A stretch of DNA of 64,000 bases from Sphagnum magellanicum. Its lineage: Eukaryota > Streptophyta > Sphagnopsida > Sphagnales > Sphagnaceae. The position numbers were made by a program, and so were the translations under genes. The notes under the pieces are model-generated. The model was not told where the DNA came from, ran no database searches, and saw only the letters and a list, made by a program, of their open reading frames with translations. Positions 1 to 64,000 of this stretch are shown here, one piece after another; within the stretch, counting starts at the first letter, position 1; every line of letters starts with the position of its first letter. Location of the stretch: assembly GCA_021904315.1 (NCBI GenBank), contig CM038912.1:3435061-3499060 (forward strand), read 5' to 3'.

Positions 1-335
1 GGTGGTTTCCTAAGGGGTGGCATGTATTGAATACAAAAAAGCCATAGTGGAGTTGACTCCAGGACCGAGCCAAAGTCATCTAGGCCAAGATGACATAAAA
101 TTATTCTAAACCTAAGCCAAGATGACATAAATGATTGTAATCCTAAACCAAGATGTCAAAAAATATTCTAACCCTATGTCAATATGTCAAGGCCCAGTAT
201 TCAAAGTTCAACTATTTGGGGTGCACGGTTTGATGTGCACTCCGTTTTCATTGTGCTGTCAAAGTGCACCTGAAATAGTCGACCTTGGTTACTCAATAAT
301 GTGTAAACAAGACCCAGAAGAATTTTCTAAGTGTA

Positions 336-367
336 CTAGTCTGTAAACCCATTTTGCAAGCAAAATG
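336..367 (-). other. Helitron 3' terminus (left copy)
   Basis: Minus-strand copy of the terminal signal: hairpin 367-350, ten-base spacer, CTAG at 339-336, then T. Together with the TC end at 10464 it bounds the composite Helitron. Confidence 0.85.
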
Positions 368-963
368 ATCAAATAAGCAAAAGACTAAAGTGTTATGTAT
401 CAAAGTCCATTTTGTCCATTTTTACTCATGAATTATTTTTAAAATTCAAATGTGGCCAACACTGAATAAAGGGGGTGTTCTTTGCATGGGGGCGGCCGGG
501 GAGGATTCATTTTCCTTTCAGCCAATAGGAGGGCCCAAGGTGCCTTGCTTTTATTCCTTTCAAATTACAGGGGGACATGGAAGAATTTTTTTCAGTTTTC
601 CCTGTTTCTTAATGTGTTCCCATAATGTTCCCTTTAAGTTCTTAATGGGTTCTCACAATGTTCCCCAAGTTCACAATGTGTTCCCTAACATGTTCTCCAT
701 ATAAGCACCTCACTTTTAGCCCATATGCTTTCGCATTTTCACCTATATAGGTGGGCCCAAGGGGAGGAACTATATACATCAAAACAGAACCTTTTATTTT
801 GAGGAGCCTCCATAGCTTCATTTTTTTGGTAGCAATGGGCCAATCAAATTGGTTTTGGCCCAGAATTTTGACATAGTTTGTTGATGAGAGCGAACATTCC
901 GGAGGATTCACCAATCCTGAATTATCGAATCAAGCACGTGCGAACACCATTTTTTTATAGTAG
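336..963 (-). mobile_element. Short non-autonomous Helitron (left)
   Basis: About 628 bp. On the minus strand it starts with a 5'-like end CTACTATAAAAAAATGG (963 downward), followed by CACGTGCTTGAT and AATTCAGGATTGG, which closely matches the first 60 bases of the large element at 10464. It ends with hairpin 367-350, ten bases and CTAG (339-336). The interior holds repeated GTTCCC words (590-705) and no credible gene. The initial TC is missing because this end is fused to the preceding hairpin. Confidence 0.7.
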
Positions 964-988
964 TTAAACCCATTTTGCTTGCAAAATG
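938..988 (-). other. Fused Helitron 3' hairpin and 5' end (left)
   Basis: Read on the minus strand, hairpin CATTTTGC-AA-GCAAAATG (988-971) is followed by GGTTTA as in the terminal copy. Instead of CAGACTAG it runs straight into ACTACTATAAAAAAATGG, the 5' end block of this family. CTAG and TC are both absent, as if about a dozen bases at a head-to-tail junction had been lost. The mirror is 19205-19255. Confidence 0.75.
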
Positions 989-1233
989 ATCAGGAGAAAA
1001 GATTGAAAGGACCTTGAGAACTATTTAGTTAATAGTTTTAAGTTGGGACAATTTTCATTCGATGGGATAGTAAGAATTTAGAAAGCATTCTATTTTCAAC
1101 AGCCACACGTCATGAACATAGCTTGCGTTGCAGTCATTTTTGCATCCAATGCAGGGAATTTCAACCCATGATTTGGATGTGGGAATTTCAATCCATCGAA
1201 ACAGAAAAGTAGGCAATAGATAGAGAAAAAAGA

Positions 1234-4200
1234 TCATTGCAACAATTCTGTATAAACAACATTGGTCATCGTCCTACCATTCGGGCAGAAAACAAAGACG
1301 TCATTCACAAGCGTAGCTCGTGACAAAGCTACATACAATTGGCCATGAGTGAAAACAGGTTTAAGCAAAAAAATGCCAACAGTTTTCTTGGTCTGACCCT
1401 GCGCGTTGTTAATTGTCATAGCGAATGCCAATTGCAAGGGGAATTGGCGCCTTTGTAGGGTGAATGGCCACTTCAAATGATTCGTTGTTGTGGTGATGCA
1501 CGGTATGTTGACAATATTCCCCGCATGCGCGCCACCAATGATCTGTGCAACGATCAATCTCCGTGCCAGGCGCGAAATGATTAGACGGGTCCCATTACAA
1601 AGTCCTAAGGTCGCATCGAGATTTCTTAGTAACATAACAGGGACACCAACTTTGAGGGCCAGGCGATGTGGTGGCATACCTACCAAAGTAATGGTGTTGA
1701 GAAATTCTGTGCCAATCACCATAGCCTGGTCATCCCCTGTTTCCACCAAGTCTACTGACAAAAATATGTGCTCTTGCCTAGGCACAGACTCGACAATTTG
1801 AGTGTTGAAAGAATTCACAATTATATTTTTTGTTGTCAAAATAGCTCGACCGTCCATGTATCCTTGGTTTGCGTAATTGATTGCCAGGGCCGGGAAAACA
1901 GCGTGGATGAGGGTCTCTAAAGATGGCGCTTGATGGATTTCTGGGTATAAGGCAATCTCGACTCCAATTGAGGGCTTCGCGTCGGCTTCCATGGAAAATG
2001 ATCAATGATGGAAAATTCTTGGCCATTGCCGACTCTTAGAAGGTACTCAGCATGCGGCTTGGAGAGGGGATTGGCGCGCAATCTCATGTTTTCCGTGAGA
2101 GTCAAGATGCGCACTTGACGCCACAAAACCGAACGCGAAAAGGTCGCAGAAACGATTGCTGCCCGAGAGCCTCTACACACCACTGGCGGACATTGTCAGA
2201 AATCACCCCCAAAAACAACCACTTTACCGCCAAAGGGCAAATCTGGGCGCCGCATGATGTCGCGCAAAGTCCGGTCTCCCGCCTCGGCACAGTGTCGATG
2301 TTGTGCTGGAGCTTCATCCCAAACGATCAACTTTGCTTCCCGGAGTAGCTCAGCAGAATCGCTTTGCACATGTATCAAACACATTGAATCCCTACCAAGG
2401 GCAATTGGGATCTTGAAAACCGAATGTGTGGTTCGTCCACCTTCCAATAGGAGAGCTGTTATGCCAGAAGAGGCAACCCAATGGCGACATGTCCATTTCA
2501 TCGAACCAATGCCAATAACACTTTATATACAAAGGTTTTGCCTGACCCACCTAGGCCGTCTAGGAAAAATACTATGCCTTTGCCTTGGGCTATTGCGTTG
2601 AACATTGTAGTGATAGTTATTTCCTAACAAATGTTGAGCCGTGGGAGATTTTGGTTGATGTAGCCATGGAGTATGTCTCTATCGTAGTCAAGTTCTGCAG
2701 CCAATTGAAGATTAACACGTAGCATTTTTACAGGTGGCAAAGCGAGCGGCATTTTTGGAAAATCATGCAAGCCTTTGTTCGTCAACGCTAATTTGGCCTC
2801 GAGGAGTAGTAGGGTATCGTTGTAGGCATCGTCGGCAGTGCCTCCATTCGTGATGCGTCGATGCCGCATATCATGTGACATATCGTCTCGATATCTTTCC
2901 CACAACACTTCTGGATTCAAAGGAAAGCATAATAGTAAGAGAGTCACAAAGAGATTCATTAGCCTCTTTGCGTCTTGATCGATACATGCTTCTTGCATGC
3001 ACATGTCCCATTCTACGTCATCCTGTAGTAATCCCAATGCTTTGCAAGCAACTTGAAACGTCGGATGCTCTATGTCGTCAACAGTCCGGAGATGTTCGAA
3101 AGAGGTTGCGCCTGGTACAACAATAATAGGAGGCGGAGGAAGAAGCGTTCACTAGCAACGGGATGTACAAAATACATTCGCCCAACAGCTTTTTCTCCTC
3201 GCTATCGAGCTGACCAAACTTTTTCTCGAATTTTCCAAACATGATCAACAGGGAAGTCCACATACACCACGTTCCACCCATCTGCATTTTGAGTGTTATA
3301 CGCAAAGTAGGCGGTCAAGGTGGTTTTTTGGTGGGCAGCACGCTCCGCCATAGTGGCCAAATCTTCATTTTCATTAAAAATGACGTTGTGCTGTCCTGGC
3401 AAATGAACGATTAATCGAGTGACTAACGGCCATTCCATATTTTTTTGAATGAAAGTAAAGAATCGACCCCTTCAACAGCGCTCAAATATCTGGCATTAAT
3501 GTATTGTTGGATTTCGTTTAGTGGACCGACAATCACCGCTGCAACACGATCAGGACCTTTGTAAACGTATTTAAAAAGGTATTTGACATTCCGAATATCG
3601 ACGGACACCTCGACGTTAATATGTGCATTAAACATCTTGGTAAGGTAGGGGTTGTGGGGCACCACCCATCGGTTGTCGTACGCAAAGCCATCTGGAGTTT
3701 TTTGAAACATTCAACCATCGTTTCGCCGACGGTAGACAGGGTAACCGTCTTCGCCTTGTGTTGTCTCCTCGGAGAAAGTTCGCGGATATCGTTTCTTGCA
3801 TAAACCGTTGACCATGCAAGGTGTGTTGGGGTATTCTTGGCCACACGGTCCGTGCAACAAACATTTTGTGACCATTTCAAAAAGAGGTGTGTTCTCTGGA
3901 AGAGGAAGCTCTGCCGACACTAAGTGATCTATGTCTTCGGTTGTGGAAACTTTCTGCTCTGGAGGAAATATAAAGAGCAGATGGTTTTGAGGTAGGCCTC
4001 GTTTCTGGTATTCCCTTGTCCAGATGTTCCCGGTATTCCCTTGTCCAGATGTTCCCAATAACTTTGGTGAACCATCCAATTTTTGCCACTCCTTTAAGAA
4101 GGGCTTTCACTTTCATCTGAAATACGCGAGCAACCAAATCTGGACGGTCAGAAGCTGTTTGGTTGGGCTCGAGCTCCGCGATTATTTCTTGCCAATTCGG

Positions 4201-5710
4201 GTTGCAAATGAATGTGAGGAAGACATCTGGAATTCCTTTGCTTCGCACAATAGCCATCACATCTTGATACGCTTGCATCATGAAACGTGGAAAACCACGA
4301 AATGAAGCTGGGAGAACAATTCGCTGACCCACTTGCGCAGGATGTAATCGGAAATCATGTTCGACCATATCTACCAGCCCTTGGTAGAGTTGCGCACGAA
4401 GTTGAGCTTGGTTTAACACCAAAAAGTTATGAGTGTTCTACTTTGTCTTAGCAGCAACGTCGACGATATATTATTGAAAAAGGCGACCACCGAGATGTAG
4501 AGCGAAGAGTTCGCCACTAAAGTGCACTCTTTGTGCGTAATAAACCGCCATTGAGACCCTTGTGCGTGCTCCGTCCTGATTGTTCTATAGCCGCAAATTT
4601 TCAGACCACCCATCCTCCCCAACGAGGAAAAGCAGTGGGTATTGTAAAGGATCGTAAGAAGGTGCTAGCTCGTTCATCCGCTGTAAACCACCTCCATATC
4701 GCCGTTGTATAATGACATTGTGATTTCCAACGTCTCCCGCCTCGCCAAGAATTATCATTGCAACCTCATTTACCGTAGGGGCGTTGTAACGGTGGACATC
4801 CATTTCCCAAGGTTTAGCCAGCTGTAATGCAAATGTGGACCTCTTTTGTAGGGTTTGTGGCGAGACGGTCGGTTGCACGAACGAAGACGTTTACATAAGG
4901 ATTTACGTGCTCAAGGATTGTGCGAAGTGTCATCAAATGCGCCGAGCTTAGATTGGGGTTCTACATCTATCGATTCGGACCTTCATTTACTGCATCATGC
5001 ACATAGGCCTGAAGAAAGCGTGGCAATTGCCCTTCTGCAAGTTCCATATCACCAATCAAGTGGTAGAATCTTCCTTGCACTTTGTAGGTATGCACTCCTA
5101 GTCCAAGCTCGAAGCCCACACTCTGGACGTAAATGCAAATGCAACATTGTATAAACAAAAATGTTTACGTAATTCAGCATTTTGTCGATCTTGTAACATG
5201 GCCATGTACTCTAGCGGGGTACGAATAGGAGGCAAAAGAATTTTCCCTGAAGCACAGCATTTATTATAGTGTGGTCTTCGAAGAGAGCCCCATGTGCGCT
5301 TTTCGATCCAAAAGCGAGAGCCACAATGGTTGTTGCATTGCTCATTCAAACGTTCGAACACTTGTCGGTCTACTTGCGGGTCAGCCAAGGGGTACCGCAA
5401 ATCTCGTAGGGCCATGTGGTGTCCAGCCTGAAGTTGATTCTTTGCACACGCGACGCGACGTTATTCAACGCATCGCGCAACATCTATCATTAGTTGGGTT
5501 TGATGGCCCTATTATGTTTCAAGAGCATGCGCTCTCGTGTGTTATTCCGTGTTTTCCAATAATTGACGAGCAATATTAACCATACACTATGCTTCCTCAT
5601 GTTGGGCCCCATTAAACTCAGCCCTTTCGAAAGCTACTGTAGCACGACGAAGTCTTTGACGTTCTCGAGCAGTTGCTCGCCTTTCTTCATCATTTGCATA
5701 TTTGCACGAT
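1234..5710 (-). pseudogene. Helitron Rep-helicase transposase, degenerate (left copy)
   Basis: Rolling-circle transposase with a Rep nuclease and a PIF1-type helicase. In order on the minus strand: an Arg-rich N terminus (about 5710-5600); an N-terminal block with GVHTYKVQGRFYHLIGD; the Helitron-like N domain with SYDPLQYPLLF and GEDGW (about 4878-4600); Rep with QAYQDVMAIVR and FICNPNW (4422-4060); the tyrosine region KYLFKYVYKG...EIQQYINARY (about 3600-3480); VHLPGQ; Walker A GLGGSGKT (about 2550); Walker B LIVWDEAPA (about 2320); and the C-terminal helicase with MLLRNLDATLGLCNGTRLI and GQLYVALSRA (1992-1234). It is broken many times by stops and frameshifts. The HUH motif reads RGLPQNHLL where RGLPHAHIL is usual. 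One stop in GGDF*Q (2196-2198) is a likely CGA to TGA change. No function is expected. Confidence 0.92.
4007..4056. repeat. 25-bp tandem duplication inside Rep (left)
   Basis: Two perfect head-to-tail copies of a 25-bp unit containing CATCTGGACAAGGG (as read on the Rep coding strand) sit just before the HUH motif. Twenty-five is not a multiple of three, so the duplication shifts the Rep frame. The mirror copy is at 16137-16186. Confidence 0.9.
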
Positions 5711-5760
5711 GCTCAAAGGCCTCGTCTACGATTCTTTCAGTCGAAAGCAAAATGGAATCA

Positions 5761-6356
5761 GGCTACCTGATACTCAAATGACATAGAGAATCTAAAAACA
5801 TAATAACATAACTTCATATTTAAGTACCATTACAACAGGCGCAAGTCTAACCTCGGGGTCAACATATCCACGAGCAATGTATTTGTATTCTTTGTATCAT
5901 GTGAAGCATTAACACACCAAAAACACCACACATGGAAGAGCCAAAAGGAGTGAGGAAAAGGTACCTCTTCCATGACAGTATTTGCAACGCTTGTGCTCCT
6001 GTTGATTCACATTGTTCAACTCTACAACCATGAATGACGTGATGACTCCCATAGCTCTTCCAAAAATTGATGCCACAATTGGGTCAACTTCACTCCAACC
6101 CCCGACCCAGCAATCTCAAGTTTAGGAGCACATACACCCAACCAAGATGCTCAACCACACCCATGTTCAAGAGGACATGATCTTCAAGTGACCCAAATCT
6201 AGCACATCGAACACATGCCAAGTACCCTACATGGTTTCTAATTGCCAAATAGAATCATGAATTGGTGTTAGGTCTCCAACAAACAAAATGAATCTTTTGA
6301 TTATCAAATAAAATATGTATCTGTATTCTCTATGTCATTTGAGTATCAGGCAGCCC
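5761..6356. mobile_element. Small element with 31-bp inverted ends (left)
   Basis: Bases 5761-5791 and the reverse complement of 6326-6356 agree at 30 of 31 positions (core TGATACTCAAATGACATAG). The enclosed 596 bp has no coding capacity. This looks like a MITE inserted upstream of the Rep gene, but I see no clear target-site duplication, so the class is unknown. The right mirror is 13837-14432. Confidence 0.5.
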
Positions 6357-6635
6357 TTTCCTAGTCAAACAAAACCAATTTAGTTTTAAAGAATCATATG
6401 AAGCACTAACCCACCAGAAACACCACACATGGAAGAGCCAAAAGGAATGAAGAAGAAGTACTTGTGCCATGACAATATTTGTAGTGCTTGTGCTCTTGTT
6501 GTTTCACATTGTTCAACTCTACAACCATGAGTAACGTGATGACTCCCATAGCTCCTCTAGAAATTGATGCCACAATTGGGTCAACTTCACTACAACCCCC
6601 CACCCAGCAATCTCAAGTTTAGGAGGGCATACAAC
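5896..6635. repeat. Pair of ~240-bp direct repeats (left)
   Basis: Copies at about 5896-6136 and 6393-6635 are roughly 85-90% alike, in the same orientation, about 497 bp apart. Each contains ACACCACACATGGAAGAGCC and GTGATGACTCCCATAGCTC. Read on the minus strand, each encodes a short KYCHG peptide that faintly recalls a BED zinc finger, but no transposase follows. Confidence 0.75.
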
Positions 6636-7449
6636 CTCCTAAGTCAAGACTTCACTGCTAGATAACCATCAAAACGACTCCTTGTTGGTCCTACTTTGTT
6701 GTTTTCTTCATGGAAATGAAAGGTTTGGAGGATAAACCTCAAAATGGTCCAAAATAAAAAAACTGTTCTTATTGGGCCAAGTGGGCAAATGTGTCATTCA
6801 TTGGAAGTCGCACAGTACCCCCTGCATACGGCCCACATTATCTTTTCCCATAAGAATCATTAACTAATTCAAGCAAAAAAATTGCAAAAATCTCCACTCA
6901 ATTAACCCTGTGTCTACATACATACTTTCCTACCATGACCACCTGAAAAATAATAGAGGAGAGAATTGTGTCCGGAGTCACATTTGTCCAAGCAACTTGA
7001 GGTTTTGATAAGGTTATAAAAAGCATGGGTGCAGTCGAATGGACCCCGCACCATCACCGCAATTAATGTTGATTCAAACTAATAGTAGACTTTGGGGAGG
7101 GAGGGGGGCTAGTATAGTGAAATAAGTGCCTACCTTTTTGTCCCACATCCTAAGTAACTGGTCTTTCATTTTGGCCCTGATGATGACCGGCTTGTGAGGG
7201 GTAAAGGTTAGGCCAAAAATAGTGATAAACTTTTTTGGGAGAGCAGAAAGTTCATGCAGCCAATGGGAAGGCCCATTTTTTCCTTTTAAGTGATTTAATC
7301 TCTAACCATGTCCCAAACACAATATTGTAAGGGAAGACAACAATAATATACAACCACTTATCTTCACGATGGAAGAGGTTTATTTTGGAATCTACATCTA
7401 AAGAAAGAATTTTTCTGTGGAATGTCTATAACATACACAAACTATTCAC

Positions 7450-9330
7450 TCTCCTATCCTCTTAAGGATGTCAAAGAAAACTTGTTATCACTTTCAAATC
7501 CTACCTCAGGAATTCACATCTCCCTTCAATCATTCTGTCATGGTTTTGTCAGGTAGTCCTGCCACTACCTTCAGTCTCTTTGCTTTTCTCTCCGTTTCAA
7601 CTATTCAGTCCACATGCTCTCATGGGGGCCACTCCCAATTTGAGTTGCCAATTAGAGGATAATGCCACTACTGTGTTTTCTTTATGTGTCTATCCTATCT
7701 TGTTCCCATAAAATCAATGTGCTCCTCCCATAAGAGCAATGGAGTCTTTGTCTTTTGTGAAATTTTGGAATTCAGACTCAACAACTTAAGTCACAGTCTA
7801 GGTATGTGCAGCTGTGAACCCTTTCTTGCCGTTAAATATCTTGAACTGGTCCATTATATCAGCTTTGCTACTGTACTCCCTAAAGACATACTCTTCCAGG
7901 TTTATGTCACCTGTAACCTTCCCCTCACTGTAATAGGTTGGACACAGGTTGAAGTTCTTTGTCATTTCTTTAAATTGAAGCCCAATTTAATAATGATATA
8001 ATTACATGTTGCACATGTGACTCCAGTGTGTCGTACACAGTCACCAGTCTCAAGCTTCACTAGTGTGTTCAATATGCCAAATCCCCAGTTAGTGTCATTG
8101 AACCTGTTGAAAAACTCTAGGTATGAAACTTGTACCTTTTCAGCATCTCCACGAACCTCTGCAAGCTCACTCACCCCCTGCAAATTCCAGCAATAATTCA
8201 AGAACTAACACTGCGTGCAAAAAAGTAGTCACTCATGCCAACCCTTATAGTAATAGGTATAGACTATAAACTATATGTTACATGAAAGACTTGAGGTGTT
8301 GCCCATTTTCAAGAAGACAAAGGGCAGAATGTATTGAAGTTTCTAGAAGCCTGTAGAAAACGTACCTGATCTGGAAGATAAATGGCACGTAGATACTTGT
8401 GTAACTTTTGGCATCAGTGTACAAAATGATTCCTTCTCTAGCATGTGAGATATGCCATTTCAGCACATCAAAAACTAAACACTTCCTCTTATCAGTTGGC
8501 CCAGCACACAGTGGGGCCAGCACTGCAAAGAACATTCCAACATCCATTCAACCTGACCCTGCACGGTCTAGTATTGATAAGATCCATTCATTGATCATCC
8601 TCGCTGCACCCTGCAACCATTGCAAAACTCATCAGTTACAGGCCACCTCAGCAACAACCATCCATTATCTTTATGCTTTTACTCTCTATGATCATGTGAC
8701 ACTAAAGAGGTTGGTTTCTGTCTTGGTATTACCTGGAATGTGTCTGGAGTTAGAAATCCAAGAAGTTGACACAAAATCTTCTTAAGCTCTGCTTTGCAAA
8801 CCACTTTATCATTTTGAACAGAAAAGCTCCAATGGACTTGGAATCTCCTAGGAGATATTTGCATTCTTCAACTCTCCTCTTCAAGTCACCAATATCACAG
8901 TGATGTAGCCAGTGTGTTTTTGGAAGTTGCATATGTCAAGGGCATAAGCAAGGAACTCATGGGCCATTGTTTTGCTGTGGGGTGCTATTTGAAACCTCGC
9001 ATTCTCCACTATCATGAACATGGAGTCAACATTTGATTCAATTAATAGGGGACAATGAAATGTATCATTCTGGAATGTTAGATGTGAGACATCCAGTTCA
9101 AAACAAAAATCTCAAAATGTGGAAACACTCACTTCAAAAATCCCTTAGTACAGTCTGACCCCACATTAACTCTTTGGAATTTCAGCTGGGCTTTCTTGAG
9201 GAATGCAACTTATGGTTTGGTGAGCAGGAAGTATGCGTCTCTAAGCCATGGCAGAAGGAATAAACAGTATGTCGTTCCATCCACTCCGTCCAGTCTTTCA
9301 AGTGAGCAGGTTGGTGAGTAAAGCTTGTGG
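7450..9330 (-). pseudogene. Captured fragment of an EF-hand/ZZ (dystrophin-like) gene
   Basis: Several exon-like blocks with GT/AG borders lie in order on the minus strand. About 9330-9125 includes LLPWLRDAYFLL. About 9070-8940 includes IESNVDSMFMIVENARFQIA. About 8905-8735 includes DLKRRVEECKYLLGD. About 8615-8368 includes MINEWILSILDRAGSG, a stop, then MDVGMFFAVLAPLCAGP, ending KYLRAIYLPDQ. About 8180-7960 includes YLEFFNRFNDTNWGFGILN and GVTCATCNY. About 7960-7800 includes FNLCPTYYSEGKV and LEEYVFREYSSKADIMDQF. The MINEWILSIL block resembles the EF-hand_2 region of dystrophins, and GVTCATC with NLCPT resembles a ZZ zinc finger, with one expected Cys now Tyr. Frameshifts and stops make it non-functional. 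It lies within the Helitron in the same orientation, with introns retained, as expected for DNA-level capture. The family name is tentative; the coding nature of the blocks is more certain. Confidence 0.55.
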
Positions 9331-10066
9331 CACAATTCTGGTGACAGTGATATCAAGGAGTTGGCTGCTTGCCTTTACATGTCACATGACTGAGACATGT
9401 GAAGCTCTTTGACTTAATAGCTTGGAAGTAAAATAAATGTGCAAAATTTGTGAAGATGATGATCTAAATGCATAGGTTTTGTGATTAAACCATGCCATGT
9501 AACTCCTTTAGTTGGTGTTGCTAAAAAATAAGCTTTGTCAAGCATCAAGCAACAAATGTCTTCTTATTATCAAGTAATCACACTGTTTCTCTTATACATA
9601 CTCTTAGACACCGCATCATGCTTTTCTTCTCTTCCAAATAATCACGGCTTGAACTCTGTGAGATCATGCCTTTTTGGACTGGTTACCATGGACCTCCTTA
9701 TCGTACCGGAGACTATCTTGCAAGAAAATCATGGCAAGAACGCTTAACCGTCGGACGGAACTAACATAGACCGCAAAAAGGTACCCGACATGGACAAATA
9801 GAGACCTAAAATGCAGAAGGAGATGCACTTGAATTGTTGGTGTATAGATGATACATTCTCATGAGCTGCATGACTCCCCTCTCAATCACGCAACCTCTTT
9901 GCTATTGACCGAAACTTACTTCCAGCAGTGTCACAAAACTTCAAGAACGCTTGAAATTCAAATTTGTACTGAGAAAAAAGTCAAAAGAGATACCTGGTGC
10001 ACACAAACCAGAGAAAGATCAAAGATCTCATAGCCTGGTACCACTCTTGGGACCACCTATTTATGT

Positions 10067-10403
10067 CTGACGTTGCCAAGGCTTGCTCAAGAAGCGCCAA
10101 AAAGTGTACTGCGTGGAGGAGCTATGATGCACAAAAACAAAGCAGCCGACGCGATTCCGAACCAAAAGTCGGTTCATAGCTCTTCTTCTGGGGCCCTCAA
10201 GGGAAAGGAGGGGTGTTGGGGGGGGGGGGGGGGGGGGGTTTGACGTTGCCAAGGCTTGCTCAAGAAGCGCCAAAAAGCATACTGCGTGGAGGAGCTGCGA
10301 TGCACAAAAACAGAGCGGCCAACGCGATTTCGATCCAAAATTCGGTTCATAACTCTTCTTTTAGGACCCTCAAGGGAAGGGGGGGGGGTGTTGGGGGGGG
10401 TCC
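10067..10403. repeat. Tandem ~170-bp duplication with 21-bp poly-G
   Basis: Segments of about 10067-10240 and 10241-10403 are diverged copies of one unit that begins at GACGTTGCCAAGGCTTGCTC. On the minus strand both encode a conserved peptide ending FWRFLSKPWQRQ, with changes such as MNRILDRNRVG against MNRLLVRNRVG. Twenty-one consecutive Gs (10218-10238) end the first copy. The unit lies just inside the Helitron 5' end. I do not recognise the peptide. Confidence 0.75.
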
Positions 10404-10404
10404 T

Positions 10405-10464
10405 CGAGCCAATCATGAATTACCGCATCAAGCACGTGGACACCCATTTTTTTATAGTAGTAGA
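10405..10464 (-). other. Helitron 5' terminus (TC end)
   Basis: On the minus strand TCTACTACTATAAAAAAA begins at 10464 and the preceding base is A. The next 50 bases, including CACGTGCTTGATGCGG and AATTCATGATTGG, match the 5' block inside each arm (for example 19230-19285) with few changes. This is the only complete 5' end in the window. Confidence 0.8.
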
Positions 10465-11080
10465 TGTGAAGGGTATGTTGCCTTCAATAAAATTTCTGCC
10501 TCAATAGAGGATGGCTCCTTGTGCCTAAGGTGAACCTTAAAGGCAAGGTGCCTCTTCTCTTCACACACAAAGTCCTAGATGTCCATTTTAAAAGCAAAAT
10601 GCCACTGGTTTTTTATGCTGTGTAAGGACCTTGAACAAGGTTGTTCCGAGTTTTTGAGTAAATAACCAATTTTGGAGGTTGTAACCTACATTAATGGATT
10701 AGGGTAGTCCTTCTTATGAAACCCACCACAATTTCAACATTTGTCTTCTTTACTTTTTTTCGTCAATTATGAATGAAACAACCGAATTCATATTTGGTTC
10801 CCTTGCTTTTATGGATGGGATTATCATCTAACTCAATGGTGCCAATTGCCCCTAAATATCAACAAGGCCCCTTATGGTTCCATACATGCCAATATCCTCC
10901 ATATCTCATAATAATGGTGTGGTGATAAACCTTGAAAATGAACCTATTTATGAATATGAAAATTTCCCAAATGATGATGAAGGTGGTGTGGGTGGTCTAA
11001 ACTACACCTCGTGCATTTATAAAATCATTTGTGATAGTAAATGTATTCTTCAAGTCCCTAAATCATGAAAATGGTTCAAG
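10465..11080. other. Non-genic flank beyond the Helitron 5' end
   Basis: Sequence next to the TC end, presumably the old insertion target. Short open frames only (for example 10874-11068), with no recognisable protein. Nothing else supported. Confidence 0.5.
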
Positions 11081-12396
11081 TGCATGAACCTAGAGCTTGA
11101 GATTGGAGCTTTGAACTTGTAGCTTAAAGCTTAATGTGATTTTAGTCCACCTACATGGATTAATGTGTCCACAGATAAATATTTTCATATGGATGAATGT
11201 CATTTTTGCATGGACTAAATAAATAAATTATTGGATGAAATTCATCCATGATTGGAAGATAAATAAATAAAAATTTATTTATATCCATCTTCATTTGTTT
11301 GTTTAAATATTAATATTTCAAATTGAATGTCATTTAATAATGATGGATATTGTGAGTAGGGGAAAATATGATGATGGGACCAAATTAATTTTTAAAAATT
11401 TATTAAAAAGACCATTTTAATCGACAATGTTAAACAATTACAGAAATGTTATCATGGGATGAGTGTTAACCCCATCCCCCCCAATTATTGTCAACAACAT
11501 TATATATGTATTTTGTGAAAAATTAAGGCACCTTGAAAATAAATAATTATTAAAAACAACCCCATTCTCATCTATGATAATGGATTGTTTGAAAGAAGTT
11601 AATTAAGGTGTTTGAAATTAAATTTTAATTTATCTCAAAAACCCATTATCATCAATGACAATAACTAGTTTTAAAATGTTTAAAACATTCAAAACCCATC
11701 ATTGTCAACAACACTAGTTAAATTTAACGAAAGGTTTGACATCCTCGAAAAAAAATGAAAAAAAATCCCTCATTGTTGTTCATGACACTTATAAATAAGT
11801 TTGAAAGAAGTTGTGACACCTTTGGAAAGAAAGAAAAAGCTAATGTCATTCATGACATTTGGTCAGTTTGCCCCAAAATTTTATTTTTTAATTTAATTTT
11901 AAAAACAATGACCATGTGCATTGGATGTAAACACAATAATAGTAATATACTTAAAACATATTGAAAATAATGAAATTTTAAACCGTAGCCATCAAATACA
12001 TTTGTAATAAAATTTATATTATATTATTCAACAAATGTTATATTGTATATAATCAAATTTTGCTTCATGAAGCTCTAATTAATTAAAACTATGGGGGAAA
12101 AAAATTCATTGATAAGAACTTCATGATAAAATAAAACATTCATCCATAATTTTGATGGGAGTTTTATATATTAAAAAAATGTAAATTCAAAATTTTTTCA
12201 TCCATATATTAGATGAATGAAAAAAATCATTCATTTGTAATGACAATGAATGTTTAAATTCATCCCCATGTTTGCTTCTAGATTTACTTGTATAACATTC
12301 ATTTTGTATTTACATTCTTGAGTTTTATTTGCATGTGTATAGGGGAAAAGACATTTTACCATCCCAAGTTTCAATTTTAAGCTCTAGGTTCATGCA
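11081..12396. repeat. AT-rich segment bounded by inverted 25-mers
   Basis: Bases 11081-11105 and the reverse complement of 12372-12396 agree at 23 of 25 positions (TGCATGAACCTAGAGCTT shared). The interior is very AT-rich and full of degenerate short repeats (ATCATTGTCAACAAC-like, ATTCATCCATGA-like) with no coding frame. It could be a non-autonomous DNA transposon or chance local inversion. Confidence 0.4.
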
Positions 12397-13530
12397 ATAG
12401 CTTGCCTCCCTAGATCATGTGCCTTTTTCATGTTGAACCTTAACCTTAATTTGGTGTCCAACCCAAAACCTTTGGTAATTAAGGTTTTTTGAACCTATTA
12501 TGACTTATACTAAACCTAAGGGGATGAACTTGTTATGATTTAACCTACACCTTAAACCATAATTTCCATAACATAAACCTAATGATGTTGCATTTGTATG
12601 GCTAAAACATTTGCACTCACAAAAACATTTCACAAGGTTAACACTTTTGGGCACATTATGAACACAACAAGGTAGTCTATTAGTCATCAACTTGATCTCA
12701 CCATAACACAAAGCAATGGGACATCTTAATGATAATTTTTTTAAATATCTACAATTTTAGAAACCAACTAGTAAGTTTTGGTTTTTCAATTTTTTCATTT
12801 TTTAGGAATTGGCTGGTTCAAGGGTTTGGAATATCTAAAGGGTGGTTCTACAAGATAATTTTGTTTAAAGAATCTTGGCCAAGTACTTGATTTGATTTTC
12901 AAACAAAGCCTTTGATCCAATTACATTCCACTTATTATTAAGTTTCAAATGACAATACTTTGGTCTAGGTTGTTTAATATAATTACTATTGATTCCCTGA
13001 ATCAATTTTCAAATCAAAACCCTTGATGGTTGGCTTCTTGTGGTTATCAAATTAATCAAAGGCATCTATTTAAGTTGACAACAAAGAAAAGATACAAATA
13101 TTTAAACTTTTTTTGAATGAATTGAATACAATGTCATTTCAAGAAAAACCATGTTTCAAGTTTCAATGAAGGCATTTACAACTCACATTGCAAAGTCCTT
13201 TGAAATCAACCATACATTAAGAATCAAATCAACCATGTCATAAGGAATAACAATTAATGAAGGAATGTACCAAAAACGTTATAGATCAAAGATCCCTAGT
13301 CATGTTGTTATTAAATTGTATGAAAATTGAACAAAAATTTCAATTGCGAACGATAAGCCCAAAAGCATACCTTGTCTTCACCAAGGTGTTCAATTTGCCC
13401 AAGCTCATACTAGAATGCACACACACTATCTCCCATGCCTACCTCCTCTTTTTTTTTGGACATGTGATACACTTATGAATGTTGGCTCAACAAAATTTTA
13501 TTCATGCATATTGTAATTTGGGAGACACCT
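12397..13530. other. AT-rich spacer sequence without genes
   Basis: Low-complexity intergenic DNA up to the inner breakpoint of the right arm. The two longest frames (12505-12711 minus and 13257-13478 plus) have composition typical of random AT-rich DNA. Confidence 0.5.
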
Positions 13531-13557
13531 TCTAGCAGTGAAGTCTTGACTTAGGAG

Positions 13558-14297
13558 GTTGTATGCCCTCCTAAACTTGAGATTGCTGGGTGGGGGGTTG
13601 TAGTGAAGTTGACCCAATTGTGGCATCAATTTCTAGAGGAGCTATGGGAGTCATCACGTTACTCATGGTTGTAGAGTTGAACAATGTGAAACAACAAGAG
13701 CACAAGCACTACAAATATTGTCATGGCACAAGTACTTCTTCTTCATTCCTTTTGGCTCTTCCATGTGTGGTGTTTCTGGTGGGTTAGTGCTTCATATGAT
13801 TCTTTAAAACTAAATTGGTTTTGTTTGACTAGGAAAGGGCTGCCTGATACTCAAATGACATAGAGAATACAGATACATATTTTATTTGATAATCAAAAGA
13901 TTCATTTTGTTTGTTGGAGACCTAACACCAATTCATGATTCTATTTGGCAATTAGAAACCATGTAGGGTACTTGGCATGTGTTCGATGTGCTAGATTTGG
14001 GTCACTTGAAGATCATGTCCTCTTGAACATGGGTGTGGTTGAGCATCTTGGTTGGGTGTATGTGCTCCTAAACTTGAGATTGCTGGGTCGGGGGTTGGAG
14101 TGAAGTTGACCCAATTGTGGCATCAATTTTTGGAAGAGCTATGGGAGTCATCACGTCATTCATGGTTGTAGAGTTGAACAATGTGAATCAACAGGAGCAC
14201 AAGCGTTGCAAATACTGTCATGGAAGAGGTACCTTTTCCTCACTCCTTTTGGCTCTTCCATGTGTGGTGTTTTTGGTGTGTTAATGCTTCACATGAT
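13558..14297. repeat. Pair of ~240-bp direct repeats (right)
   Basis: Mirror copies at about 13558-13800 and 14057-14297. The first starts 27 bp inside the inner breakpoint of the palindrome. Confidence 0.75.
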
Positions 14298-14432
14298 ACA
14301 AAGAATACAAATACATTGCTCGTGGATATGTTGACCCCGAGGTTAGACTTGCGCCTGTTGTAATGGTACTTAAATATGAAGTTATGTTATTATGTTTTTA
14401 GATTCTCTATGTCATTTGAGTATCAGGTAGCC
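13837..14432. mobile_element. Small element with 31-bp inverted ends (right)
   Basis: Mirror of 5761-6356, with ends at 13837-13867 and 14402-14432. It has the same interior and the same single mismatch between the ends. Confidence 0.5.
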
Positions 14433-14482
14433 TGATTCCATTTTGCTTTCGACTGAAAGAATCGTAGACGAGGCCTTTGAGC

Positions 14483-17400
14483 ATCGTGCAAATATGCAAA
14501 TGATGAAGAAAGGCGAGCAACTGCTCGAGAACGTCAAAGACTTCGTCGTGCTACAGTAGCTTTCGAAAGGGCTGAGTTTAATGGGGCCCAACATGAGGAA
14601 GCATAGTGTATGGTTAATATTGCTCGTCAATTATTGGAAAACACGGAATAACACACGAGAGCGCATGCTCTTGAAACATAATAGGGCCATCAAACCCAAC
14701 TAATGATAGATGTTGCGCGATGCGTTGAATAACGTCGCGTCGCGTGTGCAAAGAATCAACTTCAGGCTGGACACCACATGGCCCTACGAGATTTGCGGTA
14801 CCCCTTGGCTGACCCGCAAGTAGACCGACAAGTGTTCGAACGTTTGAATGAGCAATGCAACAACCATTGTGGCTCTCGCTTTTGGATCGAAAAGCGCACA
14901 TGGGGCTCTCTTCGAAGACCACACTATAATAAATGCTGTGCTTCAGGGAAAATTCTTTTGCCTCCTATTCGTACCCCGCTAGAGTACATGGCCATGTTAC
15001 AAGATCGACAAAATGCTGAATTACGTAAACATTTTTGTTTATACAATGTTGCATTTGCATTTACGTCCAGAGTGTGGGCTTCGAGCTTGGACTAGGAGTG
15101 CATACCTACAAAGTGCAAGGAAGATTCTACCACTTGATTGGTGATATGGAACTTGCAGAAGGGCAATTGCCACGCTTTCTTCAGGCCTATGTGCATGATG
15201 CAGTAAATGAAGGTCCGAATCGATAGATGTAGAACCCCAATCTAAGCTCGGCGCATTTGATGACACTTCGCACAATCCTTGAGCACGTAAATCCTTATGT
15301 AAACGTCTTCGTTCGTGCAACCGACCGTCTCGCCACAAACCCTACAAAAGAGGTCCACATTTGCATTACAGCTGGCTAAACCTTGGGAAATGGATGTCCA
15401 CCGTTACAACGCCCCTACGGTAAATGAGGTTGCAATGATAATTCTTGGCGAGGCGGGAGACGTTGGAAATCACAATGTCATTATACAACGGCGATATGGA
15501 GGTGGTTTACAGCGGATGAACGAGCTAGCACCTTCTTACGATCCTTTACAATACCCACTGCTTTTCCTCGTTGGGGAGGATGGGTGGTCTGAAAATTTGC
15601 GGCTATAGAACAATCAGGACGGAGCACGCACAAGGGTCTCAATGGCGGTTTATTACGCACAAAGAGTGCACTTTAGTGGCGAACTCTTCGCTCTACATCT
15701 CGGTGGTCGCCTTTTTCAATAATATATCGTCGACGTTGCTGCTAAGACAAAGTAGAACACTCATAACTTTTTGGTGTTAAACCAAGCTCAACTTCGTGCG
15801 CAACTCTACCAAGGGCTGGTAGATATGGTCGAACATGATTTCCGATTACATCCTGCGCAAGTGGGTCAGCGAATTGTTCTCCCAGCTTCATTTCGTGGTT
15901 TTCCACGTTTCATGATGCAAGCGTATCAAGATGTGATGGCTATTGTGCGAAGCAAAGGAATTCCAGATGTCTTCCTCACATTCATTTGCAACCCGAATTG
16001 GCAAGAAATAATCGCGGAGCTCGAGCCCAACCAAACAGCTTCTGACCGTCCAGATTTGGTTGCTCGCGTATTTCAGATGAAAGTGAAAGCCCTTCTTAAA
16101 GGAGTGGCAAAAATTGGATGGTTCACCAAAGTTATTGGGAACATCTGGACAAGGGAATACCGGGAACATCTGGACAAGGGAATACCAGAAACGAGGCCTA
16201 CCTCAAAACCATCTGCTCTTTATATTTCCTCCAGAGCAGAAAGTTTCCACAACCGAAGACATAGATCACTTAGTGTCGGCAGAGCTTCCTCTTCCAGAGA
16301 ACACACCTCTTTTTGAAATGGTCACAAAATGTTTGTTGCACGGACCGTGTGGCCAAGAATACCCCAACACACCTTGCATGGTCAACGGTTTATGCAAGAA
16401 ACGATATCCGCGAACTTTCTCCGAGGAGACAACACAAGGCGAAGACGGTTACCCTGTCTACCGTCGGCGAAACGATGGTTGAATGTTTCAAAAAACTCCA
16501 GATGGCTTTGCGTACGACAACCGATGGGTGGTGCCCCACAACCCCTACCTTACCAAGATGTTTAATGCACATATTAACGTCGAGGTGTCCGTCGATATTC
16601 GGAATGTCAAATACCTTTTTAAATACGTTTACAAAGGTCCTGATCGTGTTGCAGCGGTGATTGTCGGTCCACTAAACGAAATCCAACAATACATTAATGC
16701 CAGATATTTGAGCGCTGTTGAAGGGGTCGATTCTTTACTTTCATTCAAAAAAATATGGAATGGCCGTTAGTCACTCGATTAATCGTTCATTTGCCAGGAC
16801 AGCACAACGTCATTTTTAATGAAAATGAAGATTTGGCCACTATGGCGGAGCGTGCTGCCCACCAAAAAACCACCTTGACCGCCTACTTTGCGTATAACAC
16901 TCAAAATGCAGATGGGTGGAACGTGGTGTATGTGGACTTCCCTGTTGATCATGTTTGGAAAATTCGAGAAAAAGTTTGGTCAGCTCGATAGCGAGGAGAA
17001 AAAGCTGTTGGGCGAATGTATTTTGTACATCCCGTTGCTAGTGAACGCTTCTTCCTCCGCCTCCTATTATTGTTGTACCAGGCGCAACCTCTTTCGAACA
17101 TCTCCGGACTGTTGACGACATAGAGCATCCGACGTTTCAAGTTGCTTGCAAAGCATTGGGATTACTACAGGATGACGTAGAATGGGACATGTGCATGCAA
17201 GAAGCATGTATCGATCAAGACGCAAAGAGGCTAATGAATCTCTTTGTGACTCTCTTACTATTATGCTTTCCTTTGAATCCAGAAGTGTTGTGGGAAAGAT
17301 ATCGAGACGATATGTCACACGATATGCGGCATCGACGCATCACGAATGGAGGCACTGCCGACGATGCCTACAACGATACCCTACTACTCCTCGAGGCCAA

Positions 17401-18959
17401 ATTAGCGTTGACGAACAAAGGCTTGCATGATTTTCCAAAAATGCCGCTCGCTTTGCCACCTGTAAAAATGCTACGTGTTAATCTTCAATTGGCTGCAGAA
17501 CTTGACTACGATAGAGACATACTCCATGGCTACATCAACCAAAATCTCCCACGGCTCAACATTTGTTAGGAAATAACTATCACTACAATGTTCAACGCAA
17601 TAGCCCAAGGCAAAGGCATAGTATTTTTCCTAGACGGCCTAGGTGGGTCAGGCAAAACCTTTGTATATAAAGTGTTATTGGCATTGGTTCGATGAAATGG
17701 ACATGTCGCCATTGGGTTGCCTCTTCTGGCATAACAGCTCTCCTATTGGAAGGTGGACGAACCACACATTCGGTTTTCAAGATCCCAATTGCCCTTGGTA
17801 GGGATTCAATGTGTTTGATACATGTGCAAAGCGATTCTGCTGAGCTACTCCGGGAAGCAAAGTTGATCGTTTGGGATGAAGCTCCAGCACAACATCGACA
17901 CTGTGCCGAGGCGGGAGACCGGACTTTGCGCGACATCATGCGGCGCCCAGATTTGCCCTTTGGCGGTAAAGTGGTTGTTTTTGGGGGTGATTTCTGACAA
18001 TGTCCGCCAGTGGTGTGTAGAGGCTCTCGGGCAGCAATCGTTTCTGCGACCTTTTCGCGTTCGGTTTTGTGGCGTCAAGTGCGCATCTTGACTCTCACGG
18101 AAAACATGAGATTGCGCGCCAATCCCCTCTCCAAGCCGCATGCTGAGTACCTTCTAAGAGTCGGCAATGGCCAAGAATTTTCCATCATTGATCATTTTCC
18201 ATGGAAGCCGACGCGAAGCCCTCAATTGGAGTCGAGATTGCCTTATACCCAGAAATCCATCAAGCGCCATCTTTAGAGACCCTCATCCACGCTGTTTTCC
18301 CGGCCCTGGCAATCAATTACGCAAACCAAGGATACATGGACGGTCGAGCTATTTTGACAACAAAAAATATAATTGTGAATTCTTTCAACACTCAAATTGT
18401 CGAGTCTGTGCCTAGGCAAGAGCACATATTTTTGTCAGTAGACTTGGTGGAAACAGGGGATGACCAGGCTATGGTGATTGGCACAGAATTTCTCAACACC
18501 ATTACTTTGGTAGGTATGCCACCACATCGCCTGGCCCTCAAAGTTGGTGTCCCTGTTATGTTACTAAGAAATCTCGATGCGACCTTAGGACTTTGTAATG
18601 GGACCCGTCTAATCATTTCGCGCCTGGCACGGAGATTGATCGTTGCACAGATCATTGGTGGCGCGCATGCGGGGAATATTGTCAACATACCGTGCATCAC
18701 CACAACAACGAATCATTTGAAGTGGCCATTCACCCTACAAAGGCGCCAATTCCCCTTGCAATTGGCATTCGCTATGACAATTAACAACGCGCAGGGTCAG
18801 ACCAAGAAAACTGTTGGCATTTTTTTGCTTAAACCTGTTTTCACTCATGGCCAATTGTATGTAGCTTTGTCACGAGCTACGCTTGTGAATGACGTCTTTG
18901 TTTTCTGCCCGAATGGTAGGACGATGACCAATGTTGTTTATACAGAATTGTTGCAATGA
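14483..18959 (+). pseudogene. Helitron Rep-helicase transposase, degenerate (right copy)
   Basis: Mirror copy of 1234-5710 with the same domains and the same lesions. The N-terminal block is at about 14780-15230, the Helitron-like N domain at 15315-15608, Rep at 15771-16215, the Tyr-containing segment at 16483-16770, Walker A at about 17635-17660, a stop right after that segment (17692-17694), Walker B at about 17870, the GGDF stop at 17995-17997, and the C-terminal helicase at 18201-18959. The long last frame (252 residues) ends in QFPLQLAFAMTINNAQGQT and the arginine-finger-like ALSRA. The shared lesions show that the gene was dead before the arms were duplicated. Confidence 0.92.
16137..16186. 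repeat. 25-bp tandem duplication inside Rep (right)
   Basis: Units 16137-16161 and 16162-16186 are identical. The frame entering as GNIWTREY is repeated out of frame, which separates the upstream Rep frame from the HUH segment that follows at about 16181-16215. Confidence 0.9.
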
Positions 18960-19204
18960 TCTTTTTTCTCTATCTATTGCCTACTTTTCTGTTTCGATGG
19001 ATTGAAATTCCCACATCCAAATCATGGGTTGAAATTCCCTGCATTGGATGCAAAAATGACTGCAACGCAAGCTATGTTCATGACGTGTGGCTGTTGAAAA
19101 TAGAATGCTTTCTAAATTCTTACTATCCCATCGAATGAAAATTGTCCCAACTTAAAACTATTAACTAAATAGTTCTCAAGGTCCTTTCAATCTTTTCTCC
19201 TGAT

Positions 19205-19255
19205 CATTTTGCAAGCAAAATGGGTTTAACTACTATAAAAAAATGGTGTTCGCAC
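19205..19255 (+). other. Fused Helitron 3' hairpin and 5' end (right)
   Basis: Mirror of 938-988, identical. Hairpin 19205-19222, then GGTTTA, then the 5' end block starting about 19229. Its presence in both arms means that the fusion predates the inverted duplication. Confidence 0.75.
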
Positions 19256-19857
19256 GTGCTTGATTCGATAATTCAGGATTGGTGAATCCTCCGGAATGTT
19301 CGCTCTCATCAACAAACTATGTCAAAATTCTGGGCCAAAACCAATTTGATTGGCCCATTGCTACCAAAAAAATGAAGCTATGGAGGCTCCTCAAAATAAA
19401 AGGTTCTGTTTTGATGTATATAGTTCCTCCCCTTGGGCCCACCTATATAGGTGAAAATGCGAAAGCATATGGGCTAAAAGTGAGGTGCTTATATGGAGAA
19501 CATGTTAGGGAACACATTGTGAACTTGGGGAACATTGTGAGAACCCATTAAGAACTTAAAGGGAACATTATGGGAACACATTAAGAAACAGGGAAAACTG
19601 AAAAAAATTCTTCCATGTCCCCCTGTAATTTGAAAGGAATAAAAGCAAGGCACCTTGGGCCCTCCTATTGGCTGAAAGGAAAATGAATCCTCCCCGGCCG
19701 CCCCCATGCAAAGAACACCCCCTTTATTCAGTGTTGGCCACATTTGAATTTTAAAAATAATTCATGAGTAAAAATGGACAAAATGGACTTTGATACATAA
19801 CACTTTAGTCTTTTGCTTATTTGATCATTTTGCTTGCAAAATGGGTTTACAGACTAG
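19230..19857 (+). mobile_element. Short non-autonomous Helitron (right)
   Basis: Mirror copy of 336-963 in the right arm. The 5'-like end is at 19230, and the 3' hairpin and CTAG are at 19826-19857. Its family membership with the 10.1 kb element rests on the shared 5' terminal block and the shared hairpin, which differ only in the two loop bases (AA against TT). Confidence 0.7.
19826..19857 (+). other. Helitron 3' terminus: hairpin, 10 nt, CTAG
   Basis: CATTTTGC, loop TT, GCAAAATG forms a perfect 8-bp stem at 19826-19843. Ten bases follow, then CTAG at 19854-19857 and a host T. This is the classic Helitron 3' arrangement. The same signal lies on the minus strand at 336-367. Confidence 0.85.
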
Positions 19858-20192
19858 TACACTTAGAAAATTCTTCTGGGTCTTGTTTACACATTATTGA
19901 GTAACCAAGGTCGACTATTTCAGGTGCACTTTGACAGCACAATGAAAACGGAGTGCACATCAAACCGTGCACCCCAAATAGTTGAACTTTGAATACTGGG
20001 CCTTGACATATTGACATAGGGTTAGAATATTTTTTGACATCTTGGTTTAGGATTACAATCATTTATGTCATCTTGGCTTAGGTTTAGAATAATTTTATGT
20101 CATCTTGGCCTAGATGACTTTGGCTCGGTCCTGGAGTCAACTCCACTATGGCTTTTTTGTATTCAATACATGCCACCCCTTAGGAAACCACC

Positions 20193-20452
20193 CTAAGCTA
20201 GAAAAAAGCCTGAAGAAGTGCCTGAATAAGACTCCCAAAATGGTTATGACAAAGGTTTACAGCAGTGTTGTCAAGTTCTTCCTTTTCGAGAGAAGGTCTG
20301 ATCCCTCTTTGACATTTAAAACTTTATGTGAAGGTTCTTGGGGTATGGATTTGAGCCAGGTTCTTCTAAAATTTGAATCCTTTCATTCTGGTTCTATCAC
20401 ATTCTTTCAAGTTCAAGAATTTTTGAACTCGATTTTTGAACTGGGTCCAGTT
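20193..20452. other. Flank just outside the right arm
   Basis: The first unique sequence after the palindrome as seen in this window. A 130-residue frame (20114-20506) crosses the arm boundary and resembles nothing I know. No gene called. Confidence 0.4.
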
Positions 20453-20513
20453 GAAAACATTAAACAGGCCAAAGGAAATGAAATGCATTTCCTTTGGCCT
20501 GTTTAATGTTTTC
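20453..20513. repeat. Perfect 28-bp inverted repeat (hairpin)
   Basis: Bases 20453-20480 are the exact reverse complement of 20486-20513 with a 5-base loop (core ACAGGCCAAAGGAAATG). An RNA from either strand would fold to an uninterrupted 28-bp stem. It could be a small-RNA precursor, a recombination scar or a remnant of a palindromic element. There is no independent sign of transcription. Confidence 0.9.
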
Positions 20514-20813
20514 CAGTTTTTAAGTTTTTTAAAAAGTCAGTTTTTTTACATACATATCCTGACCCTGTTTGCGAAAATATTTTTCACTGTTCCAATTATG
20601 ATTCCGGACCTAGCAAAACATTTTCTCCATGCTGCAGTTCTTGTGTTAGTGGCGACAAAATGCTCGGGTCTGGGTCACAAGAGATTGACCCTGAGCCCCG
20701 GGGTTTTACCCTACTCCAAACTCGATACCCTTGCAACACAAGTTTACACCAAAAATGCCGACACAGAAACCTTATCCATCATTTATGCAAGGTCTTGTGT
20801 GCAATAAAATTAG

Positions 20814-21151
20814 TGTTTTTGGCAAACACTTTACACGAAAAAGGGTCAGCATTGTTTACAACACTTTTTATTAACAAGGTCAGCATTTTCGACAACACTT
20901 TACATTAAAATAGGTCAGCATTTTTGACAACACTCTACATTAACAAGGGTCAGCATTTTTGACAGCACTTTACATTAAAATGGGTCAGCATTTTTGACAA
21001 CACTTTACATAAAAATGGGTCAGCATTTTGTACAACACTTTACATTATTAACGAGGGTCAGCAGTTTTTACAACACTTTACATTAACAAGGGACAGCATT
21101 TTTGATAACACTTTACATTAAAAAGGGTCAGCATTTTTGACAATGCTTTAA
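20814..21151. repeat. Minisatellite, ~35-bp unit, about nine copies
   Basis: Diverged tandem units, each containing GGGTCAGCATTTTTGACAAC followed by ACTTTACATTAA. Unit length varies between 34 and 38 bp. It lies directly upstream of the SDR gene promoter. Confidence 0.9.
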
Positions 21152-21301
21152 AAAACGGAGTACTGTAGACGTGCCCTCCGCCATTCAGTGGCCGGTGTCC
21201 AAACAGTCGGTGCTAGAAGTTGTAAAAAGGTGATCGGAAAGTTCAAGTGACGTTTCAAACTTTTTTTTTTTTGCCTCTGTATGTCATCCACGCTGCACAA
21301 G

Positions 21302-21309
21302 TATATAAA
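21302..21309 (+). promoter_or_regulatory. Putative TATA box of the SDR gene
   Basis: TATATAAA lies 104 bases upstream of the predicted SDR start codon at 21413, a normal distance for a plant core promoter with a short leader. Position and sequence are the only evidence. Confidence 0.45.
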
Positions 21310-21412
21310 TGTGTACCACAAAGTGAGCATCTCGTCATTCGCACGTTTGGAGACATTTACAGTAGTCCGGTTTCAAGAATCCAGGAACGTGACCGAATTT
21401 CAGCTACGCAAC

Positions 21413-23031
21413 ATGGGGAAAGAAGCTGAGAGGTAAGGTATATTGACAGGTCCTCAGTACTCATGAAGAATTTTTCAAAGGGTGTGATCTTCGCTTCTGC
21501 AATCGACGGCCTCAATTTTTTCTTGGACATGTTCTCTTAGTTGTGTGCTCTCTCGGAAGTGTTTCAGGTGGTGGTCCAAAGACACTGTCGCAGTGGTGAC
21601 AGGAGCCAACAAAGGGATAGGCTTGGAAATTGTCCGCCAGTTGGCGAAGGAGGGCATTACCGTGGTGCTTACAGCTCGCGATGCAACCCGTGGTGAAGAG
21701 GCCCTTAAATCTTTGAAAAGCCAAGGGCTTCACAATGTGAATTTCCATCCTCTTGATGTTACTAGCCAAGAGTCCATACTAGCACTTGCAAACTGGCTGC
21801 GCGAGACTTATGGAGGCATTGACATTCTTGTAAGGACATGTGACGCATACAAACTCTTCAAACATTTTGCTTTTGTTGTGTGTTAAGTGAAACATTTCGG
21901 AGATTGAACAAATTAAATTAGTCAAAGTTGGTTGTGAAAGTTAAAACATATGTTAGTGACCTCAAACTGTAAAAGGTTCAAGCAGAAAACTGAAAATTGA
22001 TGAGTTACTGATGTTGTATTTGCTACTCCAGATCAATAATGCAGGCATTGTACTCATTGGAAGTGACACGACCGTTGAGACTGTGAAACTTGTATTCGAC
22101 ACAAATTATTTCGGTGTCAAAAATGTCACAAAAGCTCTACTTCCTCTTCTACGTGATGATACACCTGGTGGTGCTCGAGTCATTGTTGTGGCATCTAGGG
22201 CTGGCCGACTCCAGGTAACGTACTTGGGTATCCTTGTTCCACAACAACCCCTCAATGATCCTCTTTTGTGCACTTGAATGAAATCTTCAGCTCTTTTCCA
22301 AATGGATAGGTCTAGAGGGAGAATTAAGCTTTCTAAATTTGAAATCCCATGTCTAGGTAGAATCTAAAAAGCATTTTGAATTCTTATGGATTATTAGAAT
22401 GTGAAAATTTTCCATCAATTGAGTCAAGCATCCATGCCATTCTAAGCAAACTAATAAGCAAGAAAAGTCCTATTGATGGAAGGCATGGAGTGACGAGCAG
22501 ATTGTTTGATTCACATCTTCTAACTAGAGGTTGACTCCCACATCCAGCAATGTGCATTTTCTGATTATGTTTTATATATGCGGTTGTGTGTGCGCCAAAC
22601 TTCAGGCCCTACAAAGCAAGGATTACGTGAAAACTTTCTCTGATAGGGAGCACCTTACGGAAGAGGCTGTTGACAATTTTGCAAATCACTACTTGAAGGA
22701 CATTGCAAATGGGTCTCTCAAAGAAGGGGATTGGGTTAACGTAAGTGAATCCCCAACGCCAAACTGGGGACAGCCATTTGAGACTTATTCAGTTTCCAAA
22801 GTTGCAGTCAGCGCTTTTGTGAGTGTCCTACATAACACTTTGTCCCAACCTGGAAGTGGAAAAAAGATCAATATCTTTAGCTGCTGCCCTGGTTTTGTCG
22901 CCGTAGATGTCCATACCAGCGGAGGGACGAGTGTTGAAGTAGGTGCTGATACCCCAGTATGGTTAGCACTCCATTCTCCAGAAGGAGGTTCTGGAAAATT
23001 TTGGGCTGAGAGAGAAGTAATTGATTTTTAA
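21413..23031 (+). CDS. Short-chain dehydrogenase/reductase, carbonyl/menthone reductase-like
   Basis: NAD(P)H-dependent oxidoreductase of the plant SDR family that includes neomenthol and salutaridine reductases. The substrate is unknown and the location probably cytosolic, since no targeting peptide is seen. Four exons agree in phase: 21413-21432, 21568-21829, 22032-22214 and 22606-23031, giving 296 residues, the usual family length. Visible motifs: cofactor loop TGANKGIG (residues 18-25), NNAG (96-99), the serine in VASRAG (about 149), and the catalytic pair YSVSK (Tyr216, Lys220). The start was chosen because MGKEAER joins the second exon in phase and matches the short leader of relatives. 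A GTAAGT inside exon 4 (22741) could act as an alternative donor, but the frame reads through and YSVSK lies beyond it. The gene looks intact. Confidence 0.88.
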
Positions 23032-23139
23032 TGTTGATGTTGTTCTGCAGTCTTATTTCTCTAGAATCCCATCTCCTACAATTTGCCCAACTCCATTCAA
23101 GAGTTGCAAATGCATTGGAAACTGGTACACAATTTCAGA

Positions 23140-23145
23140 AATAAA
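23140..23145 (+). terminator. Putative polyadenylation signal of the SDR gene
   Basis: AATAAA lies 109 bases after the SDR stop codon. Plant signals are loose, so this is a plausible and not certain site. Confidence 0.4.
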
Positions 23146-25647
23146 GTACCTAGAGGGTTGATATTCCCACAGATTTCATATATCTTTTTATTACATGAAC
23201 TTTTTATTACTGAATAATTCAATGATTCCTAAATCACACCCTTTGCAATTTCCATGTGACCCTCCCATGTGAGTTGTGCCTAAACCGACTTTACTCTGAA
23301 ATTGACACCAATAGTTGAAAATATATATGAGGAGTGGGAGACCAGCCAAGAAACCTCATGTTGCAACCATCCCACCACTCAAATGAGTTACAATATTGAT
23401 GGTCTCTAATAAGCAGCAATAGGGCTTTTCTTATTACCCACACCAACTTTGGCTAAGTTCTTTGTTCGAGGTTCCCATGCATACTTTGGACTCCACCATC
23501 TCTTCCCCTATTCAACTATCCCAACCATTCAATTTTAAATAAGCTGCATAAAATCATCATAGGTGGGAGATGAAGTTTTATAATTGACATTGGCCAAGGT
23601 CTTCAAATGCTTCCTTCTGTGGAAATAATGAAATCGACATTCACAATTCAACACATGGAATTTTGGATGTTTCTTCTTAATTAAGACCCCCTTCAAACTT
23701 CTAACATGAAAATTACATATCTTGATCACTGTACTTCTTGGCATAGTTGTGGCTTCAACAAAAAGTTCAACTATTCCCTCTGTAACAACCTTAAATTCAA
23801 ACTAGAGGTCTATTAATGACTCCCAACATTTTATTTGTTTATTCAGTAAAGAGGATTGTAAGAACCTTTGATTGAAGGGTGGCACCATGGGTACTGAAGG
23901 TATGAATCATGTGGCTAGACAAAAGAAACAGTGTCATGTGCAACTTTCTTGTGCGAACTTGTGCACCTCCAGGGATCAGTATAATGAAATTGTTTCTTAG
24001 AATCTGGTCACGTGATGCATACCTTCAACTTTCTGGTGTGAAGTTGTGTACTTAAATCTAGAGCGAAAAATCCTTGCAGGTAACAACCAACACATCTAGT
24101 TCCAATTACAAGTAAACTGCATAGGCACAGTTGAACTAGTTTCTAGAGATGAGAGGCCACATAGGGTGAGGTTCTGGATGCACATAAGAAGAAAATAAAG
24201 TTGTCTAGAATCTAGACAAATCTCATAAACAATTTCAAATTCAAATCACTTCACCATGTCACATAGTTTCATCATCTCTCCTGATTCTGTTTCAACATGC
24301 CATAAAGGATGGAATCATTATGCAATGAACCTATTGTTTCCATCAAATAGATAATCAAAATCCATTGTCATTTTACAATCAAATTACCATAATCTTTTGT
24401 GATTTTGCTTGAACCCATCAACTCTCCTTTCCTTTTTTTTTGAACCTGTCAACTCTTATACCCCTAAACTCTTATAATTTTGTGTTTGAACTTGCCATAA
24501 AGAGCAGAGCCATTATGTTATGATCAGCTTGTTACAAACAGGGGACAATAGCCCTAAGGGTGAAGAGACAATTGGAGTAGCTTTTAGATGGCAAACCTTT
24601 TGTTTTTCTTCTTGATGAAGCGAGGCACTTAACCCAGCAAATCATGATTGCTTGGCCACTCTAGAATGCATGCAGTTGCCTCTAGACCTTTGAACCCACA
24701 AGAGTACCCAAACAAGTAAGTATTGAACTTTCCTCCCCTTATCAGAGGATTCTGCCAAAGCATGTTCACCAAAGCTCACCTTTACAACTTGGCTAATTAT
24801 GTCTCGGACTTCGCAAATTGCCAAAGTGTGGAGCACTTTCCACAAAGGTTATATCCACAAAATCATTGAATTCCCAAAGCTCAGCTAGAAGTGTTCCAAA
24901 AAGATGACCACATTTAATGATAGCAAAAACCAACTTGTAAACGTTTAAAGCATTTGAGATCAAAGCTTACTCAAAAAAGCTGGTAAGTTTGCAACCAATG
25001 AAAACTAGCCATTTCCATTCATCTCATTAAGCATGACTCTAGTGTATTAGGAAGTGTAAAAATTACACTAGAAGAGATTCATTTATATGCATTCAACCAC
25101 CTGATCATTACAAAGCATAGAAAGTTGGAAATCAAGCAAAGTTAGAAAAACCCTCAATTGCAAACTAAACAAGTTGTTACATTTGTGATGTTATGTTGAT
25201 CAAATGTAGAGGAGCTGTTCAACTGCTAGCCATCACTAGATCTAGCAGCAATGTTGCACTTTTGCTGACATTCACATGTTACATAAACCATCTCACACTG
25301 GTCAGTCTCTCGATCTCCATTCCCAAATTTGTTTTTCACAATTGAATCCAGTTCTCATGTTCTCCAACAAACTTCCAAGCTTACACTTGTGAGAGAGAAC
25401 CTCTACAAAGCTCCAAACACTAGTTTAGAACCTCTACTAAAGCTAAAGGTTGTGTAATAGTGTTTGAAGTTTTCATACTTTGTAGAACTACACTGCAAAC
25501 ACAGTATATTCTGAGCTACTGTTCAAGCTAAATGAGTATCAAAAGTTTGTAGAACTATTCTACAAACCTTGAAAGAACTTGAGAGAAAGAGAAGAAAGGA
25601 GGCAGCAATCATGATGGCGGTTACAAAAAATGTGGATTACAAAAAAC
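23146..25647. other. Intergenic, no gene recognised
   Basis: Moderately AT-rich DNA with only short frames (for example 23535-23744 and 24642-24845 on the minus strand). None carries a motif I recognise, and I see no clear repeat. Confidence 0.5.
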
Positions 25648-25847
25648 TATGACTTAGTCGTGCAGTTGGCTAGGTCGCAGAAAGTTCCAGATGTCTTGAA
25701 GCTCAAGGGTAACATTAAGGACTACTACACCATTGCTAGTGCGGGATGAGCAATCCAATGGTCAACCTCTTGGGGTTGCATGGCAAAAAACAACTTGAGC
25801 ATGTGGAGCAAATGAGAGCCACTCCAGAGGAATGGGGGTTCTTCCAG
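25648..25847 (+). pseudogene. 2-oxoglutarate/Fe(II) dioxygenase, N-terminal exon fragment
   Basis: A single exon-like block. It starts YDLVVQLARSQKVPDVLKL and, after one frameshift near 25747, continues NPMVNLLGLHGKKQLEHVEQ and RATPEEWGFFQ before a GT donor at 25848. The pattern of a short substrate-independent leader, then a hydrophobic strand, then EEWGFFQ at the end of exon 1 is characteristic of the N-terminal domain of plant 2-oxoglutarate-dependent dioxygenases. The iron-binding HxD...H and RxS motifs of the C-terminal domain are not found downstream, so this is a dead fragment. I cannot tell which subfamily it came from. Confidence 0.5.
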
Positions 25848-27337
25848 GTACGTTTGTAGCTATTTGAAAATGCAACTAGAAGGTGAATTGTGTTGTCACC
25901 TTCACTAGGAATTCAATCAATTGGCAAGTGAGATGGAAGTTGTGTAAGGGATAGCAAAGGCACGGAGTGGTGCATCAACGTGAACAAATGCAAATACCAA
26001 TGAATGAAAAAAGGACTCTTTCTTGTGTATGACATACCTTTGGTGTAACCAAATTGGCTGGAATCTGTAGACTCCTTGCCTATGCTTGTTAGTGTACAAA
26101 CAAGTCCTTTCAAACTGTTGGTATCATAGGTTTCACATTCCACAACTCTGCACCGATTTAGCTTCGAGAAAAAAATTGTTACAACACATAAATTGTGGCT
26201 CTCAGCATCACTCTATGAGCTTCGAAAAAATGTTGCCAAAAGTTTGATATATGGTATAACTCTGCCTCAACCAGGATATGTTATACTTTACCCATGATGG
26301 ATATACCTTCAACTGGCCGATGGGTTAAACAAGTCTCCCCAATTAAACATGTGTTCCTTTGGCCTTCTAGGCCAGAGATGTGCAACTTAGTTGATCTGGT
26401 CACACCCAACATGCTCTTCTTGGGCCTAATTTTATGTTTCTCAAATGGCTCATATCTTCCACTGACTTTCTTACGCTCCATAGAATCATCTTCACATAAT
26501 AAACAATTTAGTGAATGGTGAATCATGTTTCTCCCTCACTAGCTTATCTAAAATGCAACAAAATTTGGGGCTAAGGACCTAACACAATCTGACATTCAGT
26601 AGTCTTCACTCTATGCCCTAGCCACCACTATGTATTCTATCTGAAAGATAGAATTCAAAGATAATTGCCCCAACTATCACTCTTGGGGCTTGATTCTAAC
26701 AGGGAACTAAAAGTTGGAAAGAACAGAACGATTCATATGTTATGGGCAAAGGCCCAATTCTTTTTGGATGTCTTGAAGCACAGTTTGCAACCTTCTGAAA
26801 TCATATCACACATCTCTACCTTGTAATTTTGTGTCCTTGCTAAAAATTGCAACAAAAATAAAGACATAAACATTTTTAGGAAAAAAATGACTTCCTTGGT
26901 CCATTAATAGGTCCTTTTCCTTGACCTCAAACAAAAAAAACAGATTGACCTTAATCATAAATCAGAATCTACAAAGAGCATTCTTGTCCTCTTCCCTTTT
27001 TGACGACAATCAACAAATGATGTGGACCATCTAAAATGCTAACCATCTTACACTTGGAAGGCCCAGGATAATCCACAAACAAGCAATCTATGCTAGCAAT
27101 TCATCAATCATTTGACAACAAACATCACAAACTAATAGGTACAGTTTTGGCAAATGAAACATAGGTTATTGTACCTTAACTACCTTAATTACAACCCTTT
27201 TTGCAGCATTCTTCTTGAAATGATCTCACACAGGCTACAACCAAAGTCCATTAAAAAAATAAGATTGCTTAGCCTCAAAGAAAGAAATTACCACAAGTCA
27301 TTATCCTAGAAAGGTAATGAGAGATATGGACATTTAC
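25848..27337. other. Intergenic, no gene recognised
   Basis: Short frames on both strands (25913-26143 and 26281-26526 minus) contain no motif I can name. The latter begins in Lys-rich sequence and could be a decayed transposon protein, but this is not supported further. Confidence 0.4.
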
Positions 27338-27528
27338 CTGCAGAAACTTGTTCAAAGAATTTGACAAAATAGGCTGCAAATCACTAGGGTGCAAAAGTCT
27401 TTCCATATAATCTTTGTGCAATTCCTTTATTGTCATGTACACTTCGTGGGCAAATTTGACAATTTGAGCAATTCTAACAACTATCAAAATGGACACAAAG
27501 CTTCTGTAGTTTAGAGGTACAAATTTCC
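27338..27528 (-). pseudogene. Orphan exon-like block, family unknown
   Basis: A 191-bp open block with good borders: TTTTACAG before it and CAG|GTAAATG after it. It encodes a non-random peptide that includes IVKFAHEVYMTIKELHKDYM and LLHPSDLQPILSNSLNKFLQ. Composition and borders look like a helical-protein exon. I do not recognise the family and see no neighbouring exons, so it is probably an isolated or captured fragment. Confidence 0.35.
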
Positions 27529-30059
27529 CTGTAAAATCTTCCCAAAATAGCATGGGGACCTATGAGATCATCTACCTTGCTTTCAAATACCACAACACAC
27601 AACTCCAACAAATACCTGCCTAACTACTTATGACTTCTAAAAGTAATCCTTCAAGAGATCATCCTAAGCAAATGATGACACCATTACACTTTCATGCACA
27701 AATTAGAAAAATGCAGAACATGTTATTGTTAGTCTATGGATACATGAGGGTCCACCATCCCTTGATGGGCTCTACATGACCCATTTCCCTATCTGCTAGG
27801 AAAATTGAAGGAAGGACATACTTGCTGCCCCCATTCTTTTTTCTCCTTTGAACTTCGAATTCCTAGAACCATGGTACTACAATATACGGGTCATACTAAA
27901 GACATAGGTTCCCGTTGAAAACATGTGGTGGACAATATGCCTATTTGATCTTCAAATTCACATCATGCTGCATGTACAAGAACCATCAGAATAAGATGAT
28001 AACAAATCAAGGTTAGCTACATGTTCTTGTGCTTTGTATTTGGATGTATATATGCATAGATGTATATGAAAGATCACAGAGGACTTTACAAGAAATCATT
28101 TCGAAGGTAACCCATACATGTGTTAATTCCAGCCAAACCAAAGCAAACATATAAGAATGAATGTGATCATAATCTTGCATTGTGAATGTCACTCACATCA
28201 TATCAGACCATCACCTTTTGCCATCACTCTTCATTGGCTTCATCAGTGCTTAATAATGGATGTTGATAGATATATAATAATCTAGTCAAAAAACAGGCCA
28301 AACAATTGTACAAAAATTTACATCCTGAGTTCTTATTACAAATGCAGAAACATATGGCAAGACTCAATCAAGATGTTAGCTACCACTCTAAGAGGCATAA
28401 CTAATCACAGAATGGACAAAGAAACATATGTTGTCATGACCTATTGAGAACTTCTCGTTCTTTCATTTGCATGTCCACATGAATAGAGTTGAGAGCTAAC
28501 CCCATAATAACATTATAGAGATTCTAGATCTAACAACATTTTAGCAAAGACAAAAGCCTGAGGAGTGGTCTAAACAAGTTCAACGGAAATTCAGTGGGAT
28601 AACTAACTAGCTATTCTAACAAGTCTTTTTCTTTGGGCAAAAAATCGCCAAAAGGCTACATTGATTCAATTTTTTGATTCAATGTATTGCATACGTCATT
28701 ACCTAATGTCAATTTGCCATATTTATGTAATATATGCCATAATAAACACCATCTATTGTACATTGTAATGGACGAAACCACAAAGTTCACCTCACATGTG
28801 TCATGAGCTATGGGTTTTTGTGTGAGAAAACCACATTCTCTTGTAGTGTAATGTATTGAGTTTTAATCACATTATAAGCATGTGATCTATTTTTTCAAAA
28901 AAAAGGTGCTGGGATAATTTCTGAAGGAATGGTGCAAAAAGCTGAACAACTCCATCCAAAAACTTAAAATACTAAAACCCTAAACCTCAAAACATCTACA
29001 TCAAGAAAATAGGAGCAGTTCTACAAGAGTTACAAAGCAGATGATTCAAGAATGGTTCTTACAACATCCAATGTCCATGACAAAAGGCCATTACTTGCAA
29101 GACCTCAAATTGATTTACAAAAAATTCACGAACAAAATTTGTGAGATGCCCACTATCCGCTACAGTGATGGTGCTAATTATAATCTGCTAATCCTTGATT
29201 TACAATTCATTAATCCACCCTAGTTCTCTCACTAATCTGCCATAAATCTCAAATGCTTTCCATTCCCAAAGTGCTAGCAAACTTGGGGACCAAGACATTA
29301 TTTTCTAATAACATCCTTCAATAAGACATCAATATTTTTCTATTATTTCCACTTTTTTTCCATTTTTTTGGTAGGGCTTTTACCTTGGGTAGGGTAGACC
29401 AGTCAATAACCAAACATATAAGGACAAAATTAAATGTGGTGCACTGATCAGCATTTTTTTGGTCATGAGGTCTAAAAATAAAATGTGCCACATCTCAAGG
29501 TGCACCTATAGCAACTTAGATCGCCGAATGTGGTGGAGATATGATGAAGATATGCTCCCTAAAGGAAAAAAACATAACAAACACTTGCCAACCCCATTCA
29601 CAAACATTTTGCACCTTGTAATTGCATGTTTAGTATTTGGAAAATGAATGAACTTTCATTTATAGATGAATTGGATGAAACTGAAAACCAATTTATTCTC
29701 TTTGCAAAAATGGTTCCAATAATCCATTGGCTTGGATCTCCCAAAAAAATGGCTACAAAAATTTACAGTTATGGGTAAAGGCATGTTTGAATAACCTTAA
29801 AAAACCAAGTGGCACCGCCTATTAAGGTTTTGGGTTCAAACTAGGATCCTCTCTAGAATTGGTTCGACTAAATGCGTGCTCCCTCTTCACTTCCTGGCAT
29901 GGCTACTCAATGCTTACAACAATTTTCATCCCTTTTCTAAAACTTTTATTTTTTTTAGTTTGGTGCATGGGACATAATTTCTCACTCCCCTTGTGGTTTG
30001 TGTGTAGATATGATTTGCACGAAAAAGTTGTGTGTTGGTGAACTCCTACTTCCTTTCCA
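27529..30059. other. Intergenic, no gene recognised
   Basis: AT-rich DNA with short frames only (29041-29223, 29459-29647, 29859-30041). No repeat or motif stands out. Confidence 0.5.
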
Positions 30060-30560
30060 TTCATCTTCTTTCAGTAATGATATGTGGCAACTCTTGATGT
30101 TCAACGCTCTTCTTGGAGTAGTTCATCCCTTTCTTGGTGGAGTTCGTTTTCTTTATAGTGATATAACTCTTTGAACTTTATTGCCCTTTTCTTGGTCTTA
30201 TTCATGCCCTTCTGTGGTAATCATCTTTTTCTTAGTCTTAGTCATCCCCTTCCTGGTGATTATCCTCCTTGAGTTTTGTTGCCCTTTTCTTGGTCTTGGT
30301 TGTCCCCTTCTAGGTGATCGTCCTCCTTGAACTTTGTTGCCCTCTTCCTAATCTAGTTCATCCCCTTCCATGGTAATTGTCTTCTTAGTGGTCTTGGTCA
30401 TTCCTTTCTTGGTGATTGTCCTCCTTGAGCTTTGCCACCCTCTTCCTAGTCTTGGTCATCCCTTTCTTGGAGATCATCTCCTTGAGTTTTACCACCTTCT
30501 TTCCCCCCTTTGGTCATCCTTTTCTTAATGGTTGCCCTCCTTGAGCTTTGTTGTCCTCTT

Positions 30561-30596
<36 letters not shown>

Positions 30597-30830
30597 ACAC
30601 CCCCCGTGGTTGTCCCCTTCTTGGTGATCCTCCTCCTTGAGCTATGTTGCCCTCTTCCCCCCACCTTGGTTGTCCATTTCCTTGTGGTCCTCCTCCTTGA
30701 GTTTTGTTGCCCTTTTCGTGCTTTTGGTCATCCACTTCTTGGCGATTTAGCTCCTTGAACTCCTAGTCTTGTTCATCCCCTTCTTATTAGTGACCCTTCC
30801 CCTCTCCCCCACCCCCCCCTCTTAAATGGC
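30060..30830. repeat. CT-rich minisatellite with 35-base poly-C
   Basis: Diverged tandem units of roughly 55-60 bp, each with TTGGTGATTGTCCTCCTTGA and TTGCCCTCTTCCTAGTCTTGG. An uninterrupted run of 35 Cs occupies 30562-30596. The long proline-rich and glycine-rich frames across it are by-products of this repeat. Confidence 0.85.
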
Positions 30831-31544
30831 AATCTAAGTCATTAGGAGAAGGGTTGTTGCACCCTTGTTACAACATGCCCCTTAGTTGTCATTTGAACTA
30901 TTGCCCTTGCTCTTGCCTCCCTTTGAATTTGTATTCCATAATGAAGGTTAACCCCTTTATATAGTAAAGGATGTACTCTTAGCCCAATTGTAAAGTTCTT
31001 ATGAAACCTATTTCCAATTTTTTTTATAACAGTTATAGATCAATTTGCATTAAACGTTGCCTTTGCTCACTAGTCTAATAATTTTTGAGTTGCAATCTCA
31101 ACCACAGTAAAGGAGTCGACAACTTGCTAGGACCTCTTATCCTCTTTTCCTTTTTTGTTGTCTTATTGCTTTTGCTACTTCCTTAGCTAAGGCTTTTTGT
31201 TGCAAAATGTTGGAGTACTCACTTGATGTTATTACATATGACTAGCTATAGTCCACTAATGGTTCTTTCCCTCTTGTTTTCTATATTGATAGATGTGGCA
31301 AAGAAAACAAATTTGCAAAAGACAGTGGCTCTTGGGTTGCTATTGCAGGATAATGAATTTGTTACACTTCAATTGTAGGTCCATCTACATCAATAGTTAG
31401 ATCATAATCATTTATGTCTACCCATTTGCATTTGCAACAATAAGGCTCCTAGGTTCTTCCACATAGTACTTCACATTTGATTGTTCATGTTCATCTACTT
31501 TTGGAATTTCAATCTCTTGTAAAGTTACTACTATGTTCATCAAT

Positions 31545-32800
31545 TATGTAATAACTCCATCTTCTCCCCATTGTTCTTGCCCATTAGTTCTATCATTAGA
31601 ACCTTCACTATCTTCATCTAAGATGTTTATAGGTGTTGTTGTGTAGACTTTAGATGGCCTAGTCTTGTGATCCATTACCTTTGGATTCAGAAGTTAGATT
31701 CCTATAACCCTAAACCCACTATTGATATTTTTTTTGGACAATGATTAGTCCAAGCTCTTTTCTACCCAACTAGCTAATGTGCACTTGTCTAGCTCACAAT
31801 GATTATTATTAACCATTGCATTGTCTCCTTCTTTCCTCAAAGTAGTTTTAAATGGCTTGAAGCAATTTACATCTAGGGGTTATAAAGCATGAGATGTGTG
31901 AGTTGGTAAGGTGACCATATCTAAATTAAATCCTATGCTTGTACGATTACTTCTAGCATAACATGTGATCCATGCCCATCTATAATTAGGAAATGTCTAT
32001 TAGATTGAAAAATTTCACCAAGACTTGACTCTTTGAAAAATGACCAAAAAAATTTGAAAAGGAAAGATGTCATCATGCCTTGGTTTGCATTGCCATACAT
32101 GTACCTGCCTTGCATAGTTTAATGTAGTCATCCCCAATCTACTCACCTCTAAATATGTAAAAACATGGAGGCAATCTCTTGTTACATTAGCAACACAATT
32201 CACCATTAGCCATTCCTTGTACCTTGGAATGGTGTTGTAAACTTGATTGGAACTTACCAATACTCTTACCCCTGACTATTGCCCTGTCTGGATTCCTGTT
32301 TCATCATGATTCCAAATGTGATCAGGGTTGTATTTGTGTTGTGTATAAAGTGTTTGTAGATTTTGGTAAAAAATGTTGCATGATTGACTTTTGAGACCAT
32401 GTGTTTTGTAGACATCCAATCCTTCAACAAGTCAAATACTTAGCTCTAGATGTTAATGCTTGAACCAATACCACCAAGAATTCTTTGGAATTTCATTCTT
32501 GAAAGGGATGGGCCTAGTTTATGTTAATTCTACTAGTTTCATTTTGAATTGATGCAAGGTGATTGAAAGTCCACATTCTTGCATTCCCAAAATCCAAGCC
32601 ATAAGTGCTACATCCTCTTGGTTTGTGAGCACACCTTGTGGCCTTTGCTTTCTTGATCTTTTCTTTGCATTCAAGTGATCTAAAAGGGATGTGACTAATA
32701 TGTGTTAAAACTTGTTAACTTTTCGCAAAGAAAGTTGTCCTCTTTCCACTGCATCTATTGCAACTTCTAGCATATCAGATGTCCATCTTCCTTGTTGTGT
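31545..32800 (-). pseudogene. pogo/Tigger-like (DDE_1) transposase relic
   Basis: Cut-and-paste transposase relic read on the minus strand. The N-terminal helix-turn-helix region (about 32790-32690) includes AIDAVERGQLSLRKV and TSLLDHLNAK. A CENP-B-like region follows with GVLTNQEDVALMAWILGMQE (about 32630-32570). The catalytic core has NPDHIWNHDETGIQ (about 32330) and FLIIDGHGSH (about 31980), and the block LPTHTSHAL, a stop, PLDVNCFKPFK (about 31890) is a hallmark of the family. The C terminus has SGFRVIGI (about 31700). Several stops and frameshifts are present, one of them (TAA in place of the CAA Gln before PLDV) a simple point change. I could not identify terminal inverted repeats. Length compares with about 420-450 residues for intact relatives. 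Confidence 0.75.
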
Positions 32801-34275
32801 CAAGCTAGGAACCTTTCTTATTCTTACTAGTTGTTTTTTTTAGTGCTATAACTATTGGTGGAATGTTGGTCCTACAAGTTATTTCATCTCCTATGAAGTA
32901 CAATGGACATCATGGTGCTAATCCCTTGCCTCCTAGTCCTAGCCTCCAACAAGTTGGGAGGGTCTGATTTGGTCCTACAAGTGGTATATATTTGAACCTC
33001 CTGTATGAATTCCAATACTGTAAATGGGGTTAGATTTACATAATTTTCAAGAGCATGACTTTCCAAAGATGGGTTAGAAGAAATTGTTGCATAGAATTTT
33101 TCAAAGTCACCCCACTATAAATTGACATCTATGGTTATAATGCAAGTTGTACTTGACACTACGATGCCTTGCAACCTGCTGAAATTTGTGAAAACTAAAA
33201 CTATTTGATCTTCTTACTACTCTAGGAATTATAGATTGCTAGATCCAGTGATAATATAGATACTTGTTGAAATTTTCTTGGTAAAGCTTATCTACATCAG
33301 ATTTTCCTATTTTTGCACCTATTCCTGCAAATGATGCTTCCATGGGTTGATCTTGGACACTTGTTTGTATGCAACAATCTTGTGAATTGTTTGTTTTTTT
33401 CACATGTCCTAGCCCTTGTTATAATTCTAGAATAACTTCACTCTCATCTCTACTTCCTCTGAACGCTTTAAAACTAGGAAACATAAACTCTATGAAATTC
33501 TGAACTTCATCTTCTACCACCTTGGATACTAAGGACATTCTTGCAATGATGCTTAAGAAAAATTGAGAAGCTTTCTGATTTCTAAAGTGTATCCTTCTAA
33601 TATGATTTACAAAGTTTGTAGTTTCTAATTTTGGTGGGAATCTAATGCCCTTGTGCAAATGTAAATGGTTTTTAGAGTCCATTATTTGTTATCTTTTGGG
33701 ATGCAAAGATTTTTTTTTGTATTAAGTGTTGAGACCCTATTGAGGCACTTGAAAGATTATTTGTAATCTAAAACCTTAAATCTTTTAAACATTGCTTTAA
33801 AAGACCTAGCGGCAAACATTTGTTCCTTGTAAAGTGGGCTGAAATAACCTTGTTTATTGGGCTGCTATACACCTTAGACCAATTACTTGGTTCCATCAAT
33901 GGGACAATTTTTTTATAAAAATGCACCCGTAAACCCCCATTACCAAAGACTTATGTTTGATAAGTTGAATGATTTCTTTTTATCAGTGGTTTGCCACTCA
34001 CATATGAGTGCATAGCTCATTTGTATAAGTGCAATGTTGGTCTGCAATCACCACCCACATTATATATAGTAAAGGACGTCGGGATGAGAAATGAAGCCTC
34101 CCCTGAATCTGCCTGTCTTGTCATCCGTCCTTGTCGTCCTTCTGTCCATCCGTCCAGTCATCCATGTGAATCGACACCCTAGAAGCTCCGAGGTTGCCAG
34201 CTGCACACCATCCCTCTATAGAGTCTGACACTGCAACTTTCTGCCCACCAAGAATGGGAAGGAAATAAACCAGGA
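32801..34275. other. Intergenic, no gene recognised
   Basis: Minus-strand frames at 32884-33066 and 33419-33682 have mildly protein-like composition and could belong to a second decayed element next to the pogo relic. No domain recognised. Confidence 0.4.
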
Positions 34276-35065
34276 ATGGCCTTCCATCCATGTCCCTATT
34301 TAGATACATTTTGGCCTCCTCCAGTGGTTCCGAAGATGCTCTATAGTGCCCACTGATGATGGGTTCGCGGGCGCAAACTTCTTGAGTTTGGGAACCGGGA
34401 CATCATCATCACCACCAGCACCACCTACTGGGAGAGTGCATAAGGATTTAGAGAATCATGAAATCGATCTCAATTTGCCGCCAGTAGATCAGTACGAGCG
34501 AGAAACGAAGGGGGAGAGTAGCACTACTTACAGCACGACCCAGGAGGAGGAAGAAGAGGTATCCAATTCCAACAACAACAACAGAAGATCGGGAACTAGA
34601 CTTGGTCGTGGTAGGTTGCAATAGCAATTCTCTGAGGTGAAGAATTGTAGATCATCATGGGGCAGCAGCTTGAATTCCAAGTTCCAACAGCAGGAAGTCT
34701 TAGTGTACAGAGGAGTGCAGCACAGGTCGGAGCTCAACAAGTGGGTCATTGAGATCCGCCCAACCACACACAAGCGCAAGATTTGGTTAGGAACCTACAA
34801 GAGTCCAGAGGAAGTTGCAAGGGCTTACGATGTAGGGATTCATTATACAGGGAAAAAAATCCCTCTCAACTTCCCTGAGTTTGTCAAAAATCTCCCAGAG
34901 CTCCCACAAGGACTTAACTCGGAAGAACTTGCTCCATTGGTGAAGAAGCAAGCTCTCACTGCTGCAAAACGAGCCCGAGTTGAAGGCACCACCACCACCA
35001 CCACAGAATTGCCACAAACAACAACAACAAAATTATTCCCAAAAGCTATCACCATCCGGGGCTAA
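34276..35065 (+). pseudogene. AP2/ERF transcription factor with EAR motif, disrupted
   Basis: DNA-binding factor of the plant AP2/ERF superfamily, acting in the nucleus. A likely start at 34276 opens MAFHPCPYLDTFWPPPVVPK, which reaches a stop near 34354. The frame then continues one base over with DDGFAGANFLSLGTGTSSS, a Ser/Pro-rich stretch, the EAR-type repression motif EIDLNLPP (about 34463), and an acidic run. It hits an in-frame TAG at 34622-34624, then reads on to a single AP2 domain at about 34703-34875 (VYRGVQHR, KWVIEIR, IWLGTYKSPEEVARAYDVG, PLNFPE). It ends in a Thr-rich tail at 35065. YRG, WLGT and ARAYD are present. Two lesions in one short intronless gene suggest a pseudogene, unless they are sequence errors or the domain is expressed from a downstream start. 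Protein-like sequence reappears at about 35345-35480 (EAIDIVEQAIKES and on), a possible lost C-terminal part. Confidence 0.75.
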
Positions 35066-37539
35066 GTTCACCATCCAGGGTTAGCTTTGCCACTGCAACT
35101 AGACCACTCTCTGTTCTGTTACGTTGCAGCAACACCCAATTTCTCTAGATCCATCACCTTACCTCTTCCACACCCCAAGAGCTCAAGCTCCTGTCTGTCA
35201 TGTCGTTCGTTTGTCTACTTCGCTTGACATACGTTTTTGCAGATTTTGACACCGATTACTTGATTTATTTTTTGGTTTGTTTATGCTGCATGTGTGTTCT
35301 GTGACGACGAAATAGACTTAGTGAATGTGAACGCATGCAAAGAGTTGATGAAGGTGCAGAAGCCATAGACATAGTGGAGCAAGCCATCAAAGAATCATAA
35401 TAAGATTCCAAACAACTATGTGAACCTCCCGAGGAAGAACCACACATATCGGATTCAACAGCTGCCTACCGTGATATAAAGACGGTGGGTGCCATTTTGG
35501 CAATTAGACATTAGAATGTGTAGTTAACACTGCAAGTTCTCTGTACATTTCCAAGATGTTGTGTTGTTTCTTTTTCCTCCAAATGTGGAAGATGAAAAAG
35601 TCTAGCTGGCAGCTCTACTATGAAAGCAAGGTGTGTGTAGTACAGATTGTACTGATGCTAGAGTCGGCAAAGCCGCTTGGCTACATGTAGTATTCCAATA
35701 CCTACAATACCAGATTCAAGGCGGCTTCAATTCCAAGTTGTGCATTAGAGTGTGTTATTTGCTTCAAAATTTGGCAGTGAATTGTTACTACTGATGATAA
35801 GAGAACATGAAAATAGATATCAAAAGTTTGCTTGCCCATAAATAGTGTGGGTTTCTTCAACTGCTATGCAAATGATCTTCATGTGTGTTATCTGATGACT
35901 CTTCTTTAGTGTTTGGAAATATTTTTGACAAGGTTTTTCCCTTCTTCATTTGGCAGCTTTGTCATTACTCCAATCCTTTGCACATGGTACCTTGCTTTGA
36001 CTGGTAGTACACATTTTTAACTTGGTGGACTTGCAAGATCAAAGCTTCACTTACTTGGGGTGTCCTCAAGTAAGAATTCTTTTTTTGGTTTGATTGGGAT
36101 GGTCTAAAAGGTTTCTTTCTTTCTGTTGTGGTCTGAAAATTGTAGCATTCTGTATCTATTTTGTGTTGCAGAATTTGCAAATTTGTTTCTCTAGACCAAA
36201 GGTGTACCCTATAGCGTACCTTACATAGACAATATAATTGGTGGTTTGCAAGGTGAGTATTTGAAAATTGGCGAGAAGGGCCGGATTACCAGAACAGTCT
36301 CGGTGCAAAATAATCTTGCCGGTTATTTAATATGTTTCCCTTTCTTAAAGGTGTTTTCCTATGTGAGAATATGGGTCATGGTCTGCCAGTTCCACTTTGA
36401 CAGGTTCCCGGGTAGGTGGAATGGCAGCAAAGATCAAGGAAGTAGTATATCACGGAATCTGCCAATTACAATCCATTGTGCCCAATTAGGTGGGAGTGAT
36501 ACATTTTGATGAGCCTGGTAGGGTGAGCCAAATTTTCTAAACGGGCAACAAAATGGGCACATACCTACTGGTACATTCTGTAACGTAATGGTTTTCATGA
36601 TTTGCAATGGGACATGTGCATTACCAAAAATGGGCAGCTAGATTTTGCACAGCTGTTAGGTCAAGCAAACCCTAGAAGACTTGTCCATTATTAGCTTTGT
36701 TTTGCAACATTAGAGTTATCCGTAAAGTAAAAAAAACACAGCACCACCAGAACCCTAAGTTTGGTCATACACAGGGTGAGATTTTTAAAATACCTGCAAA
36801 AAAGTACATTAGCATTCAACTAGGGATGAAACTCAGAAAACCATCAACTTTGGTGGTAAACTGAGTTTCATCCTATCTTTCCTTTTTCCTGAGCGCCTCC
36901 ACTGCTGCTACATATATTTCGACCTTTATGCATTAAAAAAAAACCCAATTAAATTGGTAACCAGGGGTATCACACCTATGATAATATTGAAATTCCATGT
37001 AAAAAATTCCCATGGTGTGTGGCATGTAAAATGTAAAATGATGTGGATGCCATGTCAACCTAATAATTTTACTTGATTAGGTGTTATAAAAGATGTCTTC
37101 CTATAAAAGTGACGTGTCAAAAAACTATTCACACATTTCCAATTTTGAATTACACACAACCAAGAACAAATTGCGTGTAAAATTCACTTGTCAACTTTTT
37201 ATTGGATGTTATGCGTTGATAAATATGTAAATGTTTGAGTCAATTCACTTTGCTAAAACATGGCATATATGATTACATGTTAAAAACTTAGGTTAGTTAA
37301 ACAAAACAACTTAACTTAGGTCACTTAAGTTAAAAACATAGGTTAGGTGGGAGCCTAGGTGGCATAACCTACACATTTTAACTAATATTAACCATGTATA
37401 TTACCCTAGTTTAGATTAAGGTAATATGTTGCAGGAATAAATATTTGAATTTTGATTTCCTCACCGAAGGGCAAAGTCTTGACCATCACACCAACTTTTT
37501 TGTAACTTTAAACATTTTTAAAAACCTACTAAAGTGACT
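35066..37539. other. Intergenic downstream of the ERF relic
   Basis: Apart from the coding-like remnant near 35345-35480, I see only short frames. From about 37250 the sequence becomes rich in degenerate TTAGGT/CTTAAGTTA words. Confidence 0.45.
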
Positions 37540-37765
37540 TATTTAACTTACCTTAAGCTACCCAAGTTATTGAAGCATGTACCTAACGGTTGGTTAGTTG
37601 GCTACTTAGGCTACATAAAGGTTTACCTAGATGGGTCTACCTAGGGGTTGCCTAAGCTACTCATGTGCTACCTAGGCTACCTATGGGTTACTTAAAGGTT
37701 ACTTAAGTTATGCTACTTAGGGATTTTTAAGTTACTTAAAGCCTACCTAGGGGCTATTTAGGCTA
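37540..37765. repeat. Degenerate CTACCTAGG/GGTTACTTAAG repeat
   Basis: Many short imperfect tandem words such as CTACCTAGG, GGTTACTTAA and GGCTACCTA follow one another with no fixed period. Non-coding and of unknown origin. Confidence 0.7.
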
Positions 37766-40700
37766 TGTTTTCATTTGTGATATCTATGATGTCATGTGTG
37801 AATTTTCGATTAAATAATCCGTGATTTAAAGTCGCAACATTGATCTAATAGTCACATGTATTATGTTTTGTTACACCCATGTGTCAAGGTTTCATTTGAT
37901 ATTTTTCCACTTGGAGATGTAGACATTCATAATAAGTTACACAATGGGGATTAGTTGTTACCACTTGTCATGATTATATGGGTCAAAACAATGCTTCTTT
38001 GGGGTTTTCCAAGTCATGAGTCTTGCGTGCTTGGATTCAAAATGCACTCTTGTTGATTTTGTTGATTTTGTTTGTTTTTTTCGCCATTTTTGCACCTTGG
38101 AAGTATTTTGTAGGTGTGCTAGCACTATAAATAGCTTTGACATCCATAACCTTGATGTCAATTTTGTCCAAAGGAACACAATGTTCGCACTCTTGCTCAT
38201 TGGTGTGACTTGTGGGGTTTAGTTTTTTCTATGAGGTTAATTTCTTCAAGTCATCACGCATGTTTGCCCACCTAGGCATGTCCTTCAACATGAACCAATA
38301 ATTGATGAAGGTGAAGCTAATGTGTTTCAAGTGCTTCAACTTGTAAAGCTCCACTGCCTTTTACAAAGTGTTTTCATGGGAGATCCTAGATTCATCCAAC
38401 ATAACCATAGATTGATAACAATTGCAAAACTTGATGATGTCATGTTTTATGACCCCCCATTTTGTTTCCATGGATCTTGCAAGTCTTTCAACACCATCAT
38501 GTTTGTTTTTGTTGTAGTCTTCACACACCTTGTCTCAAAATATGTTGCTTCTATGACCATTCCCCATATTTGGGTCTTTGTTGATGTGCAAGAAATTACA
38601 CCAAAGTTGATATTCTTCTTTAGCAACAATTTTTCTCTCTTTTTCATATGGAAGCTTGTGAAATGGAGTCTAAAATAAATGCTAAAGTTGCTACTAATGC
38701 CATGGATGCTTGTGTGATGTCAACATGATGTGACAAAAGTTGCCATGAAAGTTGATTTGCAAGTCCTGTATTTTGCAACAATTTGTTGAATGAAAGAGAA
38801 AATTTTGTGAGGGTCAGCTTGGTTTTTAAAAGTTGAACTAAACAATCGGTGGAATAGTTATTAGTGTTAAGATACCATTAGTGCAGGATTTTGAGTACCC
38901 AAGTGGAGATGCTCTTAGTGGCAGTAGGATACAATGGAACACCCAGAGCAGAAAACACATGTACATATAGGAAACACAAACCCTAAATCCCCATTCCCGC
39001 TGAAAACCACATATTGATAAAAAAACACATCACCTTGAAAGACATAACTTATCTTCTAATTTGCTTGGGTGGGGGGTGGAGGGGGGATAATTAATACTGT
39101 ACTAGTGTGAACCCCGTGCCTAATGCACATGTGTGTGTGTGTACCCCTTGTACATCTAGTCATAGAAACACATCTTGTCCATTGAGCATGCAATCCCGAA
39201 CCTGTTTGGAAAAAAATTAAATAAGTTTCAAATCTCTTGGTATATCTAAGAATAATAGCCCATCTAACCTCCCTTTGCACAAAAGCTGTAAAGGTGTATA
39301 GAACGACGACGACCAAAGTGCGCTCAAAGGGATTCCAAGAATGCCCACACAAAAAAGCAAAGGAAGGCAATAAGCAACTGGAGCAAGGGTTGTTCACATG
39401 GGAAGTCCCAAACCCTAACATCATCTCAACTCGCTTTCCTCATCATCATCATCGCCCGTTGTCGCTACCACCCACTGGCCACACACAGTCATGCGTTCCT
39501 ATTGGCCAACATCCTGGGCCATGGGCTAGTACTGTTTAGACACACAACGGGTGGATCCTCCTCTTCTAGTGGCCAATGTGGTTTTCAAAGTTGTAACTAA
39601 TAATAGGGCCACATGTATTATTACCTATATATATGTATATGTATTTTTTAATTAAAAAAATTTTGTCTAGTGGTTTTTCTTTTTAACCCTGTCTGTATGC
39701 GGACATAATATTAGTGTATTAAATAAATAAGTACCCCCAGTTTATAATGGGGGTATTAGCCCATGCCAAAAATGGTGATGAATAGTTTTGGAAATAGAAA
39801 TTTAATGCAGGCAATGGCAAGGCTTAGCATGCACTCAAAGTGCCTTGATTTTTTTTCTTTTAAATTTTGGGTGGGGGCGGTAGGGGGGGTGGGGGAAGGG
39901 TTTTTTTCTTTTCTCCTTTGTTCCCAACATGTTCCCTTGAAGTTCCTAACTTATTCCCATCAAGTTCCCAATTTGTTCCCCAAGGGTGTCGCCAATAGCA
40001 CCTTGCTTTAATCCCATATTGACACTGGTAAAAGATGGATCAAAGCTATCCCCAAGCAGATTTTGACTTAATTGATGACATGTTTGATTTTTTTTTTAAA
40101 ATCGAGATATAATTAAGCTCGCACACACCCCATTCCCCCTTCTTCGCCCCCCCCCCAAAACACTCCCCTCACAAAAACAAAAAAAAAGGAAGAAAACAAT
40201 GCCAAACACCCCCACTTTCCTACGGTTTGGTGCGCGGGAACTGATGAGCCTTTTTGAAGTTGGGTTGTTGGTTTTATGTTATTTGGGAATCATGAAGGGG
40301 AGATACCTCTAGCCTAGTGGTCACTCACATGATGCCACAAAGCTTCCCTCCTTTGTTTAATACCTACCTACAGACTGAAAATCCAATGTAGAAATCTGGC
40401 AATCTTTTACTATTTTCTCACCTCACTTTTGGCTTTTGAAACCCTCCAAAATCGCGCACATCTTTAATATAAGTGGGGTGCAAAGAGTATATAAATGGCT
40501 TTAAATTGACCCAATGCCGAACACAAATTTTGTCGACTGTCACAGGCTGGTTTTCTTCACCATCTGTCCGACGATAGGGTGAAATCTGCACAAAGACCTG
40601 TGTATTTTATTGCCTTGACCAGCCTAAGTCAGATCAGTTTGCCTAATTGGTTACCGGCTTATGTTCAGTGATGGGCGCTTCTACCCTAGCATGATTTTGG

Positions 40701-42232
40701 ATTTTCACTAAAAAGAATTCCCCTAGTGCCAGGCATCTTTCAGTTCAATTGCAATATGAATTGATCGGCAACTTGACCTTGGTAGTCCAATAGCTACATG
40801 GACCATAAGTATGGATTTTCATAATACTGGCATTGCCTGCTTTATGGTGGGCACTAAATGCTAAGCAAACAGTTTCTAAGCACTTTAGGTTTTTGCAAGT
40901 ACAATTCTTAGGGCCTGCACAGAACATTTCCTTTTTTATTAGTTGATAATTTTATAGCAGAGCAATTCCCACAATGAGCTGCTGCTTTGTTAGACCACTC
41001 CTCAGGTTTAATCATCTTGGTGCATATACATGTATTAATCCAAAAGCTTATTTCTATTCATTCCATTTATTCGTGAACTCATTGGTTTTGTTCTGTTTAA
41101 TGTGCATTGATTTCAATTAGGCCAATAAATATCCATTGAAGCCAAACAACAAAGACATCTTGAAACAAGAAAGACACATCTTGTACATAACAAATAGAGT
41201 AATGTTTTCCAAGAATGAATTGAACATTCCTGAAGTTCTAAAACTGAATAGAAAATGCCCCTTGGAGTTTCGTTTCATTGCCTCCATGGCAATGTGAATG
41301 TCACAAAACCATCAAAAATTCCAAATTCCTAGAATCTTGAATTCTCTCACCCCAAGGTTTGCACATTCTGAAGTGACCCATGACTTTGCTAGCTTAAAGT
41401 ACAACTGGCAGATAGCTGTGGCAGAGATGATAATTTGCAAGACCATCTAGAAAAACAAACCACACAGAATAATCCTGAAAGAAACCATGCCTAAGAAGCT
41501 GTTAACAATCCTGACAGACTACATGCCTCAGATGCTCTTTGTATGGGGCACCTTTTTCCCCACATGGATGGTCATTGGTCTCGGAAATGATCCAGTGATG
41601 GTCCTACTTACCATAAATCTCTACATGCCAGTGAACCTGAAATACTCAGAGACCTGACTGCTTTAGTAGATGATGTTGGAATTACCTGAAATCACATTAT
41701 CACATGTGCTGAAATTTTTTCACACATTGTATGCTCAAGCATACCAGCAAAATGCTCTGCAGAGAGGGCTTGTGATCGGAGGTAATGCTGAAACCCACGA
41801 CTGCTGCATTTACAACAAAAAATGCACTTCAGTTCCAGATACAAACACATATAAGACAATGACATGCCAAAAGGTTTTATTATTCACCAGGAGAGAACAT
41901 AGACCTTTAATTTCTCACATGCTTGTACAGAAACCTAACAGAAGAGAATTATAGACCAAGTATAGTTCTGAGATTGAAGAGAAATCTTCACAGCAACAAA
42001 TTTGAAGGTAATACAACAATGGGTGTGGTCATAACCTTATGTGAATTGTTCAAAGTACTAGGCCATCACCTTCATCACAAACATTAGTGACGAACAGCTG
42101 CCCTAACTACCCACTGATAATTACAGACAAAATTGGCTGGTAAATCAACCAGTGAGGATCATCTGTTCCTGGCAAATGGCAGAATCTTCACATGAATTGG
42201 AGAAAGATTTTCAGCAACAAAATGACACTAAC
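37766..42232. other. Gene-poor stretch with simple repeats
   Basis: Short frames at 38016-38222 and 38322-38678 (plus) lack known motifs. G-rich and C-rich runs lie at 39065-39090, 39868-39900 and 40146-40158. A GTTCCC-word block at 39915-39985 resembles the interior of the short Helitrons at 590-705. The terminal exon of the ELG1/ATAD5 gene must lie in the upper part of this stretch, but I could not place it. Confidence 0.5.
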
Positions 42233-45200
42233 CTGTGTCGGCTTCCAGAAAGTTTATCATGTGCAATTTGGCGAGCATCCTCAAGCTGGCTCATTCGAGT
42301 AAGAAATCCCCAGTAGTCCTGCCTAGCCTCTGCACCTAGCAATATGCTCCGCAGTGGCATTACTGCCTCTACTACTTCTTCCACTTCTGCCTGCCTCTCC
42401 TGCCTGCCCCCACCCAAGCTCAGATTCATTGTTAGACTCTCAACAACAGCAGCCACAGAATTATGCTCTTCCTGCATGCTACTGAAGTTTAATACATAAA
42501 CCTTGCACAATTGCATCCATACATTTAGCATATCAAGAATGAATCCTCTAGGTTTATCAAAAGCCCAAGGTTATACAGCACCAAGCATGCCTGATCTTGT
42601 TCACATTTTAGGATAATGCCCTATTTTTGACTTCCAAGTTTGTAGGGAGAAATTGTTTGTAGAGAGGGTTAATATTGTACACATGAACTCTTTAATCGAT
42701 CCAGCTGTGGCATCCACACCAAACAAAGCCACTAATGATATGATAATCATGGTATGGAAAGAGAAAGAGTAAAGACCTGATCAAATCCTGCTGTGCACAA
42801 GAAGACCCTAGCTGCCAGCAACCAGAAGGCAAGCTGGATGAAGAGTTCAATTGGTGCACAGCTTCCGATAGCTGCATTTGCGCTAGTAATGAAGCAATGT
42901 CTTTACATCTATCTGCACTGTCAACATGGATATCCTCTGATAGGCCTGGTAAGCTGGAAAGAACATCACAGGCTGAAAGGCTTGTTACAAGTTTATCTAA
43001 GACATAGCACCTCTCCAGTGCATGCCTACTTGTAGAAGTCAGCAGTGGACTTAAATCTCGTTGGGAGGCTTTCAATCTTGCCCAGAAATCCTTCATTGAA
43101 GGATGCTCAGTAACCAATTCACTTGCCATCACTTCAGCATCTGGGAATTGATCATATCTTGCTGCTGGACCTTCTGAATTTACAGATTCTTGGCTTGCCA
43201 AGGAGCCTTGTTCATATTGCCCAGTAGTGGCAGTTACTACTGAAATTAATTCACTGGTATGTTGCTCCAGATGAATGGCATGTACATGGGACACATCTGA
43301 AGCTGCTCTATATGGTTGGGTCAGATGGGTGCTACAAACAGGGCAATCTATGTCAATATCAGGAGGAATTGATCCAGTCACCTGAAGTAACCTTTCACTT
43401 GGGACATTGTCAGTATCATGGATTAGAGTTAGTTCTCCAGCAACAGAAGCAGTTGACTGCCTTGAAGTAAATCCATCAGCAGCACCCATATTCAAAAGAT
43501 CTGTGCTTTGCTGTTCGTTGAACAGTGCTGAAGAACTGCTCATTTTCATATGGTCTCCACTTCTGCTGCCAGTGTTGTCTGCACCCTCCAACAGCTCACT
43601 GCAAACCAATGCTGGATTCCCTGCATCCATTATCACACTTTGGTCCCTCAACCTCCGCAGCCTCAATAACCGGGGCTTGTGAGGATTCCGAACATTTACT
43701 TCAGTAGCACAATCACTGAACACACTCTGCTGAGAATCCAACAAGCAGGTGCTAGATTGACTGTCTAGTTTTATGTCATCACCTGCTACACAAGGAAGTT
43801 TCTCTGCTATTGCAGTCTCCTTGATGTCAGAAAACATAACTGCTCCCTCACCTGTCTCCATTGCCAGTTGATTCAGTGACAACTGGTCTTCCTTGCTAAT
43901 GGTCAGTTGATTGTCACCATTGGAAACAATCTGATTCCCAGCATCAGCAGATGGCAGTATACAGCGGGCAATTGCATTGGCTTTCCTTTTCTCAGCATTC
44001 TGGGTTCTTCTTAATGCTTTTTGTGCATCAGCTTGAGCTTGCAGAGATAAAACTCTCTTTGATGCTGCCTTGGCTGCAGCCACAGCTTCCATTTTATCAA
44101 CACCCTGCTGTGCTTCAATGGTTTGCACAGCAATAGTTTCTGCCAACTGACAGGGTGAAATTTCTTGAAAGATGTGAGGCAGGATCCTATGATGAGTGTC
44201 TGCCTCCCAAAGCCACCCTGTGTTGTTAGCAACCACAGCTGCAGCCAATCCTCCCTGTTTGTCCACATTGCTCTCTGTTCCCTCACACTTCCTGTTCATC
44301 TGTCTTTGTAGTTCCAAATCCATAGAAGGACAGCCTTGAAGACATCCATCTAACTGCAGCAGACAGCCTACCAAACCACCACTGCCTACATCCCTGAATT
44401 CACAACCTTCAGAGGGCTTGTGCACTGGTGTGAGAGTTGTGTCTGGATGTTCAGTTTGTAACTCATTGGTGCCAGCTGAAGCACCCTGACCCCAGAACTG
44501 AAGTAGCATAAAAAGCTTCCGCATGTCATGACTGCACACTTTCACAAGGAGCTCCACCATTCCTGCACAAGTTCTCACCCCTTCGGCCATGCACACCTAT
44601 CACCCACAACCTGTGATTAGACACTGTTTTCTGCTATCTACCCAGAACATTTATCAACTGATAAACGACTGCCATTCAAGCATGCTGGCATGCAGATAAA
44701 ATAACAGGTGGAACAGTCAATAGAGTAAGAGAATGTAGCTTCGTCATGGACATACATGTGTATAGTCCAATCTAGCACAACTGAAAGAACATTATTGATA
44801 CTTGGGAAACATGCTCACAATAAGTATAGCCTGCTACACTACAGAAACATTTAAGGACCATTAAGCACATTCTAGTTCCACTTCACTAGTGAATAAAAAT
44901 ATACCATTTGTGCATGCATCACCAATTCTTCCATGGAAAGAGCTTGGAACTCCAAGATCTTAAAGTGCCTCAGCTGAGGAATTTCTGGCTCCTGGTCTGA
45001 TCACAAAAATGATTCTTTGGTCAGTGTTCCTAAAAAGATTTTGCTCTATTTTAACCTCAATGAAACCTACATCCCCCACAAACTTTCATGTGTTTTCTAC
45101 AATGCTGATGACTGTGATAACTGAAGAAAAGATGGGGTCTGAGAGGAAGGAATGAAGACAGATGAAGCCTCCTCTGATAGGAAACCAGCTGAGAGGTATG

Positions 45201-48200
45201 AGCCATGTGACTTACTGTTGCTTGTGAGAATGATTGGGCACTTGGATGTTTCAGACAACAAAGCAAGTGCTTTGCTGAAACCAAAATCCTCATCAAATAC
45301 TGTATCCACATCCTCAAAGAGAATGACTCTCATCCTTCTCAAGGCTGGAGGTGGACCATAGCTCCCTGAAGTAACAATCGCTGGATCCAATTGACTTTGG
45401 ATGACTTCATCTTCCCTTGAACCACTTCTCCCTGTGGTCTTAGATATTTCTGCTCTCTGAACCATTGCAGCTTTGACTGGTGAGCCAACATTTACAGCTA
45501 CATCTGATGGCAACCTGCCAAAAAAAGGCCAAAAGCATTTAGCACAACACAGAGATAAGCAAGGATCTTTGATAGAGAGAACCTAATAGATATCTACTAC
45601 CCAAAAGCAAGGAATAAAATTCTGTCACAAGCTCTGTCAAAACCACCAAGTAATGAATCAAACCAGTTGCTTAGGCCATGAGATTCCATAGCCTCCTTAA
45701 ACTTGTGCTTGATCAACACTCCACTTCGACATTCTGATGCATTGACCTGTAAAAATAAGACAAACAAAAAAACCGACATTTACAGTCTGTCACACTGTTC
45801 TGGAATATTAATCACAGGGGGCATGTTCCCAACATGATGACAGGGAAAAGAAAAATTGCTCATTCACCTCAATAACCAAGAAGCCCTGTTCTTTGGCACA
45901 TGCATAAATGGCAGCTGACTTGCCACACTGCACCAAACCCAGCACATCAACTGACAGCAACTTCAGCATTTGTCAGAAATCAGTGATCTCATGAAAATCA
46001 GTAGCTACTTCATCATCCAGAACTCTCTTTGAAATAGTGGAAAACCCCATTAAACATGTCTAATAAACAGAGACCTGCTAACTGGTGAAGAAGTAAGTAA
46101 AAGCACAGTTTACAAACTAGTCAATTGCACCTCAAACAAGTGACGACCACAATATGAACAAGCAACACCCATCACACCAAGCAAAAGACTTTCCACCTCT
46201 TGCAGCATATTTACACATCACAGACAAAAGCGGAAAAGCCACCCACCCCAACTGGTCCAGTCATCACGAGAGATTTGGGCAGGGTCTCATCATCCTCATC
46301 ATGTGAATCCACATCATCTTCAAACCATCCACTTTCACTGTCACTGTCATCATCTGCATTTTCCTTGTTTGTTGTTACACCCAACAATATCCTCTCTCGC
46401 CAGCTACTAAGCCAGTTATTCAAAGCTTCTACACTGACCCTGTTCCCACAGACCTGCCCAGCCCTTACATCAGGAGAGCAAGTCCAGCAGACAATGAAAA
46501 GGTGGCACTTGCTGATACATGTCATGCCCATTTAGTTTCACAAAGCTGACAGATTCAAACACATAGAGAAGCAACAGCATCATCACAAAGCTTAAGCATC
46601 AACAGGAAACCCCCACAGCCCAAAGATCTACATTCTAAACAAAACCTCTTGTGGATTACATCAAACAAAACAGACATCTACCTTGTAGGGCTTCAGTGGA
46701 GTAAACTCTAAGGTATGTCATAGACATGGGGTGGAGGGGATAACTATAATTATTGTCTCTAGTGGGACATCATCGTTACAATTGCTGATGCTTCCAGATT
46801 AGTTTTGATGAGAAGTTTCAATCTCCATGACTGATACACCCAACAAAAAAAGATGAGATCCTTAGATGTGTTGTGCAGAAACGGGTATTTTTAACCTGCT
46901 TAGATGTCTGGGGTTGATACCGATCAGTCCACAAATAGTTTTGACCACAATTGTTGGCTTCAGCTTGCCCTTCCTGGGGAAAGGATGTGGGTGTGCTAAC
47001 AGGATCAACACCTTCAACAATGTCTTCAGACAAGGCAACCCTGCTCCACAGAAACACAATGTTCTCAATTAAGCAAAGAAGATTGTTTTGGACTACTTGA
47101 ATTGAGTGTGAAAAGCAGACAAGGTACTGATTACTAAGCATTCTCAACCCTTTGCAATGGACACATACATTTTACATTCAAAAGGTTAGGTACGACTCAC
47201 AAGGCAAGATACAAGGGAAAAGGACCTCACCTGTCCACCAGCTTTGGCAGAGACAGACGATAAGCTGTCTGATAAATGTCTGTGGAGCAGACTGTCTCAT
47301 TGGGAACCTCACCCATCCTCCTGCTTATGGCTACACCATCAGGAGACGCACAGATTTGGCCCCATGAAATCTCTGCATTCTCTTGTATTACCACCTAGAC
47401 CCAGCACACTTACAAAGTCCATAATTTAGGAAACAACCACAACAGCGAGAAAATGTGCCCACAAGATTTTTTGTGCAGTTGGGAGAGAATTGGGAGGGCT
47501 ACCTCTTCACTCTGGGTGACATGCATAGGGGGGGCCGGAAGCAAGCTCCCATCCATCATGGGAGCTTTCAGTGCTCCCACTTTATATCGCAGAAAGAATG
47601 GGTGAAGTGCCTTTCCTTCATTCAGGCGTGCATTCTCCTGCAAAAACCAGTATGAAAGTATTTGGAGGTATTTACCTTTGAAAGGTTAAGGAGTTTCTCC
47701 AAGGAGTGAGATGCACAGGAGATATGCCAACTTTCAGATGGTATGCCATAGAATCCGACACCAAAATCTGACTGTTGTGTACCAAGAAAGATGTGACTCA
47801 TCAAGACTCTCAACAAGAAGTTCCTTTGACGCATGGATGAAACTTCAAGCTTTAACATTGTGGCCAACCTCAGCTGCCAGCCTTGACTGTGTCCGCAAAT
47901 CAAGTTTCTCAGAGCCAACTCCACGGAAAGACTTTGTGTTAGTGCCAACAATCTCTTGTGTCCCCTCTTTCTTCCTCCCAGGTTTCAATTCAATCTTCTC
48001 ATCAACTGGAAGTGCAGTTTGCTGTTTAGGCCTTAGTGTAGGCATAAAAACATCTGCAATTACAAACACAATCAAGCATGCACCCATACTGCAGTTAAGA
48101 TAGTTACAGTGCTCCAAGAAATAACAGAGATCCAACAAGAAGAAAAAAGAGGCATTCTTTGGTGTCTTCACTGCTAATTCTCAGTCATCATGGCTTGGCA

Positions 48201-49879
48201 CAACATATTGCTGTCAAAAAGAGCACATTTATTGGTAAGGTATCTGGACCCAATCCAAGGATCCCTCTGTTCAAGTGTAACCTTCTACACATGCTTCATA
48301 AATATGAGACTAAATGCTGCTCACCATCTTGCAGTGCACATCGGACTGGTGAAGTTCTGGACTTTCTGCCGAGAATTTTTGCCATGATGACAGAGCAGTT
48401 CAACTTCTGCAAACCTCACACAAAACACCCAGTTCAGAAGGATACACTAGATTACAGTACCTATTCAATCCCTTTGGGCTTGTTGCTTCCTTCACATCTA
48501 TACACACCCAAACAAGGCACATAGCCAGCTAATTCTTACCCCATGGTCATAGACACCCCAAGGCTCACACTGTAGATAACCAAGTCCTCACATGATAACT
48601 CAGTTTATCACAACTACTATACACTAGCAAGATTTGATTACATGACCACTTGCAAGGCAACCATGAGTCCTGGCAACCGTGGGTCCCACCCATTCATTCT
48701 CACAAGACTGAAAATCATTTGTCTCCTTCCCTATCCACAAAATCAGAACATCTGCCAGCTGTAACCATCCCTCAAACTTTTGTTTTGAACTGAAAGACCT
48801 GTATCACCTTAGGAGTTTCTGATGAGCCAGTTTCAGGAACCTCCTTCTGCATTGGCTGTTCTGAAACTGGTTCAGGAGTTGCGTCTGTAGATTTTTTAAG
48901 ATCTTGCCACTTTGACATTGGCATGAAGAAATCCACCATTGATGAGCCAGTTGCAAGAACCTCCTTCTGTGTTGGCTGTTCTGGAATTGGTTCTGGTGTT
49001 GCTTCTGTAGATTTCTTAAGATCTTGCCGCTTTGACATTGGCATGAAGTAATCCACCATTGATCCAACAGATTTCTGGGGAGTACCTCCCCCCACACACT
49101 TGCGTTTCTTGTTTGCAGATTTGGCACCATTGCAGACCTCCGGTCTTAGAGCCTGAACAAAAAAACTGCTCTCAGAAATATTGCACCCATATACCATGGA
49201 ACTCAAATACAAAACTGTCTTCTGGCATACCACTGTCCCAGTGGCCATGCATTAACCACAACTACCTACAAAGCTTTAGGTATTCTAGACAAAACGCCTT
49301 TCACAAATTGTACGACTCTTGCAGAGAGGCAACATTGATGGCATCAGATTGTCATCAGTAGGGCAATCCACAACTATAAAATCTACTAAAATTGTCCACA
49401 ATGCTCAAATTCTTTCTTCACACACCCCTACCCCAACAAGAACACACATCTTCTAAAATGCTGCACACAATTCTGCGTTGTCACCTTGCAGCCATGATCC
49501 TAAGCACAAACTCATGCTAAAACAGAAATCTTCAAGTACTGTAACTTGATACACACACAAAATTAAGTATTCAAGGAGCATAAGGTGAAAAAGAGTACTC
49601 GGCACCATCTCTTTCCTGGAAACCCTAATCCACAACAAACACGCAAAACCTCACTACCAACAAACCGAGTTGAAAGAGATTTAGGTCATCACACCACTCG
49701 GTGCTGAGTCTCATTTTGATGCTCACTGCTGCTCATCAGCTCGCGGTATACATCTCGTCTTTGCATGCAAGGAAAACTCCCTTGGAAACTCGCACTCAAA
49801 AACAGAACAAAACAAAACACGACAGACATCATGCTCCCTCTCCAAGAACAGATCTCACCGTTTTCGTGTCGGGTGCCAT
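42233..49879 (-). CDS. ELG1/ATAD5-like AAA+ PCNA-unloading clamp loader subunit
   Basis: Large subunit of the RFC-like complex that in other eukaryotes removes PCNA from replicated DNA in the nucleus. Predicted exons from 5' to 3' on the minus strand: 49879-49859, 49152-48799, 48361-48325 (weak), 48053-47869, 47637-47503, 47394-47231, 47040-46896, 46453-46247, 45927-45868, 45746-45664, 45514-45216, 44996-44905, 44596-42777 and 42481-42233, all agreeing in phase. Diagnostic sequence: LWTDRYQPQTSKQ, NNWLSSWRER, Walker A GPVG-CGKSAA split between exons, VIE-VNASECRSGVLIKHKF, Walker B-like RVILFEDVDTVFDED, CPIILTSNS, and the lid region LEFQALSMEELVMHAQM. The N terminus has MAPDTKT, a Lys-rich patch and two PIP-like repeats. 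A 1820-bp exon supplies a long low-complexity region after the AAA+ module. About 1280 residues are accounted for. The last exon or exons beyond 42233 are not found. No inactivating lesion is seen. Confidence 0.85.
48821..49060 (-). repeat. 120-bp tandem duplication coding for PIP-like modules
   Basis: Two head-to-tail 120-bp units, 48821-48940 and 48941-49060, lie in exon 2 of the ELG1/ATAD5 gene. Each encodes 40 residues starting SMVDYFMPMSK or SMVDFFMPMSK, followed by QDLKKST and TPEP. The frame is kept. The hydrophobic-x-x-aromatic-aromatic pattern resembles a degenerate PCNA-binding box. Confidence 0.85.
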
Positions 49880-50337
49880 AGCAGCCTCGCGAGGCAGTTC
49901 GTCGGAAATCCTAAAAAAGAGAAGTTGGTACTTCCGTGACCAAAGAACCTTCTTCACAGATCATCGCGTCTGCAAACAATAATGGATTCCCCGTTGTGCT
50001 CCACCATTTCACGAAGCCGACTGAAGCAAATACTAACAGAAATGGAGGGCTTCGTCTTCAAAACGCGCATTGTACCACAAAGAAGAACCATACACAAAAC
50101 CACCACCGCCATCACAACAGCAAAAACGCAAAAAGAAGAAGAATGCACTTGTTTTTCGCCATATATACACAATGAAGAAGCGGTACGCGCCAAACCACTG
50201 ATGAAAATCGTTTTCAAAAACTTCTTTGCAACATATTTTTGGCTTTAAAAAAACTCGCACTATGATTATTGCATAAACAGCAGCAACACAGATCTGTTGC
50301 TTACAAAACAAACAATCCCATGACACCATGAAAACAG
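49880..50337. other. Upstream region of the ELG1/ATAD5 gene
   Basis: Probably contains the 5' leader and promoter of the minus-strand gene. Frames here (49936-50248) are Thr/Lys-rich and unsupported. No clear TATA box was identified. Confidence 0.35.
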
Positions 50338-50363
50338 TGATGATGATGATGATGATGATGATG
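50338..50363. repeat. TGA/ATC trinucleotide microsatellite
   Basis: About eight uninterrupted TGA triplets. The His-rich and Ile-rich minus-strand frames nearby come from this repeat and are not genes. Confidence 0.95.
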
Positions 50364-51235
50364 CAAACTGATATGATGCTCTTGCTTCCTGCCTGTTCTG
50401 ATCCTCTGAAGCTGAAAAGGAAATGGATACCTCCCAACAACGAAACCCAAAACAACAACAACAACTAAAAAAGCTTCAGAAATGGTCTTGTTGGGTGACC
50501 CAAAACAAACACAAACTAAGGAAACAATGTGGAAGGGAAAATATGGTGAAGAAAAACACACATCAAAAGGAGACAATGTGGAAGAGAGAAAATTGGTGAA
50601 GAAAAACACGCATCAGAGAACATAATGTGGAAGAGGAAAAATGGCAACTGAAACCAAAATTTGTGATTTGAAGTTTGAGTTGTGTGTTGGGTTTAGTTCG
50701 TTTGGTTAGTTTTTTTTTTTCTTAGTGGAGATTCTTCCCGCCCTTTTGGTTATGGTCTTGAACTAGGTATTTAGACTTGATGTGCTTTGGATGATTTTTG
50801 TGTTGTTTTTTTGGTTTTGTTTTTGTTTTAGGCCCACTTTAGATGGGGTCCATGGTCCAAATTCTTAGGGAACCAATTTGGTCCCATTTGAAGCAAATTG
50901 AATCCTTGTGTTGGACCTTGCTTTGAACCCTAGCTTGCATCTTGGCTCTTCAAATCATGAGCTCTCCTTTGAGCTCTTTTTTTTCAGGGGGGGGAGGGGT
51001 GGGGGGGGTCCAAACCAATTAATTTGCCCTCCAAATTGTTGCCATGTAGGTTTAGCCTCAATTGGCCACTTGTTGGTCTTCTACCCTCATCTAAAGGATA
51101 AGGGTCCAATTTATGGCTCTCAGCCAATAGGATTGCTCTATTTCATTGGAACCAGGACCTTGGACCCTCATCTTAATAAAAGGGTCGGTCTTAGGTTTTT
51201 CTTCGAAATTAACAAACAGATGGATTGCATACAAA
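50364..51235. other. Non-genic, with G-run and T-rich DNA
   Basis: Contains a G-rich run at 50990-51008 and the phrase AGCCAATAGGA near 51121, also found in the short Helitrons (about 521). The 171-residue frame starting at 50908 runs into the TTGG repeat and is not protein-like. Confidence 0.45.
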
Positions 51236-51360
51236 TGGGTTGGGTTGGAACTTGGGTTGGGAAGAATGGATTTGTTGGAACTTGGCTTGGTTTGGTTTGG
51301 TTTGGTTTGGCTTGGCTTGGCTTGGCTTGGAACTTGGTTTGGGTTAGGTTGGATTGGGTT
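51236..51360. repeat. TTGGY pentamer-type microsatellite
   Basis: Runs of GGTTTGGTTTGG and GGCTTGGCTTGG with interruptions, including TTGGGTTGG variants. Strand asymmetric (G and T on plus). It creates a Trp/Leu/Gly-rich artificial frame. Confidence 0.85.
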
Positions 51361-54300
51361 TTTTTGCCATTTGGGTGGTTCTTAGTTGGACAGTTGGGAA
51401 AGTGGGGGTCATTCAGAAGTTAGTTATGAAAGGAAGGGCCATTTGGTTCATGTAGATTGTTGAATCTTGAAACCCCTGAAATCTTAAGGTACATTCACAC
51501 CTAATGTTAAGTCAGTGTTAAGTGAAAATCTAGGTGGCACCCAATGTTAAATGGGCGATTATTTAAAATTAAGTGAATGTTAACTTAACATAAAATCTTT
51601 GTGATAAATAGGTTTAGGTTCTAAACGACTACCTTGGTGTTAGGGGACTTAATGCTAGAGTCCTTAACACCAATTCAAGATTTATCATCCAAGTAAGTTA
51701 TTGATCCTTAACCCTTAAATCCAAGTAGGTTCAAGACTCAAAAGAGTTGAATGGAACTACAAAGAAGACACAAAGTGCCCCTTTCTTGATGTAGATTGAT
51801 TAGACAACTTCAAGGACCTTCAAGCCCATTGCCTGCACCTTTTGAAAGGATAATGATTACTCTTCATCCTAAGAGTCTATTTATTGGATTGCATTTCTGT
51901 GAGTGAAAAGCTCCATAGTGATCAATTGTGCACAATGCACACATGATCACTTTTGATAAAGTTTTTTTCTACACTATCTTGCCAATATTTGTTCTTTAGA
52001 CAATTCTCAAGGTGAGTACCATTTGAGAACCAACCTTTTATGCATAACAAATGACTACTACTCAAAAAAATAATCAAGTAAATTGGTAAATACGGTATTA
52101 CTATGACAATGAAATTGATAATTAGTGGGGGTTTTTTTTTGAAAATTCTGTATTGGTAGCCTATGTGGTCTAAATATTAAAAAAATAAAAGAATAATGTA
52201 CCCAACTGACTATGAAAATAAACTAATAAACAGGCAATGTTAACTGTTTCAAATTTTTTTTAACCTATTTGGGTTTCTAGAGCTTAATCTTTTATTAGTA
52301 AGAAATGTTTTCAAATTTTGTAAATTGTCATTTAATGACCAAATTCTTCTTCCAAATTTTACAATGGACATTCTATCCATGGCATGAAAGAATGGTTTTT
52401 GCCATTTGTTTGTATTAGCTAGTTTGCTTGAGTACAAATAGAAACCTGATTGACATACAGAAGAATAATTGTTTATCCTTTTTAAGAAAACTTATTTTAC
52501 AACATATTTATGACATTAAAAATATTGTAAAACACCACTTTGAAGGGCATTTGTTAATATAACATAAAAGCATTTCTTGTTTTTAGTCACCCAATTTTTT
52601 CAACCTTGACTCCAAATATATGACACCTACCTAATCAAGGATTAGGACTTCCATAAAATGACATTCGACAATCATTAAATGTTAAAAGATTTATATTGCA
52701 GCCTAGGGTCAATTTTGACATTGACAAAATGATTTTTTTTTCCCAAATTTTTTTTTAAATTTTGAAATTATGTAATTTTCCATAATCTACTATGATATTG
52801 AAGTGAATAGTGAAATTATTCAAACAATGTCATATGATAATTATGATGATTTTCAACATGTCAACTTCATATTTTTCCAAAATTTTGTTTCACTATTTCG
52901 AGTATTATTTAATGACAAAACTATTGTTAGAATAAGGTAATCATGACCAAAACAATACATGATGACAAACTTGCACCATTATGTAAAGTGTGAAAACAAA
53001 CATTCTTACCTATTTCTCTCTCAATACATGTTCAAACAAAAGCAAATAAGTACCCAAAATGTGGAAGTAGTTGACGGATGCCATGGCAACTTGGCCCATG
53101 CTTGCTTTCCTTTTGTGGAATTATGACACATTATCACAAATACAAAATATTATGTGAGAAAATTTTAAAGTATGGTTTTTTGGATCATAAAAAGTTATAT
53201 TATTTGTTTTTACAACATGCACACATTTTCATCACAATCGTAAGATTGTTCAATAACATTTTGAATTCATCCAAAACAACATTTACAATTTGAAATGTTA
53301 ATGTGTTATACATAAATGATTTGGGGACAACAATTCTTAAGAAAGGATCATTCACTTTTAATTTTTAAAACCCTGTAGCATTTAGGAATTTCAATCTACT
53401 TTTAATTATTGTCATTATCTTCTTTTACATTCAATATCTTTCTTTCACAAGTTTTTTAATGAAATGTTTCATATAAAGTGAATATTACATTAAAATTAAA
53501 ATTTGATCTTAAATTATGGCACATATTACCCAAATGTACAAGTGAATTATTACTCATACAAACATATGGGTTATGATAGAAAATATTGACACACAAAATA
53601 TAAGTCTATTAGACAATCCCTTATGCATCTCCCCTTCCTCACATTGGACTTCATTTGCCTGATTTTATTATTCACATCCTCTTTTATTTCTATTTGGTGC
53701 ACGTATTTGCAAGTGAACTAAGAAAAACATATAGCAAATTTAACAAAGTTCTAACTTTTCAACAACACATGTTGTAGGAAAAACATCACATTTTACACTA
53801 AAAATCAAAACATGAGAACAATTTTCTTCTTTTTATGGTTCTTATATTACTTTTTTATTCTCCTCGACTTACACAACACATCAAATAAAACAAATTCACA
53901 ATTCATGTACATGTGATAATTTAGCAATTCAATCTCACACACACTGACTGCCAAAAATAGGCACACACTTACAAAAACACAAATGACCAAAACAAATAGC
54001 CCTAACCCCATCATCATTACCCATTTCCTTCTTATTGCCATCCTTGGGATGTTGACAACATATTTAACATGCTTCCTCCTTCACTCTTTCATCCAAAACT
54101 AGATATGACCTCAAAGGAACCCTAAAATTAAAATCATTTGCACATTTTTTCAAGCCACACCTACTCCTTTCCTCCTCTTTAGCAACATTATTCATGCATG
54201 ATCCAAAGTGCACATATATAGTAACCAAGAAGTTATGGGAACTTGGGTTTTTCTAGCATAGATCATTGTTGAAGGACAATTTTTTCATGCAAAGAGGAAG

Positions 54301-55650
54301 ATGGATCCGTATGATCAATTCATGGGACCCACATGAAGAAACAAGAAGGGGCTAGTGCATTACACCTTGCTTATGTAAAGTGAGAAGGTCACCAAGGTCC
54401 TTCACTATTTCCCAACTACATTCATGTTGTTTAGGTTGACAAGAAGCAAATTAGGCTATGTGGTCATGCTCCTTGATTTCATAAACACATAACTTTTGTG
54501 TATGTGCATTGCATTAGTATCCCCAAAAAACAAAACCATTCACTCTCCTTGCAATGTAGAGCTTGTTTGTTGCATAGATTCTCTTTGAACTTCATGGCTC
54601 TCACATTTGGAAAATTTACAACATCGCACTTGCATGTGCAAAATTTGAACCCACAAATGCACACAAAATTGAGCTTACCACTAGTTCAAAAAAAATCCAA
54701 AACATTTGTGGGCAACTCCTCACACCTGTACAACTTAAAACCCCAATTTCTTTCATAACAACCGAAGTTGGTGTTTAGGCGCAAAAAGCCATGAAGTCTC
54801 ATAGTTGATTCTCTCAATCACTAATTACTTTTGGCTTCAAAGAACTGACAATTCTTACAATGTTCAAGTATCTCCCATCTTTCCGTCTAGTAGGTAAATG
54901 GTTATATAATTGAATTGATCACCAACAGGGGTCTATCTAGTTGCGTAATAAGTGCCCAACAATAGCTACTACCCCTTCCTAAAAGTCACAATTGAAATTT
55001 CCCATGGCAAGAACTTTTATTTCCTCCTAAAACCTCATCAAAATTATCTCTAACATGGAGATCCATGTACAACAAAACCATGTACTTTCATTTGTTGGGA
55101 CTTCATTCAAATCAACATCATTGATTGAAACATGGCTTCATGTGTGATGTGGTCACACCAAAAGGTGTTTCTTTTTTTGCAAATGCCATATTAAGCTGCC
55201 TCTTCACAGATTAGTTTTTCAAAATTGTCTTTGTATTCTTTTAATATACCATGTCTTTGTCAACCTAAAAAAGTTTTATTTCCATTAGTTACATCATAAC
55301 ACAGTTGAGCACCTCCAGAAAAGAGTGTAATAAATTGGACCTGGCTGCGGCTGAGTAATTCTGATTGGTCGATCGTAATGATTGTAATAGGTGGTTTGCT
55401 ATTAGTAGTCCCCACGTTCCATTTACAGTTTTATTGGTTGCAAAAAAAAATCAACAGCTTTATTTGGGCTCTGCATTGCTATGCACTATCAGTGACTGTA
55501 AAGTTCCATGCGCATCTGGAATTGTGAATATGACAACAAAATTACAATAAACAGAAAACAAAGAAAAAATTCTCAAATTTTTCAAAATAAAATGTGATTT
55601 TCTCTTTTACATTATATAAGTAAAAATGAAAAGAGAAGCCATGAGTGTTG
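51361..55650. other. AT-rich gene desert
   Basis: More than 4 kb of AT-rich DNA with many homopolymer T and A runs. The only frames (52249-52437, 53078-53293, 53847-54041, 54498-54758 and similar) are short and of random composition. No element ends recognised. Confidence 0.55.
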
Positions 55651-55668
55651 TATATATATATATATATA
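55651..55668. repeat. TA dinucleotide microsatellite
   Basis: Nine consecutive TA units inside AT-rich DNA. Confidence 0.95.
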
Positions 55669-56918
55669 ACTTTCAATAGAAAAAATACAAATATTTCAAA
55701 TATGCATGCAACAAAAAATTTTAAAACAAGAAATTCAAAGGTTGCAACCATAGACAAGATCATTATATAAATATGTCATTTTAAATAGTTATATAATAAA
55801 TATTGAATTAAAATAATTCATTTTAGCATATTATGAGAAGGAGCAAGACGAAATACTATGGGGAGCCTATTATCGTCCTACCCAAATCATCTCTGAGCAA
55901 ATTCATAGTCACTGGAATTATCCAGAGTGACATACTGAGCACCAGTGGAGATGGTCTAATCTAAATATTGTGTATTGACAGTCAATACACACAAAGAAAG
56001 GCAACGAGAAATTGGATGGCTTCGATCCTGTGTAAATTGAAGCAGTGAATTCAGCAAGCAAGTACACTTAGCCCTTTTTCTTCTTTCTTTTGTGATTGAG
56101 TAAGCATATTATTCCGGGATGCTAAAAACAAATCGGGCACTTTTGGAATTTTTATATTGCCTGTGAAGATTATAAAGGTTGAAAAAAATTCATTTCTGCC
56201 CAAAAACTTTGGGCAAGTTATTTAGAAAAATCTTGATGCTTGAAATTTTGGTCATTTTGGTTATTTCTTTGTTATTCCGGGGGGAGATCCTGCTATCCTT
56301 TTATGTTCTCATGTTCCCATGAAACAGAGTAGTTTACATGCTTGGAGGTTCCTGTACTTGTGGGGGGTTTCTCTTGAAGTTCGATGGAGGTTTTTGTACT
56401 TCTGGATACTCCTGAGCTTGGGTGGAGGTTCCTGTACCCCATGGATTCTCCTGGGGTTCAGTAACACCCTCGGGTTCCCACCCTCTGGTGGCCCTCCCCC
56501 AAGAGAACCCACTCGTGCAGAAAACCTCCCCTACAAAGTAAGTTGTTTTCATTTTGTCCCCACATCTCAAGAATGTGTTCACCAGGTGTTAGCGTGAACT
56601 GTGAGTTCATTTGTTGGGAACTTCATGGAACGTTTTCTATTTTGAACTGTTTGATCTTTGATACCAAGACCAATATCAATCTATATGTGTCAAGGTTCCA
56701 TCCATATGCCCGCCCAACGCTGATTTGAACTTGCCATAAGGGGGGCAAAGCCATCATCATCTTTTTGTAACTTCTTTCCTCTTGCATTGCCAGGGCATTG
56801 CACATCAAAACTGTTTGGAAAAGTGCTGTCTCTGTTTGGAGATCGACATCCCTTCTTGGCTTCTTCTTTGCACAACCAACAGGTGGGTCCACATCTTCTT
56901 CCATTGGAAGTACCTGAA
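55669..56918. other. Upstream of the EF-hand gene, no gene called
   Basis: A minus-strand frame at 56904-56623 (93 residues) starts MEEDVDPPVGCAKKKPRRD, is mildly protein-like and could be a small divergent gene sharing a promoter region with the EF-hand gene, but it has no recognised relative. The rest (AT-rich, then a CT-rich repeat of GGAGGTTCCTGTACTTCTGG-like words at 56340-56460) is non-coding. Confidence 0.3.
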
Positions 56919-56960
56919 GGGAGAGAGAGAGAGAGAGAGAGAGAGTGTGTGTGTGTGTGT
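56919..56960. repeat. Compound GA/GT microsatellite
   Basis: About twelve GA units run directly into about eight GT units. It lies 370 bp upstream of the EF-hand gene start and may sit in its leader or promoter. Confidence 0.95.
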
Positions 56961-57329
56961 TGGTGATGGTCTGTTTGATGATTTCTTTGTTTTCTTGGGG
57001 GTTTTAAAGCCATGAGATAGATGATTTAGGGTTTTGTGTGCCACACTTCGCAAGAATGGGAAATTCATTTACCACCCCTTGCTTGCAGGTACTGATACTG
57101 TTCTGTACTGTGTCCAGGACTCTGAATTGCTATTGAACATGCTGTTCGGACTCAATCAAGGCACTGTGATCAGTGGCTGTGAAGTTTAGGGTTTCGGGGG
57201 ACTAGGGGAATTTGCTGTGTTTTTTTTCCCTGATGATGATGATGATGGTAACCTCATGTGGAGAATGGGGTTTAGCAGTTGGGGAGTTGCAGTAACGTGA
57301 ATAAACAAGTGAAATTTAGTAGGCACAAA

Positions 57330-60314
57330 ATGGCAGCAACGCCAAACAGGACAACTCTTGTGTATTTGCTGCTGCTGGCAGCATTCATAGCCCTTGTTCT
57401 CTTCTCAAATCATCCCTCCCACTCTAAGACGAGGAGAAATAGAAGGGTTATGCCTGGGAGGCGAATTAAAGTACGACTCAGTGCTTTTGATCCCAAGCAA
57501 CATGACCCAATAGCATTTGATCCAATTATTGGTAACTATGAAAGGCGCCGTGAAGATCGTGCATGGGAGAAGCAGTACTTTGAGCAACAATACAAGAAAT
57601 GGGGAGAAAACTCAGCAACCAATCAGGCTGTTGTACATGATACAGACTCCACACAAAATCATGAGCTAGAGAAGGTTGGAAAATTACCTCCAGCAGAAAG
57701 TAGTCTTGGCTTTCATCTTAACCTAAATGTGCGAACATGACTTTCATATAAGAGATGATGGTTCTCCAGAAATTGCTATGAGGAAAGGGTCCAACAGAGT
57801 TTTGGGGCCTTTTGTTGAATAAGTTCTAGAATCACTGTTTTGGTTGCTTGACAAGTGATGTTTCTGTTTGCATTTTTTGTTTTCCATTCTTGTGGATGTC
57901 TCCTGATGTGAGGTTTTCCTTATGATCACTTCTGTTGACCCTTGGGAGGTTGTGAAGTGCCCACAAGACCATCCAAATGCTCTTGTTTGAGGTCTCCATC
58001 ACCAGTGTTTTTTCAACAATTCATCTTCTTTTTGTGGTGTGTTTGGCAGGCTATGGAAGCAGAGCAGCAGCCAGAGCCATGGGAAATAGATGCAGACTAT
58101 GAAGATCCTGAAGACTACTTGAATGACGAGGACCAGTTCAACATAACAGACCGACTCATAGTTCTTTTTCCATTGCTTGACATAAATCCACATGATGGGT
58201 TTGTAAGTGTCAAAGAGCTGCAAGATTGGCATTTGTTGCAAATTCAAAATGCCTTACAGCATCGTACTGATCGTGAAATGGATGTTCATGACAAGAACAA
58301 TGATGGTCTCATTACTTTAAAGGAGTATCTTCCACATCTGACTGAGGAGGAAATTGGTACTACCACATGTCTTGCCCTTTCCACTCATATGCATGTGCAA
58401 TGATGCTTAATTGAACTGGATTGTTAAGTGTTATTTGTAGCAGGTCCTGCAGTAGCTCATTTTGTTCCACAGGTTGTCTTCACATACTAATGTTTCCTCA
58501 GCAGTGGATAGGGGTCTTTTGCCATCACATGCAGTAATGGACATGAAGATGGTGATAAAATTTGACATGGAAGCTCTTTTGTTTGTGCCTTGATGATGAC
58601 AGAGCAGAATAGCATGAATATTGGTGGTGCTGGTTGGTACCAGAAGCAGTTTGATTTGAATGATGAAGACAAAGATGGAGGGCTCAATCGAACTGAATTC
58701 AATAAGTATGACAGTTTTGGCTGCTGCCATGTTTGGATGTTGCTTTCATTTCCCTTTCTGCACCCTTTTTTGTGTACTTCAAATTATGTAACTGTAGGGA
58801 CAATCAGAGATGTTAATACTCCAACACATGAGATTTGCTGCATGGTTATGAATCTGAGAAGGAAGGGTACTAATGCATATGACTACTGTATACATGACAG
58901 AAGAGCCATGGCTGAAGTGTGAGGAATGCTGAACTATTATTGGGTTTGCTTGGGAGAGTCTCAATGTGTAGTTGTCTCTGTGCAGCTTTCTTCACCCAGA
59001 GGATAGTGAGAATCCAGAAACACAGAAGTGGCTACGTGAGGAACAGATCAGGTATCTTTGTCAAGTCAGTGCTGCTCTATTCTGAAGTTGAATGGTATAG
59101 TATAGTGTATGCAATTTATGCTAAGGGGTTATGGTTGTTGGTTGCAGACTCCGTGACATAAAGAATGATGGAAAATTAGATTGGGAGGAGTTTCACCACA
59201 ATGTGTTTGATCAGATTCGTTATCATGAAGCCGAGGAGCATATAAATGGACATGATTATCTGCACCCAAGTCGTGATGTTCAGTCCCGAAAGATAGTGAA
59301 CTCAAAGGCAAAATTTGTTGAGCTTGATAAGAACCACGATTGGTAAGGACTCTAAATTCTTCTTCGTCTTTTCTATATCTTACATGGGGCACATTTACTA
59401 TGCTTTGGGGAAGGAAATGTAGATGTGTGAGTTCTTCTTGTGTTTGGGGAGCTTGTCTTCAACTTTTTTCTGTCTGTGCACAAATCCTTGCTCTGTTTAT
59501 GGACTTCACCTTCCTAAGACAAGAGTAAAAGACATAGCGTAAAGTACTCTGCCTGTTGAGAAGAATCAGCTTGTGCTTTTTTGTCATGGAAGGAGAGAAA
59601 GCTTGGAGGTTTCTTTTGAAGGTCACTGAACCTTTGGTGGACTGTCACTGTTGTTCAAACTGCTCCTCAGTGTTTTCTCTGTTTTTCAGGGTTGGGTCTC
59701 CTTGTTTCCCTCTTGTTTTTTTCTGTTTGCTGATATGTTGTCAGATCTGAAATGCTGATAATCTTATTATCAGGTCATTTCTCAATTATATCCATGTTGG
59801 AAGTATGGAGAAGTTCTCAATGCTCATGGGATATAATCTTAGGAGTGAAAGCTTGCTGTCTGATATCAGGTTTGGCTCATCTACCATGTGGGTGAAAATA
59901 GGTTTTTGACAGAGGAAGAGATGGTTCCAATTATGGCAATGCTGCATCCAAGCGAAGGTTCTTATGCCAGGCAACAAGCTGAGCACTTACTAAATGAGGT
60001 TCTTATGTACACCCTTGTCATCTCAGTACCTCTGCACTCTTTCCACTCAGTGCAGATTGAGCAGTCTGCTTCACACAGTATTTTGTTTTCAGTTTTGTCT
60101 TGGGTGATGCAGAATTGTGATGTTTCTAGTCTTCTAGTAGTGCAGATTTACCAATGGGAATTCTGTGATATGGGGGAGTGCTTGTTTCTTGCAGGCAGAT
60201 GAGAACAAGGACAAGAGGTTGACACTCACTGAAATGCTGAATCATCCATATGTTTTCTATAGTACAGCATATGAGCATGAAGAGTTTGAGGATTCACATG
60301 ATGAGTTTAGATAG
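57330..60314 (+). CDS. Membrane-anchored EF-hand protein, plant reticulocalbin-like
   Basis: Calcium-binding protein resembling Arabidopsis At4g27790, probably in the secretory pathway with its EF hands in the lumen. Predicted exons: 57330 to about 57665 or 57734 (donor unsure), 58050-58356, 58603-58705, 58986-59051, 59148-59342, 59902-59998 and 60195-60314, with phases agreeing from exon 2 onward. The start gives MAATPNRTT, then a signal anchor of about residues 9-25 (TLVYLLLLAAFIALVLF), a basic patch and FDPKQHDPIAFDPIIGNYE. EF-hand-like loops: DINPHDGFVSVKEL, DVHDKNNDGLITLKEY, DLNDEDKDGGLNRTEF, DIKNDGKLDWEEF, DKNHDWFLTEEE and DENKDKRLTLTEM. The C terminus is HDEFR and is shared with relatives. 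One loop has Trp where Gly is usual. An alternative exon at 59775-59869 is open but would break the fifth loop. The total is about 380 residues. Confidence 0.85.
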
Positions 60315-61239
60315 CCATTTCACACAGGACTCCTGTCACTTCTCAGTATGTAGAGAGAACTTCAGACAAATGGTAGATTGAACAAGACATTCACAACCAC
60401 TGTAGAATTCTGCACTAAACAAATTCCTGTCACCAAGGCCCTAGAATTTTTTTCTCAAAGAATCAGAAATCAAGAAACTTAGATACATTAGAGTTGTTTC
60501 CAAGCTAAAATTACAAAGCTAGATGGCAATTGATGACAGTAGGTTGGATCCCTCTGGAATGCTGAATTTGCAATCACATGGAGCTTTACATTACAATTGT
60601 TTTGGAAGGTGAAGCAACTTTACCTTGTGATAGGTTATAGCTCAAAATTTGAAAACCCAAGATTGGTTTCTCCTTCTAGTCGATAGACATTCACAACAAT
60701 GTATTGGACATCATGAATCTCTTGTGTGCTGGATGTCAGGTGGGGCAATGCCTTGTTTTCTTTTGATGATCAAGAGTTGATGATTGTCTTGTCTTTTTTC
60801 TCAATATAGAATATTCTCACAAAAATGGTGCATTGAATGTTTGCTTCTGATAGTCTGTTCACATAAGCATAGATCACCACTGCTGAAATGTGCTTGTGTG
60901 GGGTTCAAGTATAGGAGAAGGGCCTTCTGCGACTTGAGATCTGTGCCTGAGGCTTGTAGGCCGAGGGAACAGGTCGAAAATCACAGAAGGTCCTTTTCCT
61001 ATGTAAAGCAAAGCTGGGATTTTTTCACTTTTTAGAAATAGTGGCAGGTTGGCCAGTACCTTCTGCTGGTCAGAAGATCCCACTACAGCCTGGCTGGTAC
61101 CTTCCACCACAGAAGATCCCGTTTGTTGAAAACAGGTTTCTTCTGGCAGGTAAGGGAGCTGAAAATACAAAGGAAAAATTCAGGCACTGCTTTCCCCTAG
61201 GGGAAGGGTGGTCAATATGTCGTTTGAGGGAATGGCAAC
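60315..61239. other. 3' flank of the EF-hand gene
   Basis: Probably includes its untranslated tail. Between 61040 and 61140, words such as CCTGGCTGGTACCTTCC and AGAAGATCCC are repeated, making a Pro-rich frame (61041-61280) of no known family. Confidence 0.4.
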
Positions 61240-61490
61240 GAGAGAATCAGCCCAAGTTCCCAAGCCTGAGAGCAATATAACCCTTGATGTGACCTGCCCT
61301 TCTGCAGCATAGAAATGTCACCCTTGTTCCCAAGCCCAAGAACAATATTTATCAACCCAAGTTCCCAATCTTGAGAACAATATAACCCTTAATGTGACCT
61401 GCCGTTCATCAGCATAGACTCTGCCCTTGTTCCCAAGCCCGTGAACTATATTCGTCCTCGATCTGACCTGCCCTTCTTCAACATAGGGTG
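61240..61490. repeat. Imperfect tandem repeat around GTTCCCAAGCC
   Basis: The phrases GTTCCCAAGCCTGAGAGCAA and TGTGACCTGCCCTTCTGCAG recur about four times with small changes and alternating spacing, giving a higher-order period of about 115 bp. Non-coding. Confidence 0.75.
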
Positions 61491-62035
61491 GTTCCTCATA
61501 GGATGTAAATTATTCTTTATTAGGGACTTGCAAATACAAAAGAAATTTTTGTCAGGTTTTCATGTGTGATTGAGGAGTGTGGCGTTCCTGAAATAAGCAT
61601 CCACCCCCAAGGTGCAACTTATTTTCGGAACGTCTGACTCTTTAGGCATTATAAACATAAAAGCTTATTAAAAATGTTTTTCTCCTATGATACCAGCCAG
61701 GTATTAGGGGGAAAATGAAAAAAAAATAAGGGTGATTTTTAGTAAAAACGCTTGCTTTTGGCATATGCAAAAATGCCTTTGATAATGTATCCTCCAAATA
61801 TCACTACAAAATTATTTGTAGGTTTTTAAATGGTAGGTAATGCCCTAAGGGGAAAGCACTACCAAAATAATGGCCTCACATGAAGTAGATGTGAGCATTA
61901 CCTCAGTTTTGGTAATGTGCTTTTGTAACTTGATGTGTAACTTGATTACACAATTATTTAGGTAATTGTTTAATGGGGTAAGTTGAATGTAAGATTCCAT
62001 AATTTGGTCATGGTGCATTGATTTATGTCATGTGC
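61491..62035. other. Non-genic AT-rich DNA
   Basis: No frame of interest and no element ends recognised. Confidence 0.5.
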
Positions 62036-62395
62036 ACCATGTGATGTGATGTTGTTTGCTTGTGATTAATTGTGGAATCACATGAGGAACCGTGTGATGT
62101 TGTTTTCTTGTGATTAATTGTGAAATCACATTAGGAACCGTGTGATGTTGTTTTCTTGTGATTAATTCTGAAATCACATGGGGAACCCTGTGATGTTGTT
62201 TGCTTGTGATTAATTATGAAATCACATAGGGAACTATGTGATGTTGTTCCTTGTGATTAATTATGAAATCACATAGGGAACTATGTGATGTTGTTCCTTG
62301 TGATTAATTGTGGAATTCACATGGGGAACCATGTGATTTTGTTTCCTTGTGATTTTGTTTCCTTTTGATTATTTGGGGAACCATGTGGTGGATAG
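62036..62395. repeat. Minisatellite, ~48-bp unit, about seven copies
   Basis: Each unit reads TGTGATGTTGTTTNCTTGTG, then ATTAATTGTGAAATCACAT, then a GGGAACC-like spacer. Within and between units ATCACAT and ATGTGAT face each other, so every unit can form a small hairpin across GGGAAC. The last unit is disrupted by an internal repeat of TTTTGTTTCCTT. Confidence 0.9.
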
Positions 62396-64000
62396 GTTTT
62401 AGGAAGTTTCTTAATTAGTTTCCTTTTGGTTAGTATATAAGGAAGTGTTTGTGACCTTGAGAAACACCTTCATTTGTATAAAGTTATGGTATGAATACAA
62501 AGTTTGTGAGAATCGAAGTTCTGATTTTGGAAAGGTTTTTAGTTTTGAATAGTTTTGATGTTGTTTATGTATAGTTCATGGTAGGAGAATGATGAGGCTT
62601 ACACAGCCAATAGAAGGGAGGGAGAATAGTTTTACAACCAAAAACATAAATTTGATAGCTATGTAATAATCATACATAGTTTTGATCTTAAACCCGCTTG
62701 TGTTGTACACTCTCTTCAAGCCCTTACTTCATAATAATTTGTGCATTTTTTAACCCCATCGATACTGTATTCCTTAGGTGACTTTCACAAACTTTTGTTG
62801 GATAATTATTTTATTTTTCAATGTTCACTTCAACAAGCAAAATAAAAATTTTAAATATTTGAAAATGATGTGAATGAATTTAATTTATTTTGAATATGGA
62901 CGAATGTACATTATACATCAATAGATATCATTATTTTCACGTGCTATAGACCTAACTATTTTAAACTTTAGATATCTAAGTACCTTGGTTCTTGTTCTTG
63001 ATTTAAAGATCAAAGTTGTTATGGGACCAGTTCAAAGTTGGCTCACAATGGTAGAGATGCATACGGGGATGTTTCAAGGCAACCTATCTAAGTGTAAGCA
63101 CACATTGTCTTTGCTTGACCCATTGTTAATCTATTGAATCTTGCTACAGATTGTAAGAAGAAAAAAATCACTTCACCAAAGCATGACATCCACAACTAGA
63201 TCCATACAACTACACATGGCATTAATAACTAGAAATGATATAAACAACGGGTTTTATTCTACTAGACATTCATGACTAAATCAATACAACTACATATAGC
63301 ATAAATAATTAAAAATGATATAGACAAAAGTTTCAATTCAACTAGAAATAACACAAGTGACTAACCTAGTTGAAAAAGACTAATCATGGATGCCACATTT
63401 TGACGCAGTGAATTCTTTTTCAAATGGGTAACAACAAAATTTGTCCAAAATAAGCTCCATCCAAAAACTCATTCCCCTCTACCACAATAACCAAAGCTCC
63501 ATCCAAAAACTTAAATTCCTTGTCCATAACAATCTCTTGGAGACAAACTTCTAGAGTCTCAAGTGTAGTTCACTCGGAGGTTGCAGCTTCTTTACTACAT
63601 AAACTTGTGGCATATAATACTCTCAGGTTGCAGTTTCTCTATGACATAGACTTGAGATGAGCAAAGTTTTGAATGCCAAATGAAAAAAATTCAAATTTTT
63701 TGACATGCCTGGATCAGGGTTTTGATCAATTTCAACAATATTATCATGTATTTTCTCAACATTTTCAATATTTTCAAAATAATGTAATTAATGTCAAAAC
63801 TGCACAGGGAGTACAGTATACAGAAAAGGGTTATAATATTATTGTATTAATATACACGTGATGTTGAATAGGCTTGTATGTAGGTGTGAACAAAAAATGT
63901 TATGGCCAATGAAATTGCTGAATTTCCTTTGTTAGTCATCTTCAATGAACTAATAATTAAATGTATGATAGGATTTGCCAGGTTTGTGAGAGTTTCACAG
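62396..64000. other. AT-rich window end, no gene recognised
   Basis: Short frames only (63673-63861 is Phe/Gln-rich and random-looking). Two similar phrases, TCCATACAACTACACATGGC (about 63201) and TCAATACAACTACATATAGC (about 63281), suggest a local 80-bp duplication. Confidence 0.45.

What the first reader, a model, noticed from the sequence alone, without database searches (positions are those of the whole stretch)
336..10464. Composite 10.1 kb Helitron with canonical A|TC and CTAG|T ends
On the minus strand a textbook 5' end at 10464 and a textbook 3' end (hairpin, ten bases, CTAG) at 336 enclose a captured host gene, the Rep-helicase relic and a second short Helitron. This could have moved as one unit.
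Basis: partly seen in the sequence, partly recalled or inferred. Interest (0 to 1): 0.75.

Follow-up and report, generated by a model that had tools for sequence, protein, structure and literature searches.

The report
Fused composite Helitron, moved as unit
A broken jumping gene of the Helitron type is joined end to end with a shorter relative, and copies of the joined pair stand at several other places in the same genome, which shows that it moved as one piece; this is a clear example of a kind of event that is already known.

Summary
They are family ends. Two other complete copies (C1, 7.75 kb; C2, 8.51 kb) have the same ends and align with window 336-7059 at about 92%, including an internal junction at 964 where the core has lost its CTAG and the short tail its TC. 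So 336-964 is a fused tail, not a later insertion. Among scored hits, 14 other places span that junction; at nine its letters were seen, one with a base change. Core-only and tail-only relatives with intact ends exist. The C2 copy sits in a repeat; 24 listed repeat copies run across the site, four of them read: exact on the 3' side, 7 bases longer on the 5' side. The lineage therefore moves as one unit. For this 10.13 kb copy that is inferred: no empty site was found. Its captured stretch (7060-10056) was not found in C1 or C2, but its core-side junction recurs on C6. Reading frames are broken. A 13.2 kb inverted duplication covers 336-6662. Known kind, good example.

The parts
10425..10464 (-). 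5' terminus of the composite Helitron, A|TCTACTACTATAAA...
   Evidence: set beside other family 5' ends
10057..10464 (-). Helitron head region, with an internal direct repeat (10065-10225 / 10238-10400, 88%); shared with C1 (84%) and C2 (83%)
9207..10189 (.). second filler piece, matched at about 94-96% on C12:14217529-14218569; overlaps the inner part of the head
7060..9211 (-). captured stretch: 3' exons of a host gene (relatives of about 74% at C9:9791397 and C6:8979246; frames upstream in the C6 relative encode TPR repeats); not found in C1 and C2
965..7059 (-). Rep-helicase core, reading frames broken; the stretch that looks like the HUH motif (motif recalled) reads QNH here, HIH in the C1 copy
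958..992 (-). fused junction: core's 3' hairpin (971-988) kept, its CTAG and the tail's TC lost; same junction in other places
336..964 (-). fused tail, by inference derived from a short non-autonomous Helitron
336..367 (-). 3' terminus: hairpin 350-367, ten bases 340-349, CTAG 336-339, flanking T
13531..19857 (+). inverted twin of 336-6662: 3' part of the composite without a 5' end
1..6662 (.). left arm of the inverted duplication (the arm runs on left of the window to position -6509)
13531..26697 (.). right arm of the inverted duplication; carries a short-chain dehydrogenase-like frame (22528-23031; Pfam E 1.1e-4, below the curated cut-off)

Best explanation
336-10464 is one 10,129-base composite Helitron, now decayed. 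Inferred history: an autonomous Rep-helicase Helitron and a short non-autonomous relative came to lie head-to-tail (rolling-circle concatemer or insertion next to each other, both known); the facing inner ends (CTAG of the first, TC of the second) were lost; from then on the transposase started at the core's TC, ran through the remaining inner hairpin, and stopped at the tail's hairpin-CTAG, so that the pair spread as one element. Shown: shared outer ends, the same fused junction at other places, intact separate relatives of both halves, and sites without the element for one composite (C2). Inferred: that this very copy, with the gene piece at 7060-10056, jumped in one step; and that a later fold-back inverted duplication copied its 3' part.
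For: Full copies at C1 (7,748 bases) and C2 (8,507 bases, with a second internal head) have the same ends, the fused junction and 6.75 kb of colinear sequence at about 92% to the window, in different flanks. Of 40 scored hits to 760-1160 (864 candidates), 16 span the junction (two are the window's own arms), 9 match mainly the core side and 15 mainly the tail side. The fused letters were seen at nine places outside the window: C1, C2, C3:6.15M, C6:22.36M, C6:22.67M (one base change), C8, C11:9.97M, C17:18.17M, C17:18.81M. The 3 tail-only loci fetched start A|TCTACTTATAT, the 1 core-only locus fetched ends CTAG|T. C2's joined flanks run uninterrupted in 24 of 43 listed rows; in the 4 fetched the 3' side is exact at A|T. 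The core-side junction of the captured piece at 7060 recurs at C6:22.67M.
Against: No site without the element for this locus: the joined flanks matched only separately. For C2 only about 40 bases of the 5' flank lie in the repeat, the 24 rows are 73-85% identical, 20 of them were not read, and the empty copies are 7 bases longer on the 5' side than the occupied flank. C1's 3' flank is A, not T. The window's captured piece was not found in C1 and C2, and the C6:22.67M copy that shares its junction is rearranged, with no 5' end of matching orientation in the capped list. The tail-only relatives have a slightly different 5' head from the tail in the composite.
Confidence: 0.82

Rival explanations
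1. The outer ends and the fused tail moved as a unit, but the captured stretch 7060-10056 arrived later by rearrangement at this locus or at C6:22.67M, so the 10.1 kb version never jumped whole.
For: C1 and C2 have 671 and 880 other bases at that place. The only other place read with the same core-side junction is on the same chromosome and has a fold-back rearrangement.
Against: The core-side junction at 7060 is shared by two places 19 Mb apart, and gene-piece capture by Helitrons is known (PMC4778049 passages).
Confidence: 0.3
2. Two independent insertions: an autonomous Helitron ending at 964 and a short Helitron that landed beside it at this locus only.
For: Short Helitrons with their own ends exist, and insertion directly behind a CTAG is known (PMC2267711 passages); in this genome 16 matches to a CTAG|TC junction pattern were found, 11 of them with the letters CTAG|TC.
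Against: The same fused junction, without CTAG or TC, stands in nine other places by letters, and the C2 composite as a whole is missing from other copies of its repeat.
Confidence: 0.04
3. The copies spread by segmental duplication, not transposition.
For: A 13.2 kb inverted duplication here copies the 3' part with its outer flank; C1 also has a nearby second 3' end with a 97% identical flank.
Against: C1, C2 and the window have different flanks at TC and CTAG ends, and C2's site has copies without the element, exact on the 3' side.
Confidence: 0.06

Closest known systems
Composite or chimeric Helitrons attributed to self-insertion (FoHeli, Fusarium oxysporum; PMC5148889, passages and section 16 read)
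   Same: Two Helitrons joined; [quoted passage not shown]
Adjacent head-to-tail maize Helitrons with CTAG|TC junction (PMC2267711, passages read)
   Same: Head-to-tail arrangement; G|T junction without host A, as in several loci here; small flanking deletions reported.
   Different: The maize pair keeps both inner ends and was judged two insertions; here the inner ends are lost and the pair is dispersed.
Helraiser read-through, from a reconstructed bat Helitron (PMC4778049 and PMC5876387, passages read)
   Same: The transposase bypasses a 3' end and stops at a later one, carrying the sequence between.
   Different: There the hairpin was deleted or the end bypassed; here the hairpin stays and the CTAG is lost. 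Not tested functionally.

Membership tests
Helitron (canonical) | 5' TC at a host A | tested here: met
Helitron (canonical) | 3' CTRR at a host T with a hairpin about ten bases upstream | tested here: met
Helitron (canonical) | insertion between A and T without target duplication | tested here: inconclusive
   No site without the element found for this locus; the C2 copy fits on the 3' side, its 5' flank is 7 bases shorter than the four empty copies read
Helitron (canonical) | Rep (HUH) and Pif1-type helicase coding sequence | tested here: met
   Helitron_like_N and Pif1_2B; frames broken and the HUH-like stretch altered here, so a relic
Composite (chimeric) Helitron | inner termini lost, outer termini used as a pair at several sites | tested here: met
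Helentron / Helitron2 | endonuclease domain and T-T insertion (recalled) | not tested
   Considered only as the sister group; the termini here are of the canonical type

The most novel reading that the evidence does not exclude
The inverted duplication and the Helitron are mechanistically linked: its inner breakpoint (6662/13531) falls exactly behind a fortuitous Helitron-like 3' end on the + strand (AAGTC-AA-GACTT hairpin, five bases, CTAG), so Helitron strand breakage may have seeded a fold-back duplication of 13 kb that carries a dehydrogenase-like gene. Against it: the next base is A in both arms, not T, and no other listed copy ends at 6662.
Probability: 0.07. Interest if true: 0.6.

Novelty: new member of a known kind. 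Interest (0 to 1): 0.32.

Why it matters
In one genome the separate relatives of both halves, the fused form at several places, and copies of a site without the element can all be read, so the making and spread of a composite Helitron can be followed. The fused junction is a natural test of what stops a Helitron: the inner hairpin is intact but without CTAG, and the elements ran past it to the next end. That suggests the hairpin alone is not enough, which a cell assay could check.

Tried and rejected
Site without the element for the window's own copy: the joined flanks gave only separate matches (160 candidates, 40 scored); 10465-11062 has no second copy among the scored matches (448 candidates, 40 scored), so this assembly did not answer it. 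A paralogue of the dehydrogenase-like locus (C6:3637864-3650000) was fetched as a possible empty site; its homology stops at window 21230, 1.4 kb short of the Helitron end, so it did not help, but it showed that the right arm's outer side is the older arrangement. Reading the right arm as a Helitron transposition copy of the left arm was rejected: a copy should be new at both ends, whereas the right arm is new only at its inner end (26 of 65 listed rows, the window included, run across 6662, 9 of them over the whole query) and the left arm only at its outer end; apart from the right arm no listed row ends at 6662. A search for intact tail heads with the composite's own letters found only fused junctions (10 of 10 rows, two of them the window's own arms); the separate tails fetched have a different head. 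Pfam on four pieces of the captured gene gave no family; frames upstream in a relative gave TPR repeats. Paper listings. Passages read: PMC5876387, PMC2267711, PMC4778049, PMC13286980, PMC4683698, PMC5148889 (section 16 in 67). The listing for Helitron plus Sphagnum held seven papers; none of the seven was opened. No claim is made that this family is unpublished.

Full report
Setting. The window is G000:C6:3435061-3499060, in a 439 Mb assembly of 31 contigs without names. The size and contig number recall Sphagnum magellanicum; that is memory, not a result.

Observation. On the minus strand the element starts A|TCTACTACTATAAAAAAATGGGTG at 10464 and ends CATTTTGCTTGCAAAATG-GGTTTACAGA-CTAG|T at 336. 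Protein relics are on the same strand: Helitron_like_N in 3877-4437 and Pif1_2B in 1234-2001; a third frame, 2624-3148, gave no family. Frames are broken in the window, C1 and C2 copies alike; a stretch like the HUH motif (recalled) reads QNH in the window and HIH in C1. The ends are those of a family: 83 matches to the 3' end pattern against 0 for the reversed control. In the loci then held a pattern read 26 distinct 5' ends: 14 A|TC, 2 A|TT, 5 directly behind a CTAG, 5 with another base before them. It read 15 distinct 3' ends: 8 followed by T of a flank, 6 by a further Helitron head, 1 by A.

Do the ends co-occur? Yes. C1:27973500-27981700 and C2:35971300-35980300 were read in full. C1 (7,748 bases) and C2 (8,507 bases) run from TC to CTAG and align with window 7059-336 and 7067-336 over 6.75 kb at 91.8% and 91.7%. 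The two align with each other over 7.28 kb at 92.6%. C2 has a second, internal head about 590 bases after its TC. C8, C14 and C17:18.81M show the two ends with the fused junction between them, in one orientation, by coordinates only. C1's 3' flank begins with A.

The inner short Helitron. At 964/965 the core's 3' hairpin (CATTTTGCAAGCAAAATG) and GGGTTTA run straight into ACTACTATAAA: the core's CTAG and the tail's TC are gone. The same letters stand in C1 and C2, in C6:22.36M and C11:9.97M and, with one change after the junction, in C6:22.67M; TTAACTACTATAAA was also read in C3:6.15M, C8, C17:18.17M and C17:18.81M. Of 40 scored hits to window 760-1160 (864 candidates, so lower bounds), 16 span the junction (two are the window's own arms), 9 match mainly the core side and 15 mainly the tail side. 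One of the 9, C2:25.08M, runs past the junction and has the unfused form there, core end CTAG directly followed by TCTACTACT; two of the 15 run 33-40 bases past it, and one of these, C13:8.94M, also reads CTAG|TC. Separate relatives are real elements: the three tail-only loci fetched start A|TCTACTTATAT, and the one core-only locus fetched ends GGGTTTACAGACTAG|T. At five of the nine core-side loci the 3' end pattern with CTAG was found at the expected place; at four it was not. So the tail is a fixed, fused part of a lineage, and head-to-tail pairs that still have the inner ends exist beside it.

Site without the element. Flank pairs of the window, C1, C2 and C7 were joined and searched. For C2, 24 of 43 listed rows (73-85% identical) run across the join; they are other copies of the repeat in which C2's element sits. 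They begin about 40 bases before the join, so only that much of the 5' flank belongs to the repeat. A further row that crosses the join is C2's own 5' flank running into the element. Four of the 24 were read: the 3' flank TTTACCATAAAG follows directly on an A in all four (one has a base change in it), and on the 5' side they have ATAATTTCA where the occupied flank has TA, a net 7 bases. Either a small loss came with the insertion, as reported for maize (PMC2267711), or this repeat copy differed already. The window, C1 and C7 pairs gave no spanning match of that kind.

Captured piece. C1 and C2 leave the window's sequence at about 7060 and rejoin it at about 10057, with 671 and 880 other bases between; the window has 2,997. 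Of these, 7277-9066 matches a fragment left of the left arm (-8295 to -6506, 95.6%, inverted), and parts match C7:12.76M and C6:22.67M at 93-95% and C9:9791397 and C6:8979246 at 74%. The C6:8979246 relative has TPR-coding frames upstream of the matching part, so the captured part is by inference the 3' end of that kind of gene. The core-side junction at 7060 recurs at C6:22.67M, twice, in opposite orientations. That supports movement of core plus captured piece, but that copy is rearranged.

The inverted duplication. Positions -6509 to 6662 and 26697 to 13531 are 99.85% identical in opposite orientation (13,172 bases; 15 substitutions, one 5-base gap). Fourteen of the 15 substitutions and the gap lie in the outer 1.7 kb; the inner 11.4 kb has one difference. 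That points to recent homogenisation between the arms or to two events; an assembly error is not excluded. Inner side: 26 of 65 listed rows, the window included, run across 6662, 9 of them over the whole query, so the left copy is the older arrangement there. Outer side: the paralogue at C6:3.64M continues past 26697 to 27874, so the right copy is older there. A fold-back duplication followed by loss of the left outer part fits both; that is inference.

Mechanism. A Helitron transposase starts at TC and stops at hairpin-CTAG; bypass of a 3' end to a later one is reported for Helraiser (PMC4778049 passages), and head-to-tail junctions and circles are known (PMC5876387 passages). Here a head-to-tail junction pattern has 16 matches with up to 3 mismatches (2 without mismatch; 11 with the letters CTAG|TC; reversed control 0), so such pairs occur repeatedly in this family. 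Loss of the inner CTAG and TC in one such pair would leave the outer ends as the only working pair. The same idea is in print for Fusarium (PMC5148889, section 16).

Verdict. The finding is right about ends and unit, with the correction about the inner element and the caveat about the captured piece. It is a good example of a known kind.

Noticed in passing
window 1-6662 and 13531-26697 (left arm from -6509): 13.17 kb inverted duplication, 99.85% identical, 6.9 kb spacer; 14 of 15 substitutions and the one gap lie in the outer 1.7 kb; a short-chain dehydrogenase-like frame (below Pfam's cut-off) lies in the arm.
   Followed up: partly
window 6642-6662 (+ strand): The inner breakpoint of the inverted duplication falls directly behind a hairpin-spacer-CTAG that looks like a Helitron 3' end on the other strand; apart from the right arm no listed copy ends there.
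   Followed up: partly
L045 (C6:22665498-22669976): Another fold-back rearrangement around the same captured gene piece: 6882-8356 and 7102-6236 in opposite orientation, next to a Helitron 3' end and a further family 3' end.
   Followed up: partly
C8:665644, C6:11790695, C14:1365101, C2:25078752 and others: Head-to-tail Helitron copies joined CTAG|TC without a host base; other loci show a different fusion (CAGA|CGTGCTTGATTC).
   Followed up: partly
window 11080-12408: A 1.3 kb repeat in the spacer of the inverted duplication, with 36 listed matches of over 1 kb at 75-84%; not identified.
   Followed up: no
window 42692-49251, minus strand: Open frames of 634, 161 and 159 aa without Pfam match; the text recalls an ATAD5/Elg1-like protein (not tested).
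   Followed up: no
window 57939-58403, plus strand: EF-hand-like frame, below Pfam's cut-offs.
   Followed up: no
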